A DNA stretch of 64,000 nucleotides from Antedon mediterranea (Eukaryota; Echinodermata; Crinoidea; Comatulida; Antedonidae): the NCBI RefSeq assembly GCF_964355755.1, contig NC_092672.1, forward strand, positions 33,662,501 through 33,726,500. The letters are read 5' to 3'. The position numbers and the translations under genes were made by a program. Positions within the stretch are counted from its first letter, which is position 1, and the number at the start of each line of letters is the position of its first letter. The notes under the pieces are model-generated. The model was not told the DNA's origin. It saw nothing but the letters and a program-made list of their open reading frames with translations, and made no database searches. Of this stretch, positions 1 through 64,000 are shown piece after piece.

Positions 1-720
1 TGCGGGAACCGAGCTTTAATAATGACACGAGAAAATTAAACAGTTGAATACCATGTCTTTAAATCGACCAATTAAAATGAGGCATGTGTCAGTGGAGCGA
101 TATCAGTTGTCTAATTTGCATAACAGGTGTAAAGATGACTGAATAAGAATATGTATGTTTATTTCTTTGAGTACGGATTTTAATACTGAACCCTTTAATG
201 CCATTATGTATTTACTGGTATTGACTACGATTTTAAGCATGGCAATGTTTTACTTATGATTATATTACACTTTGATGACAATGCTGTAGGAACTCGGAAT
301 TGTTGTTCAATTAAGTACAAGAAAAAAACAAACGAAAATCAATGAATTATACTATTTGAATGCATTCTGGACGTTACTGCTGTTTTTGTTATTCGTTCAC
401 ATTTTGCTGTCGCTCAACATGTAAGTAGTCAGTATTTTATTTTTTTAAACTTATTTATTTTATTTAAAACATATTTATACAGGATAAAAACATATCAGTC
501 ATACCTGTTTTACATTGGTCCTATTTATAGAAAATACAAAGTTAAAAACATGCATACAGATTCTTTAAACTTGCTAATACAGTAAAATAACAATACAGGG
601 TCAAACTTTCAAAGTTATGTAATGTACATTTACGAAAAGGAGTTAAATTACAAAAAGGAATAAAATAAATACACGTAATATGACACGAATGAATTTGCTT
701 TGCAGCAAGAATTATTTTTA
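1..720. other. Intergenic DNA, nothing recognised
   Basis: AT-rich sequence with no convincing reading frame, RNA gene or repeat. Short frames here have no domain-like content or splice context. Confidence 0.5.
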
Positions 721-1180
721 GTCGCGTGCAGTCGCGTGCAAACACAACTCTACAGCTCACTATGTCGGTCAGTTGATCGGTCGGTTGGTTGGTCGGTTGG
801 TAAACACTAACTCAAATTTCAGCACTCGACTGCAACCGTGTATATGGCTTTGTTTTATAAATTGAATCTAATTTAATTAATCATTAAGAAGGTATTGTTT
901 TTTAAGAATGTAATGCCACTTTCATTACAATATTGACACATTGTTTTGAATTATATCAGCAGTCGTCACTACTGTCACTTGGTGCAGTCGCGTGCAAACA
1001 CGACTCTACAGTTCACTATGTCGGTCGGTCGTTCGGTTGGTTGGTATACTAACTCAAATTTGAGCACACGACTGCAGCCATGTATTTGGCTTTTGTTTTA
1101 TAAATTGAATCTAATTTAATTAGGGCCACTTCCATTACAATATTGCCATTGTTTTGAATTATATCAGCAGTCGTCACTAC
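721..1180. repeat. Tandem duplication with a GTCGGTCGG core
   Basis: Two adjacent copies (about 721-982 and 983-1180) share the block 'gcagtcgcgtgcaaacac', a (GGTC/GGTT)n run, an AT-rich tail with 'ataaattgaatctaattta', and 'atcagcagtcgtcactac'. In each copy the run is bracketed by an inverted pair (cagtcgcgtgc ... gcacacgactg), so it can fold back. The second copy is about 60 bp shorter in the tail. Confidence 0.75.
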
Positions 1181-1223
1181 ACTTAGGTTATTCCCAATCG
1201 TGGGCTGAATTAAAGAATTATTA

Positions 1224-1952
1224 AACAGAGTAACTAAACTAATAACGACAACAAACGTATTTACAATTTGAATGCAGTTTAGAATTTCCTAATGTTTTTG
1301 ATAATTTTCTTCAATTATTATCGTCGTCAATTTGATAGGAACAGCCATTAAATTTATTATCAAATTTGCCAAAGAATTATTAAGAAATTGAATCTATAAT
1401 TTAAACTTAAAATTGAATTACTTTTTTTTTACAATAATGTTGCTTCTAAGATTTGATTGTTTCCGGTCGTACTATGTAGATATTTGTTCCCGGTCGTACA
1501 CTAATTATCATTCGGTCAGTGTATGATTAAAGTCAGTGAAGGTTCTGTGAACTCATTTTATTTTAAATAATTTATTTAGCTACATTGAACAGAGTAACTA
1601 AACTAATAACGACAATAAACGTATTTACAATTTGAATGCAGTTTAGAATTTCCTAATGTTTTTGATAATTTTCTTCAATTATTATCGTCGTCAATTTGAT
1701 AGGAACAGCCATTAAATTTATTATCAAATTTGCCAAACAATTATTAAGAAATTGAATCTATAATTTAAACTTAAAATTGAATTACTTTTTTTTTACAATA
1801 ATGTTACTTCTAAGATTTGATTGTTTCCGGTCGTACTATGTAGATATTTGTTCCCGGTCGTACACTAATTATCATTCGGTCAGTGTATGATTATTAAGTC
1901 AGTGAAGGTTCTGTGAACTCATTTTATTTTAAATAATTTATTTAGCTATATT
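1224..1952. repeat. 364-bp tandem duplication
   Basis: 'aacagagtaactaaactaat' begins at 1224 and again at 1588, and the two units stay nearly identical to about 1952. Differences are a handful of substitutions and a short 'tat' insertion. High identity implies a recent event. No coding content is seen. Confidence 0.9.
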
Positions 1953-2633
1953 TAATAATGAGTTACGTAAGCTACTCAATTTACCAGTTACAATGCAAGC
2001 ATGACGTTTGTTAAGAATAACGTTCCCTCATTTTATGAATATTGGAGGAACTCCATTCATAGTTTTATTTATTTTTTATTTTAAAAATATAATAAATATA
2101 AAGGAACAGAATTCATGACAGTTGTAATAGTCTAATTGTCACAGTCAAAAGTGACGGATATGTAAAGTTAAACGCAAAGGGTAATTTGCATAGAACTAGT
2201 CAGGTGTATTACCGTATAAAAGAATTGGGGAGGAATGTAGTAATTACGCCTCACATCAACCTTGTAGAGAAGGGAGGTGTCGCACCTCAGCAATAATACA
2301 GATTGACCATTTGCTGCCCGTTGGGCTGAAGTTGGTACCAATACACAACTATCTGACCACCATTTGTAGTAAATCGTAAACCAAGCCGAGTATACACATG
2401 ATTGTTTATGTATGATTGGAATGTAATTGGTAGTGAACAAGTCCACAAGTGACCGGCGGACAAAGAAGTAAAGACATTCAGTTGCTAATATTATATATCT
2501 GTATACTTTTAATTGCGTTCTTCAGTAGCCATATAGTTAACTTCAATCTGGGCGTGACACTAATCAAAACCATATTAATTTACTTCCACGATTCAACATG
2601 CGTCGGCATTGTTGAACATTTTAAGTTATTGTA

Positions 2634-2719
2634 GGCTGTTCACTATGTCGGTCGGTCGGTTGGTTGGTTGGTCGGTCGGTCGGTAAACACTAACTCAAAT
2701 TTGCGCACGCGACTGTAGC
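2634..2719. repeat. Third dispersed copy of the GTCGGTCGG fold-back
   Basis: Contains 'gttcactatgtcggtcggtc', a GGTT/GGTC run and 'gcacgcgactgtagcc', matching the two copies at 721-838 and 983-1080. Only the core is present, without their shared AT-rich tail, so the core behaves as the mobile or unstable unit. Confidence 0.65.
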
Positions 2720-2726
2720 CCAAGTA

Positions 2727-2945
2727 TCAAGCTCAAATAGTATACGTATGAAACGCCATATGTGCCAAAATATTTATCCTTTTACTAATTTTAAGTCAAA
2801 ACTCCGTCTGGAACCCAGATGCAGTTGTTTTTGTGAAAGGTGCTATTGTTAATTTCCTGGTAAAATTGTTTCTCTTCTTGTTTTGTATGTGTTTTGTATA
2901 TGGATGTACTATCCGAAATAAAGGAAACGAATGAATGAATAAAGT
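2727..2945 (+). repeat. Dispersed repeat block and possible LINE 3' tail
   Basis: The block 'tacgtatgaaacgccatatg' followed by 'tgccaaaatatttatc' starts at about 2742. It recurs near 8417, 14979 and (as a variant) 37745. It is followed by sequence ending in 'aaataaaggaaacgaatgaatgaataaa', a short-word tail typical of CR1/L2-type LINE 3' ends. No reverse-transcriptase reading frame remains, so the LINE attribution is inference. Confidence 0.45.
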
Positions 2946-3389
2946 GATATTATAGGCCATGATAACCTATGTTGTTTGTTGACGTCAACAACATAAAATG
3001 AAGCTATTCAATTACTGTGTGTTTCTACATACACGCGTACATGGATGATGCATAAATATTCAATTGTTCTTTTATTTCTATATACACTACATACACGTAT
3101 GGAGAATGCATATTTTAGGATCTGTCCTCCTACGCAGAGCGCATATCAATGCATCTTACAAACATTTTTTTTCTAACAAAGTATTGCCACATCACAGAGG
3201 GCGCATGTTAACAATAATACAAATTTTCCTTCTTTTATTATTAATTGTAAAGTTATTAATGAACCAATTTTCTTAAATTATAATAGGCATGGTCTATAAT
3301 ATACTTAAACCGAAATGTATAACTTGTAAATTGATATTAATTAATCTCAATATTTATTTTTTAAATAATTTTGATATTGAAAATGTGTG

Positions 3390-3581
3390 TAGTTGGTCGC
3401 TTTCTTGTCGATGCTTTTATTGTAGAACGTAATTTATTTATTTTTCTCTGTTCTGGGTTGACCAACTAGCATAGGTGTTTAGAACCTGTTTGGTCTTTCC
3501 GTGCCTCCTTTTATAATTGTTTTGTCTTCTTTGTTATGTATATGGCAGAAATTGAATAAATATAAAATAAATAAATAAAAT
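3390..3581 (+). mobile_element. Possible 5'-truncated LINE 3' end
   Basis: A non-coding stretch ends in 'attgaataaatataaaataaataaataaaat', a polyadenylation-like signal merging into an (AAAT)n tail. This resembles 3' ends of CR1/Jockey-group non-LTR elements. No coding remnant is visible. Confidence 0.35.
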
Positions 3582-3758
3582 TTATGTAGCTGGTAATATT
3601 AAAATTGTAGGCGTGCTAACAATCAAACAAGCAAAGGTACTATATACTTGGCAAATTATATTTTGGCAAGTAAAAAGCAAAATTTAAAAAGAAGCATTAT
3701 TAATAAATGCAGTATAACAGTATTATTATAAGTAGGTGAAATAATGGAATATGGTCTA

Positions 3759-3915
3759 AAGCCTTGTCTACACTATTAAACTTTATTTGTCAAACAAGTT
3801 TGATGTGCCTATGGTAGTAATACGCTTAAATATGGCAGTGATATGACATCATCATGTCCATATATGGGCACATCACATTTTTTGACACATAAAGTTTATA
3901 GTGTAGACAAGGCTT
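3759..3915. mobile_element. MITE family A, copy 1
   Basis: The ends are inverted: 'aagccttgtctacactat' at 3759 and 'atagtgtagacaaggctt' ending at 3915. The interior has 'atatggcagtgatatgacatc' and 'gggcacatcaca', words shared with three other copies in this window (4184, 49911 and 50885). There is no coding capacity. A TA lies directly outside the left end, but the target duplication is not clear. Confidence 0.85.
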
Positions 3916-4183
3916 AAGTTAGGAATGTAGAATGAATACATCCATCATCTCACTATATCCAATCAAAATTAATATATTAATGAAATTATTATTATTATTA
4001 CAATATTGTATATATTGCATGTAATGTTCAAAGAGAGACAATTAGGTTAATTGGGCGTAATTAAAAAGCGATTTATTCTCAACTAATGTATCACTAATGA
4101 CGGAATAGTGACGTAAGTGTGTAGAATAACTGTACACGTCAATATATTCTTGCTTACCCATTTCCATCTAATTTGTCTCCTTA

Positions 4184-4346
4184 AAGCTCTGTCTACACTA
4201 TCAAACTAGTTTGACAAAAAAAGTGTTATGTGCCCAAATATGGTAGTGATATGTTCAAATATGGTAATGATATGACATCATCATGGCCATAATATGGGCA
4301 CATCACATTTGTCACATAAAGTTTGATATAAGTGTAGACAGAACTT
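4184..4346. mobile_element. MITE family A, copy 2
   Basis: Inverted ends 'aagctctgtctacactatca' and (right, degenerate) 'tgatataagtgtagacagaactt'. The interior matches copy 1 (tggtagtgatatg, gacatcatcatg, gggcacatcaca). The element lies 270 bp from copy 1 in the same orientation. Confidence 0.85.
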
Positions 4347-4612
4347 AATATAAACAGATATCCCTGCAGTTAAATATACTGATATATTTCTATTGAATGT
4401 TTCTATTCAACGGCCAACGTCTTGTAAAATGTTGAAATATTAATTTGTCAAGTGATCCTAAAACCTTACAATTTATAAATTGCTAAAATTCAAATAGGCT
4501 AAAAATGTTAAAAACGTTTAAAAATATTGAAAATGTAAAAACATTTTATAAAGTTTCATTGTTTACATAGTCTTGTATTACATAACATTTTATCGATGGT
4601 GACGTGAATTAA

Positions 4613-4850
4613 TTATATGAATCGCATTTTCAACAAAGGCATATCTCGATCTGTCTTAGTTATTGGAACATGTATTCTACCATTGCGTTTGATAATAAAG
4701 TATTTGCTAAGGGGAAGATCAACATCCTTAATTATTTTATGAGCTGCCTTCACTATCCAATCTATGTATATTTCATCTAACTGCACCAACGGATCTTTAA
4801 CAATATATTCAGCTTTCTTTGTAATAAAATCTGACTGCAGTACCGTCGTT
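4613..4850 (-). CDS. Possible terminal coding exon of an unrecognised gene
   Basis: A minus-strand frame of about 75 residues (LQSDFITKKAEYIVKDPL ... DMPLLKMRFI-stop) has balanced, soluble-protein-like composition, unlike the other short frames nearby. It is preceded, in minus orientation, by a possible acceptor ending in 'cggtactgcag' near 4844. I do not recognise the family. No partner exon was found upstream on the minus strand, so it could be a pseudogene fragment or chance. Confidence 0.3.
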
Positions 4851-4939
4851 TGTGTTACTATAAGTAAAAGATAATTACCTGTACTTGTAATGAGAATCTT
4901 ATTAAAAACATAATCACACACACAGTACAGCAAATTAAC

Positions 4940-5800
4940 TTAACGGCCGGTTAATATGTGACGATATTCGAAATTAAAGTTTTAGACCAAAATAATGTAG
5001 ATTTAAATTAGATTCATTTATTTTGTTTTTCTATGATTTATTTTTGTTAATAAATCGTGCATCAAACAGTTAACAATTTATTTAAAATAGATTATTCTCA
5101 ATTTGATCAACATTGAAGTTTATGGTACGTCGATCCCAGCATTCATTTATTGTTTTGAAGCATAACAGCACAAGACAATCTAACAGCAGGACTGAGCTAG
5201 CCTTGCCAAGATAGCAAATCGTAACATTCATTTTGATCTTATATGTCTGGCTGCGAAAAATAAAAGCATTACTGTATGTACATATTCGGGTTAGGGGAGT
5301 GGAGCAGGATCGTGTCGCAGCCACAAATAAACCATTTGATCTCCGGAACTCAGTATTCAGTTGTTAGATTTTCTTGCATCAATTTACCTTTGAACTCTTT
5401 GAACACGATTCGGCCGGCTATTGACCGATGGTATTATCACGGTAAATTGCACTATACTAAACTAAAAATACAATAATCTGCAAGGTTAGTATTTCGCGTT
5501 ATGATGTTATTTAGTTATTACCATCAATAACACTAAACGATAAATGCCTTCAAGCTGAAAGGTCACTGTTATAACATGTTTTGGTATCGTTATTAATGTA
5601 GTGTTATTGATGCATACAAATGGAAATTGTATTTTGATTACACCAATTATATAAATCTCTGTATTCGACAATTGGCTGATAAGCATATAATCTACTGTAG
5701 TCGTGCAATACATTAGCATTAAACTATAGCATTTATATATTTTACTGTTGCAGTTCGGTTTTAAATGGAATGTTGTTTGTATGCAGTATAAATCAAAGGC
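4940..5800. other. Intergenic DNA, nothing recognised
   Basis: Several short frames on both strands, none with domain-like content. No repeat structure is seen. Confidence 0.4.
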
Positions 5801-5804
5801 AAAT

Positions 5805-6440
5805 TACTGAAAAACATTACAATGCTCTGGGTATTAGTGGCTGGATCTTACTGGAGATACACATTTTATTTTGTTGTGTAACATTTTTTGTGTTATTTCT
5901 GTGTTATTTGTTTTCTATGACAGTACCGTAATATACGGTGAGAGTCAATAAGAATTAAACTAAATTAAATTAAAATAAGCATTGCAAAAAAATTACAATA
6001 ATGTGGGTATAAGTGGCTGAATCTCAATGGAGATACAATTAAAATAGGCCTAAGCATTAAATGAAATTACAATGCTGTGGGTATGAGTGTGGCTGCATCT
6101 CAATAGAGATACAACTAAAATAAGCATTGAAAATAATCACAATGCTGTTGGTGTGGCTGGATCTCAATAGAGATAAAAATAAAATAAGCATTGAAAAATG
6201 ACAATGCTGTGAGTATCAGTGGATATATCTCAATAGAGATAAAAATAAAATAAGCACTGAAAAATGACAATGCTGTGAGTATCAGTGGATATATCTCAAT
6301 AGAGATAAAAATAAAATAAGCACTGAAAAATGACAATGCTGTTGGTATCAGTGGATGTATCTCAATAGAGATAAAAATAAAATAAGCACTGAAAAATGAC
6401 AATGATGTGGGTATAAGTGGCTGGATCTCAATGATGATCA
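5805..6440. repeat. Minisatellite with a roughly 60-66 bp unit
   Basis: The unit is 'aagcactgaaaaatgacaat' + 'gctgtgagtatcagtggat' + 'atatctcaatagagataaaa'. It is cleanest from 6180 to 6400 (3-4 nearly identical copies) and decays leftward to about 5805. A 130-residue minus-strand frame across it is only the repeat read in phase (PLIPTALSFFSAYFIFI repeats) and is not a gene. Confidence 0.85.
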
Positions 6441-7480
6441 AGCCGAGAACCCAATGTAGCATTTTCTTTGCGTTTGCTGTCAACAAGTACTGGAGAAATA
6501 TTATCATAATGATAACTTATAGAGAAGTTAGTCCAAACAGTTGTGAAACATTTTCTACCAGGTGACGTAGGCCTAAACGCAGACGCCTGGGCCCTTGGTT
6601 TAGGAATCGTAAGTGGCCTTCTAAAGCTGGAGGCTCCGACGTTTTAGCCTTTTCGACATAATTATTGTATAAGCTCTGGTGGGGCCCCTGGGTTTAACCA
6701 GTGAGCGCTCATAGACGTTAAGCCACTGATTTCCATTCCAATGAGTGTTCTTGTAAAAATGATTTTATAATGTATTTTCTAAGATTTTCTTACTTAACCC
6801 ACACTTTATACTTTAGTTTGTTATTAAATAAAACAGAATTATTTTGTGTTCGTTTGTTTTTTAGAATGACCTTGGTCATTACAGCGATGATAACGATTAT
6901 TTCTCATTATATTTTGCCTATTACACTAACTGCATTCACTGCACTATATTCAAGGCTATTCATTTTTGCTATCATCATTCTAATAATATTAAAAACGCGT
7001 GCCGGTTTCGGAGACTTCAAAGACAGGTGATGTTCTCGGTTAATATAGTGGGTATTAAAGATTACTAAATTTCAAATTTGGAAAAGATAAGTGCTGTAAA
7101 TTATCAAATAAACGCCGCGGTGATAGTGTTCTGTATTCTTGATTTGCTTGATTTATTATTAGCCCTACCTGTATTGCTCTTATTGAAGCGTGACAACGCG
7201 TATCTCATAGGGTTATTACAGGCTACTTCAATAGGAAAAATAATTAAAAATAACTTGTTGAACAAATTCTAAATTTGTATTTTCTCCACAGGGAATATTT
7301 GGAAAATTCCAATCAAATGATAATGCTAGCAATTATAAAAACCTATAATCAAAATCGTATCATTTTCAAAGAACTTTTTTGTGGTGGTTGTATTAGTTAT
7401 ATAGCTAAACAAATACCATATACTTTTACACTTTAGAAGAGGCAACCCTTACGAGTTCTAACTCACTGCCTCTCTTTAAT
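6441..7480. other. Intergenic DNA, nothing recognised
   Basis: Contains two hydrophobic short frames (6770-7030 and 7078-7272, plus strand). Their Leu/Ile-rich composition is what AT-rich DNA gives by chance, and no start context or splice partner supports them. Confidence 0.4.
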
Positions 7481-7486
7481 ATCACT

Positions 7487-7876
7487 GAAGGTAATCATCA
7501 CTAAAGGTAAGCACAATATAAATACGTACGTGTGTGCGTGCGTTGATGGTAACAGCTTACGCACGCGCGTGTAATATCACTAAAGGTAAACATCACTAAA
7601 GCTAAGTATTTTTATACTGACACGATATCAATACGTGAGTGTGTGCGTGCGTTGATGGTAACAGCTTACGCACGCGCGTTTAATATCAAAAGGTAAGCAT
7701 CACAAAAGGTAAGCACGACAAAAATACGTACGTGTGTGCGTGCGTTGATGGTAACAGCTTACGCACGCCCGTGTAATATCACTATAGGTAAGCATGTTTT
7801 AACTGACACAATATCAATACGTAGGCCTACGTGTGTGCGTGCATCAAAACGTTGATGGTAACAGCTTACGCACTTG
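7487..7876. repeat. Four-copy tandem repeat with a conserved hairpin
   Basis: The units start near 7530, 7640, 7733 and 7832. Each contains 'gtgtgcgtgcgttgatggta' + 'acagcttacgcacgcgcg', where GTGCGTGCGT can pair with ACGCACGC around the loop 'tgatggtaacagctt'. The hairpin is conserved better than the spacer 'aatatcactaaaggtaagca'. The fourth unit has a 9-bp insertion. Confidence 0.85.
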
Positions 7877-7879
7877 TAA

Positions 7880-10380
7880 TTAATAATAATAATAATAACT
7901 CTAGAAATAGTAACCTCTTTAATATGAAATCAAACGTGTTGAAAAAGTAACATTACCACTAAATTACCCATAAACATACTGTTATTTTTTAGAGTCGTGT
8001 GATATTATTCAGTTTCTTTAATGTAATTTTATATATAGAAGCAATAAACGGGAACGATAAAAATTACTAATTTCGTATTCAATTCACGATATATTGAATG
8101 GATAGAAATATTTTGAAAATTATGTATATTACTTTTGTAATTTGTGTGCGCGTGAAATCGATTTCTGAAAATAAAGCATAGAATTTCATACCATGAATGT
8201 ATTATGAATATAATACGTTTAAATTGTTGCTGAATTTAAAATTTTCGATTCTAAACATCGCATTGATTATTTTCAGGCGCTTTAAAACAGTAAAATACAT
8301 TACGCCACTGGCCCGAAGTCTGTAATTATTTTATTGTCTTTTTTTATCTTAGTCCATCCGTCGACGTTTTGATTTTTGTCTCGAAAATACGTAGTTGTGA
8401 GCTCAAGAAGTATTATACGTATGAAACGCCATATGTGCCAAAATATGTATCTTGTGATAAATATTACGGAATAAAATAATATATTAAAGGAAATCTGTGA
8501 GAATCGAATGAGAGAAATCCCGGCCTGCATTCAACAGAAATACACATAGAACATTCTGCTATATATAACCATTATTATAACATGTTTTTGCAGCTGTTTT
8601 ACAACACGTGTCTTAAAGCCACTGTATCGAAGAACTTTTTGAAAATCGCAGTACTAATATAAAGTGAAACGGTTTATCGAAATTGACTTTATACAACCCA
8701 TTAATACGGGTATAAGCGAGACTTCACGAAGCCGATAGGTCATACTATGGTCAATAGCCAGAATGTGTAACTTTTTATTACCGATTATGGGTTTATTCAT
8801 ATTTTTTTTCAATCCGTTGTTTATTTTATTCATTCAATTAATCACCTATTCCCATTCTCTTCATTTATTTCGTGTCTGAAATCCTTTACATCACTGATTA
8901 AATTTGTTTGCTGATGGCATGATCTGGTCAATAACCTACGTTTATATGTATTATGGCAGGCATTTAACGTTAATTGTTTTTTTCTTTCACTTTATTTTTT
9001 TCAATCTGTCATCCACAAATGTCATAACAATTTATGTGAACCTCTGAGGGGGTAAATCGTTCAATACAAGGATGCGAAGTAATAATGGAAAAAAATCCAT
9101 TTATCATCGTACTAAATGAATTTATTTCTTATCCTCGGCTCTAAAGGAAGTAAATAACGTATTAACAATTAATCTTATAATTATTTATTTATTATTAATT
9201 TTATTAATTGTGGTCGTGTTGAATGCACAAAACGAGGTATCTTTCAGCGGTTACCTAACACATTTAATAGGTTACTTGTTACTTGTTTGGATATTGAATT
9301 ATTTTATGATAGTTTAAATGTATTTAAGGGTAAACTTGTTAAATCTCTTTAATGTTGTTATGTTTGTGTTGTTTATATGAATACATTTTATGTTTATTAT
9401 GTTTAGATTCAACCTGTTAGTGGCGGTTTCATCGCTGTTGGTTGACACAACTGAATAAAATAAAAATAAAAATAGCTTGATAACTGGATATGTTAAACAA
9501 AAATTGTAGTATGCATGATTGTAAAACTCTCATTTATTTTGAATTTAAAATTAGTGATCAATCACGGAGGAGAAAATTGAATATTTTTCTGTAATACAGG
9601 GATCTTTGATCTGTAATTAATCTAAAGGTTGAGGGCGCTTAACTGAAAACAAACAAACGCATTGTGTGTTGTGCTTTGTGTTCTCCCGAGACGTATGTTG
9701 GTATAGTTTTGCAGAAAAATACTATTATTTTTTATGTAAATTATGTCCAAATTTCCATTGTATAAATAAGCACTTATTATTTTGGCATATGCAATGGATG
9801 TTAATGCGTGGCGCAGTAGTCTTGGACTTCACAGTGATAAGGTCGGTTTTTTTTTTTACTAAAAAATGTTAAGCCTAGCCTAGCCTACACCCCTTTTCCT
9901 TTTCACTTCGGCAGCAGGCAGGGCGGGGGTTAGTTTGAGTTAGTTTGGTCGGCGGTGCATTGCAGCAGTCAATGGTGCATAATTAGAGAGAGCCTAGCTC
10001 GCTGAATCTGTCAGCATACTGGCCTAGCTAGGGATTCTTTGCCTAGCTAGGCCTAGCAACATGTATATTAGACGACAAGGCAGGCTAATGATGGAGACCT
10101 ACTTTGTTTTGTCTTATTAAAATATTGTTTGTGGCGTTGTGATGATGATGTATTTATACCAGGGCTACACGACCTAACTAACTAAAAAGGCTAGGACTAT
10201 TTATCTATATTTAATTGGTTTAATTATTAAATTAAAAGGAAGACTAGCCTAGACATAGCTATTATTTTATAGCCTTTCACGGCCCTTTCACGATTTAATT
10301 ATTTGTTCTTGTCTTCAATTGATCAGGGAGATTTATTATAAATAAAATTTTTAAACATGTTGTTTGTTTTTTCCCAACAG
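7880..10380. other. Upstream region of the PHC exons, no exon resolved
   Basis: Includes a copy of the dispersed 'tacgtatgaaacgccatatg' block near 8417. A LINE-like 3' tail ends in 'aataaaataaaaataaaaat' near 9472. A GC-richer stretch at about 9890-10090 with many 'ctagcctag' words could hold a 5' exon or promoter of PHC. I could not identify a start codon and donor in phase with the first supported exon. Confidence 0.4.
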
Positions 10381-13300
10381 AAATCTCAATCTGGGAAGAA
10401 TGGAGCAGGAACAGGAACAGAAGGTACTGTACAAACAGGGAACTTTGTTGTTTAAATGAATAATAATGCTCAACATATGATATCGATAAGCCTAAATCAT
10501 GCTAAGGCCAAGCATGGAATTATAAAATTTTATTTTTTTTTGGGCCAAGGGCTTAGGTGTACATGTCAATCGTTTTAATCTCTGCCATATGTTTATTTAC
10601 AATGTATAATTTCTTTCTATTTTTAGTCTTTGTCATTACATTTTTTATACTGAATCTAATTTAAAATCGTTGATATTTTAATTTGCTCAACTTTTCAGGT
10701 CCTGTACCTAGTGTTCCAAAAGACCAACCTACGTCATCAACCACAAGACAACCCCCTCAAGACATACAACCGGCTGACCCAAGTCAACACAAAGTGGTCA
10801 TAAGCCAAAAACCAGTGGTCAGCAGGCAGACGCTTATTGTTAATGCCCCACCGTCTCGACAACAATCAAACATTCCTACAACACGAACGCCGATGTTTGT
10901 ACGGGCTCCAGGGACGACAACTAGTGTTCCTATTAGCCATGTGTCAACAAGTAAACATGTTAGACCTATTCAAGTTCGACCCTTACAACCGAGTGATCTT
11001 CGTATGTTTAAGAGTTCTCAGATTATACGCAATCCTGTCCAGTCAACGTCGATGATTACTAACCCTCCGATTACTATACCGCACACCGCGAGACATCAAG
11101 TGATTTCTATGAATTCTCCACGTATACAAACTATTGTACGCTACCCCCACGGGAGAGCACCGCGCCCAACAGCAATCACATCATATCAACGACAAGTTAT
11201 GCTAACCTCAAGTACTGGCAATCCACTTCCATCAAATACTGTTAGAGGAAATCCTACAGTTGCTGTTGCCATTCCCATTCAAAGTCCTCCAACATCACAC
11301 ATAGCCTATCAAGTACCATCAACAGCTAGGCCTAAACATGTTCGGGTTATGAAGTCACCTGTTCCACTGGCTAATTCAGTGCAGATTCGTCCAAGACATC
11401 TCCTTAGGCCCGTCAAACCGATAGGATATTCAAGCCCACGATCATCCGGATTTAGCCAGAATCTTGATCCCTTTATGGTTATTCGAACCACTCTACCCCC
11501 TACCAGAATGCCTACTGGAAATGTAGTTAGTACCCCTCATATTTTACATAATACACCTTCTTCAACGAGGCCTTCTACTTCCACCTCAATTCTTCAGAAC
11601 AAGAACCGAGTGAAGGACTTACCGCATGCCATAGTCAAACCGCAAGTTTTAACTCACATAATTGATGGGTTCGTCATAGAGGAGGCCTCGGAACCATTTC
11701 CGGTAATTTTATTATGATTTCTTCTATAATTATTAATAAACAATTCATATTTTCTTTGTCAAAAAGATGTACTTTACTGTATACACGTACCATTGCGTAA
11801 GAAGGATATGAATTATAAAATATATGAAATTGGTTTGTTCATAGTGTACTTTTAAAAGTTGATTAACTTAACTACACTATCTTAAATAGTGATGTTAATA
11901 TTTCATGATAGTAATTTTGTCTTTTTAAAGATTACAAGATCTGCAATTGTTGAAGAAACTCTACCTGAAAAAACCTGCAAGACACAAAGCAATGGCCACA
12001 CTGCAGTAGAAGGTAAAGTGCCTCTCTTTCCCCCCATTTTCCGTTTTCCTTTTTAAACATGCCCATCATTCCGGCTTCTTGAATAATCCAACAGCGAGTA
12101 ACTCGCCAATTACAGGATGGATAAACTATTTTATAATTTATCATGCTTATAAACTAAGTCTCATTTGAGGCTTGGGGAGAGTGGAGTTACAACACTGGCA
12201 CTAGGTCATGGTTGAACACTGGACCTTGGGATTTGAAGGCAAGAACGTTAACCACCAAGCTACATTACCACACTTGTAATGTACATTCACCTCCCTAAAT
12301 CGGACACCCTTGTGTTTTCCTAAAAAGTGATGTCTGTTTCCTTTAAAATGTTGGCTTGTTCCTTTGTTGTTATGTTAATACACACCTGCTTACATCTACG
12401 TATACATGACAGTTGGGTTTTAACCCAGGTTAAACAAGAAATTTGTAAAAATAAATGTAAATAAATAAATTTTACACTTCAGAAAAAAAAGAAGATGATT
12501 TGTTGAAATGCGAGTTTTGCGGCAAGATGGATGCGCCAAATAAATTCAAGCGATCCAAGCGGTTCTGTTCAATGGCCTGTGCTAAACGGTACAACGTAGG
12601 CTGCAGCAAACGACTTGGCCTCTTCAAACCAAAGCGATTGAATGTTGAAAGGCTGAAACACAATATGAAGATGAAGAAGCGAGCTGCCCCACTGAAGGGT
12701 GTTCGTGTGAAGCATGGCCGCTTGGCTTTTAATACTCAGCGTCCAGAAAAAGGCAAAGACGTAAGTAGTCAATAACATTCCAAATTTGCTGCAGATAGAA
12801 ATGTTGAAATCTAAATGAAAGTTTCTGGAAAAGAAGCTAAAAAAATAACTTTTCTGTGCTCATGTACTGTAATGGAACTGTTGCTTCGTGGTTAACATGT
12901 TTGACTTCCAAGGTCCAGGGTTCAATTCTGACCTAGTGCCAGAGTTTTAATGGGAGAACTCCACTCTCCACGCCTCAAATGGCACATTAGAGTAAAATAT
13001 ATTTTATCCATCCTGTAATTTCCAAGTGAACTTGCACGATGTTATATGTGTACATTTAAGATTTGATGTAGTGAATATTAATGATGGCCTGGGGCTAGAT
13101 CAACAGTGTTGACACGACAAGCATAGCGTGAAGCCCTAATAATAACACTTTGACTTGTTTTCCAGCAGTTAGAGCATCTTGAGACTCCACAGCTGATAGC
13201 AGATGACATCGAGGAAGAAGATGAACTGGATGATGATGAAGATCTTGACGAGGTTTGCAAACCTGAAGAACCCATGGATGTTGATGAAAGCTCAAACTCT

Positions 13301-13663
13301 GCTACATTATCAGAAGGCGCCATGAGTTCCTCAACTCCTTCTGAAGATGCCACCTTTTCTACACCCAGGAATGCTTCTCCGACAAGCGAGTTGGAACCAG
13401 CGGCGTATTCGGACAAAGAGGACATAGAAGAGGAATCTGAACAACTGCCAACTCAACCGTCGCAATGGACTCCTCAACAGGTATCCAATTTTATCAATGC
13501 TATCCCAGGCTGCAAGGATTATGCTAATGAGTTCCTTGCGCAGGAGATTGATGGACAGGCTTTAATGCTTCTAAAAGAGGACCTTCTGATGACCGCCATG
13601 AACATGAAGCTAGGCCCAGCTTTGAAGATCATTAGCAAGATCCATTCTTTAAAAGACAAATGA
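10381..13663 (+). CDS. PHC: Polyhomeotic-like Polycomb protein, 3' five exons
   Basis: Subunit of canonical Polycomb repressive complex 1 in the nucleus. Exons whose phases join without shifts: 10381-10423, 10699-11702, 11931-12012, 12483-12760 and 13166-13663, giving 634 residues of C-terminal protein. The large second exon encodes a Ser/Thr/Pro/Arg-rich linker ending with the conserved block THIIDGFVIEEASEPFP, the PHC-family motif that precedes the zinc finger. Exon 4 encodes the FCS zinc finger (CEFCGKMDAPNKFKRSKRFC, then SMACAKRYNVGC) and a basic tail. The last exon has an acidic stretch (EEEDELDDDEDLDE) and a C-terminal SAM domain from WTPQQVSNFI to the stop, including GCKDYANEF, QEIDGQALMLL and MKLGPALKI, the polymerising surface type. 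The N-terminal exons were not located, so the protein is partial here. The gene symbol is a family assignment, since invertebrates usually have a single homologue. Confidence 0.93.
12075..12285 (-). mobile_element. tRNA-derived SINE, copy 1 (PHC intron)
   Basis: On the minus strand it reads 'gtagcttggtggttaacg' (box A-like), then 'ccaaggtccagtgttcaac' (box B-like), 'tgacctagtgccag', 'actccactctcc', 'cctcaaatgagac' and 'atccatcctgtaattggcg'. The same ordered words occur at 12868-13040 (plus) and 51430-51635 (minus). Ordered pol III-like boxes plus a shared body indicate a SINE family. Confidence 0.8.
12868..13040 (+). mobile_element. tRNA-derived SINE, copy 2 (PHC intron)
   Basis: Reads 'ttgcttcgtggttaacatg' (box A-like), 'ggtccagggttcaattctga' (box B-like), 'cctagtgccag', 'actccactctcc', 'cgcctcaaatgg' and 'tttatccatcctgtaattt'. 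It is opposite in orientation to copy 1, with the FCS zinc-finger exon between them. Confidence 0.82.
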
Positions 13664-13995
13664 AACATGTTTTCTTGCCATTTGTTTTGCTTCATGATAA
13701 AATAGCACAAAGTAACTTTGAAAAAAAACAAGAAGACCAAAAAGCAGTATGGCTGCTTGCTTTATTTCTTAAAAAAAACAATGTTGTTGTAAATGTGTAT
13801 GTTTGCATGTACTATTTTTGTATCAGTGTGCATTGTTTATATTTCTGTACTGGGTCTCTATTATTATTAATATTATTATTATTACTGTAAATATATATAT
13901 TCTCTCTTTATTACTATTTAATTTATCATACTAGTTTGCTTTTGTTTGGGAAATATATGATATTAAGTATAATAACTGTAAACCACCCTGGTACT

Positions 13996-14080
13996 AAAGC
14001 GTGGTTCCCACTAGAACGCAACGCAGCGACAAATCGGCGCAAAGTGCTGTATTGCGAAATCACAAGTGGGAACCGACGAC
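13996..14080. mobile_element. Small fold-back related to the 61632 MITE
   Basis: Begins 'taaagcgtggttcccactag' and has 'acaagtgggaacc' about 70 bp later in inverted orientation. The same terminus occurs at 61632-61816. It lies a few hundred bases past the PHC stop codon and may be inside the 3' UTR. Confidence 0.55.
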
Positions 14081-14406
14081 GCAACAGTGCTGCAAATAAC
14101 GCCGGTTTGATTTCACACAGGTGGGGGAAAACAAACAATTCATCGTCATAGCCCATAGTCATATTATTCTCAGTACCGCTTCCACGATAGGCCATTACTG
14201 AAACAAGTTGGAGTTGGCGACTGAAACAGTGCATGTATTCTTGTATAGAGGTGCTCTTTTGACATGTACAAAAAACAAGTTCAGAATATTGAATACGGAA
14301 TGACCGGCCCAGCAGCGGTTATTTGATTGTTATTGTTGTTGATATGTGAAAAAAAGTAGATTAGTTTGCGCTGCTTAGAATGCCTTGAGTGCTCGAATAT
14401 TGTCAC

Positions 14407-14412
14407 AATAAA
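14407..14412 (+). terminator. Candidate poly(A) signal for PHC
   Basis: A canonical AATAAA follows 'attgtcac' about 745 bases after the PHC stop. Earlier variant signals in the AT-rich 3' region are equally possible. Confidence 0.3.
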
Positions 14413-14815
14413 ATTGTAATAATTCCAATCCAGCTTGTTATATGTTTACGATACATTATTTCCAAAACTCCGCTAGGAATGAGAAGTAGAAAATTTAAAT
14501 TGATATTTAAAACTATTCAATGTGAATGTATTAATTTGTTATGTCATCACTTGCCCAATAATTTCGAACTTCCCTCCCCCTTCTGATGTTGGTTGGTAGA
14601 ATGCGATACACAAAAGCATCAGTTTTGATGTTATTTAAATTATAAACATTTCAACCAATAAGGTGATAGAAGGAGTGTTTGTGAGCTTTTTAACAAGAAT
14701 CACCTAAACCAAATCCGACGGGCTCGTTGTTAAACAAGTGATTCGACGACGGCTGATCTGAGTGTTGCTACTTTTTTTAACGTCACAAAATAATTTGCTT
14801 GCTCTCCGTGAATAT

Positions 14816-15190
14816 CGAGACCCTACAATTTTCAGTCACGCCCACAAGTTCCGAGAAAGACACCTGCTTATTTCAGATTCTAATTAGTTAGGGTGGTTAA
14901 AATCAGTACCGAAAGTATGAACCAACTTTATATATTATATCGAGTAAAGATTCTAGAAAGAAGTTTGCCCTTACTGAATACGTATGAAACGCCATATGTG
15001 CAAAAATATTTATCTTTTTACTAAAATTAAGACAAAACTCCATCTGGAACCAACCCAAACTATCCCTCCGTGAGTATCGAGACCACGCCCACAAGTTCCG
15101 AGAAACACACACTGCTTATTTCAGATTCTAATTAGTTCAGGGTAACATCAAGTGGTTAAAATCAGAACCAACTTTATATACATCATCGAG
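14816..15190. repeat. Internal duplication at the start of segmental copy 1
   Basis: 'cacgcccacaagttccgaga' occurs at about 14836 and again at about 15073. Each is followed by 'tgcttatttcagattctaat', 'tggttaaaatcag' and 'accaactttatata'. Segmental copy 2 has one version only (about 37850), so one copy was gained here or lost there. Confidence 0.8.
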
Positions 15191-15195
15191 TAAAA

Positions 15196-15408
15196 ATGAT
15201 AGAACGTGGACGCGCGATTTACCGAATTTTGCCCTTACGTAAATGTATATATGCAGCTAGGTCTATAGCAACAAGGCCTATCTTCTATCCACTATATTCA
15301 TTTGAAATTGTAATGAGTTGCCTTAACAGATATAACGACAATTTGTGGTTTATATGGCACAACTCTACACATACAGTAGACCAATGTAATGCGAATAATG
15401 TATTTTAA
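15196..15408 (+). CDS. Small frame conserved between the two segmental copies
   Basis: A 70-residue frame (MIERGRAIYRILPLRKCI ... CNANNVF) is repeated at 37961-38179. The two differ by few substitutions and one in-frame 3-bp indel. The stop in copy 1 is replaced by a CAA-TAA end in copy 2. Shared origin alone explains the similarity, so preservation of the frame is only weak evidence of coding. No family is recognised. Confidence 0.2.
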   Translation: MIERGRAIYRILPLRKCIYAARSIATRPIFYPLYSFEIVMSCLNRYNDNLWFIWHNSTHTVDQCNANNVF

Positions 15409-16154
15409 TAACTATCAATAATACTCAATACAACAACATTGGAATCAAAGCAAGAACGAACAAACATCGCCAGCGTACTAATTAATTGAATAAATGGTTT
15501 TTCAGAAACAATGCATATTCAAAATATCAATTATCAATTATAGCAGTTATATTAGTGTAGAAATATTATAGGCCTACGTATGATCAATTAATCAATCAAT
15601 TTTCAAAATAGCAGATAGAAAGAAATTCCAGATTTAAAAAAAAATACATCAGCTAGAGACTTATTCATATTATCAAATAGCAGTAAAATATCAAATGTTA
15701 AATATAGCATCTAATTCGTTTAGAAATTTCTATTTATATAACATAAATCATTTCCAGAACCAAGTATATCAAATATAGCTAGCTATATAGCAGTGTAACA
15801 ACAACATATTTACATAGGGGCCTTACTTATTATCATCATACATTTTTCAGAGTACCTAATTTATGAAGCAAAGTTCGAGAAAGAAAATGATTAAGCTACT
15901 CAGTAGCAACAGACTTAAATTAAAAAATACTGAATATAAATAGCTGATATATATAATTTTTGTAAGAAAAAGATTTATGTAAAGTAAATGTGCATTGGAA
16001 TTATACTTTATTATCATTGGAATCATACACATGTGGGCAAGTTTTAAACATTTATTCATACTGTCAATTTAGGTTTTTTTATCTTAGAAATTAGAAATCA
16101 ATAACATAATACCACAAAAGCTTTATGTAAAAAGAAAAACAGAAATCAGAGCCG

Positions 16155-17456
16155 TTAATCAAACGCATGAAGCTTGTAATCTCCTCTTTCAACAACAGAA
16201 AGGCGCCCAGATGGGGCCCGGTGATGGACATTTGCATTTTTCCGTATGATGCCTACTGCCGCATAAGTGCAACCCGTCCGAAGATCAGCCGGCAAGAAAT
16301 TGAAAATTTCTTCAGCTCCATAATTATTAGGAGGTTGAATTGGGTCGGGGAACAACGGAAATCTCCGTCGCCGATAAGCTAGAATTTCGACAGTGTTGAG
16401 GGCGTTTCTGGCGTACGATTGACTACTGCCTGGTTCTTCTTTAGAACAGCTTGCTACGACGGTGTTTCCGCCATGCTTGCGGAATGATTTATACCCGCCG
16501 CAAAATCTCACCCAATGATTATCTTCTCCGGAAATGTCATTGTAAACAACAATGTGCCAATGTCTCCAATCGTATTTTTCAGTGAGGAATGCATAAAATT
16601 TATCAGCAAAGTCACTGTTGCTTTTGCCATTTAACAACGCCAAATTGTTATTTAAATCGGTTAGGAGCTGTTGTTTCCAAACATCTTTCACTCTTGTGTC
16701 TACGTCAATCATATGGTCAGCTAACTTTTTGATGTTGTCTTCCCAAAATGTTTTTTCATCTTCATATGCGGCATTATAATCTTTGACTTTCAGGTACGCT
16801 AGATGAACTTTGACACCCTGTAATATTAAGTTCATTATTCCTTTCATAATTGTTTGAACTTTTCCTCGGTGCCTGTCTGTATATGTAATTGCTGTTTTCG
16901 GAATGTTATCTGACAAAGTAGATTCTTCCATCATACCGCGCCCGATGATTAATATGGCGCTATCTATTTGGACTGAGTAAGCAGCGATAAATAATTCCTT
17001 CTGTCCTTCAATTGCATCAGTTGGAGCGTCGAGAAACTGTTGTAGGCGATGAGACAAAGCATATATTTCGCCTTCATATTGTCCATACTGAGCTTTCAGA
17101 GATGTTTCTTGAATAAGATTTTTCACTTCTTGAAACTTTGTAAACACTTTGTCGAATTTTTCGTCTATTTTTTGGAATTCGGTCTTCATTAATTTCAATT
17201 CAGCAGACGGAGAAGTTGGTAAAAATATAGAGACCAACGCCATTACTGGCCCGATGGCACTTAAGAATGGTCCAATATTCTTGGTGAACTTGGCGATATC
17301 ATTGCTAAACTGGCTGGACAAGTGTTCATCACTAAAAACGTTGACGATCTCATTTCCGGCTTCTACCCCAGCTCTGACCTTATCGATAACTTCTGCTTCA
17401 TCCTCTCCGTAGATCGACGGAGTAAAAACCAAAATGCATAACAATGCAATATACAT
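16155..17456 (-). CDS. Secreted rapunzel-like protein, paralogue 1
   Basis: The ATG at 17456 gives 433 residues. It starts with a signal peptide (MYIALLCILVFTPSIYG), then an acidic helix (GEDEAEVIDKVRAGVEAG), a hydrophobic Gly/Pro segment (IGPFLSAIGPVMALVSIFLP), and a long amphipathic helical region with EFQKIDEKFDKVFTKFQEV and LIQETSLKAQYGQYEGEIY. The C-terminal half is richer in beta-type sequence (RHWHIVVYNDISGEDNHW, VRFCGGYKSFRKHGG). The hydrophobic segment followed by 'EFQKIDEKFD..F.EVKNLI' resembles the rapunzel family of animal proteins, whose biochemical role I cannot state. The family call is from memory of motif style. A minus-strand acceptor (tttttgtcttttcag) lies just upstream of the ATG, so a 5' non-coding exon is likely. 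Compared with paralogue 2 it has an extra 14-residue segment (RRRRFPLFPDPIQPP region). Confidence 0.75.
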   Translation of the reverse strand: MYIALLCILVFTPSIYGEDEAEVIDKVRAGVEAGNEIVNVFSDEHLSSQFSNDIAKFTKNIGPFLSAIGPVMALVSIFLPTSPSAELKLMKTEFQKIDEKFDKVFTKFQEVKNLIQETSLKAQYGQYEGEIYALSHRLQQFLDAPTDAIEGQKELFIAAYSVQIDSAILIIGRGMMEESTLSDNIPKTAITYTDRHRGKVQTIMKGIMNLILQGVKVHLAYLKVKDYNAAYEDEKTFWEDNIKKLADHMIDVDTRVKDVWKQQLLTDLNNNLALLNGKSNSDFADKFYAFLTEKYDWRHWHIVVYNDISGEDNHWVRFCGGYKSFRKHGGNTVVASCSKEEPGSSQSYARNALNTVEILAYRRRRFPLFPDPIQPPNNYGAEEIFNFLPADLRTGCTYAAVGIIRKNANVHHRAPSGRLSVVERGDYKLHAFD

Positions 17457-18319
17457 GGTCAAATTCTTTCTGAGCCTGAAAAGACAAAAATATCATATAA
17501 AAGAGCTATAGGAAATCATTTTTAGATCTACATCTAAATAGAGATCAGGATTACCCTTTACACACCTATGTTTTCAACATGGTAATTTAACATAACAAAT
17601 GATTAAAATGTTATAAACCAAAGAAATTGTTTCGGAAGAGACCAGGCGACGTCATCATGTATTAGAAACACAACATTACATAGGAAAACAAAAATCATCC
17701 TACGGAAAATAATTTTACTTTGATTAGTTGAGAAGCCATTGAGTATAGCCAATGTTCGTTTTGAAACTTGAAATAATGTTGTCCGTATTCTGAGCAGCAA
17801 AGTTATGGCGGAGCTGTCTATTTAGTATCAAATTGTTTAAACTATACATGTTTATAGTGACACTTTCTGAACATTTTGTTGAAACATGACCGGAAATTCC
17901 ATTTTGTTACCATATATAATTGTCATACATAAAAAAAAAATTTTTTTTTACAAATTTTTTGGGGTTAGGCCCTATATTTTCATATTTTGACCTGACTAAC
18001 ATGTCTTTGTTAAAATGTGAGCGAACTTCTAGATACATCCAGAAACAAAAAAACAGCGAAAAATCTTGATGAGGAGAGCTAAGTTTTTCATTCAGCCGAT
18101 TATCCGGACTTTATCTATTTCCGAAGTATCATAAGAATTTGGTAATACATCACATGTGTTTCGCATGTATCTAGTAGCAACACGTACCCACTTGATACAG
18201 GCACCACATGTGATATAAATGTGATGCTGAAACTGTGGAACCTTTTGCTAGAAACTGTGAAGCTTTAAAATTCACTATAATCTTAATACTACATTACTCG
18301 TATTTGACCCCCATGCATA

Positions 18320-18560
18320 TAAAGAAAAAAGGTATCGCAAAGTGTGACATGCAGTGTTACAAAGTGCGACTGTGCAATTTAAAGTGCGATAGATCAGTTA
18401 TTACAAAGTGCGATCACTTTCACTACAAAGTGCAAAAGGAATACAAGCGCGAAAACTTTTTTAGAAAGTGCGATAGATATTTCAAAGTGCGAACACGTTA
18501 TTAAAAAGTATTATAGGTACCTATTACAAAGTGGAAAGTGCGACAGCTATTACACAAAAG
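18320..18560. repeat. Irregular AAAGTGCGA array, copy 1
   Basis: At least eight 'caaagtgcga'-type words are spaced 15-35 bp apart. The same array, with the same irregular spacing, is at 41180-41400 in segmental copy 2, so the array predates the duplication. Confidence 0.85.
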
Positions 18561-18605
18561 TTCGACATAACAATTGGTTAGCCAATAATATGCTATATGT
18601 TATAT

Positions 18606-19253
18606 AAATCTATTTATCCATGACTGGTCCTCTATTTTAGATAAAAGATCTCCACTCCATATTGATGCCATTTTTTTAGATATCTCGAAGGCCTTTGACC
18701 GGATGCCTCATGACATTCTCCTCAATAAGCTTTCCCGCAGCAATTTAACATTACTGGTGATATATGGTACTGGTTAAAGTCTTTTTTAATTAAAATATAC
18801 CAAAAGGTTCAATTTAAAGGGTCTTCATCTAACTGGGTGGAGGTAACCAGTGGGGAACCTCAAGACAGTGTACTCGGTCCCATTCTTTTTAACTTTTTTA
18901 TTAACGATATTATTTGTTCACTTAAATGTAAAACTGCTATTTTTGCTGATGATACTCTTATTTATAATGCAATTAACTCTCCTCAGGATTCTCTAAACCT
19001 TCAAGCTGATCTGGACCGACTCGGTCTGTGGAGCCAAGCAAATCGCATGCCTTTCAATGTTATGAAGACGAATGTCCTGCATGTCACACGTTCGCGTAAC
19101 AGACAGTTGTCTAAATACCTTTTGTTTGGCTCTCATATTAGTCCGGTGACATCTTTTAAATACCTTGGTGTTACTTTTAACTCAAAATTGACCTGGGATG
19201 ACCATGTCCATGTCATTGTTTCCAAAGCTAAACGTATGTTGGACTTTGTTTGG
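18606..19253 (+). pseudogene. Truncated, frameshifted LINE reverse transcriptase
   Basis: Fragments of a non-LTR retrotransposon reverse transcriptase: DAIFLDISKAFDRMPHDIL (18664-18720), then, after at least one frame change, SGEPQDSVLGPILFNFFIN and the catalytic-type FADD (residues AIFADDTLIYNA). It ends in the conserved FKYLGVTFNSKLTWDDHV block. It is bounded by unique junctions: segmental copy 2 has a different 850-bp sequence (41458-42305) in the same position. Too degraded for a clade call beyond the Jockey/CR1 group style. Confidence 0.85.
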
Positions 19254-20298
19254 AGAGCGAGCATATTTATATGATTGGAAAATGAAGATTGCTTTTGATT
19301 GGTGGAAAGCAAAGTATACATTTGGACAACAAACCAATCACTCACGAGTTTGTTTTTTTTCAAAGGCGTTAAACACAGTTGTAGGCCTAAGTCACTAAAA
19401 TTTATTTTTTAAGAAGCAAATTGAGGTTTTGATGACTGTCAAAACGTAATTTGGTCAATGATCATTATTGGCGAAATTTCTAATTGATACTGTACACATT
19501 TTTTTGCTTGACTTGTTCGAGAGTTAACGTATCATTGTGCAATTCTTCCTTTTTAATATTGTATTTTTAATAGTTTTAATAATGTTATGATAAAATCTTT
19601 TAATCAGCTGTATGTATTATATATAACCACCATTCTCGTACGGTTCATGTCTAACAACAAGAAACTGCTGCGCTGTTCCATGTCAAGCGACCATAACAGG
19701 CCCATCCATATCACGCATGTGTCACTGTTGCATGTCCCAGTACTGTACTACTGTAAAACTTCATTCATCTAATGTGAAATTGTCCGCCGGCAACCAGAGT
19801 CGAGTCGTAGGCCCAACCAAACAATGGAACTCGCTCGCATTATAATTATAGACCTAGGTTATACAGTACTACGGTGACTACTTCTTCGCATGCAGCTAAA
19901 GTAAAATGACGTCACGTTAAAGTGGGTAGTCACAGAGTATCATGCATATTAATGAAGCAAACTTGCTGAGAGTGTTTTCCACCACACCACCACATAGTTA
20001 GGGTTAAAAACGTCATTTTTTAACCAAACCTGGAAAAAATTATTTACAAAGGATTTTTATCATCAAACTTAACATATAAGTCCCAGGGGTCACCAAAAAA
20101 AAGTTCTAGTGATTTTCTCTATGGGGGAAGGAGTTATGACCTTTTATATAAAGGTCAATCTATTTTTAGTAATGAGTTAGTACTTCATTAACCACACAGT
20201 GTAGATGCTTAATTTTAGTCTCAAATTGTTCGCAATGTACAATTTCCTATTTGCAATAATGGAATATTTTTCTAAAAAATTACCAGCAATGCTATTTC

Positions 20299-20311
20299 TG
20301 ACCTTTGACCT
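20299..20311 (-). promoter_or_regulatory. Perfect DR1 nuclear-receptor-type motif in left inner inverted repeat
   Basis: TGACCTTTGACCT is two AGGTCA half-sites spaced by one base, read on the minus strand. Its mirror occurs in the right arm at 24411. Sequence match only; binding is not shown. Confidence 0.35.
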
Positions 20312-20479
20312 TTCTTGACCGGAAGTTTCATAGCTACATAACTATTTGACCTAGAGAGTGGGTTTTGGTCTTAATTTGTTTATAATGTACAACTTTATAT
20401 TTGCAGTAATGACACATTTTTCTATAAAGCAAGTAGAAATACCATTTATTGACCGTTGAACCCAATTAACCAATCTATA

Positions 20480-22045
20480 TATAAATTATGGTAAATTATG
20501 GTTAATTCTGACATAGGCGAGCACAATGCAAAAACTTCGGTACAAATCTCCGCCTTGGATACCTACCTTATCTATCCGAGATGTACCGCGAAACGTAGAT
20601 TTGATAACATTAGTGTTCACGCCGACGCTATTGTTCCATATTTATATCTTAGGAAGATATTATTATAAAGAGTTTTTTAACAACATTTATGATTTCAACA
20701 TTAGATTTTCCTCTCAATTTCAATTCTTCCCGGTCAAAGTAATTTCCGGGTTTAAGATAAGTTCACCTTGCAACAACCTTAGTTTCAAATATTTTCTCTC
20801 TTTTAAACACAAGGGAGCAGTTAAAATAATAGATTTGACCCTAAAGGTGACTGGAAACAGGCACTTTCCATCAATCAATACAGTGTCCCTTAAGTTGGCC
20901 ATTAATCATAGCCATTTCAGTTTTTTTGTTTATTTTAAAACATACCGCGCGTGTGTGAAGGTACAGTAGTTAAATAATAGGAATTATACTGCAAATTAAT
21001 AAAGATCAAATTAAATATTCGCCATAAAGATCAGAATATATTGTGGGGAATAGTATTATAAAATTACATAGGGAGATTTGAGGATAAGACATTTTTAGAG
21101 TGAAATCCCGATAGCTGAGTTTTATTGAGTAAGCTTGCAGGAATAACTGTAGGCTATCTTCCTGTGTCCCGTAAGGACCGAGATGTCTGCCCATGTTGCA
21201 AGCCGTAATGTCTTCTTTCTTGGGCCCACTCTGTCACGGCAGTTAGTTTCAAAAGATGATTAAATTAAATAATGTATTAATAATTATTAGGATGGTATTC
21301 ATTTGAATAAACGCCTCTCCAATAAAACATCACTTTGAATAATCCCCCCCCCCCTCCCGCCAACCCAACTATCTAATAAACGTCCATCCACATATTTATA
21401 ACAACACAATTATACTATTTGTAGTAGAATTCACCGCACTGTTATCTACAATTTATCAAGCATTTGTTATTCTTTTTTAGCACTTTTCATATCTATTAGA
21501 GGATTTCATTTTATTATAAATGTTACCATATTATTAAAACTACAAAATGTAACATATATCCCTCGAATAAGCACCTCCCTCAAATGACCTCCGCCTCCCC
21601 AAAGGGCCCTACCAAACAATAAAAACTGTACTTTAAAATGTTATTAATCATCTAAAACACTGTGAAACAAAGTAGTTTAGTTTTACGAATGTCAAGCATT
21701 TTCAATAATGGTAACCGACAGAAAACGTATAAGGAGAACATTATCATTCCGAGAACCATCGTCTACACTTCCTAGAGGGGGAGCGAGCGAAGCGAGCTCA
21801 CCCTCTAGGATTATTCAATTATTATTAATAATATAATTCAAGTATTAACACCGCCACCACATGGCTGTACATAGGCTAAACTTTTTGACCAATCAGGAAG
21901 CGCCATCTAGCAGGATACATTTCAAATGTTTGTTAGAAAGAGTGCAGCAACAGCATATCAAATGCAATTTTGGTAAGCATAAATAGAATATTTGTTTATG
22001 TATAGAGAAGCAACACACATTAGACAAAGGCAGCAGTATATACCT
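20480..22045. other. Non-coding left interior of the FEN-like element
   Basis: Contains a 147-residue plus-strand frame (20526-20969) with no recognisable domain, an AT-rich stretch, and a GC-rich hairpin at 21771-21809. No other feature is supported. Confidence 0.4.
21771..21809. repeat. GC-rich hairpin in the FEN-like element
   Basis: CCTAGAGGG-x-GAGC is followed after 11 bases by GCTC-x-CCCTCTAGG, a stem of 13 pairs with one mismatch around 'gagcgaagcga'. It lies about 245 bp upstream of the FEN-like gene. Confidence 0.7.
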
Positions 22046-22052
22046 TCAGACT

Positions 22053-23983
22053 ATGTTGCAGCTGAAAAAAGATGATCCTGCCACATGGGCGATATTCTGC
22101 AATGGGGATCATACCATCAGATATAACGAAAAACAGTGGACAGGTGTATGGAGTGACATAGCAATTGAACAGACCCTTATGAGACATTCAAAATCACAGG
22201 GCGGTTTGTCTATGGGCCGGATGAGGGGTACTTCAACTACAAGCGGAGCAACATACCTGCCTTGGGCACTGACTTTGAATCATGTTTCTGAGATCCATCA
22301 CCTACTAGAAGACAAAGGAAACACTCCAAACCTGCCACACAAAGAATGCTCACAAAGTGCAATGAAAATTGACACATCTACCTTCGGTCAAGTACTCAAT
22401 TGGTTCAATGAACGTTCTCCATTTGAAGATCCACAGAATAGTAAAATCATCGTTTCACTGTCGACAGGTTTATCCACTGAATTCGTCAACGAAGTAAATT
22501 GTGACAATGGCTACAATATAGGTCTCACCATACAGAAACAAGTAGATGCTAAACCTCTGAATCACAGAATGTCTACACGAAACATTAAACCATTATCATG
22601 TCTACAAAAATGTTTACAAGACTTGTCTTTCTCAGAGAACGTGATAACTTTTCACTACGTGAAACATTAAAATATGAACTGACACCTCTACCAACATCCC
22701 TGTATGATACCTCTGAATTTTTACAGAAGCCTGACAAGGCGTCACTTGGGAACTATCTCAAAACCATATCTGAGTCAGCCAGTCTTCAAACATCAACAAT
22801 CCAACCCAGTGTGTACGTTATAGATGGAGGATGGTTGATACATCAGATTCCATGGACTCCAAATTCAAAATTCCTAGATATAATTAAATCCTACAGTAAT
22901 TATATCAAAAAGAATTTCCAGGCAGGAACAGTAGAAGTCATTTTTGACACTTACACACATGCATCAATAAAAGACCGTGAACACAAACGCAGAACAAAGA
23001 TTAAATGTGCAAATTATAAGGTGTCAACAAACCAAAGATGTATTGTCCAAAAGACACAGTTTCTTTCAAATTTGAAAAATAAGCAAGAACTAATTAACTT
23101 ATTAGGATCGACTTTAGCCGAGGATGGAGTTAATGTTTACCATGCTTATTCAGCAGATGCTGACATGCTCATAGTTGAACGTGCAATACAATCAACCGAA
23201 CTAAGTTCCAATATAGTGGTTGTAGCAGAGGACACGGACATTTTGGTTATGCTGGTTCACTGGAATAAGGGAAATAACATCTATCTTAAAACAAAATTAA
23301 CTATGTATAATGTGTTAGAAATACAAGAGAAACTACCTAAGACTGTTCTTAAGTATATATTATTAATTCATGCATTCAGTGGATGTGATAGTACATCTTC
23401 TGTGTTTGGCAAGGGAAAAGTTAAACTAGCATCAAAGCTTGAAAAAATCAGTAATCTAGAGAAAATTGATGTATTTTATTCAGACACCCCCACAAATGAG
23501 GGGATACACGAAGCAGGCATCTCATTGATGCAACTAATGTATGGTGCTGATGAAGACATGACAACATTAAGAGTACGTATGTACTCCAAAATGGTAGCGA
23601 AGGGTAGCTTAACAATTGAGCGTCTACCTCCAACTGAAGGTGCCATCCTACAGCACTCATTGAGGGTATGGTTTCAAGTACTGGACTGGAGGAAATTAGC
23701 ACATCATGAAATTGATGCCACCAAATACGGTTGGAAAAACATCAATGGTGAACTAACACCAGTCCCAACATTAGACGAATATGCTCCTATGTCACTCTTA
23801 AAGTTTATCTGTTGTAACTGTAAATCTGGAAATGGTAATGAGATGTGTAAAACGAATAGATGTAATTGTAGAAAGAGTAAACTTAAATGCTTAAGTGCAT
23901 GTGGGTCATGTATGGGCAAATGTGAAAATGGCTCATGTAACTTTTCATTCATTTTTCTGATGAAGACACCTAGACTTTACTGA
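22053..23983 (+). pseudogene. FEN/PIN-like nuclease-domain gene of a DNA transposon, frameshifted
   Basis: Two overlapping frames, 22053-22670 and 22598-23983, read as one protein broken by a single-base frame change near 22590; an unannotated intron cannot be excluded. The first part (205 residues, ATWAIFCNGDHTIRYNEK onward) looks like the N-terminal region of this invertebrate family. The second (461 residues) has the FEN/PIN-like signature: YVIDGGWLIHQ, VEVIFDTYTHASIKDREHKR, SADADMLIVERAI, VVVAEDTDILVML, then HAFSGCDSTSSVFGKGK, with acidic residues placed as in metal-dependent 5' nucleases. The C-terminus is Cys-rich (CCNCKSG, CKTNRCNCRKSKLKC, CGSCMGKC), like a CXC-type zinc-binding module. 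It sits centrally between long inverted repeats, so it is a transposon gene. Function in transposition is inferred. Confidence 0.75.
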
Positions 23984-24410
23984 CACAGTAATAATCTGGC
24001 TAGTCTCAACAACAAAAAAATCATCAGCTTTCGTCTAAGTGACGGTGTATGTTTTAAAGAAAGTTGATTATTTGGTAAAAATAATATCATTGCACGTCTA
24101 TAATTACATGTAGATTTTAAACTATTACCAATAATAAGGAATCTTTAGTAAGTAAACGACTGGGAGCAATATCCAAGTTTCGGTGTTATTACATGATGAA
24201 TAATCCCCTCCCCCACCCTCAAAAACATTTAAAATGTGATTTTTTTTCTCAAGTTTGGTGCTCTTTTCACATATTAGTTAATAAAACCATACTTCTCGTC
24301 ACAATTGTACATAATGCTCCATTATACCAAATAGGAACATACATGTTCTTAACAATTTGAGACCAATATGAAGATTATGCGACCAGTAGTTCTTGAGATA
24401 TAATAAGCTG

Positions 24411-24423
24411 AGGTCAAAGGTCA
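24411..24423 (+). promoter_or_regulatory. Perfect DR1 nuclear-receptor-type motif in right inner inverted repeat
   Basis: AGGTCAAAGGTCA, the mirror of the motif at 20299-20311, is kept perfect although the surrounding arms have diverged. Confidence 0.35.
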
Positions 24424-24993
24424 AAACGTCAGAAATATAATTTCTGGTCACTTTTGTACAAAATGTTTCATTATGAAGAATAGGAATATGTATCTTCTAA
24501 ACAATTTAAGACCAAAACCAAGTCTCCATGATTAATGGTTACCAAGATACAAGCATGTCAAGTTGTAAGCGGCCATTTTGAAAATGGCGCCAAAAAAAAG
24601 TTTCCCATGGGCCAAATCCTTAGAACTTTTTTTTGGTGGTATTTTAGATTCATATAAAGGTTTTCCCATAAAAATCGCTTTGTAAATAATTTTTTCTAGG
24701 TTTGGTGCTGATTTTACGCGACGCGAGATTTATCGAAACTCCTGAGTCAAATATAATTGTTTTAACTGCTGAGGATAATAAATAATATATTTAATTTTAA
24801 CATAACAGGAAAGCCTAGATACTTCCAGTGCGAATAACAAATATTATATAACACCTATATAAATTCCTGTCATTTGATTGGACGAATGTGGGTCACATGG
24901 CGTGCAATAGTACGCACTATTCAACGATCGTTAAATAGTACTTTTTGAAACATTTTTGTGTACGAAAAAAAAACGTCTAGATGTTATATAAAA

Positions 24994-25153
24994 CAAATAA
25001 TGAATGTTTTGTATTCGTGTAATGGTACAAATAATGGCACTTGGTGAATGATGAAAGGTTATATCAACTCGGCTTTGCCTCGTTGATATAACCTTTCATC
25101 ATTCACCTCGTGCCATTATTTGTACCATTGCACTCATAAACATTCATTATTTG
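24994..25153. repeat. Long near-perfect hairpin (about 73-bp arms)
   Basis: The left arm, 'caaataatgaatgttttgta' ... 'gaaaggttatatcaac' (24994-25068), is the reverse complement, with few mismatches, of 25082-25153. The 13-base loop region 'tcggctttgcctc' is itself partly self-complementary. Probably a snap-back MITE inserted into the right part of the FEN-like element. Confidence 0.88.
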
Positions 25154-26184
25154 TATATTAATGTACAGTATATAGTATGCGTATTTTCAAATGCTGCAAG
25201 ACATGAGACTCGAAATAGGCTAGGCCTAGGCCTAGTGGCAGCGCAGTGCATACCTAGCTAGAGCTAGGGTTGGTGGGACGGTTTAGTTAGCTAGATGCTG
25301 GGTTAGTGTACGATGCTACGCGCGCGGTAACGATGGAGGATATGGATGGCCTGATAGTGGGTAGTGTAAACTTACTCTAATATACTGCTGCATTTTACTT
25401 TAGTTAGGCCGCTAGTGAGTTAGTATCCTAGAAAAGTCTTTCTAGGCCTAGGCATCTAAGCCAAATGGGTCAAATAAACAACTATATTTAATCTGCTTCT
25501 TTGTTATCAGGAACAATATCGGAATTATTTTATTTTCTGTACCACCGATCGCACCATCATATCACTCTGAAAACATTTTGTAAAATCATGAGCTCGCAAA
25601 GCAGAGACAAAACATCCTTTTGCATATGCATGAGACTCTGTGACGACACGCTTTAAGGTGACGTCATTTTACTTTAGCTGCATGCGAAGAAGTAGTCACC
25701 ACACATTCAGTATCAAATGGGAGCTATATTCGGACCATCAAAATGAAGACATGAACATGCTCATGGACATTGATTATTAACAACTTAGGAAGTTTTAAAG
25801 GAAGGTGTGATTGGATATTGAGGGAGAGCGTCATTTCGACAATCGAGCATTCTCTATTATACTCTCTAGTATCAAGTAGTGGAAACATGTTTTTTTTCCT
25901 TCGTAATTGATAGTGTTTTAGAGTAAAGTTTAAAGGGATCAGTGCTTATCAATTCAGTTACAGTATTATTTGTTTACATTTTCTGCAAAGTAGATGTGTT
26001 AATGTAATTCACTTCCATGATTTCCTCTAAAAGTTTTCTTTTGTATGAAGTGTAGAAACATTTCTTGAATTTGCGTTTTATTAATGTGTATCATTTTCAT
26101 TTAGTTTTGTAGAACTTTTGTGAACCACTTTGGAAATCAATATATTTGTATTAATAAAGATTAAGTAAAATTAAGTAACCATAG

Positions 26185-27235
26185 CAAAATTATAGTATTG
26201 TGTTCCTGGGGTATCATTTTGGGTAGGCCTATATGGAACACAATGCATATATGATGAATAAACCACTGTAATAAGCAATGAGGCCGTTTTCATATGTTAA
26301 AGCATTGTGTTCCGTGGTATCATTTTGGGTATATGGAACAAATGCATTATATATAATGAATAAACCACAATACGAGGCCGTTTTCCTATGTTAAAGCATT
26401 GTGTTCCTGGGGTATCATTTTGGGTATATGGAACACAATGCATTATATATGATGAATAAACCACTGTAATATGAGGCCGTTTTCCTATGTTAAAGTTTTG
26501 TGTTCCTGGGGTATCATTTTGGGTATATGGAACACAATGCATTATATAATGAATAAACCACTGTAAGCAATGAGGCCGTTTTGCTATGTTATAGCATTGT
26601 GTTCCTGTGGTATCATTTTGGGTATATGGAACACAATGCATTATATATGATGAATAAACCACTGTAATAATGAGGCCGTTTTCCTATGTTAAAGCATTGT
26701 GTTCCTGTGGTATCATTTTGGGTATATGGAACACAATGCATTATAATAATGAATAAACCACTGTAATAAGCAATGAGGCCGTTTTGCTATGTCATAGCAT
26801 TGTGTTCCTGGGGTATCATTTTGTGTATATGGAACACAATGCATTATATATGATGAATAAACCACTGTAATAAGCAATTAGGCCGTTTTCCTATGTTAAA
26901 GTATTGTGTTCCTGGGGTATCATTTTGGGTATATGGAACTGTCAATGCATTATATATGATGAATAAACCACTGTAATATGAGGCCGTTTTCCTATGTTGA
27001 AGTATTGTGTTCCTGGGGTATCATTTTGGGTATATGGAACACAATGCATTATATATGATGAATAAACCACTGTAATATGAGGCCGTTTTCCTATGTTAAA
27101 GCATTGTGTTCCTGAGGTATCATTTTGGGTATTATATATGATGAATAAACCACTGTAATATGAGGCCGTTTTCCTATGTTGAAGCATTGTGTTCCTGGGG
27201 TATTATGTTGGGTATGTAGAACACAATGCATTTGA
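26185..27235. repeat. Satellite with a roughly 100-bp unit and internal stem
   Basis: 'gaggccgttt' recurs at 26281, 26376, 26475, 26574, 26673, 26777, 26881, 26982, 27080 and 27163. Each unit has 'cattgtgttcc' and 'ggaacacaatg' flanking 'ggtatcattttgggtatat', a 10-11 bp stem. One more unit lies beyond the LINE at 32730-32826. Minus-strand frames through it are repeat artefacts. Confidence 0.93.
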
Positions 27236-27481
27236 GGGCGCTGATCAAGCTGCAGCCATCACGTTTTTCTTGTTCGCTCTTCGCTTTCTTCTTTTTTTGT
27301 GTGTGTTTTTTGTTCGTAGCCCCTTTTTTGATGTAATTTGATGATTTTTGATGTTAGTAACTGTTCCCGATTGTGCTGTCTCGTTTTTATAGTCTTGTGA
27401 ACTGTTTTTTACGTGTTATATACTCTCCGACCAACAATCTGCAACATAGGCTAGGCTACCCCGCTTCCGTTGGCCGCTACA

Positions 27482-28034
27482 ATGTGCAAGCAGAATTCCA
27501 CCGGCACTCGCTATGATGAGTTAACAACATCCGGAAGCGTGATCAGAGCTAGGCATAGGCCTAGAGGAAGGAGAGCAGGGCGGAAAGTACGGCGCATGAT
27601 TCCAGTCATATTCAATGTTTTCCCGATTGAATCTAAACGGCCTCACATCATTTATAGAACCCCTGTGAGAACTGTCATTCATATCGCTACTTCAACAAAG
27701 CAGGATAACAATAGGCTAACGATAGAGAAGAATATTAAGCAACAACATTTGCCTAATTTTTTAGTAACGAACGCCCAATCGCTGATCAATAAGCGTGATG
27801 AATTTCATCTGTTGATGAATAAGGAATCAGTTAATGTTGGTATAATTACTGAGAGCTGGTTTTCTACCACCCACCATCAAGACCAACTGGACATACCTGG
27901 TTATGCCTTATTCTCCAAATGTCGTGAAGACCGACGTGGGGGTGGAGTAGCAATCTACAGCAAAGATGGCCTCAATGCTCAAGAACTTAAGGTTGCAGCC
28001 CCCCCTGAGTTGGAGATTCTTTGGATCAAACTAA
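27482..28034 (+). pseudogene. LINE polyprotein part 1: N-terminus and AP-endonuclease start
   Basis: Starts at ATG 27482 with a basic N-terminal region (RARHRPRGRRAGRKVRR), then endonuclease-domain motifs: NFLVTNAQSLINKRDEF, VGIITESWFS and GYALFSKCREDRRGGGVAIY. It stops being LINE sequence at 28034, where an inverted-repeat element interrupts it after 'EILWIKL'. Confidence 0.85.
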
Positions 28035-28849
28035 AGCCCCTTTCTCACAGATGTGCCTGCAATATACCGGTACAGTGCTGGCGTCGTGCCGGTATCGTTA
28101 CCGGCATATACCCATTCTCATCGGACTATCGTGCCGGAAATATAACCGGTATATACCGGCTTTCTGTGAGAAAGGAGTCGGGCATATTCGGCCAATAAAA
28201 AGTCTCTGACAAAATAATTATTGAGGGCGTCCTTTATTGTTATTATTTTTGTCTAGCGATGATATGGCGGCGAATGTTAAGTTACAGATTATTATTTTCC
28301 TTTATAGCATATTTATGCAATAAATACAGTATATTGTGCATATATTATACAGGTATAGCAATTAATTTGCCGTCATCGGCAATCTGTAAAACACCTTAGA
28401 AGGCTGTAGGCCTACAATTTACAAGGCGACGAAAGGTCAGGCACCAACAAACAAAGAGCTATGGCTGGCCTGAGCCTAGCGGCCTATATAGATTATGCTA
28501 CAAATTTCTTCTTGTCCCCTTATTTTAAGCAGCTCTCTTATCTCATTATCCCTCCAGTTCGACATTACTATTGTTAATTGAATTGAATATGCGCCAAAGT
28601 GATACACTTGACTGCGCAAGGTGTCAAAGCCTCGACGGGGAACCCCGGAATATAACGGCAATACGTTCTCACAGAATGCCCGTCTGGCATTGCGGGGAAT
28701 ATCCCTAGAATATTACTAGGTCTAAAGCAGGTCATGTCGATGCCGGCATGATGCCAAGACGACCCGTTCTCACAGAAAACCATACCGGCATGGTAATGGT
28801 ATATTCCCGCAATATTCCTGGCACACAACTCTGTGAGAAAGGGGCTTAA
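28035..28849. mobile_element. 815-bp inverted-repeat element inside the LINE
   Basis: The termini are 'aagcccctttctcacagatg' on the left and 'tctgtgagaaaggggctta' on the right, at about 28035 and 28849. Beyond them, subterminal 'gcaatataccgg'-type words recur inverted (ccgcaatattcc). TA lies at both edges. It has no transposase. A GC-rich 'ccggcat/ccggtat' word is scattered through both arms. Confidence 0.85.
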
Positions 28850-29413
28850 GAGGCACCAGACTACCTAGAGGACTATCGCAAATTGTAGTGTGTGGTATAT
28901 ATATAGTCACAGATTCACCACATCAACAGTTATTGAAAGAACATCTAATCAACACAATTGATGAAATTCGCACACGGTCCCCAGATACCGGATTTTGCAT
29001 AGCTGGTGATTTCAACCGTATGGTAATTGGTGACATTCTTAAAGGCAACGATTTTCGTCAAATTGTTAAATTTAACACGCGTAATAATGCTGTTCTTGAT
29101 CTAATCATTACAAATATGGATGACACGTTTTATACAGCACCATCTGCATTAGCGCCTATTGGTATGAGCGATCATGTGTGTGTACTATGGAAACCAAAGA
29201 TCAGACCGCGACTCAACTCTACAAAGAACATAGTGGTTCGTCCATTTTATGAATCAAGAAAATGTGAGTTTGGAAGATGGTTATTAACACAGGATTGGCT
29301 TGAGGTGATCAATAGCGCTTCTACTCAAGACAAAATGGACGCTCTTTATAACATTTTGAACAGTGCAATAGATAAGTATTTTCCGACAAAAAAAGTAAAA
29401 ATACACTGTGCTG
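28850..29413 (+). pseudogene. LINE polyprotein part 2: AP-endonuclease C-terminal part
   Basis: Carries the endonuclease motifs CIAGDFNRM, LDLIITNMDD and the catalytic-type GMSDHVCVLW, then a linker to DKYFPTKKVKIHC. It is interrupted at 29414 by a hAT-like element. Upstream it continues the reading order of the 27482-28034 segment. Confidence 0.85.
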
Positions 29414-30723
29414 CAGGGGCGCAGCCAGTGGGGGGTCACGGGGGTCCTGACCCCCCTTTTTTTTTAGAAAAAATAAATAAAAACATGAGACAACAATACA
29501 GATCAAATCATCCTGGAGATACTGTGGAAGATTACTACCGAGCAGTATTACCAAATCAACTTCTTGATTACAAACCGAGTTAAAAACCCGTTTTTCTGCC
29601 GATAACAGGCCATGCTTTAAAATATTTGGCGTAGCACCCGAGTCTATAGTGAAGTGTAATGTTGAAGAAGTCTTCAAGGAACTTGAATTTGGTACGATGA
29701 TCTGCCAAGACACGAACATCTTCATTCCGAGCTTCAGTGATGGAAGCGACTGTGTAAAATTAGCGGATCCAGATGTGTTCCCGAATGTGCGTGCACTTCT
29801 TCTAATCGCGTAGGCCTATGCCCGTAACGTCTGAGTTTTTCGACTTTATGGAGAAAAAAACCTGTTTGGGAAATCACATGTCTTATGAGCAGCTTTTGGG
29901 ATTGTGCCTCATGAACATACACTTTAACATGAACATTAATACAGAGAATGTCATTCGCGAATTCTGTCTCCAAGCCAAGAAGAATGTATGTTCCAAACTT
30001 ATGTTTAAAGATGCATCACGCGATGTCAAGAGCGCCGTTATAGTAACTAACGTAAAATGTATGATAATAATTTAGAAGTTAGTTATTACAATTATGTATA
30101 AGCTATCACCTATACTATACATTCGAACAAAATAGGTATATTTTTAAACAAAATATTGTATGTACTGGGTATGATAAGCGTCTCACATAAACACGGAGCC
30201 AAGATAGCTTCTTGGACTTGCACAGTATGAACTCTAACCTTACGGTTCTCATTTAATAATATCACTCCCTCCATGCTATCATTCTAATTTCTTTTTTCAA
30301 ACTTTTGCATCTCTACGTTCATTTCATGCAACTTTTGTATTGGTGAAAAGGGAGGAATTCAAATAATTCCTCCTCTGAGTTTACAGCCTCTCTACACAAA
30401 TCAACAAACAAGCAAGAAAAAAAGTGTTTGTCTGTGGCAGCCTGGAATATAAAAATGTTCTGTAATGAAAATGAGAGTTGTTTTTTGTTTTCTTTGTTAC
30501 AGTTTTTTAGTGTTAACATTGTCATATTTGTGTGTGCGTAAACCGATTCAAATGATCTAGATTGCCCTAGACCGCCAAAGCTTCCAGGGGGCTTCGCCCC
30601 CTGGACCCCAACCGGGGGCCCTTGGCGGCCCCCTGGCCCCCAGCCCATGGTTGCTCGCTTCGCTCGCAAAATACTCACATATTGGTTGACCCCCCCTTTA
30701 ATCCTTTGCTGGCTGCGCCCCTG
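29414..30723. mobile_element. hAT-like element with transposase remnant inside the LINE
   Basis: It has perfect 15-bp ends CAGGGGCGCAGCCAG / CTGGCTGCGCCCCTG. TGCTG directly flanks both ends (29409-29413, 30724-30728), and CTGTGCTG is present at both junctions. At about 29590-30020 broken plus-strand frames read KTRFSADNRPCF-type and KTCLGNHMSYEQLLGLCLMN, then IHFNMNINTENVIREF. These resemble the C-terminal dimerisation region of hAT transposases. Frameshifts and stops make it inactive. Confidence 0.82.
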
Positions 30724-32542
30724 TGCTGATAGACCCTGGATAACTAATTGCATTAGAGACCTAATAGCTAAGAGGCAGACTGCTTTTGCTAGGGGGGACA
30801 CAACACTTTTTAAGAAGTTACGAAATAAAGTAAAACGAGAAATTGAATTGGCCAAAACTAAGTATTTTTCAACTAGAATAAGACACCTACGGCACAATGA
30901 CCCACGAAAATGGCACTCGCAAATTAAAGATTTAACATCATCTAAAATGGGTCGAGATCTAAATATTAATGTTACAGACATATCCGCCTCTGATCACATA
31001 GGTATCGCTAATGCAATTAATTCCCAGTTTGCTAGCATTAATAATGACATACCCCCACTAGACTATTGTATTTTACCGGCATATTTGCCATGTAACAGCC
31101 CTGCACCGCAAGTTAAAGAATGGGAGGTTTATAATAAGTTAAGAAAAACCAACCCGCATAAATTAGTAGGACCTGATAAAATACCACCCTTAATTCTTAA
31201 AGAGTTTGCCCTTGAGTTAAGTGAACCCCTCACTAATATTTTAAATTGCTCATTTAGGGAAGGAAGTCTCCCGACCCAATGGAAATCTGCTGTGACTGTT
31301 CCTATCCCCAAGGTACATCCACCAAAAATTGATAAGTTAAGACCTATCTCGTTAACATCTGCCTTTGCAAAAGTGGCAGAGCAATTTGTTTGTGAATGGG
31401 TGGTATCTGATATCCAGAATAAATTAGATGTAAGACAGTATGGCAATGTCAAAGGGGCATCAACTAGCCACTACTTAGTACGTCTAGTTCATGATATGTG
31501 TGCTGCAGCTGAGGAGGCTCATAACATAGGGACGGTTGTCCTTACGGACTTCACTAAGGCCTTTGATCGAATTGAACACAACACCTTAATCAATAAAATC
31601 ATCGACATTGGAGTCCGTAGGTCTATCGTCCCTTGGATTTGTAGCTTCCTCAGCTGCAGAGAACAATGTGTAAAATATAACAACTCCCTATCAAGTGCTA
31701 TCACGTTAAAAGCTGGTGTCCCCCAGGGGACTAAACTTGGTCCCATTGCATTTCAAATCATGATCAATGATGCTGTTAAGGGTGCTAAAACGAATGCTTT
31801 AAAATACGTTGATGACCTATCTGTTTATGAAAATCGTAAGATAACACAACCAGGTCACTTGCAGCATGATCTTAATGAGTTTCATGATTGGTGTAAAAGG
31901 AATATTATGGACCTGAACCCTGCTAAATGCCAGGCACTACAAATATGTTTTAGTAAAAGGAATATTCCTGAAAATAAAATTTATATCGGGGGTAACGAAC
32001 TAGCATTTGTCACTCATGCTAAAATACTTGGAGTCACGTTACAAAATAACTTAAAATGGGATAAGCATATTGGGGATATTGTCCTCAAGGCTAATAGGAA
32101 GCTTTTTATTTTAAGGAGTCTAAAGAAATTTGGCTTCAACCCTGATGAACTATGCTCTGTCTACTGCGGGTATATTAGACCCCTCCTTGAATATGCCGAT
32201 GTTGTATGGCACCCCGGCTTAACCAAATCGCTTAGCAACTCTATAGAATCTGTCCAACGCAGAGCATGCCGTACCATATTGGGAAGGGATTTTAGTTCGT
32301 ATGACAAAGCTCTAAAGGTCTGTAACATCTCATCCCTTACTGATAGGAGCATAGCTCACAGTCTCAAATTTGCCAAGGGAATATCTCAGACCGTTCATTC
32401 TGCCGATCTTTTACCGGTGACACGGTTTGGAAGTCATGGGAGGTTGCTCCGTAATAGTAATAACATTTCACAATTACCATCCAGAACCGCCCGTTTCAGT
32501 AACAGCCCAATCCCTTATTTTATCCGCCTGCTTAACGCCTGA
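30724..32542 (+). pseudogene. LINE polyprotein part 3: reverse transcriptase
   Basis: An open frame of about 600 residues contains the reverse-transcriptase blocks in order: KLVGPDKIPPLILKEF, WKSAVTVPIPKV, LRPISLTSAFAKVAEQ, VVLTDFTKAFDRIEHN, AGVPQGTKLGPIAFQIMIN and the catalytic YVDD (KYVDDLSVY). The thumb block KILGVTLQNNLKWDKH and the C-terminal YIRPLLEYADVVWHPGL, RRACRTILG follow. This is CR1/L2/Jockey-group style. The domain itself looks intact; the element is disabled by the upstream insertions. Confidence 0.9.
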
Positions 32543-32729
32543 TTTTCACTCATTTTTGTATAATTTATTATTTTGTATGTTTCTATTTTGTATATTTTTA
32601 TTGGTCTTGGTACATGCATGTAAAAGTTACCCACAATCTGGCCTTTGGCCACTAGTGGTAACTTGTGGCATGGTGGTGTCTAATGTTTTTTTGATGTTTT
32701 ATATGAAATAAAAGAATAATAATAATAAA

Positions 32730-32826
32730 GCATTATATATAATGAATAAACCACTGTAATATGAGGCCGTTTTCCTATGTTAAAGTATTGTGTTCCAGGG
32801 TATCATTTTGGGTATATGGAACACAA
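32730..32826. repeat. Orphan unit of the 100-bp satellite after the LINE
   Basis: 'cattatatataatgaataaa' through 'ggtatatggaacacaata' is one unit of the 26185-27235 satellite, resuming directly after the LINE tail. Confidence 0.93.
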
Positions 32827-32947
32827 TAGTTCTGCAAATGGCGATATTTCTGTATTTTTTCAATCAATTGCCTGCTTGCGAGTATTATATAAGGTAGATC
32901 TTTGGCTATGTTCGGCTTCGGGATGTTATACCACACTTAGGCCTATG

Positions 32948-33050
32948 CTAGGCTTAGGGGTCGTCGGTTTCGTGTTATGGGTCTTCCAATTCTAGGTCGT
33001 CCGATTCGAGGTCGCCCGGGTCGTCGGGGTCGTCCAATTCGAGGTCGTCG
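32948..33050. repeat. GGTCGTC short tandem repeat
   Basis: Variants of 'ggtcgtccgattcgaggtcg' repeat about five times with imperfect period. It is GC-rich against AT-rich surroundings, near the right terminus of the 13.8-kb insertion. Confidence 0.75.
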
Positions 33051-33494
33051 CTTTCTACACACCCAGTTTATACGTAAGTATTATTTTTTATTTATGTCAA
33101 AAGATGACCTTTTGATACGTGATTTTTAAAATAAAATATCACTTAATCTGTCAATAAAAAATTAATAGATATAATATGTCAGGCAAGTAAAAAAATTTAA
33201 TAATGCATTTAATTAAAGTGTAAATGAAATGTCCATGCAACTGATATTACAATATATTTACAAAAATGATCAAAATAATATCAATTGAAATTATTCATTC
33301 AGTCTGGTTTCACATTAGATGAATGAAGTTTTACAGTAGTACAGTACTGGGACATGCAACAGTGACACATGCGTGATATGGATGGGCCTGTTATGGTCGC
33401 TTGACATGGAACAGCACAGCAGTTTCTTGTTGTTAGACATGAACCGTACGAGAATCGGGTGATATAACCTTGCTTTTACTGTATTTTTTTGGTT

Positions 33495-33519
33495 ATCCGC
33501 ACTTGGCGGATAACCCCTT
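33495..33519. repeat. Hairpin present only in segmental copy 1
   Basis: GGTTATCCGC-acttg-GCGGATAACC is a perfect 10-bp stem with a 5-base loop. Segmental copy 2 reads straight from 'tactgtattttt' into 'gtattttgttag' without it, so it was inserted into copy 1 or lost from copy 2. Confidence 0.8.
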
Positions 33520-33689
33520 GTTGTATTTTGTTAGTATAGTATAAAGTATATCTTTTTTTTAAATAGTTCATGCCAGTTTCAAATGTATTTCCATTTTATA
33601 TTACTATGGACAATAAAATAATATCAGTGTCAGTAGTATCAGTATATTATATCAAACTGTTGAGTGTCTATTGCAATATATTTTCCATT

Positions 33690-34390
33690 TTTACCGCAGA
33701 AGAAGGAGAGTTAATTGTAGTTACACCTTATTTCCTTATTAGAATCACCGAATGGCAAACCCTCGTAAACTTGGTAAATTGTACAATAGTTCTCTTGTTT
33801 ATGGAATGAAAGGGACACGTTAATTGTTGAAAATATTACTAGTCTTTTTTATCGCAGAATAAGGATAGTGAAGTGTTGTTGTTACACCTTATTTCCAATT
33901 AAAAGCATTAATCAGGAAAACCCTCGTAAATGGTACAATAGTTCTCTTGTTTATGGAATGAAAGGGGCACGTTAATTGTTGAAAATATTACTAGTCTTTT
34001 TTATCGCAGAATAAGGATAGTGAAGTGTTGTTGTTACACCTTATTTCCAATTAAAATCATTAATCAGGAAAACCCTCGTAAATGGTAAAATAATTCTCTT
34101 GTTTATAGAATGAAAGGGGCACGTTAATTGTTGAAATATTGCTAGTCTTTTTTATCGCAGAATAAGGATAGTGAAGTGTTGTTGTTACACCTTATTTCCA
34201 ATTAAAAGCATTAATCAGGAAAACCATCGTAAATGGTAAAATAATTCTATTGTTTATAGAATGAAAGGGGCACGTTAATTGTTGAAAATATTACTTTAGT
34301 CTTTTTTTCATTACCGCAGAAGAAGAAGCGTTAATTGTTACCGGTAGGCCTACATCTTATTTCCAGTTAGAAACAGCGAACTTTCAAAAT
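33690..34390. repeat. Roughly 152-bp tandem repeat, five units
   Basis: 'gcagaa(taagg/gaagg)' recurs at about 33697, 33853, 34006, 34157 and 34315. The unit includes 'ttacaccttatttccaatta', 'aaaccctcgtaaatgg' and 'gaatgaaaggggcacgttaa'. Segmental copy 2 has about three units (46640-47100). Confidence 0.9.
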
Positions 34391-34705
34391 TGTATAACAT
34401 ATTGCCCTTGTTTATAGAATGAAAACATTTTACGAAGATCTAGAGCCTCGTTTCCACTCGTCGAATTTTTTCGGGCGAATCGAGCTTGTATGCATGCGTA
34501 GAGGAATTGGAAGATGAAAACATTAATACGAATGCGTATAAGCTGACGCTTTCGATTCACGTGTACAAATTCGCATTTCAGTGTGAGTAACATAAATTAT
34601 AGTCGGTTAATACACTTCATATACAGATTGATGTTACAGATACATTTATTCATGAAATAACAAATAAAAAAGTTGGTTACAAAATAATAGTTTAAGTTTA
34701 AAACA

Positions 34706-35270
34706 GTAATTATTAATTAATGTAATTCCAAATTAAATACAAATTGTTTGTAAATTGTTGTACCTTTTGGGTTTGTAGTAGCTACAACGTTTAATCATGA
34801 TCTATATACTCACCGTTGTCTACTTCTTGTGGGAATAATAATACAGTAATAGACAAGGTACTTTTATGCTTCGTTTGTTTATGGTTAAGTTTGCCTTGCA
34901 TCTACTTTTCAAAACGAGCGCTAGAGAGTAGTAAAGTCAGTGATGACGTATCGCAACTATACAGGGGCGGACCAATGGGTGTCATTTAACAATTCGCTTC
35001 GACACAGGTCACTCACACGGGTCCTGTGGCTCAAATACTCAGTGTCTACAGCGCTGGATGCGATTTTTTTTTCGTACATAAGTTGGGGACCCCTCATGAA
35101 ACGTCACAAAATAAACATGAATAATTCATCAGTTAAATTTGTTGTTCCGTGTGCACGGTTTTGTTGATGATATCCCTTGTTGCAAAATCAATATTTCAAA
35201 TCACCAATGGAACTGTTATAATAAATAAATACATACCATAAATATTTATGATAGTCAGATTACCCTCTCC
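34706..35270. other. Unique spacer between segmental copies, left part
   Basis: AT-rich, no supported gene. It leads into the minus-strand FEN-like gene copy. Confidence 0.4.
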
Positions 35271-35272
35271 AG

Positions 35273-36541
35273 TCAATAAAGTTCATCGATATCGTCTACT
35301 AGCTCTACATTCCAGTCCTTTGTATTCTCACATCCATCACCACACTCATATGCATCAGTACAAAGCAAGTTGTTTTTCTTATTACAACTACAGCGATTTG
35401 TTGAGCATGAACCATTGCAGGTACATCGACGAATTTCTAGAAGAGCTTCTGGTGCTGGTGGATTGTTGCAAAATACCGGCTTCAAGTGACCATCTTCTAG
35501 TTGCCAGGAGTAGTCAGTTGCTGGTGGAATAGATGGAATTGGCTTGCATGATGAATTCCATACAATAGACATGTAGTATTCTTTTTCCACGTGTGGTCTA
35601 AGAGTTCCCATGGTTGGAGGTAATTGTTGTCCTTCCTTGCCTTTCCGTGCAAATAACATCCATCTCAAGTCTGTGACATAATCTGCCTTGATCTTAGAAG
35701 TACTGTATAATATGCAAACATATCTTTCCATTTGCCTGAAAATCCAATTTGGTATTTCAGAGGTCAGTCCATATACAGCAAATGCATCTAGTATTTCATC
35801 GTCAAATTTCATAAGTGCTTAATTGAAATGGGCGGACACTCCTTTTCCAGCAAATGTACATGTGTTATCTGTACCTTTAAATGTGTACCATCCAATCAGT
35901 GCTGCTGATATTTGTTTTCCAAGTCGGTAATAGCATTCCCATATAGGTATTTTTTCCCCTCTTTTCCTACAAAATGTGGTCATTGGAGGAAGTAGAGGAT
36001 AGCTTCCTGTTAAAAGGATAAAGACATCAGTATCTACAGAAAATATGTCAACATTGGCACTTGGGTCTTTGTTCATACAATCAAAGGCATTCAATAAGAC
36101 CAGTTGGTCCCCTTCTTCCAACGTTTGTTGTCCGTGTATCATCTCTGGCATCATGATAATTTCTGAGAGATTGCAGTTTGCCATCATGGATGTGTGATGT
36201 GTTACTAGGACCTTCTTCGTGTTGTTCTTCAAGTGATTAAGTATCTTCTCTGACAGGTATTTTGTAAGTTCAGCTTTGGTCTCTATGTGCGATAAAAATG
36301 TTTTAATGTTCTTAATCTCAGTGTTGTCATTGACATGGTAGTGAATGGTAGTTGTTTTCTGTGTTCTCTTATCTCGTGTAGATTCTTTTAAAGATCCTGA
36401 TAGATACTGATCAAATAAAAGACGAACTTCATCATATGGTTTGCTCATACCAACAATCAGGTTAACAAATTCAGATGCAAAGTCAGAAGCATTGAACTTA
36501 TCAGACACCTTCTTTACATTATTATACAAGTAAATGTACAT
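35273..36541 (-). pseudogene. Second FEN/PIN-like transposon gene, one in-frame stop
   Basis: Two minus-strand frames (36541-35819 and 35812-35273) lie in the same phase. They are separated only by a TAA at 35821-35819 within the context AHFN-stop-ALMKFDDE. Together they cover about 420 residues of the same family as the gene at 22053: FDQYLSGSLKESTRDKR, VTHHTSMMANCNLSEI, a metal-binding-type FSVDTDVFILLTG, FKGTDNTCTFAGKG, and a Cys-rich tail (CTCNGSCSTNRCSCNKKNN, CTDAYECGDGC). The N-terminal third of the family is absent. It carries a variant GTD in place of the GCD of the first copy. Cysteine spacing in the tail differs, so the two are old relatives rather than recent duplicates. Confidence 0.75.
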
Positions 36542-37540
36542 GTACTAATAATAAGTATGATTTCCCAGCAAACACTGTCTAAATCGGTTTAAAAAACACA
36601 CCATTTATACTCATGAAATCTAATCTGCTTGAACTTTCAGCCAATCACAGGCTAGGATTATGTATAGAGATAATGAGTGGCTTTTATTTATTTTAAAACT
36701 TTAATTTCCAAGCTTAAGTGAATGTTTTAAAGCATCAATAATTGAAAAATCAATAATGTGTTACTATGGATGTTCTGAGCAATCTGTCGAAAAATGTCAT
36801 CTATATTCAACATGTTGTGGATATCACACATATGGTCAAAGGTCAGATATGGTTTTTCCGGCCATCTTGAATTTTGAAAAAGCGCCCCCAGCGAATGAAC
36901 AACGCGTTTAGAATTTGGACAACAAGTTGGAAGTTGTTTCTTGTGATGTCCTTGATCACTTAAAAGTGAAAAATCAAACTTGGCTAAATATATGAAGTAA
37001 AGTTAATATAGTGACAAATGCTGCCTGACTATATATTAAAATCACGTTTGTTTTACTTGAGACCACAAGACACGATAACTACATACATGGTCCAAATTAA
37101 TAATTTAATATTCTATAGATTAACGCAATTTTTAATGACAGGAGGTGGCAGGCCAATATGATAATTCAAATATAAAAATTGCATATTTTATTAATATTAC
37201 CAACTACTTAAAATTACCGGTCGTAAGAAAGTGAAATGTTCGTAGTCCAATTGTGATTAAATTAAAACAGAATTGTTCAGCAATATATTGTTGTTGTTGT
37301 TGTTAATTAACATGACAATAGAACAATCAGACTGCGCACACGATGTCTACGTGGCTACGTTTTGTTCTCAAAAAATGTATAGAGGGCCGCGGTTAGAGAC
37401 ACGGAGTTCAATGAGCGTGTTTGTTTGATTGGCAGCAGAGCCATATATTATGGCTCTGATTGGCAGCAGTGCTTTGGTATAGGCAAGCGCGTTGGAAAAT
37501 CGTTTGATGTCACAGTCGATTCATATCCGTCTATTCCTTA
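36542..37540. other. Flank of the second FEN-like copy
   Basis: About 36830-36890 reads 'ggtcaaaggtcagat' then 'ccggccatcttgaattttga'. It resembles the flank of the first FEN-like gene (gcggccattttgaaaatgg near 24570), suggesting shared element sequence. A small palindrome, 'agagccatatattatggctc', lies at about 37435-37460. No gene is seen. Confidence 0.4.
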
Positions 37541-37960
37541 ATCCATGCCTAAACAAATTCGATAGGCTCGTTGTCCAACAAGTGATGATGTTACGAAGGC
37601 TGACCTGGGTGTGTTGATTGGCTACTTTGTTAACGTAACAAAATAGTTTGTTTGCCTCCTGTTAGACTTGCCCCAAGTCTGTATTCATTGTCTTTTTTAT
37701 TTTTTTTTTATTTCGATCTTTGCGTATCCAAGCTCAAGTAGTATACGTATAAAACGCCATATGTGCAAAAATATTTATCTTTTTACTAAAATTAAGACAA
37801 AACTTCATCTGGAACCAACCCAAACTATCCCTCCGTGAGTATGGAGACCACGCCCACAAGTTCCGAGAAACACACACTGTTTATTTCAGATTCTAATTAG
37901 TTCAGGGTTACATCAAGTGGTTAAATGCAGAACCAACTTTATATACATCATCGAGTAAAA

Positions 37961-38179
37961 ATGATAGAACGTGGACGCGCGATTTACCGAATTTTGCCCT
38001 TACGTAAATGTATAGATGCAGCTAGGTCAATAGCAACAAGGCCTACTATCTTCTATCCACTATATTCATTTGAAATTGTAATGAGTTGCCTTAACAGATA
38101 TAACGACAATTTGTGGTTTATATGGCACAACTCTACACATACAGTAGACCAATGTAATGCGAATAATGTATTTCAATAA
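37961..38179 (+). CDS. Small conserved frame, copy 2
   Basis: Counterpart of 15196-15408 (MIERGRAIYRILPLRKCI ...), one residue longer internally (ATRPTIFYP) and one at the end (NNVFQ). No family recognised; may be non-coding. Confidence 0.2.
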   Translation: MIERGRAIYRILPLRKCIDAARSIATRPTIFYPLYSFEIVMSCLNRYNDNLWFIWHNSTHTVDQCNANNVFQ

Positions 38180-38942
38180 CTATCAATAATACTCAATACA
38201 TGGGAATCAAAGCAAGAACGAACAAACATCGCCAGCGTACTAACGCATATATTTAGGCCTAAAGCTTCAGAAAAATTAAATAAATTGTTTTCAGAAACAA
38301 TGCATATTCAAAATATTAATTATCAATTATAGCAGTTATATTAGTGTAGAAATATTATAGGCCTACCTATGATCAATTAATCAATCAATTTTCAAAATAG
38401 CAGATAGAAAGCAATTCCAGATTTTTTTAAATAAATCAATCAGCTAGAGATTTATTCATATTATTATTATTATATAGCAGTATAAGGAATATAAATTATC
38501 AAATGTTAAATATAGCATCTATATTCGTTTAGACATTTCTATTTATATAACAAATATAAATCATTTACAGAACCAAAAATATCAAATATAGCTAGCTATA
38601 GCAGTGTAACAACATTATACTTATAGAGGCATCAGACATTTCAGAGTACCTAAATTATAAAGCAAAGTTCGAGAAAGAAATATTAAGCTACTCAGTAGCA
38701 ACAGACTTAAATTCAAATACTTAATAAAAATAGCTGATATAAATAAAACGTTTGTAATGTTTTATGTAAGATAAATGTGCATGTGAAATTAAAATTAATT
38801 ATCCTTCGAATTATACACATCTGGGCAAGTTTTAACCATTTATTCATACTGCCAATTTAGGTTGTTTCATCTTAGAAATTAGAAATCAATAACATAACTA
38901 CCACAACCGCTTTATGTAAAAAGAAAAACAGAATCAGAGCCG

Positions 38943-40208
38943 TTAACCAAACGCATGAAGCTTGTAATACCCTCTGTCAACAACAGAAAGGCGCCCATAT
39001 GGGGCCCGGTGATGAACATTTGCATTTTTCAGTATGACGCCTACTGCCGGATAATGAGTGCAACCCGTCCGAAGATAAGCCGGCAAATTATTGTAAATTT
39101 CTTTAGCTCCATACCATCTCCAAAAACTTGCAATTGAGACAGAGTTGAAGGCGTCTCTGGCGTACGATTTACTACTGCTCGGTTCTTCTTTAGAACGGCT
39201 TGCTACGACGATGTTTCTGCCATGGTTGCGGAATAAAGTATACCCGCCGCAAAATTTCACCCAATGATTCTTTTCTCCGTAAATTTCGTTGTAAACACCA
39301 ATGTGCCAATATCTCCAATCGTATTTGTCAGTGAGGAATTCATAAGTTTCCTTAACAAAGTCAATGTTACTTTTGCCATTTAACAAAGCCAACTTGTTAT
39401 TTAAATCGGTTAGGAGCTGTTGTTTCCAAACATCTCTCACTTGTGTGTCTACGTATTTTATATGGTTAAGTAACTGGTTAATTTTGCCTTCCCAAAGATC
39501 TTTTTCATCTTCATATGTGGCATCTTCACCTATGACTTTCAGATACGCTAGATGGACTTTCACACCCTGTAATATTAATTGCATTACTCCTGTCAACATT
39601 TTTTGAACTCGTCCTCGGTGACTGTCTGTATATTTTATGGCTGTTTTCGGAATGTTAAAAACCAGAGGAGATTGTCCCATCATACCACGCCAGAGGTTTA
39701 CTGTTGCGCTATCTAACTGACCTGAGTAAGCAGCGATAAATAATTCCTTCTGTCCTTGAATTGCATCAGTAGGAGCGTCGAGAAACTGTTGTAGGCGATG
39801 AGACAAACCATATATTTCGAATACATATTGTCCATACTGAGCTTTCAGAGATGTTTCTTGAATAAGATGTTTCACTTCTTCAAACTTTGTAAACACTTTG
39901 TCGAATTTTTCGTCTATGTTTTGGAATTCTTTCTTCATTAATTGCAATTCAGCAGACGGAGAAGTTGGCAACAATATAGAAACCAACGCCATTGCTGGCC
40001 CGATGGCACCTAAGAATGGTCCAATATGCTTGGCTAACTTGACGATTGTATTACTAAAATGACTGGACAACTCGTCATTAGCACTAAAAATGTCGACGAT
40101 CGCATTTCCGGCTTTTACACCAACTCTGACCTTAGCGATAACTTCTGCTTCATCCTCTCCGTAGATCGACGGAGTAAAAACCAAAATGCATAACAATGCA
40201 ATATACAT
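38943..40208 (-). CDS. Secreted rapunzel-like protein, paralogue 2
   Basis: The ATG at 40208 gives 421 residues with the same layout as paralogue 1: an identical signal peptide (MYIALLCILVFTPSIYG), the acidic N-terminus, the hydrophobic segment (IGPFLGAIGPAMALVSILLP), the EFQNIDEKFDKVFTKFEEV helix, and the RYWHIGVYNEIYGEKNHW / VKFCGGYTLFRNHG C-terminal half. An ATG further upstream in frame (40247) is not used here because its codons overlap the splice acceptor 'ttttgtcttttcag'. Differences from paralogue 1 are many substitutions with an open frame in both, plus loss of about 14 residues near FWRWYGAKEIYNN. Two intact frames after clear divergence suggest both remain functional. Confidence 0.75.
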   Translation of the reverse strand: MYIALLCILVFTPSIYGEDEAEVIAKVRVGVKAGNAIVDIFSANDELSSHFSNTIVKLAKHIGPFLGAIGPAMALVSILLPTSPSAELQLMKKEFQNIDEKFDKVFTKFEEVKHLIQETSLKAQYGQYVFEIYGLSHRLQQFLDAPTDAIQGQKELFIAAYSGQLDSATVNLWRGMMGQSPLVFNIPKTAIKYTDSHRGRVQKMLTGVMQLILQGVKVHLAYLKVIGEDATYEDEKDLWEGKINQLLNHIKYVDTQVRDVWKQQLLTDLNNKLALLNGKSNIDFVKETYEFLTDKYDWRYWHIGVYNEIYGEKNHWVKFCGGYTLFRNHGRNIVVASRSKEEPSSSKSYARDAFNSVSIASFWRWYGAKEIYNNLPAYLRTGCTHYPAVGVILKNANVHHRAPYGRLSVVDRGYYKLHAFG

Positions 40209-41179
40209 GGTCAAATTCTTTCTGAGCCTGAAAAGACAAAATTCCATATAAAAGAGCTACAGGAAATCAATTTTAGATCTACAACTGAGTAGAAATACAG
40301 GATTATTCTAGCACGTCACCTACGTTTTCAACATGGTAATTTAACATAACAAAATGATTAAAATGTTATAAACCAAAGAAATTGTTTGCTTTTCGGAAGA
40401 GACCAGTCGACGTCATCATGCGTTAGAAACACAAAATTACATAGGAAAACAGAAATCGTCCTACGGAAAATAATTTTACTTTGGTTAGTTGAGAAGCCAT
40501 TGAGTATAGCTAATGTTCGTTTTGAAACTTGAAATATTGTTGTCCGTATTCTGAGCAAAGTTATGGCGGAGCTGTCTATTTAGTGTCAAATTGTTTAAAC
40601 TATACATGTTTATAGTGACACTTTCTGAACATTTTGTTGAAAAAGACCGGAAATTCCATTTTGTTACCATATATAATTGTCATACATAAAAAAAACATTT
40701 TTTTTGCAAATTTGTTGAGGTTAAGCCCTATATTTTCATATTTTGACCCGACTAACATGTCTTTGTTAAAATGTGAGCAAACTTCTAGATGCATCCAGAA
40801 ACAAAAAAGCAGCAAAAAATCTTGATGAGGAGAGCTAAGTTTTTCATTCAGCCGATTATCCGGACTTTATCTATTTCCGAAGTATCATAATAATTTGGTA
40901 ATACATCACATGTGTTTCACATGTATCTAGTAACAACACGTACCCACTTGATACAGGCACCACATGTGATATAAATGAGATACTGCATTACCAAATATGC
41001 CTTGATACTTCTTAAATATACAGCATTGTGAATCGGATGTTACGAGTGTATCGAAACTGTGGAACCTTTTGCTAGAAACTGTGAAGCTTTAAAATTCACT
41101 ATAATCTTAATAATAATTAACATTACTCGTATTTGACACCCCCCCCCCCCCTCATGCATATAAAGAAAAAAAAGGTATC

Positions 41180-41400
41180 ACAAAGTGTGACATGTAGTGT
41201 TACAAAGTGCGACTGTGCAATGTAAAGTGCGATAGATCAGTTATTACAAAGTGCGATCACTTTCACTACAAAGTGCGAAATGAATACAAGCGCGAAAACA
41301 TTTTTAGAAAGTGCGATAGATATTTCAAAGTGCGAACACGTTATTAAAAAGTACTATAGGTACCTATTACAAAGTGGAAAGTGCGACAGCTATTACACAA
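41180..41400. repeat. Irregular AAAGTGCGA array, copy 2
   Basis: Matches 18320-18560 in word order and spacing. Confidence 0.85.
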
Positions 41401-41457
41401 AAGTTCGACATAACATTTGGTTAGCAAATAATATGCTATATGTTATATAAAAACATG

Positions 41458-42305
41458 GAAACTACTAAGTAGACAATGATAGAAAGTGCACTTTCGAACG
41501 AAATGAATACAACAAAAATGAAATAGCAACAGTTGCAGACGGAAACCTAAAGTAGCTTGATTTTCAATGGTAACGATAGGGCTCTAGTAGCCCTAGATAG
41601 GAGAAGTGGTGTTTATGATTTACCCATAAATAAAGCATGCCGGGAAAGTTTGCATTGTCAAGAAAAGGTTACGTAATCATATGACGTCATGTTAACCATA
41701 ATTTGGCGTCACCAAAAAAAATAAACATTTTTTGTAGTTCTAAATATAAAAATAATTGGCGAGTATACAACTGTAATACTTATTATGTTTGAAGTATATA
41801 CTAAAAATGGCATTTGCACAATTGTAATATGACCATCGTTAATCGATTTTGATAGAGAGGTTTAATGTAATGTGGTGGAAAAGTCACATTTTAATCAATA
41901 AAAGGTAATATATTTTATCCCATTATATAATTTCAGTCAATATTATTTTTTTCCTAATCTAATTTATCTTTGCATAATAAAGATAAATATTTTTTCTGTA
42001 AAACGTTTTTGTTAAAACCTAAAACTAAATTTTCTATTATTTCATAAATATATCTCCCATTATACATAGTGTAAATTGAATTGGCTTTTATTACACTAAC
42101 CCACGAATACATTATAAAATCATCCTACTAACATACATTTACCTATTTAATTTCTTTCCTAAATAATAATGTCATTACCTTCGTCTGTTCTTTTGACCTT
42201 AACTTGCCAATTACTTCTACAGGTAGATCGTTCTGAAGAGATTGTGTTGTTGCTAGTGTTTCGACGTTTAGGCTTCAGTCGAAAAATAGTATCTACAATC
42301 CAAAC
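41458..42305. other. Sequence specific to segmental copy 2
   Basis: AT-rich, no gene seen. It occupies the position taken by the LINE reverse-transcriptase fragment in copy 1. Either it was replaced there, or it was inserted here. Confidence 0.6.
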
Positions 42306-43690
42306 AAGAGCGAGCATATTTATATGATTGGAAAATGAAGATTGCTTTTGATTGGTGGAAAGCAAAGCATACATTTGGACAACAAACCAATCACTCGCGA
42401 GTTTGTTTTTTTTTTCAAAGGCGTTAAACACAGTTGTAAGCCACTAAAATTTATTTTTTAAGAAGCAAATTGAGGTTTTGATGAATTTCAAAAAGTAATT
42501 TGGTCAATGATCATCATTGGCGAAATTGATACTGTACACATTTTTTTGCTTGACTTGTCCGAGAGTTAACGTTGTGCAATTCTTCCTTTTTAATATTGTA
42601 TTTTTAATAGTTTTAATAATGTTATGATAAAATCTTTTAATCAGCTGTATGTAATATATAACCTTGCTTTTACTGTATTTTTTGTATTTTGTTAGTATAG
42701 TGTAAAGTATATCTTTTTTTTAAATAGTTCATGCCAGTTTCAAATGTATTTCCATTTTATATTACTATGGACAATAAAATAATATCAGTATCAGTAGTAT
42801 CAGTATATTATATCAAACTGTTAAGAGCCATTGTCTGTAAAAATCAAAGATTTGGTGGCAGATGTAAAAAAATGGATTTCTCTCAAATTTTTACCATGAA
42901 TAGACATTTCAATTAAAAGCATATCTACAGCATTCATTTTAATTTTTAGCCTCCGTTGCCATGACAAGGGTCAATTATCAAAATTTTGATGTTTTTGCCA
43001 TTTTTCACAGATTTTCAATAGTGAAAAAGTACAAACTTGTATACTTATTTTAACCAAAAATACTTACAGTATACAGTTTTTGTTTATAGCAGTGTAAACA
43101 ACATGTATTGAGATCCATTTAATGTAGAAAAAAAAAATTACAAAATGGAGTTTGGTTGATACCATTATTGTAAAAAGGGGTGTTTTTAAAAAATATTTTT
43201 TTTATAAAAGTATACCTTATAAACGTACCTATAACTTCCAAAGTGGTGTTTTTAAATCAATGAGGTTTTTTAAGTTGATAGTTAATAAGTTTTTCAACAA
43301 TAATCACGAAAAAAACACTGGGGTAAATTTCGTACATAGGTTTTGTGTTGCCAGGAAAATACGAAAAATACAAAAAAATACAAGCAAAATATCAACAAAC
43401 AAAACACATGAAACACAATTAAAATATGGCTAATCCAATAATAAAATATATATGTGGCTTGTCATAATGCTACTAGAGTCATACGAATAGTTTAGATAAA
43501 ATAGGAGAATGTGTTGCCAGGTTTATTTCAATTAATTGCCAGAAAAACAGTATTTTGCATTGAAATATTTAGTTGATGGAAAATAATGTTAAACTTTGAA
43601 ATAATTGCGTCAATGGTTTTTATAAATTTTTAAATCTATTTTGTGTAAAGAGATACATAAAGACCTCACAAAAAATCTGACCTTGTAAAT

Positions 43691-43716
43691 AGGTCATTTG
43701 AGGTCAAAAGGGGTCA
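43691..43716 (+). promoter_or_regulatory. Overlapping DR4-type half-sites in TTAA element
   Basis: AGGTCA-tttg-AGGTCA-aaag-GGGTCA: three half-sites at 4-base spacing. Another perfect DR4 (AGGTCA-aatg-AGGTCA) is at 43927-43942. These belong to a diverged internal repeat ('gaccttgtaaa...gaggtcaaatga'). Sequence match only. Confidence 0.35.
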
Positions 43717-44411
43717 GAATGCAAAACAGGACAGGTCCCCACTTTACTACAACTATTAATGTTTGATCAAAATCTATGTGTAACTAAGGAAAGTAATTTT
43801 TTAAAAAACGTAAAAAATGGCGTTTTTATAAATACAAAGAATTGATTGCATTTGTAATTTTTCTCAATTTTACTTCTACTGCATTCTATTAATGACAAGC
43901 TTTACCTTGTAAATTCATTCATTTTGAGGTCAAATGAGGTCAACATTTTACCATAGTAACTGTTTCTATGCAAAAATTATAAGGGGTTTTTCATAAATAT
44001 AAAACATTTGTTCTACATAGTCTTGACAAATCTGAATAAAGGTAAACAATTGACCTTTAATGTTATCTTAAACCTGTTTACGTAAGGATATTTAAAAGAA
44101 AATTAAATATGAAAAAAAAAAAAAATTTACATATTGAGGTCAAATGACATCAACATTTTACCTATAGTTTATTGTAGCTACTGTTTCTATACATAACTAA
44201 GTACAATATTTTTAATATGGGGTTTCATGACTACAAACAATTGATTACATAGCTTTACTACTTTTTCCCAAATTTACTTATCTACTGAATCCCAGAAAAT
44301 GTCTGACCTTGTGAAAGGGTGATTTGTTGGGTCAAGTTATGTCAAAATGTATTATTTATGTTATCTTAGAACCTGTTTCTATGCGTAACTAAGGATAATT
44401 GTTTTTTTAAA

Positions 44412-45023
44412 TACAGTTGAACCTCCCGTAAGTGGCCACCCTCGGGACGTCCTGGAAAAGTGGCCGCTTACGTGTGGTGACCCCTTACGGGTGGTGACCC
44501 CTTACGGGTGGTGACTCCTTACGGGTGGTGACTCCTTACGGGAGGTTCTGCCGATAAAGGGCCAAAATCACGTATTATGGCTATAGGCCTATACGATATT
44601 CTTAACGAAACGAGCCTCTCAATTTCCCAGCTAATTGTAGGCCTATTATTATTTATAATCAGGTGGTTTAGTATTTTGTAGCATTTTCAGACAAATTTTA
44701 AAAGCTTTTATCATATGAAAAATGGTCGGTCAAAATCTGTGTAGTTTTCTCATCTCTTCACAGCAATGTTTGTAAAACCTCTTCAAAATAAAGCTAATAT
44801 ATAAAGAAATACAATAAACATGCACCTCTAATTCATAGGTCCATGCAATAAGTATCACATTTTTCGATTGGCCGCTTAAAAAAAATCTCATTTTTAGTAT
44901 AAAAAGGTGCCCGCAGCTGCTTACGGTAAGCACCAAATGCACTAATTAGATAGGAAGAACAAACAGGCTTTTCAAAATGCGTCCGTTAAGGGAGGTGGCC
45001 ACTTACGGGAGGTGCCCGCTGTA
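44412..45023. mobile_element. 608-bp MITE with TA flanks nested in the TTAA element
   Basis: The ends CAGTTGAACCTCCCG and CGGGAGGTGCCCGCTG are flanked by TA on both sides. A perfect 20-bp inverted core lies at 44421-44440 and 44994-45013 (acctcccgtaagtggccacc). TA duplication with CAG-ends fits Tc1/mariner-pogo-type elements. Inside the left arm is a short array (next entry). Confidence 0.85.
44462..44546. repeat. 18-bp tandem repeat inside the MITE
   Basis: 'ccttacgggtggtgac(cc/tc)' repeats four times, built from the same 'cttacggg' word that forms the MITE's ends. Confidence 0.85.
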
Positions 45024-46639
45024 AATAAAATATGGAGTTTTCATGAATAAAAATAATCACAGAAGAAAGTTCTTACGAATATGACCTTGTGAAACTGTAA
45101 TTTGAAAATGCAAATAAGGCATGCCTGCAAATAATCTATAAATTTAAATTTGTATAAGATAAATATGCAAAATCTAAAGAATATCTCAATTTTAGTTACC
45201 ATAGTAACTGTTGCTATGCATAACTATGGGAAATTAAATAATTATCAGATAATTATTAATTAATAATTAATACTGAATCCAACCATCACAGTAAAAAAAA
45301 TATAGAATTTAAAACCAATATTTAATAATAAAGTGTGATATTTTACATGCTGACCTTAAATGAAATTAAATTTCAAGGGCATCAATATTTGTTATGTAGC
45401 ATTAACATACCTGAGTATATCATTGACTTTTGATTGGTTCTATTTTGGGGAGGGAAAAGTGGTGGATCCAGGACTTGGAAATAGTTAGGGGGTTGAAGGC
45501 GAGGGTCTAACAACTTAACTTTATGTCCTATCTTTTGCATTGCAATTTTTAACTTGGGGTGGGTGGGGGCTTGGAGAAAGGGGAAGGGGGTGGGATGGAG
45601 GAGTTTGAAACTGTCTATTCATTGGGGCGATGGTAGCGGCAGTGTGGGTGATGCTTGAATGCATGCATTTGACACTCTATAGTGGATGATCGACCAAAGT
45701 GTTGCAGTTTATCGTTTTGTGGTTATAGTCGGGGTGGGGGAAGGGTGGTAGTCGAAAATGGTGGTGGATGGGAATGTGGGATCTGCTTAGGTTAGCAAGT
45801 AAAAGAAGTAAACAAATGAAAGAGGAGTTTCAAAATAAGAGAGGAGTAATCTGTTGCAAAGATTAAAATTCACAACGATCTGATAATTTATTCAAATTTC
45901 CAGAGGATATAACCTATAAAATGACATTAAAACTGGGAATTACAGAATCTATAATTAAAAATATTTTTTTTCTCACAACACAACTAGAACTATATAAAAC
46001 ATTAAGAATTTTTCTGACAAATGAGTTTCAAATCAAATAATCAAAGAAAATAAAATGTTTTTACTAATATACCATGTTTTTTTTTTATAAAAATGCCTAT
46101 GTTTCTCGCAACACTGCTTGTAGATTTAAAAATTACCCCAGTATTTTATTTTAGAAAACAATTAGTAAACATTAGAACTACCTATTTGTAATAAATCAGC
46201 TAAAAAAATACACCACTTTTGGCGTTATGGTGAAGTAAAGTTTAGTTGCATTGAACAATTTAAAAAAAGTGAAAAACATCCCTTTTTAAATAAATGGTAT
46301 CTCCCAAAGTATGAAATAAAAAAAAATAAAAAAATATGAAACAGGTACACAATGCATTGTTATTAGGCATACACTAATTATTTTTTATAATTAAATGAAC
46401 AAAACAAAAATATCGTTCATCAAAATAGTACCAATATCCATTTTAAAAAACCTTATAAAAGGACAAAATTTGTCAAAAACACAAATTTGGCCGTTGCCAT
46501 GGAAATATATGTGTGAAATAAAAAATACTTCATATTTAATTTCTCTCAACACATATATAGCCATGTGCAAAATTTGAAGGAAATCCATTTTTTGAGTCTG
46601 CCACTCTTTTTGATATTTCTTTGATTCTTACTGGCTCTT

Positions 46640-47100
46640 AAGTGTCTATTGCAATATATTTTCCATTTTTACCGCAGAAGAAGGAAGAGTTAATTGTAGT
46701 TACACCTTATTTCCTTATTAGAATCACCGAATGGCAAACCCTCGTAAACTTGGTAAATTGTACAATAGTTCTCTTGTTTATGGAATGAAAGGGACACGTT
46801 AATTGTTGAAAATATTACTAGTCCTTTTTATCGCAGAATAAGGATAGTGAAGTGTTGTTGTTACACCTTATTTCCAATTAAAAGCACCAATCAGGAAAAA
46901 CCCTCGTAAATGGTAAAATAATTCTCTTGTTTATAGAATGAAAGGGGCACGTTAATTGATGAAATTATTACTATAGTCTTCTTTTTTCATTACCGCAGAA
47001 GAAGAAGCGTTAATTGTTACCGGTAGGCCTCACCTTATTTCCAGTTAGAAACAGCGAACTTTCAAAATTGTATAACATATTGCCCTTGTTTATAGAATGA
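46640..47100. repeat. Roughly 152-bp tandem repeat, three units (copy 2)
   Basis: Units begin near 46673, 46832 and 46998, matching the five-unit array at 33690-34390. Confidence 0.88.
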
Positions 47101-47385
47101 AAACATTTGACGAAGATCTAGAGGCTCGTTTCCACTCGTCGAATTTTTTCGGGCGAATCGAGCTTGTACGCATGCGTAGAGGAATTGGAAGATTAAAACA
47201 TACGCATGCGTATAAGCTGACGCTTTTGATTTACGCGTACAAATTCGCATTTCAGTGTGATTAACATAAATTATAGTCGGTTAATACACTTCATATACAG
47301 ATTGATGTTACAGATACATTTATTCATGAAATAACAAATAAAAAAGTTAGTTTACAAAATAATATTTTAAGTTTAAAACCGTAAA

Positions 47386-48213
47386 AAAAGATAATGAGGG
47401 GAGAAGATAAAAAAAGTACGGTAGTAATTACCAACAATTGCAGTTCATTATGAAAGAAAACACAAAACAAAAGAAATAATAGCCTCGAGAAAAAAAGAAA
47501 CGCACACAAAAAAATATATAATATAAATCGGCAAGCGTAGCCTCGAAAAGCCAACATAAAAGCACGGCCAGATTTCATTTGCATTAACCAATGGATTGAT
47601 ATTCTGATAACAAATCTACACAATCAATTTTTTATTTGCAAAACATAGATGAAAGAAGTGTCCCCTTTTCATTTTGAATTATTCCTGAATTCGCTTCTAA
47701 TGTCCTTCCTTGTGGCTTCAACCATACATGGCTCTATTCCTGATCCTCCTCGCTATTTTTTTTTTCTTTTTTCAATTAACATTAATACAGTGGACTACCT
47801 TTTGTTGTTCTAACCGTTCATTGAAGTAAACTCCATATCATTTGGTAAACTTCTCTTGAATTTACGTTTATCCTTTGTTCTTTCAAGGATAAAAGCTTTC
47901 ATAATAAGTGTGCCAAAGTCTGGAAAAAAAACGGCACCAACTAATGACAATACCAAAGTAATGTTTAATTATTATATCAAGATAAAAGATAGGTACAGTA
48001 TAGGCGTATATTGGGAGGGCAGGTAAATAAATACGACTTTCACTCGTTTAACTTTTAATACAAATATTAATAATGTTCAGGACTAGCCCATACCTTTTTA
48101 ATCGACATAATATAACATAATGGCGATTACAGTGCCCTTCCGAAATAAAAACTCAATACAATTAGTTTTGTATTGTTAAACTACTGTAGAGCAGTTTTGC
48201 GTCAGGGAGTTTA
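47386..48213. other. Intergenic DNA upstream of SDHB, nothing recognised
   Basis: No supported gene or repeat. Confidence 0.4.
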
Positions 48214-48417
48214 GTAATTGGTCAGATGTTTTGCCCTACTCTGACGTAATTTGTGCTTTATACTAAGTACATTTGAGAATACCAACTTGATCTGGAGGTC
48301 GTGGGTTCGACGTCCCAACCGAGAATTACTTGCGAATTTTTTCGCTGGTATTCTCAAATGTACTTAGTATAATGTACAAATTACCTCAGAGTAGGGCAAA
48401 ACATCTGACCACAATTA
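48214..48417. repeat. Fold-back element with a pol III box B-like loop
   Basis: Arms 48214-48284 and 48346-48417 are inverted with few mismatches (gtcagatgttttgccctact; tactaagtacatttgagaat). The 61-base loop contains 'gtgggttcgacgtcccaacc', close to the tRNA box B consensus GGTTCGANNCC. No box A is seen. Confidence 0.8.
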
Positions 48418-48661
48418 GTTTTAGTACAGTACTGTACACATCGGGCTGCTGTTTTGTATGTATCAGTTTCTATAAATTGACTACGAAAATAATATTTAAA
48501 TTATTATAAGAAACAATATTCTAGATATTTTTTAATTGAAATGCATAAGTGGCGTACCATACTTACGATTATGTAATTTTAGGTCGCGAATGAGGTCATC
48601 TTTCAAGAAGTCAAAAAATTGAATAAACTGTAAAAAGTGGACGTCAGTGAACGTTACTTTT

Positions 48662-48667
48662 ATGTAA
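48662..48667 (+). promoter_or_regulatory. Start-stop upstream ORF in the SDHB leader
   Basis: ATGTAA lies two bases before the SDHB ATG (tttATGTAAttATGGCC). If it is in the mature leader, it is a minimal start-stop uORF. The transcription start is not known from the sequence. Confidence 0.4.
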
Positions 48668-48669
48668 TT

Positions 48670-51600
48670 ATGGCCTTGGCGAGCAGTTTAGGACGTATTT
48701 TGTCTCGTAGATTTGATAGTATTGCGTATAATGTAAGTTAATTAACATATTCGGTTTTTTTTTAAATTATTTCCTTAAAGAGTACACATTTATTTACTGT
48801 TATAAGCTAGGCCTAGGCCAAGAATCAAGACTGATGATTGTCGGTAATAACACAATATCGACCGACCGTGTTCCTGTTTTATAAGATGTGTTACTTTAGA
48901 CGCGAGCCTAGAGGGTTAGGCCTAGGCCTAAACCAGAAAACCAAACTTATAAACGTATCTAATATTTCTATTATATAGGTCAAAGACTAATTAAAATACT
49001 GTAGTATATTTATTATCTATTATTATTTAGTTTAAAAAATGTAAACTTTTTTGTGTTTTTTCAATTTTGTAGGCAGTAAGACAATCTCAAACTGCTGCAG
49101 AAAAACAACAAAATGAGGAGAAAATCAAACAGTTTTCTATTTACAGATGGGTAAATATTTCATAAATTAATAATTAAGATGTATTGTAGGCCTAGTATAT
49201 TAATACTATTAATATTTTTCTTATTTTACCACTTTGCAAGTGCATATTATTATTATTAAATTAACAAGAATAACATTGCAAACAGTATGTTGTCTCAATA
49301 TCAGCAGTTGGTAAAATTTTTTTTCTTTTATGACAGGACCCTGACAAACAAGGTGATAAGCCACGAATGCAAGTCTACGATGTGGACTTAAATTCGTAAG
49401 TTTTAATATTTTGAAAACAAATTTTTGTTTCTGGCTTTTTGGACAGTGCAGAGTTATCCTAAAGGGTGTAGAAATGGGATCGCTATCAACATGGTGGTCA
49501 ACTGTGTATAAAAGTTTTTTATATAGGCACAGTTGACCATGCTGATTCAAAAACAAATAATAGTTCATCGAGACCTACAACAACTAACATCTTATCCTAC
49601 ATATTCTAAACTTGTTTTTCAATTTTGTTTTTTCTGAATTTTGATATATTTTTTTTTTTGCAGATGTGGTCCTATGGTGCTTGATGCCCTGATTAAAATC
49701 AAGAATGAAATTGACCCAACATTGACCTTTAGAAGGTCATGTCGTGAGGGTATATGTGGGTCATGCGCTATGAACATAGGTGGTGTTAACACACTAGCCT
49801 GCATATGGTTAGTTGAAAATTATTTGCTTTTTAGTTCAAAGGTCAGTTGGGTCATTTCAGGTCAAATTAATTTAATATTCAGGTTTCAATTGAAGGAAAT
49901 TTATTACAGTAAATCCTTGTCTACACTATCAAACTTTATTTGACACAAAAAAAAAAATGTGCCCTGTCCATATGGACATGATAATGTCATATAACTACTA
50001 TATTTGAAAATATCACTACCATATTTGGAAATATCACTACCATATTTGGAAATATCACTACCATATTTGGAAATATCACAACCATATTTGCGCACATTTT
50101 GTCAAACTAGATCAAACCCTTCACATTGCCTAGGAAAAATCCAGAGTTTACACACTGGGGTACACATACAAAAAGCACAGCAGTATTAATGAACTGGTTT
50201 ATAATAAATCTTCAACTTAGTTTTGTAGGTGATGTGTACTAAGAGCATTTATAGCATCTGCTCCAAGTTATTATTTCCTGATTATACACTTATTATTCTA
50301 ATACCTTGTTTGTGTTTTTTTTTTATTGTATTACCTTTCAGTCGGATAGATGCAAACCAAAGTAAGGCAACAAAGATATACCCACTACCTCACATGTATG
50401 TAGTGAAGGATTTGGTACCAGTAAGTATAGTACATTTTACTGTACATGTTGTGTATTTTGTAACAGTCATAGAGCAGTGTAGAACCTCTCTTTTGGGACA
50501 CTATTAGGAGACACTTTTGAAGGAGAGACAATTATGTTTTTTAACACAACAGCCAACCTCTATTTAGGGGACACCCTATAAAGGTAAAACTTTGTTGGGT
50601 CACAAAGTTATTCTACTGTAAAGCTGTATGTTAATTTTTTGTACCTAGAAGACAGCTTGAGCATGTTCATGTTTTTTACAATAAATTAATAATGTTGATT
50701 ATTTTTGTAGGACATGAGTAATTTCTACGCCCAATATAAAGCCATTGAACCATACCTCAAGAAGAAAGGAGATATGAAATATGGAGAGAAACAAAACCTT
50801 CAATCAATTGAAGATAGAGAAAAATTAGTAAGGTTTTAAGTTTATTAGGAGCTATCTAATTTTCTTTACTCATAAAGACATCTAAAGCTCTGTCTACACT
50901 ATCAAACTAGTTTGACGAAAAAAAGTGTGATGTGCCCAAATTTGGTAGTGATATGACATCATCGTGTCTATATATGGGCACGTAACATATTTTTGGCGCG
51001 TAAGGTTTCATTCATTCATTTATCAGTGAAAAATTACTTCCATTTATTGTCATTTGCATATAAAAGTTTGATAGTGTAGACAGAGCTTTACTCTAAAAAA
51101 CTAAACTAAATACAGAACTAAATCTCTTCTGAGGATGCTTGTCTATATAACATTTGAAATTATCTTGAATTGAATACAGTAATTGGAGGTGTGGTTTGGT
51201 AATCCTGCAGCTTGTCAATCAATCTCAGGGTCATGTGTTCAAAGGTCATTCAAATCCTGTTTTATAAAGCATTTTTTTCCTCACAAATAAAACTGACTTG
51301 ATGTTGAACTGAATATAAGCAACCAGTTTTAATCTATTTTTTTTTATTCAATCAGCTGTTGTATTGTATTTACTACATGTACTTTTACCCATTTTAATTT
51401 TTTAATTACTTTTTTATTTCATACGAATCCAACAGCAATCACGAACTCGCCAATTACAAGATGGATAAACTATTTTTAATTTATTGTGTTTATAAATTAA
51501 GTCCCATTTGAGGCGTACGTAGGGAGTGGCGTTGAAATAGTCAGTTACAACCCTTGCACTAGGTCAGGATTAGAACTCGGATTGATTGATTAACGCAAGC

Positions 51601-52242
51601 GCGTTATCCACCAAGCTACAGCTCCACTATATATTTATATTGTTAATATTCTAGCAATTTATCAATTTCTGAGATCAATAAATTGTACTGATTATTCTTT
51701 CAGGATGGTCTGTACGAATGTATTTTGTGTGCCTGTTGCAGTACGTCATGTCCCAGCTACTGGTGGAACAGTGATAAATATCTAGGCCCAGCAGTGTTGA
51801 TGCAGGCCTATCGATGGATGATAGACAGTAGGGACGAGTACCAACAGGAGAGGGTAGCTAAGCTAGAAGATCCCTTCTCTCTATATAGATGCCATACAAT
51901 TATGAATTGTACAAAAACTTGTCCTAAGGTTTGCTTATTGATCAATTTTAAAATTTCTTCTGAAACAGTCAGTCTTTCAACCCGTGAAAATATTCTTTCT
52001 ATTCCACTAATTAAAATATTCTTTCCATTCCACTCATTAAAACATTCTTTCCATTCAACTCATGAAAATATTCTGTTTATTCAATTCATTCATTATTTTG
52101 TATATTCTATGTATTGTATGTCAAATTAAATATGAATAATATAATAATTTCATTTCAGGGGTTGAACCCAGGTCGTGCTATTGCAGAGATCAAGAAGTTA
52201 TTGGCGTCATATAATAAAGGAGAAGCCGAGGCGAGAGCATAA
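48670..52242 (+). CDS. SDHB: Succinate dehydrogenase iron-sulfur subunit, mitochondrial (eight exons)
   Basis: Electron-transfer subunit of complex II, in the mitochondrial inner membrane facing the matrix, passing electrons from the flavin subunit to ubiquinone. Exons: 48670-48732, 49073-49150, 49337-49395, 49664-49807, 50342-50420, 50711-50827, 51704-51928 and 52159-52242. All junctions are GT-AG and in phase, giving 282 residues (vertebrate protein about 280). Residues 1-21 are a basic, Asp-poor targeting peptide ([15 protein letters not shown]). The 2Fe-2S ligands are Cys93, 98, 101 and 113 ([12 protein letters not shown]). The 4Fe-4S/3Fe-4S ligands are Cys186, 189, 192, 196, 243, 249 and 253 ([22 protein letters not shown]). 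After Cys113 the sequence is ICRID rather than the vertebrate TRRID, with Cys115 formed across the exon 4/5 junction. Introns hold MITE-family copies and a SINE. Confidence 0.97.
49911..50113. mobile_element. MITE family A, copy 3 (SDHB intron 4)
   Basis: The left end 'tccttgtctacactatcaaa' is clear. The right end is eroded (gtcaaactagatcaaaccc). The interior contains four tandem copies of a 20-bp unit 'tttggaaatatcactaccat', an expansion of the family's 'tggtagtgatatg' word. Confidence 0.8.
50885..51088. mobile_element. MITE family A, copy 4 (SDHB intron 6)
   Basis: The best-preserved ends of the family: 'aagctctgtctacactatca' and 'tgatagtgtagacagagctt', flanked by TA on each side (cTAaagct ... 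agctTTActc). A 40-bp insertion near the right end distinguishes it from copies 1 and 2. Confidence 0.9.
51430..51635 (-). mobile_element. tRNA-derived SINE, copy 3 (SDHB intron 6)
   Basis: The minus strand reads 'gtagcttggtggataacgcg', 'ccgagttctaatcctgacct', 'agtgcaagggttgtaac', 'cgcctcaaatgggac' and 'agtttatccatcttgtaatt', the same order as in the two PHC-intron copies. Confidence 0.82.
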
Positions 52243-52742
52243 ATTGATGATAATACAGACAATATTTTAATTAGCTTGTATTAATATTCATAAGTACATT
52301 ATTTTCAAAACTTGATTAAACATGGGTTAATTTTATGGTACAGAATACATACCTGTAAATAACTGGTCACAGAAATATTCAGATTACTAGGCTCACTGTA
52401 TAGTCTCTATTTAATTTACTGTATGTTTTGAGTATAACTTATACAAGGTTAGTTATTCTTGCAGTTTAGTTCTCTTAACCCTGAAATTCATAGACAATAC
52501 ACATTTCTGAAAGGAATGTATGTAAAAGATTGCAGAAAAAGATGTTTAAGAAACAGTACGCTTTGTGCAATTTAATTCTCCATCTTACATTGACTGTGTT
52601 CTTTCAGTCACTTAATGCCTACTGTAATTAACATTGTTTTGTTAATGTTAGTATGTGATGAGCAATCGTTGACTTTAATTTAACCCTACTCTTTGTCTTT
52701 TGAATTTGAATGCAGTGAATTGTAATTAACAGTATAAAAAGG

Positions 52743-52748
52743 AATAAA
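52743..52748 (+). terminator. Candidate SDHB poly(A) signal
   Basis: AATAAA 500 bases after the stop, in 'aaaaaggaataaataatt'. Confidence 0.45.
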
Positions 52749-53003
52749 TAATTATTGTTCATAAAAGAATACACCTTTTTTTGCAGTATTTTTTTGTCTG
52801 TCAGTACTTTTAAGATGCTTAAAATTAAACACTCGCTAGATTAAAAACTATTTTGTTCATTGTACAGTATAACAAACAAATGACAAGAACATATTAATAT
52901 TTCTAAAGTAATTTATTACGTTCTGTAAAATGATAAAATCAATGTATTAGTTGAATGAAATTCACAACAAATATTAAAATGTAAAGAACTTTATAATAAT
53001 AAC

Positions 53004-53009
53004 TTTATT
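53004..53009 (-). terminator. Candidate UBIAD1 poly(A) signal
   Basis: AATAAA on the minus strand, 280 bases after the UBIAD1 stop. The SDHB and UBIAD1 3' ends converge with about 250 bp between the two candidate signals. Confidence 0.4.
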
Positions 53010-53287
53010 AATAATTTTAATTTATTAGGATCATTTTAAATTAGTTGTTACAGAATGTAATTAAAAAAATCTTAGAAGAGAAAACAAAAATCAAAAACCA
53101 TTTTTATGATAAAGTGGTTTACAATACAAGCTTGATGCTTGTTTTTAAACATTTTGTGTTTGGTTCGATTCAAGTTTAGCTCAATTTAGAAAAAGAACAA
53201 TTAAAATTGGCTAATCCTGGCAAGTGAAATTATTGAATTTTTCTTTCTCCGAGTCTTGCAAGATGGAAATGTATGGCGCCCTTAATT

Positions 53288-54307
53288 CTACTCAATGCCC
53301 GGCAATGTCCCACTGAACATGACGCTAGCCACGTAAAGTAATCCAAAAGCTAAATTTAACTTCGAAGTCCTTTGTGGCATTTCTTTCAAAACATTCCTTC
53401 GAAAATCCTTTTCAAGTTTAAACGCCATTGGTAAAGTTAGAAGTGGAAGGAAGAAACTCTTTGAGAAGTTGAATGCCAACACAGCGAACATCAAATATGG
53501 AACAAACAGGAGCAGAACGTACAAGACGTAAGAACCTGTACGGCCAAGAAGAATAGCTATGGTTACCACTTTTGATTTCTTATCTAGGTTCATATCTCTA
53601 GTGTTATTGCTATGCAATATTGCCTCTGTGTTCAGCGCCAGCGGTACAGCATAAAGTAAAGGCGCAAGTGAGAAGTGCCCGACTTGAACAAGGAACGTGA
53701 ACATAACAGCAAGCGGACCGAATGTTATTAAAATAATGACATCGCCTAGAGCTACATATTTAAAACCGATGCCACCTGTGTACAAAAACGATCCAGAGAG
53801 TCCGCAGAAAAACACAAGCGCAATCTGTTCTAATTTAGCAGGCGATATCATGACTAGAATCGCAAGACACAAACATCCAACAGCGTATAAAATTGCTCCA
53901 AATGTAGCAACATTGTTCGGTTTTAAAATCCCATCAACCAGCGTTCGATCATCACTACGTTTACTGTCAATTCCTTTTCTAAAATCACAGTAAGTGTTCA
54001 CTAAATTTCCAGCACCGTGAACTGAAAGAACAGCCATGCATGCTAAAAATCCCTGATGAAGATTCCATAGATCTGTTACCTTATAGGCCAAGGCACTCCC
54101 TAAAAATACAGGCGTCAGCGAAGCACTAAACGACCACGGTCGTAAAGCGAGAATGTAACTGCTTACTGCGACAACGTTGGAGTTGGTTGGCCTACTAGGC
54201 CTAGCCCTAGGCTTGCCGTCATTGTCTTTTGAATTGTTTGCAGACGGTGAAGAATACCCATTTTTCTTTTCATCGGCATATGTTTCTCGCCCCGCCATTG
54301 TTTTCAC
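53288..54307 (-). CDS. UBIAD1: UbiA prenyltransferase domain-containing protein 1
   Basis: An ER/Golgi multi-pass membrane prenyltransferase family that attaches an isoprenoid chain to naphthoquinone (menaquinone-4 synthesis in vertebrates). A single open frame of 339 residues, close to the vertebrate length (338), with no intron. A hydrophilic N-terminus (1-47) precedes the UbiA core starting [20 protein letters not shown]. The first Asp-rich motif is N104-x3-D108-x5-D114 ([12 protein letters not shown]), followed by SDDRTLVDG. The second is N234/N235-T-R-D238-x3-D242 ([12 protein letters not shown]). These bind the Mg-diphosphate of the prenyl donor. Several long hydrophobic helices follow ([60 protein letters not shown]). 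Met4 (54298) is an alternative start in better context (caATGg). The gene is convergent with SDHB. Its 5' end lies about 120 bp from a large inverted-repeat element. Confidence 0.95.
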
Positions 54308-54427
54308 ACAAAAATTGTATTAAAATAACATTTAGGCTCTAGCCTATCCTAGATTAATTATTTCCTCACTCGGCGCGCCTCTGACCTTCTTGCAGAATTT
54401 TGGATTTTTCCAAATTTCTGAATTTCG

Positions 54428-55255
54428 TCAAAGAATATATATCACAAGAATGAGTATTCCGCGATTTTCCCTGTAACAGTAATATTGTCCATGTGGTAGG
54501 GCGCCGCCATAAGTGTGGATGTATCTGGGATGTATACAACTTTTTGTGACGGTTTCAATAATCAAAGGCTAGACCACCGGTAGTATTTTCATGATAAAAA
54601 ATGTTATCAACTACATGCCAACATCATGTTAAATACTATTTGGATATTTAATTGTTCGTTTTATGCAATTTATTTAGTAAAAACTGCCGTATAAACAGTT
54701 TGCTTTATCAACCGGGCGCTACGATAGCGTGACCGGGCGTGTTGGTGTTTACGCGTTTTCACGAAGGATTGTTTAATAATATTCCTATATTTAACTTGTT
54801 TCTGGTAAAACAAATAAATGTTAATAACATTTAACATTTTGTCCTATTAATAACATGTATTTTATACTAATTTATATCATAAAAACAATACTTAATTTAC
54901 CGGGCGTAGAGTAGTACACGGCAATGGTAAAGAATAGGCCGTGCTGAGTAACGATTCATTGATTTTTGGTGTTGCTGTGTTAGGCCTTTTTTGTGAACTA
55001 ACTTAGCATGTTAGTAAATAATTGTCTGTAAAAGTGAATGTACACTAGTTTGTTAATAAATATGTATTATAAAATAGTTTACAATTGCAAAAACTATTAT
55101 CATAATTCTATTTAATGTGACATGTATAATATCTATTAAATCAAGTCTTATTTAGTATGTATACATCCGGCGGGCATCACTCACTGGAGCTCTCTGTTAC
55201 AAATTTCTCATGCAAAAATCGCGGAATACTCATTCTTGTGATATATATTCTTTGA
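54428..55255. mobile_element. 828-bp element with perfect 41-bp inverted termini
   Basis: 54428-54468 and 55215-55255 are exact reverse complements (tcaaagaatatatatcac ... tattccgcgatttt). Weaker inverted matches continue inward (tgtaacag; gatgtatac). The spacer holds several 'accgggcg' words and no reading frame of note. It lies directly upstream of UBIAD1. Confidence 0.92.
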
Positions 55256-55269
55256 TTTCGTGAATAGAG

Positions 55270-57330
55270 CAGCGTTGCCAGCGATAAAATTTAAATTATG
55301 CCGTATCCTGTCTCAAATAATGCCAGATTGGGAAAAATAATGCCAGATCCCCAAAATGTGGCCCTAAACAGCGCCACCAACGGTTTTATGTCTAATAAAC
55401 GTTTGTAAAACCCCAACTGACACAAAATAGGGCCTAAAATTGTATCCCCATGTCGTACAAAATTTATATTTTTAGTTTTGTGAGTAATAACTAATAATTC
55501 TAAATATCTGGGGTGCGAAAATGGTAATTGCAAATGACACCAACACCAACCCCCACCCCCCTACCCCACCCAAAAAAAAAAACCTGTTACACAGCCATGG
55601 AAATTTATAATTTTTGAACTGAAATATGAGAGCTGCTCGATGGCCGGGATCTGTGCACTTAATTTCAAATATGAAAGGATCTTAGCCCACCATAATTAGG
55701 AAATAGCAATTATAATTTAAAATAGGAAATAAAAAAAATTATTTTGAGTGTCTCCAGGACCTCAGCCCCACCATGGTTGATAAGAAAATTTGGACAAATA
55801 CCTACTCGATGGCCGGAAATGGCACTTAATTTAAAATATGAAAAAAAATATATTTATTAGTGTCTCTATGATCTTAGCCCACCATAGTTCGAAAATGGCA
55901 ATTATAATTTAAAATAGGAAATCAAAATATATATTAATTGTGTCTCCAGGACCTCGACCCCACCATGGTTGGGGCTGAGGTAAGAAAATATGAAAAAAAA
56001 TAGAGCTGCTCAATGGTCGGAAATGGCACTTAATTTCAAATATAAAATAAAAATATATTTATTAGTACCTCCAGGATCTTAGCCCATGATAGTTTTGAAA
56101 GTGCCAATTATAATTTAAAATAGGAAATAAACAAATATATTAAGTGTTTCTAGGACCTCAGCCCTACCATGGCATGGGGCTGAGGTAAAACAAATTGGAA
56201 AAATAGAGCTGCTAGATGGCCGGAAATGGCACTTAATTTAAAATATGAAATCAAAATATATTTATTAGTGTCTCTATGATCTTAGCCCACCATAGTTTGA
56301 AAATGGCAATTATAATTTAAAATAGGAAATCAAAATATATATTAATTGTGTCTCAAGGACCTCAACCCCACCATGGTTGGGGCTGAGGTAAGAAAATATG
56401 AAAAAAAATAGAGCTGCTCACTCAATGGACGGAAATGGCACTTAATTTCATATGTGAAATAAAAATATATTTATTAGTACCTCCAGGATCTTAGCCCACG
56501 ATAGTTTTGAAAGTGCCAATTATAATTTAAAATAGGAAATAAAAATATATATTAAGTGTTTCCAGGACCTCAGACCCACCATGGTTGGGGCTGAGGTAAA
56601 ACAAATTGGGAAAATAGAGCTGCTAGATGGCCGGAAATTGCACTTAATTTTATAAAAATGTATAAGAGTCCCTAGGACCTCGCCCCATCATGGTCACTGA
56701 GAGGTGAAGAACATTTGGAAATATAGGGTTGCTACGACGATGCAAATGGAACATAATTTGAAATATGGAAAACAAATTCTCTAGAAGAAATTCTTTTTAA
56801 AATTAGAGCTTCTAGTTACCGGAAATTGCCATTTTAAGGGTTGGGGTAGGGGTGTGGCCACTTATAATTATGAACTGAAAAAACAAAACCCCTTTCATAA
56901 TGTTTTCGTTCAATTGTCTCTATATCTGGGGATCCAATAACCTGCATGGTCTCTGAAATAGAGCAACATAATTGGCCAATAGCTAGCCTCTTCGGATTTG
57001 TTGTGCTGCCTATATCGCACACACGGTAGTTTTCGAGCAGCCTTCCTATCCGAAGAGTCGATGAAGTCCGGAACGAAAGGATGGAAGAACTATTGTACGG
57101 AAAACCCGAACAGATCTGTTTTTACGATATGATATTGTGTAAGGTGATGTATTAACAAAATATTTTATTTTTGTTCTGTGGTATATTATTTTTTGGGTTG
57201 TTCAAAAAACACAAAATTATGCCAGATTATGCTAAAAACGGCTAAATAATTCCGCGGCATTATGCCAGATGCCGTGGGCCTCCAAATAATGCCAAAAAGC
57301 ATAATAATGCCAGAAATGGCAACTATGGAA
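55270..57330. mobile_element. Possible element with 'atgccag' ends enclosing a satellite
   Basis: 'gttgccagcgataaa' plus repeated 'taatgccagat' at 55274-55350 is mirrored by 'aataatgccagaaatggcaac' at about 57300-57325. The ends show short inversion (gttgcca / tggcaac). The interior is the 200-bp satellite and flanks. Termini are weak, so this is inference. Confidence 0.4.
55630..56830. repeat. Higher-order satellite, about 205-bp monomers in 410-bp dimers
   Basis: 'gagctgct' starts at 56003, 56204, 56410 and 56616. Alternate monomers are most alike: 56003 and 56410 share 'ctcaatgg.cgg' and 'tattagtacctccagg', while 56204 and 56616 share 'gctagatggccgg'. Each monomer also has a 'cctcagccccaccatggttg' / 'ggggctgagg' stem. 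Divergence grows at both edges, as in arrays homogenised from the centre. Confidence 0.85.
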
Positions 57331-57363
57331 TAGAGTATGACAAGCCACAATCGGCTTTAGAAA

Positions 57364-57797
57364 GTCAAAGCAAAGAACTTATAACACAAGAATCTCCTGG
57401 TTCGTCCGAAGCGCGTAACAATTTCGAAAGGCATTGTGGGATAGAATAGAGCTATGGGTGGCGCCATTGTGAGCCATGGAGTAGGGCGCCCGCATCAAAT
57501 TAGAAAGTCAAAATCATAGAGGGGTTCTGCTAATGCTCTAGGGGGTATAGAGTAATTGACTGAGGAGTAGGGCGCCCGCATCAAATTAGAAAGTCAAAAT
57601 CATAGAGGGGATCTGCTAATACTCTAGGACGGGGGGAGGGGGTAGAGTAATTGACTTCCTAGTTTGGAGGGGACGCTGCTCCATGCTGTGAAATGGCGTC
57701 GCCCAGTTTGACCTTTTAACCCTGTACTTCCGATACTGTGTTTTGAATGCAAATTGAAGAACAGGAGATTCTTGTGTTATAAGTTCTTTGGTCAAAG
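57364..57797. mobile_element. hAT-like MITE, 420 bp
   Basis: The ends CAAAGAACTTATAACAC ... GTGTTATAAGTTCTTTG are a perfect 29-bp inverted repeat (57371-57399, 57762-57790). They are flanked by the direct repeat GTCAAAG (57364-57370, 57791-57797). CA...TG ends with a 7-8 bp duplication fit hAT-type non-autonomous elements. The interior has a duplicated segment (about 57480-57541 and 57560-57626: 'agtagggcgcccgcatcaaa' ... 'catagagggg'). Confidence 0.88.
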
Positions 57798-58374
57798 CAA
57801 AATACAAATAAAAACAATTATCCATCGAGTACAGTGCAATTTGATGTTAGCCTAATTTCAACACAACAATAATATTTATTAAAATATCTGTTTTTGTGCA
57901 AAATTCTTCAAGATATCGCGCATGAATTACCGAAAACAACTAAAACAAAATTTAAAAAATCTAAATACCGAAAACAAATTTTGTATAATATTTTTATTAA
58001 TGTCGCCCTCTATTGATGGGTGTTTCTAAAGCTAAGACCATACAGAGGCGCAAAAGTCATGGAAGACCCTAAGAAATGTAATGGTAGTGTGCACAAAATA
58101 CAACTCAAAATCGTACAAATTCAATGAACTACACCGTAGATTACATTTACTTACAAAATCTATAAACACATTTCGTTTTTAGTCTTTTCAAAAACAAAGC
58201 ATGATTTTACCAAACTTTGCGTTTTCGTCCCCGGTTTTCGTCTCACGTATTAAGTCAGTTAAGTAAGGATAAACACGTTATTTACTCGACTACAGTAATT
58301 TTACTGAATAGATTTTATTGTGAATCCTTTATAGTGAGCTTGTTTTAAGTATACTTTATATATATAGTCCCTAC

Positions 58375-59250
58375 CCAGTGGGCAAAAATTGGTTGAATTA
58401 ACGTTAATTCAACGTTATCTGCAAACGTTGAAATAACGTTGAAAAAGTGGTTGAAAATGAAAGTTTGCCTCAACGTAAATGTCAACGTTGAATCAACATA
58501 GAAATTATCAACGTTGAAACAACGTTAAAATAAGTAACGTTGAAATAACGTTGAAAAAATGGTTGAAAATGAAAGTTTGCCTCAACGTAAATGTCAACGT
58601 TGAATCAACATAGAAATTATCAACGTTGAAACAACGTTAAAATAAGTAACGTTGAAATAACGTTGAAAAAATGGTTGAAAATGAAAGTTTGCCTCAACTT
58701 AAATGTCAACGTTGAATCAACATAGAAATTATCAACGTTGAAACAACGTTAAAATAGGTAACGTTGAAATAACGTTGAAAAAATGGTTGAAAATGAAAGT
58801 TTGCCTCAACGTAAATGTCAACGTTGAATCAACATAGAAATTATCAACGTTGAAACAACGTTAAAATAGGTAACGTTGAAATAACGTTGAAAAAATGGTT
58901 GAAAATGAAAGTTTGCCTCAACGTAAATGTCAACGTTGAATCAACATAGAAATTATCAACGTTGAAACAACGTTAAAATAAGTAACGTTGAAATAACGTT
59001 GAAAAAATGGTTGAAAATGAAAGTTTGCCTCAACAAAAATGTCAACGTTGATTCAACATAGATTTTCAACGTTGAAACAACGTAAAAATGTCTACGTTGA
59101 AATTATCAATGTTGATTCAATGTTGAAATTATTAACGTTGAAACAACGTAATAATTAAGTTGAAATGAAAATTTGCATCAACGTAAATTTAAACATAGAT
59201 TTAACGTTGAAATTTGATTTGTTGAATTACTATATCCAATTTGAATCAAC
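58375..59250. repeat. 112-bp satellite rich in AACGTT
   Basis: 'gaaagtttgcc' recurs at 58459, 58571, 58683, 58795, 58907 and 59019, an exact 112-bp period. Each unit contains several AACGTTGAA words. The array begins with 'cccagtgggcaaaaattggt' and decays after 59050. Very high identity implies recent amplification. Confidence 0.95.
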
Positions 59251-60170
59251 GGTTTTAAAGTAGTTAGTAGTAAAGTTACTGTTACGTCGCAGAATCCATC
59301 AATAGAGACATTTTATAAATACTGTATATCTTACTAATCTTTAATTTCTATAAAAACATAAAATAACATTTAATCAGGTGTTATCAAATACTCAGGCAAA
59401 ATCCAAGCAACAATCAAATAATGTACGTCCTCACTGACAGTTCTCAGGTACCAATGTTAAGTATAAAAAATATACTAATAACCAGTTTGTAATATGTTTG
59501 CCAACTAACATGATTGAATAACTATAAATATTCGCTGATTACAGTAAAACACAATAAATACAACACACGTCACAGGTGCCTTGTGCTAATGTTGCAGAAG
59601 TCCAAATGATGGCAATAACACAATACTGTAATTGCATTGTTCCGATTAGTCAATAAACAGTTGCCTCGATTCCTGTGTTGACATTGTCCTATGCTTTCCA
59701 AAAGTGTGGCAATATTATTTTTCCAAACCTGAAACAAATTCAATCAAGTTATTGTAGTTTTAAACAAAAATAATACAGTAAAAAATTAATTGTTGAAAGA
59801 TTTATTGTCCCCAAAAAACATGAACAATGAAGATTAATACAATCATACTTTGAATACCTTGCCATTTTGCAATTTTAACAATTTAGATATTCACTTGCCG
59901 TAGAAAATAAACAAAAACAATAAAGATTTCACTTAACAAAAATACAAAATAAACAGTACATTTAACCAAAAACCAATTGTTTGTTTAAATTGTCCCCCTT
60001 TTAAGGTACAAATGCATTTTTTTAAATCTAATTTTTGGTCAAAGTGAACAACTCTATAGTGACGGCATATTCAACAAAACATTTTAAAAAAAATTGTTCA
60101 GTTCAATTATATCTGTAACACATTGTTCAAAAATCATACTGTACATAAACAAAAATTCAATTCAGAACAT
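59251..60170. other. Non-coding DNA between satellites, nothing recognised
   Basis: AT-rich, no supported gene. Confidence 0.4.
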
Positions 60171-61444
60171 CATTTCAGGGCATCATTTATAAGGAGCGCC
60201 TGCGCGACCGCGCTCCTCCGCGCTCCTCAACAGGCTTCGAGGAGAGCAATTTATCGCGCTCCTTAATTTTCAAAATAGAGCCTAGCTTTTGACAGTGTTG
60301 ATTTTTCTGTCAAGAGGCCTAAAAACACGTGGATTTTTAAAAGTTAAAACCAATCTAGGCCTAGGCTAATAATATATAAGCTAAGTTATAAAGCTACAAG
60401 CCTAATGGCAGTCCCTCGTTTTTAAGGATCGCGAGCGTGATCGCAATCAACAACCTTCGAAAAGGAGAGCAATTCATCGCGCTCCATCTCACACAGTGCG
60501 AGGTACCAACAAAGGGGATTCCCCTGCCTACCTGCGCGCATTCAAGGGCGAGTTTACTTCATCGCCTCATAGTGCAACCAGTACGGTGTCATAGAAACAC
60601 CTCCTTTACAGGAAGATCATGTCCCAACCAATAATTTTTCCCTTTATGTTTTTATGGAACGAGTTAATAAAATATATTTAATTTTAAAAGGAAACATTAA
60701 TATAGGAGGCCTAAATATAATGTTTATTATTTAAAAAAGCTTAGCTGCTGGTTGCTTTAATTATGTCATTTTGAAGATGGATTATTTCTTCGAAAGTTCT
60801 AACCAATTTTGGTCACTCAAATCCTCCTCAAAACACGTGCTGATGTGTGACGTCACCATCTTCTAGAAGCTCTTTCAGCCCTCCCCTATTATTGTGCGTG
60901 CGCCCATGTGTGACACATGTAAACACGATCAAATATCTTTCTTAATTATTTTAAAATGACACTTTGTAACTTGTTATCAATATTTTAATGGCTGTTGCAT
61001 GTTAGAATTGTATAATTTATGAATTGCAGGTAAATACTTTTCAGGTTTTCTGTCTGATTTCTAGGCCAACAAGCTAGGCTAGAAAAGCTAGGCTAAAGGC
61101 ATAATAGTTGGCCAGGACAGGATTCTCTAGGCTCCTGAAACCCAATCTACCCAGGCAGGCCATAAAAAAAAATTGGCTTGAGTTTTTTGTACTGTAGAAT
61201 AATACGATCCCCACGGAAAATATTGTGTGTAAAGGTGGGTGTGGGGGATTTTAGAGGAGAGGTAGTATACATTTGTTGTGCCCGGGGGGGGGGGGGGGGG
61301 GGCGACCATCCTTCAACTTCAACATAAATATTTGAGGAGAGCGATTTAAAATTTTTGCAAGGAGAGCGAATTGCTCTCCTCGGTGATTTGAGGAGAGCGA
61401 TTTGTTACTCTCCTGGGTTTTGCATACGTGATGCCCTGTCATTT
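60170..61444. mobile_element. hAT-like element, 1.26 kb
   Basis: The ends CAGGGCATCA (60176) and TGATGCCCTG (to 61438) are flanked by TCATTT on both sides (60170-60175, 61439-61444). Both arms contain a repeated 'ggagagcgattt' / 'gcgctcct' word. No transposase frame. Contains a run of 19 G at about 61284-61302. Confidence 0.8.
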
Positions 61445-61512
61445 CACACTTACACGTAAAATATGCAATCAATTCAATTTATGTAAATAATATTGCAACA
61501 CTGTATTAATAT

Positions 61513-62504
61513 TTACGCCGTGGTTAGGATTCCGGCACCGAAACTCAACTGCCCAGCGTTAGGGAATCCGACACGCTATTGCGCATGCCCAGAGCAAGGT
61601 AATCGGCGATTCTATTTTTGTCTACAACAGACCAAAGCGTGGTTCCCACTAGCGACGCAACACAAGGACGTAACGCAACGCAAGTAAATTGACCAATCAC
61701 AAGCGATGGCTTATTCGCTTGTGATTGCTAACTGTCTATAACTTCGCTTGTCATTGGTTAAAACGCTTGCGTTGCGTTTACGTCCTTGCGTTACGTTCTA
61801 GTGGGAACCAAGCTTTACAGCGATGGATCATTTTAATAGCTGCGCCACGGCGAACTAGCCGGCCTACATGCCTACTAATACTAGTAGGCCTACCAGCTAG
61901 ATCTGACCATTGGGCCTATTTATTTCGTAATTAAATTTGCTTCATTCATATATAAACTTTATATATTTATGAATTATAATTGCATGACTAGTTTTATTTT
62001 TTATGATTTTTCAAGTACAAAATAAAAGATTTCATATAACGCATTTATACTGTACATAACATCATGCAATCGTATACAAGTTGATTTGTTGACAGCAGCC
62101 GCCGTGCGGATGTGAAAAAAAAACAGAACTGTTCGGGAGAAGTCGGTGTCGCAACGCTACGCTACTCATTTTCGTACATTTCTTGAAATACGCAAGCTGA
62201 TTCTTATCAATATCATAATAATTATTTTAACGCGTGGCGTAATTATTAATTCATGTATGGCCTAGGCCAAGTTTCATCCATCGCTCTCTCCCCCGCGCGA
62301 CGACTAACTAGGCCACAGCAAAGATATCTTTGGCTACACAGTACATCCCTAGTTAACACTCCGACTCTCGGGTAATGTGGTGCGCGGTCTGTGGCACTAG
62401 TGCAAGCTATAATTACTTCGCTCTGGGCATGCGCAATTTAGCGTGTCGGATTCCCTAACGATGGGAAGTTGAGTTGCGGTGCCGGAATCCTAACCACGGC
62501 GTAA
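61513..62504. mobile_element. 1-kb fold-back element with about 84-bp inverted ends
   Basis: 61513-61596 and 62421-62504 are inverted with few mismatches (ttacgccgtggttaggattc; gcgcatgcccagag). It encloses another inverted element at 61632-61816 and unique sequence. No coding frame. Confidence 0.9.
61632..61816. mobile_element. 185-bp MITE nested in the fold-back
   Basis: The left 'aaagcgtggttcccactag' and right 'ctagtgggaaccaagcttt' are inverted. They are followed inward by inverted 'aaggacgtaacgcaacgcaag' and 'cttgcgttgcgtttacgtcc'-type arms. The same left end occurs at 13996 beside PHC. Confidence 0.88.
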
Positions 62505-63490
62505 TATTTATTCAATTCAATATTAAAGTTAAGAACTATAAATACCAACCTTTTGTATATAAAAATATTGATCATCCATTAGATTTTTCTCGTTTGATTC
62601 ACATAGAAAAGATTATAGGCCTACATGTACTTCATTATTTTGTACTCTAGCTAGGCATAAGCCTAAGGGCCTTAGCTAGGCCTACAATCTGAAATAAAGA
62701 AAGCGAGTAAGTTTAACAAATAGCCGTCCTAGGCTAGCAGCATGTGTTTGTATATTAACACTAATAATAGCATTAGCAGCTACTGTAGACAGCCTAGCAG
62801 AAAGCTAGCTAGGCCAACTAATTATATATTATAATGTTATATTTATGTATACTTTTGGATATTAAATAAAGAAAGCATTGAACTAAAAGGCCTAAAATAC
62901 ATACCATTTTATAACCATAATAAGTACAGTACTGTAGTTATCCTTGGCAAGGCAAATGTTTGCCCTTTGACATGCATAATACTAAATGCTTCCACTAGGC
63001 CTAGTGAGTGAATTCAGTTCATCAGTTTGGCAGCCTGCCTAGCCTACCAGGCTATAGCCTAGCTAGCTATGCATGTGTGGCCTACTAGACCAGAGGCTAT
63101 AAGCTATTGATAAGGGTAAAATAGTCAAGCTCAAAGCTTATAAATTAGTAGATTACAAATAAAAAAGATTGTTTTCCTACCTCAAAACATACTTATTTGA
63201 CAATTTCAATGACGAGCCTTTTTTTTCTACACACCACTTAAACTACTGTAGGCCTAGCCTACGTCGAAGTAACTGAAATTACTGACACCAGTTTCAAAAT
63301 TTTATCAATACGAAACTAACCAATGACAAGCTCGTATCTTATGAAATTTGATCTTGCATGAAAGGATCATTCAATTTTCAACACAACTTCTAGAACATTT
63401 TTGTATTATACAGAGACAATAATATTTGCCAATCTAAAATTCCTAAATAACCAATAATCATTTGTTTTACAATAAAGGATGATAAAATAA
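62505..63490. other. Non-coding DNA, nothing recognised
   Basis: Rich in 'aggcctagctagg' words; no gene supported. Confidence 0.4.
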
Positions 63491-63499
63491 ACCGCCAAC

Positions 63500-64000
63500 T
63501 GAAATCTAATGTTAATTTAACGTTGAAACATCAATGGCAACGCACTTAGTATTAAAAAATTTAAGTATTAAATATAATTTATCTTTAATTTAACGTTGAA
63601 AAACAAAAATAATAATTGTTTGAAAAAACAACATAATTTCAAGAGTTTTTCAACATTGAAAACATGTCATTTGAAAATGGCAACTGGATTTCAACGTTAA
63701 AATAACGTTGGAATAACATTGAAAAACAAAAAAAATAATTGTTTGAAAAAAATTATTAGTTAGAAATACAATGTTATTTCAACGTTGGATCAACATTGAT
63801 TAATTAACGTCAATTACTAGTTAGAAAGACAATGTTATTTCAACGTTGGAGCAACATTGATAAATTAACGTAAATTTCTTGTTAAAAATACAATGTTATT
63901 TCAACGTTGGATCAACATTGATAAATTAACGTAAATTACTAGTTAGAAATACAATGTTATCAACATTGATAAATTAACGTAAATTTCTAGTTAAAAATAC
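63500..64000. repeat. AACGTT satellite, 61-bp period, cut by window end
   Basis: 'atgttattt(c)' recurs at 63771, 63832, 63893 and 63954, an exact 61-bp period. The unit includes 'caacgttggatcaacattga' and 'aaattaacgtaaatt'. It shares the AACGTTGAA vocabulary of the 58375 array but is a different unit. Confidence 0.92.

Follow-up and report, generated by a model that had tools for sequence, protein, structure and literature searches.

A paralogous filled and empty site pair bounds nested mobile DNA in the crinoid Antedon mediterranea

We analysed a stretch of 64,000 nucleotides from the Antedon mediterranea genome (the window; C3:33662501-33726500 in a 354-Mb genome of 18 contigs) and found that one copy of a segmental duplication carries a 13.8-kb block of mobile DNA, while the aligned site in the other copy is empty. 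Very probably, a transposon of a family that we call F inserted into copy 1 after the duplication, copy 2 was never hit, and further nesting and an internal loss followed. The locus is thus a clear yet ordinary case of nested mobile DNA with a preserved paralogous empty site. The analysis rests on a single assembly.

A self-comparison of the window by BLAST identified a direct segmental duplication, in which 14978-19627 and 33462-34709 (copy 1) correspond to 37743-42822 and 46635-47384 (copy 2). The features that define the site are the following:

14978-19627, plus strand: segmental copy 1, left part, which pairs with 37743-42662 in the window self-BLAST.
19621-19627, plus strand: left 7-bp target site duplication, ATATAAC.
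33462-33468, plus strand: right 7-bp target site duplication, ATATAAC.
37743-42822, plus strand: segmental copy 2, bearing the empty site, from the window self-BLAST.
42656-42662, plus strand: empty target site, ATATAAC, from the self-alignment and the alignment of D copies.
42562-42796, plus strand: dispersed repeat D (~235 bp), LINE-3'-tail-like, which holds the target site, from the alignment of other genomic copies.

Around the site, self-BLAST aligned 19254-19628 with 42307-42663 and 33518-33661 with 42679-42822. When the flanks of copy 1 were joined, they matched copy 2 through the site with the sole exception of a 2-bp gap upstream of the target. The ATATAAC motif was present at both edges of the block in copy 1 and once at the aligned point of copy 2. 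The 8-mer ATATAACC, found at 19621, 33462 and 42656, occurs 7 times on the plus strand of the window and would by itself be weak evidence for that reason; what carries weight is that it marks precisely the outer limits of the inverted arms and also the matching position in copy 2. The filled and empty site pair that an earlier note had proposed for this DNA was therefore confirmed, with inverted ends lying between two ATATAAC motifs and an uninterrupted copy 2. In addition, the site was uninterrupted in all nine other D copies that we aligned, from five contigs, which indicates that the empty state is ancestral and that the insertion was gained by copy 1. The earlier note's order of events, with the insertion entering one duplicate after the duplication, agrees with both the empty copy 2 and the nine outgroup D copies.

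It is very improbable that F was present before the duplication and was later precisely excised from copy 2. Such an excision could be read from the 2 bp (TT) that are present upstream of the site in copy 1 and in most D copies but not in copy 2, yet the missing TT falls outside the 7-bp target. Moreover, copy 2 contains ATATAAC only once and shows neither a duplication nor a scar at the target, it matches the nine untouched D copies through the site, and clean excision is uncommon among cut-and-paste elements. The reading in which copy 2 was never hit is based on this structure and not on divergence. Substitutions between the segmental copies amounted to 2.1–3.2% next to the insertion; in the left part of the pair (14978-19627), they were 2.3–2.9% near the insertion and 5.9–8.7% further out. 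The age of the duplication is uncertain because its outer parts are 6–9% diverged and contain repeats. Substitutions between F and its relatives amounted to 1.7–2.3%, and those between the two arms of F to 0.7%; thus, the two clocks (2–3% versus about 2%) separate the events poorly and simply agree with the order given by the structure. We also observed a perfect 10-bp hairpin in copy 1 (33491-33515; GGTTATCCGC-ACTTG-GCGGATAACC), inserted 22 bp past the right target duplication, that neither copy 2 nor any of the D copies read contains.

A later insertion specific to copy 2 forms a second filled and empty pair in the opposite direction:

42825-46637, plus strand: 3.8-kb TTAA element in copy 2, with the TTAA duplication at 42821-42824 and 46638-46641.

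This element has GAGCCA inverted ends and no ORF longer than 101 aa, and copy 1 is empty for it, reading TTGA at 33660-33663.

In copy 1, the F element of the window spans 19628-33461. The earlier note spoke of a 13.8-kb nested insertion; F sequence proper makes up only ~640 bp of the 13.8 kb, in two remnants, and the remainder belongs to other elements (A, E, C, B and a LINE):

19628-19871, plus strand: left remnant of F, including the left inverted terminus (19628-19779), 98% identical to the ends of the C7, C5 and C1 copies.
33067-33461, plus strand: right remnant of F, including the right inverted terminus (33308-33461), with substitutions of 1.8–2.3% against the C5 and C7 copies.

The inverted arms (19632-19779 and 33308-33455) are 148 nt long with one mismatch. 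A genome search with the terminal 200 bp found F ends at C7:11153386-11166875, C5:20900877-20912836 and C1:24197771-24225683, and these three copies begin and stop at the same bases as the block of the window, as the earlier note's ends would have it. Each of them has its own 7-bp target duplication (TCTGTGT, AATTTTG and GTCAATG, respectively). The outside copies start with CACCCG (in full CACCCGATTCTCGTACGG) and end with its complement, and the left terminus of the window F lacks 2 bp compared to them (CACC--ATTCTCG versus CACCCGATTCTCG). The inverted ends range from 148 to 172 bp, the latter in the complete copies. An 8-bp target duplication, as read in the earlier note, was rejected, since the three other copies have 7 bp; the eighth base, the C that follows ATATAAC, is the first base of the window F, so that the element starts at 19628, with 2 bp lost from its left terminus, and not at 19629.

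The complete relatives of F measured 12.0 kb (C5), 13.5 kb (C7) and 27.9 kb (C1); the C1 copy comes to ~13.6 kb once a nested Ginger1-like element is set aside. No complete copy beyond these three was recovered with interior probes. The C5 and C1 copies were 99.8–100% identical in their shared DNA up to the termini and had unrelated flanks, which shows that they moved recently. The earlier note had asked whether copies recovered by their terminus would share the 100-bp satellite of the window and lack its nested elements: the nested elements were indeed missing, but so was the satellite, in all three copies. The satellite forms the inverted arms of another element elsewhere, so a founder travelling with a satellite of its own is not supported.

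Several other features were observed in and around these F sequences. The C7 copy has a 2-kb insert, missing from the C5 copy, that is flanked by 16-bp repeat arrays in inverted orientation (L010:243-443 and 2072-2272) and represents another foldback-like element. A truncated F end on C3 adjoins a long tandem array with open frames in several reading frames (L017:2295-5223). The element within the C1 copy (~14.3 kb; L014:4361 to L015:9018) resembles Ginger1, which is defined by TGTNR termini and a CCGG target duplication (PMC2836005), in its TGTAAG terminus, its CCGG duplication and an integrase-like ORF. Ginger1 elements are 2.6–7 kb, in contrast to the ~14.3 kb found here, and the excess size points to further insertions inside it, probably.

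We did not detect any gene in F. The C5 copy had no ORF longer than 100 aa lying wholly inside F, and a six-frame Pfam scan of a complete copy gave no credible match. Between the C7 and C5 copies, 37 of the 52 indels were not multiples of three, and the substitutions showed little codon phasing. Based on the lack of a detectable gene, F is non-autonomous, and presumably a transposase with its gene elsewhere mobilises it in trans. By analogy with Galileo and 1360, that transposase would most likely be of the P kind. The genome does contain P-type transposases (35 PF21787 matches). The 18-bp F terminus had 108 matches in the genome; no PF21787 domain was found near the ~100 of these 108 ends that were listed, and at one P-type transposase locus there were no F-matching termini within the pieces read. 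No autonomous partner of F was thus identified among them. Because no P transposase lies near the listed ends, we do not file F as P-type and say only that it works like one.

About 20 exact 18-bp termini, all on the minus strand, were found in a locally amplified region of C9 (L040-L047; C9:15.7-17.8 Mb), where the ~100 bp beyond each terminus are distantly F-like and several E-type ORFs are present. At L030:1501-1653, a match to 5S rRNA (Rfam RF00001, 41.7 bits) is separated by 14 bp from another of these termini. The 18-bp terminus as a piece of 5S rRNA was rejected, given that the 5S-like match was missing at the other loci tested.

F belongs to a known kind of DNA transposon and may be a new family. 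Galileo has 7-bp target duplications (PMC4168063), and F shares with Galileo and 1360/Hoppel, of the P superfamily, both its 7-bp duplications and its long inverted ends. The four F targets (ATATAAC, TCTGTGT, AATTTTG and GTCAATG) all agree with the 7-bp (7–8 bp) duplications of the superfamily, and the 172-bp ends of the complete copies with the long ends of Galileo. The many Galileo and 1360/Hoppel copies that lack coding capacity, and their tendency to recombine ectopically, were also counted as similarities. F differs from both in that no P-type transposase is tied to it, in the lack of a GTATTAC-like consensus among its four targets, and in its complete copies of 12.0–13.6 kb with no detectable gene. 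Other assignments fitted less well. A MULE/Mutator origin (duplication of 8–10 bp, usually 9) disagrees with the 7 bp of all four copies, a hAT origin (8 bp) with the eighth base, which differs in all three outside copies, and a Maverick/Polinton origin with both the duplication (6 bp in that group, 7 bp in F) and the content, since the group has polymerase B, integrase and capsid genes and a complete F copy gave no Pfam domain in six frames. That F represents an undescribed lineage of 12.0–13.6-kb gene-less elements jumping whole, with an 18-bp terminus common to ~100 ends and a transposase unrecognised as yet, is unlikely.

Between the F remnants, the first layer from the left is element A, which is interrupted by element E:

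19872-19993, plus strand: element A, left part, a high-copy element with terminus GGTGACTACTTC.
19994-24715, plus strand: element E, inserted in A, with related copies 92–99% identical by segment.
22589-23983, plus strand: 464-aa ORF of E, weakly flap-endonuclease/PIN-like according to low-confidence fold matches.
24716-25700, plus strand: element A, right part; the flanks of A in the window are CAGTACTAC and ACACATTCA.

The end of A gave 209 candidates in the genome at first look. Eight copies were read at both ends; perfect 9-bp target duplications flanked five of them and not the other three. From these 9-bp duplications, A is classed as MULE-type. No target duplication of E was recognised. 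The earlier note spoke of a FEN-like element: the structural model of the 464-aa protein had as its best fold matches flap endonucleases and FEN-type 5'-exonucleases (E 5e-4), which is only a hint given the poor model (mean pLDDT 44), and the ORF had no match in Pfam, NCBIfam or PDB sequences. A FEN-like protein is therefore plausible from the fold prediction, while the sequence searches did not bear it out.

The copy of A in the window is flanked by F sequence on the left and by repeat C on the right, its right terminus is intact, and there is no 9-bp target duplication between the flanks CAGTACTAC and ACACATTCA. This position between F and C without a target duplication indicates that the interior of F, of which ~12 kb are absent from the window, was probably removed by recombination or by a deletion adjacent to A; the simplest accounts of the absence are an exchange between an A copy lying in F and a second one lying in C, or a deletion on the A side. 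An insertion of A after the loss was rejected, because a 9-bp duplication would then be expected around A. It is possible, though somewhat less probable than the alternative, that the loss was a transposase-made adjacent deletion at A and not A-A recombination. The intact right terminus of A directly borders C and the left terminus borders F, which is the pattern that such deletions give. However, A is a high-copy element, and the lack of a perfect duplication in three of the eight other copies is consistent with frequent exchange within the family, so that an A-A exchange is at least as simple; ectopic recombination with swapping of target duplications is also known for Galileo (PMC2775673).

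To the right of A, the order of the layers is given by repeat C, split by element B, which is in turn split by a LINE:

25701-25719, plus strand: repeat C fragment left of B, ACACATTCAGTATCAAATG, 19 bp, unbroken in other C copies.
25720-27232, plus strand: element B, left end and one tandem-repeat arm, with 99-bp units at 26190-27232.
27233-32729, plus strand: LINE in the satellite arm of B, with target duplication GCATT.
32730-32833, plus strand: last satellite unit and truncated right end of B.
32834-33066, plus strand: repeat C, part right of B, SINE-like and high copy.

Other C copies read ACACATTCAGTATCAAATGGCGATATTTC without a break at the point where B splits the copy of the window. The right arm of B is mostly missing here. 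Elsewhere, on C1, C2, C4, C7, C9 and C10, the B satellite was found as facing plus and minus arrays a few kilobases apart, and these represent the arms of a foldback-type element. The inverted arms built from tandem repeats are those of foldback-type MULEs, and a target duplication of ~8–9 bp (GGAACTCG plus G/A) flanks the single copy for which both ends were read. Tm1 has 9-bp target duplications (PMC3169594), and B resembles Tm1 and other Foldback/MULE elements in its inverted tandem-repeat arms and duplication length. Its repeat unit differs, with ~99 bp in contrast to ~14 bp. The LINE was 100% identical (rounded) to three other copies over 30900-32500, which makes it the youngest datable layer. 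Inside the LINE, there is an insert with 30-bp inverted ends (28031-28850), and the surroundings of the C5 F copy (L003) contain a similar piece, 89% identical.

The single pair of F ends and the single target duplication that bound the block might suggest that the 13.8 kb moved as one composite already carrying the satellite, the LINE and E, but this is extremely improbable. These nested parts are absent from every complete F copy, A, B, C, E and the LINE each have copies elsewhere that are not associated with F, and the LINE has diverged far less from its relatives than F has.

We propose that the block was built up in steps. A family F transposon entered repeat D of copy 1 by cut and paste, duplicating the 7-bp ATATAAC. 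Later, repeat C inserted into F, the foldback-type B into C and the LINE into the satellite arm of B. The MULE-type A, invaded by E, ended up between the left end of F and C, and an A-A exchange, or a deletion adjoining A, would have stripped most of F. The sequence directly shows the ends, the target duplications, the empty sites in copy 2 and the outgroup repeats, and the nesting of C in F, of B in C, of the LINE in B and of E in A, while the class of the transposase and the way in which F lost its interior are inferred.

The paralogous empty site, together with the nine outgroup sites, fixes internally the ends of the insertion, the length of its target duplication and the direction of change, and the nested layers give an order of activity for several mobile families of this genome. 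Finally, the F family raises a testable question, namely what mobilises a 12-kb gene-less element.
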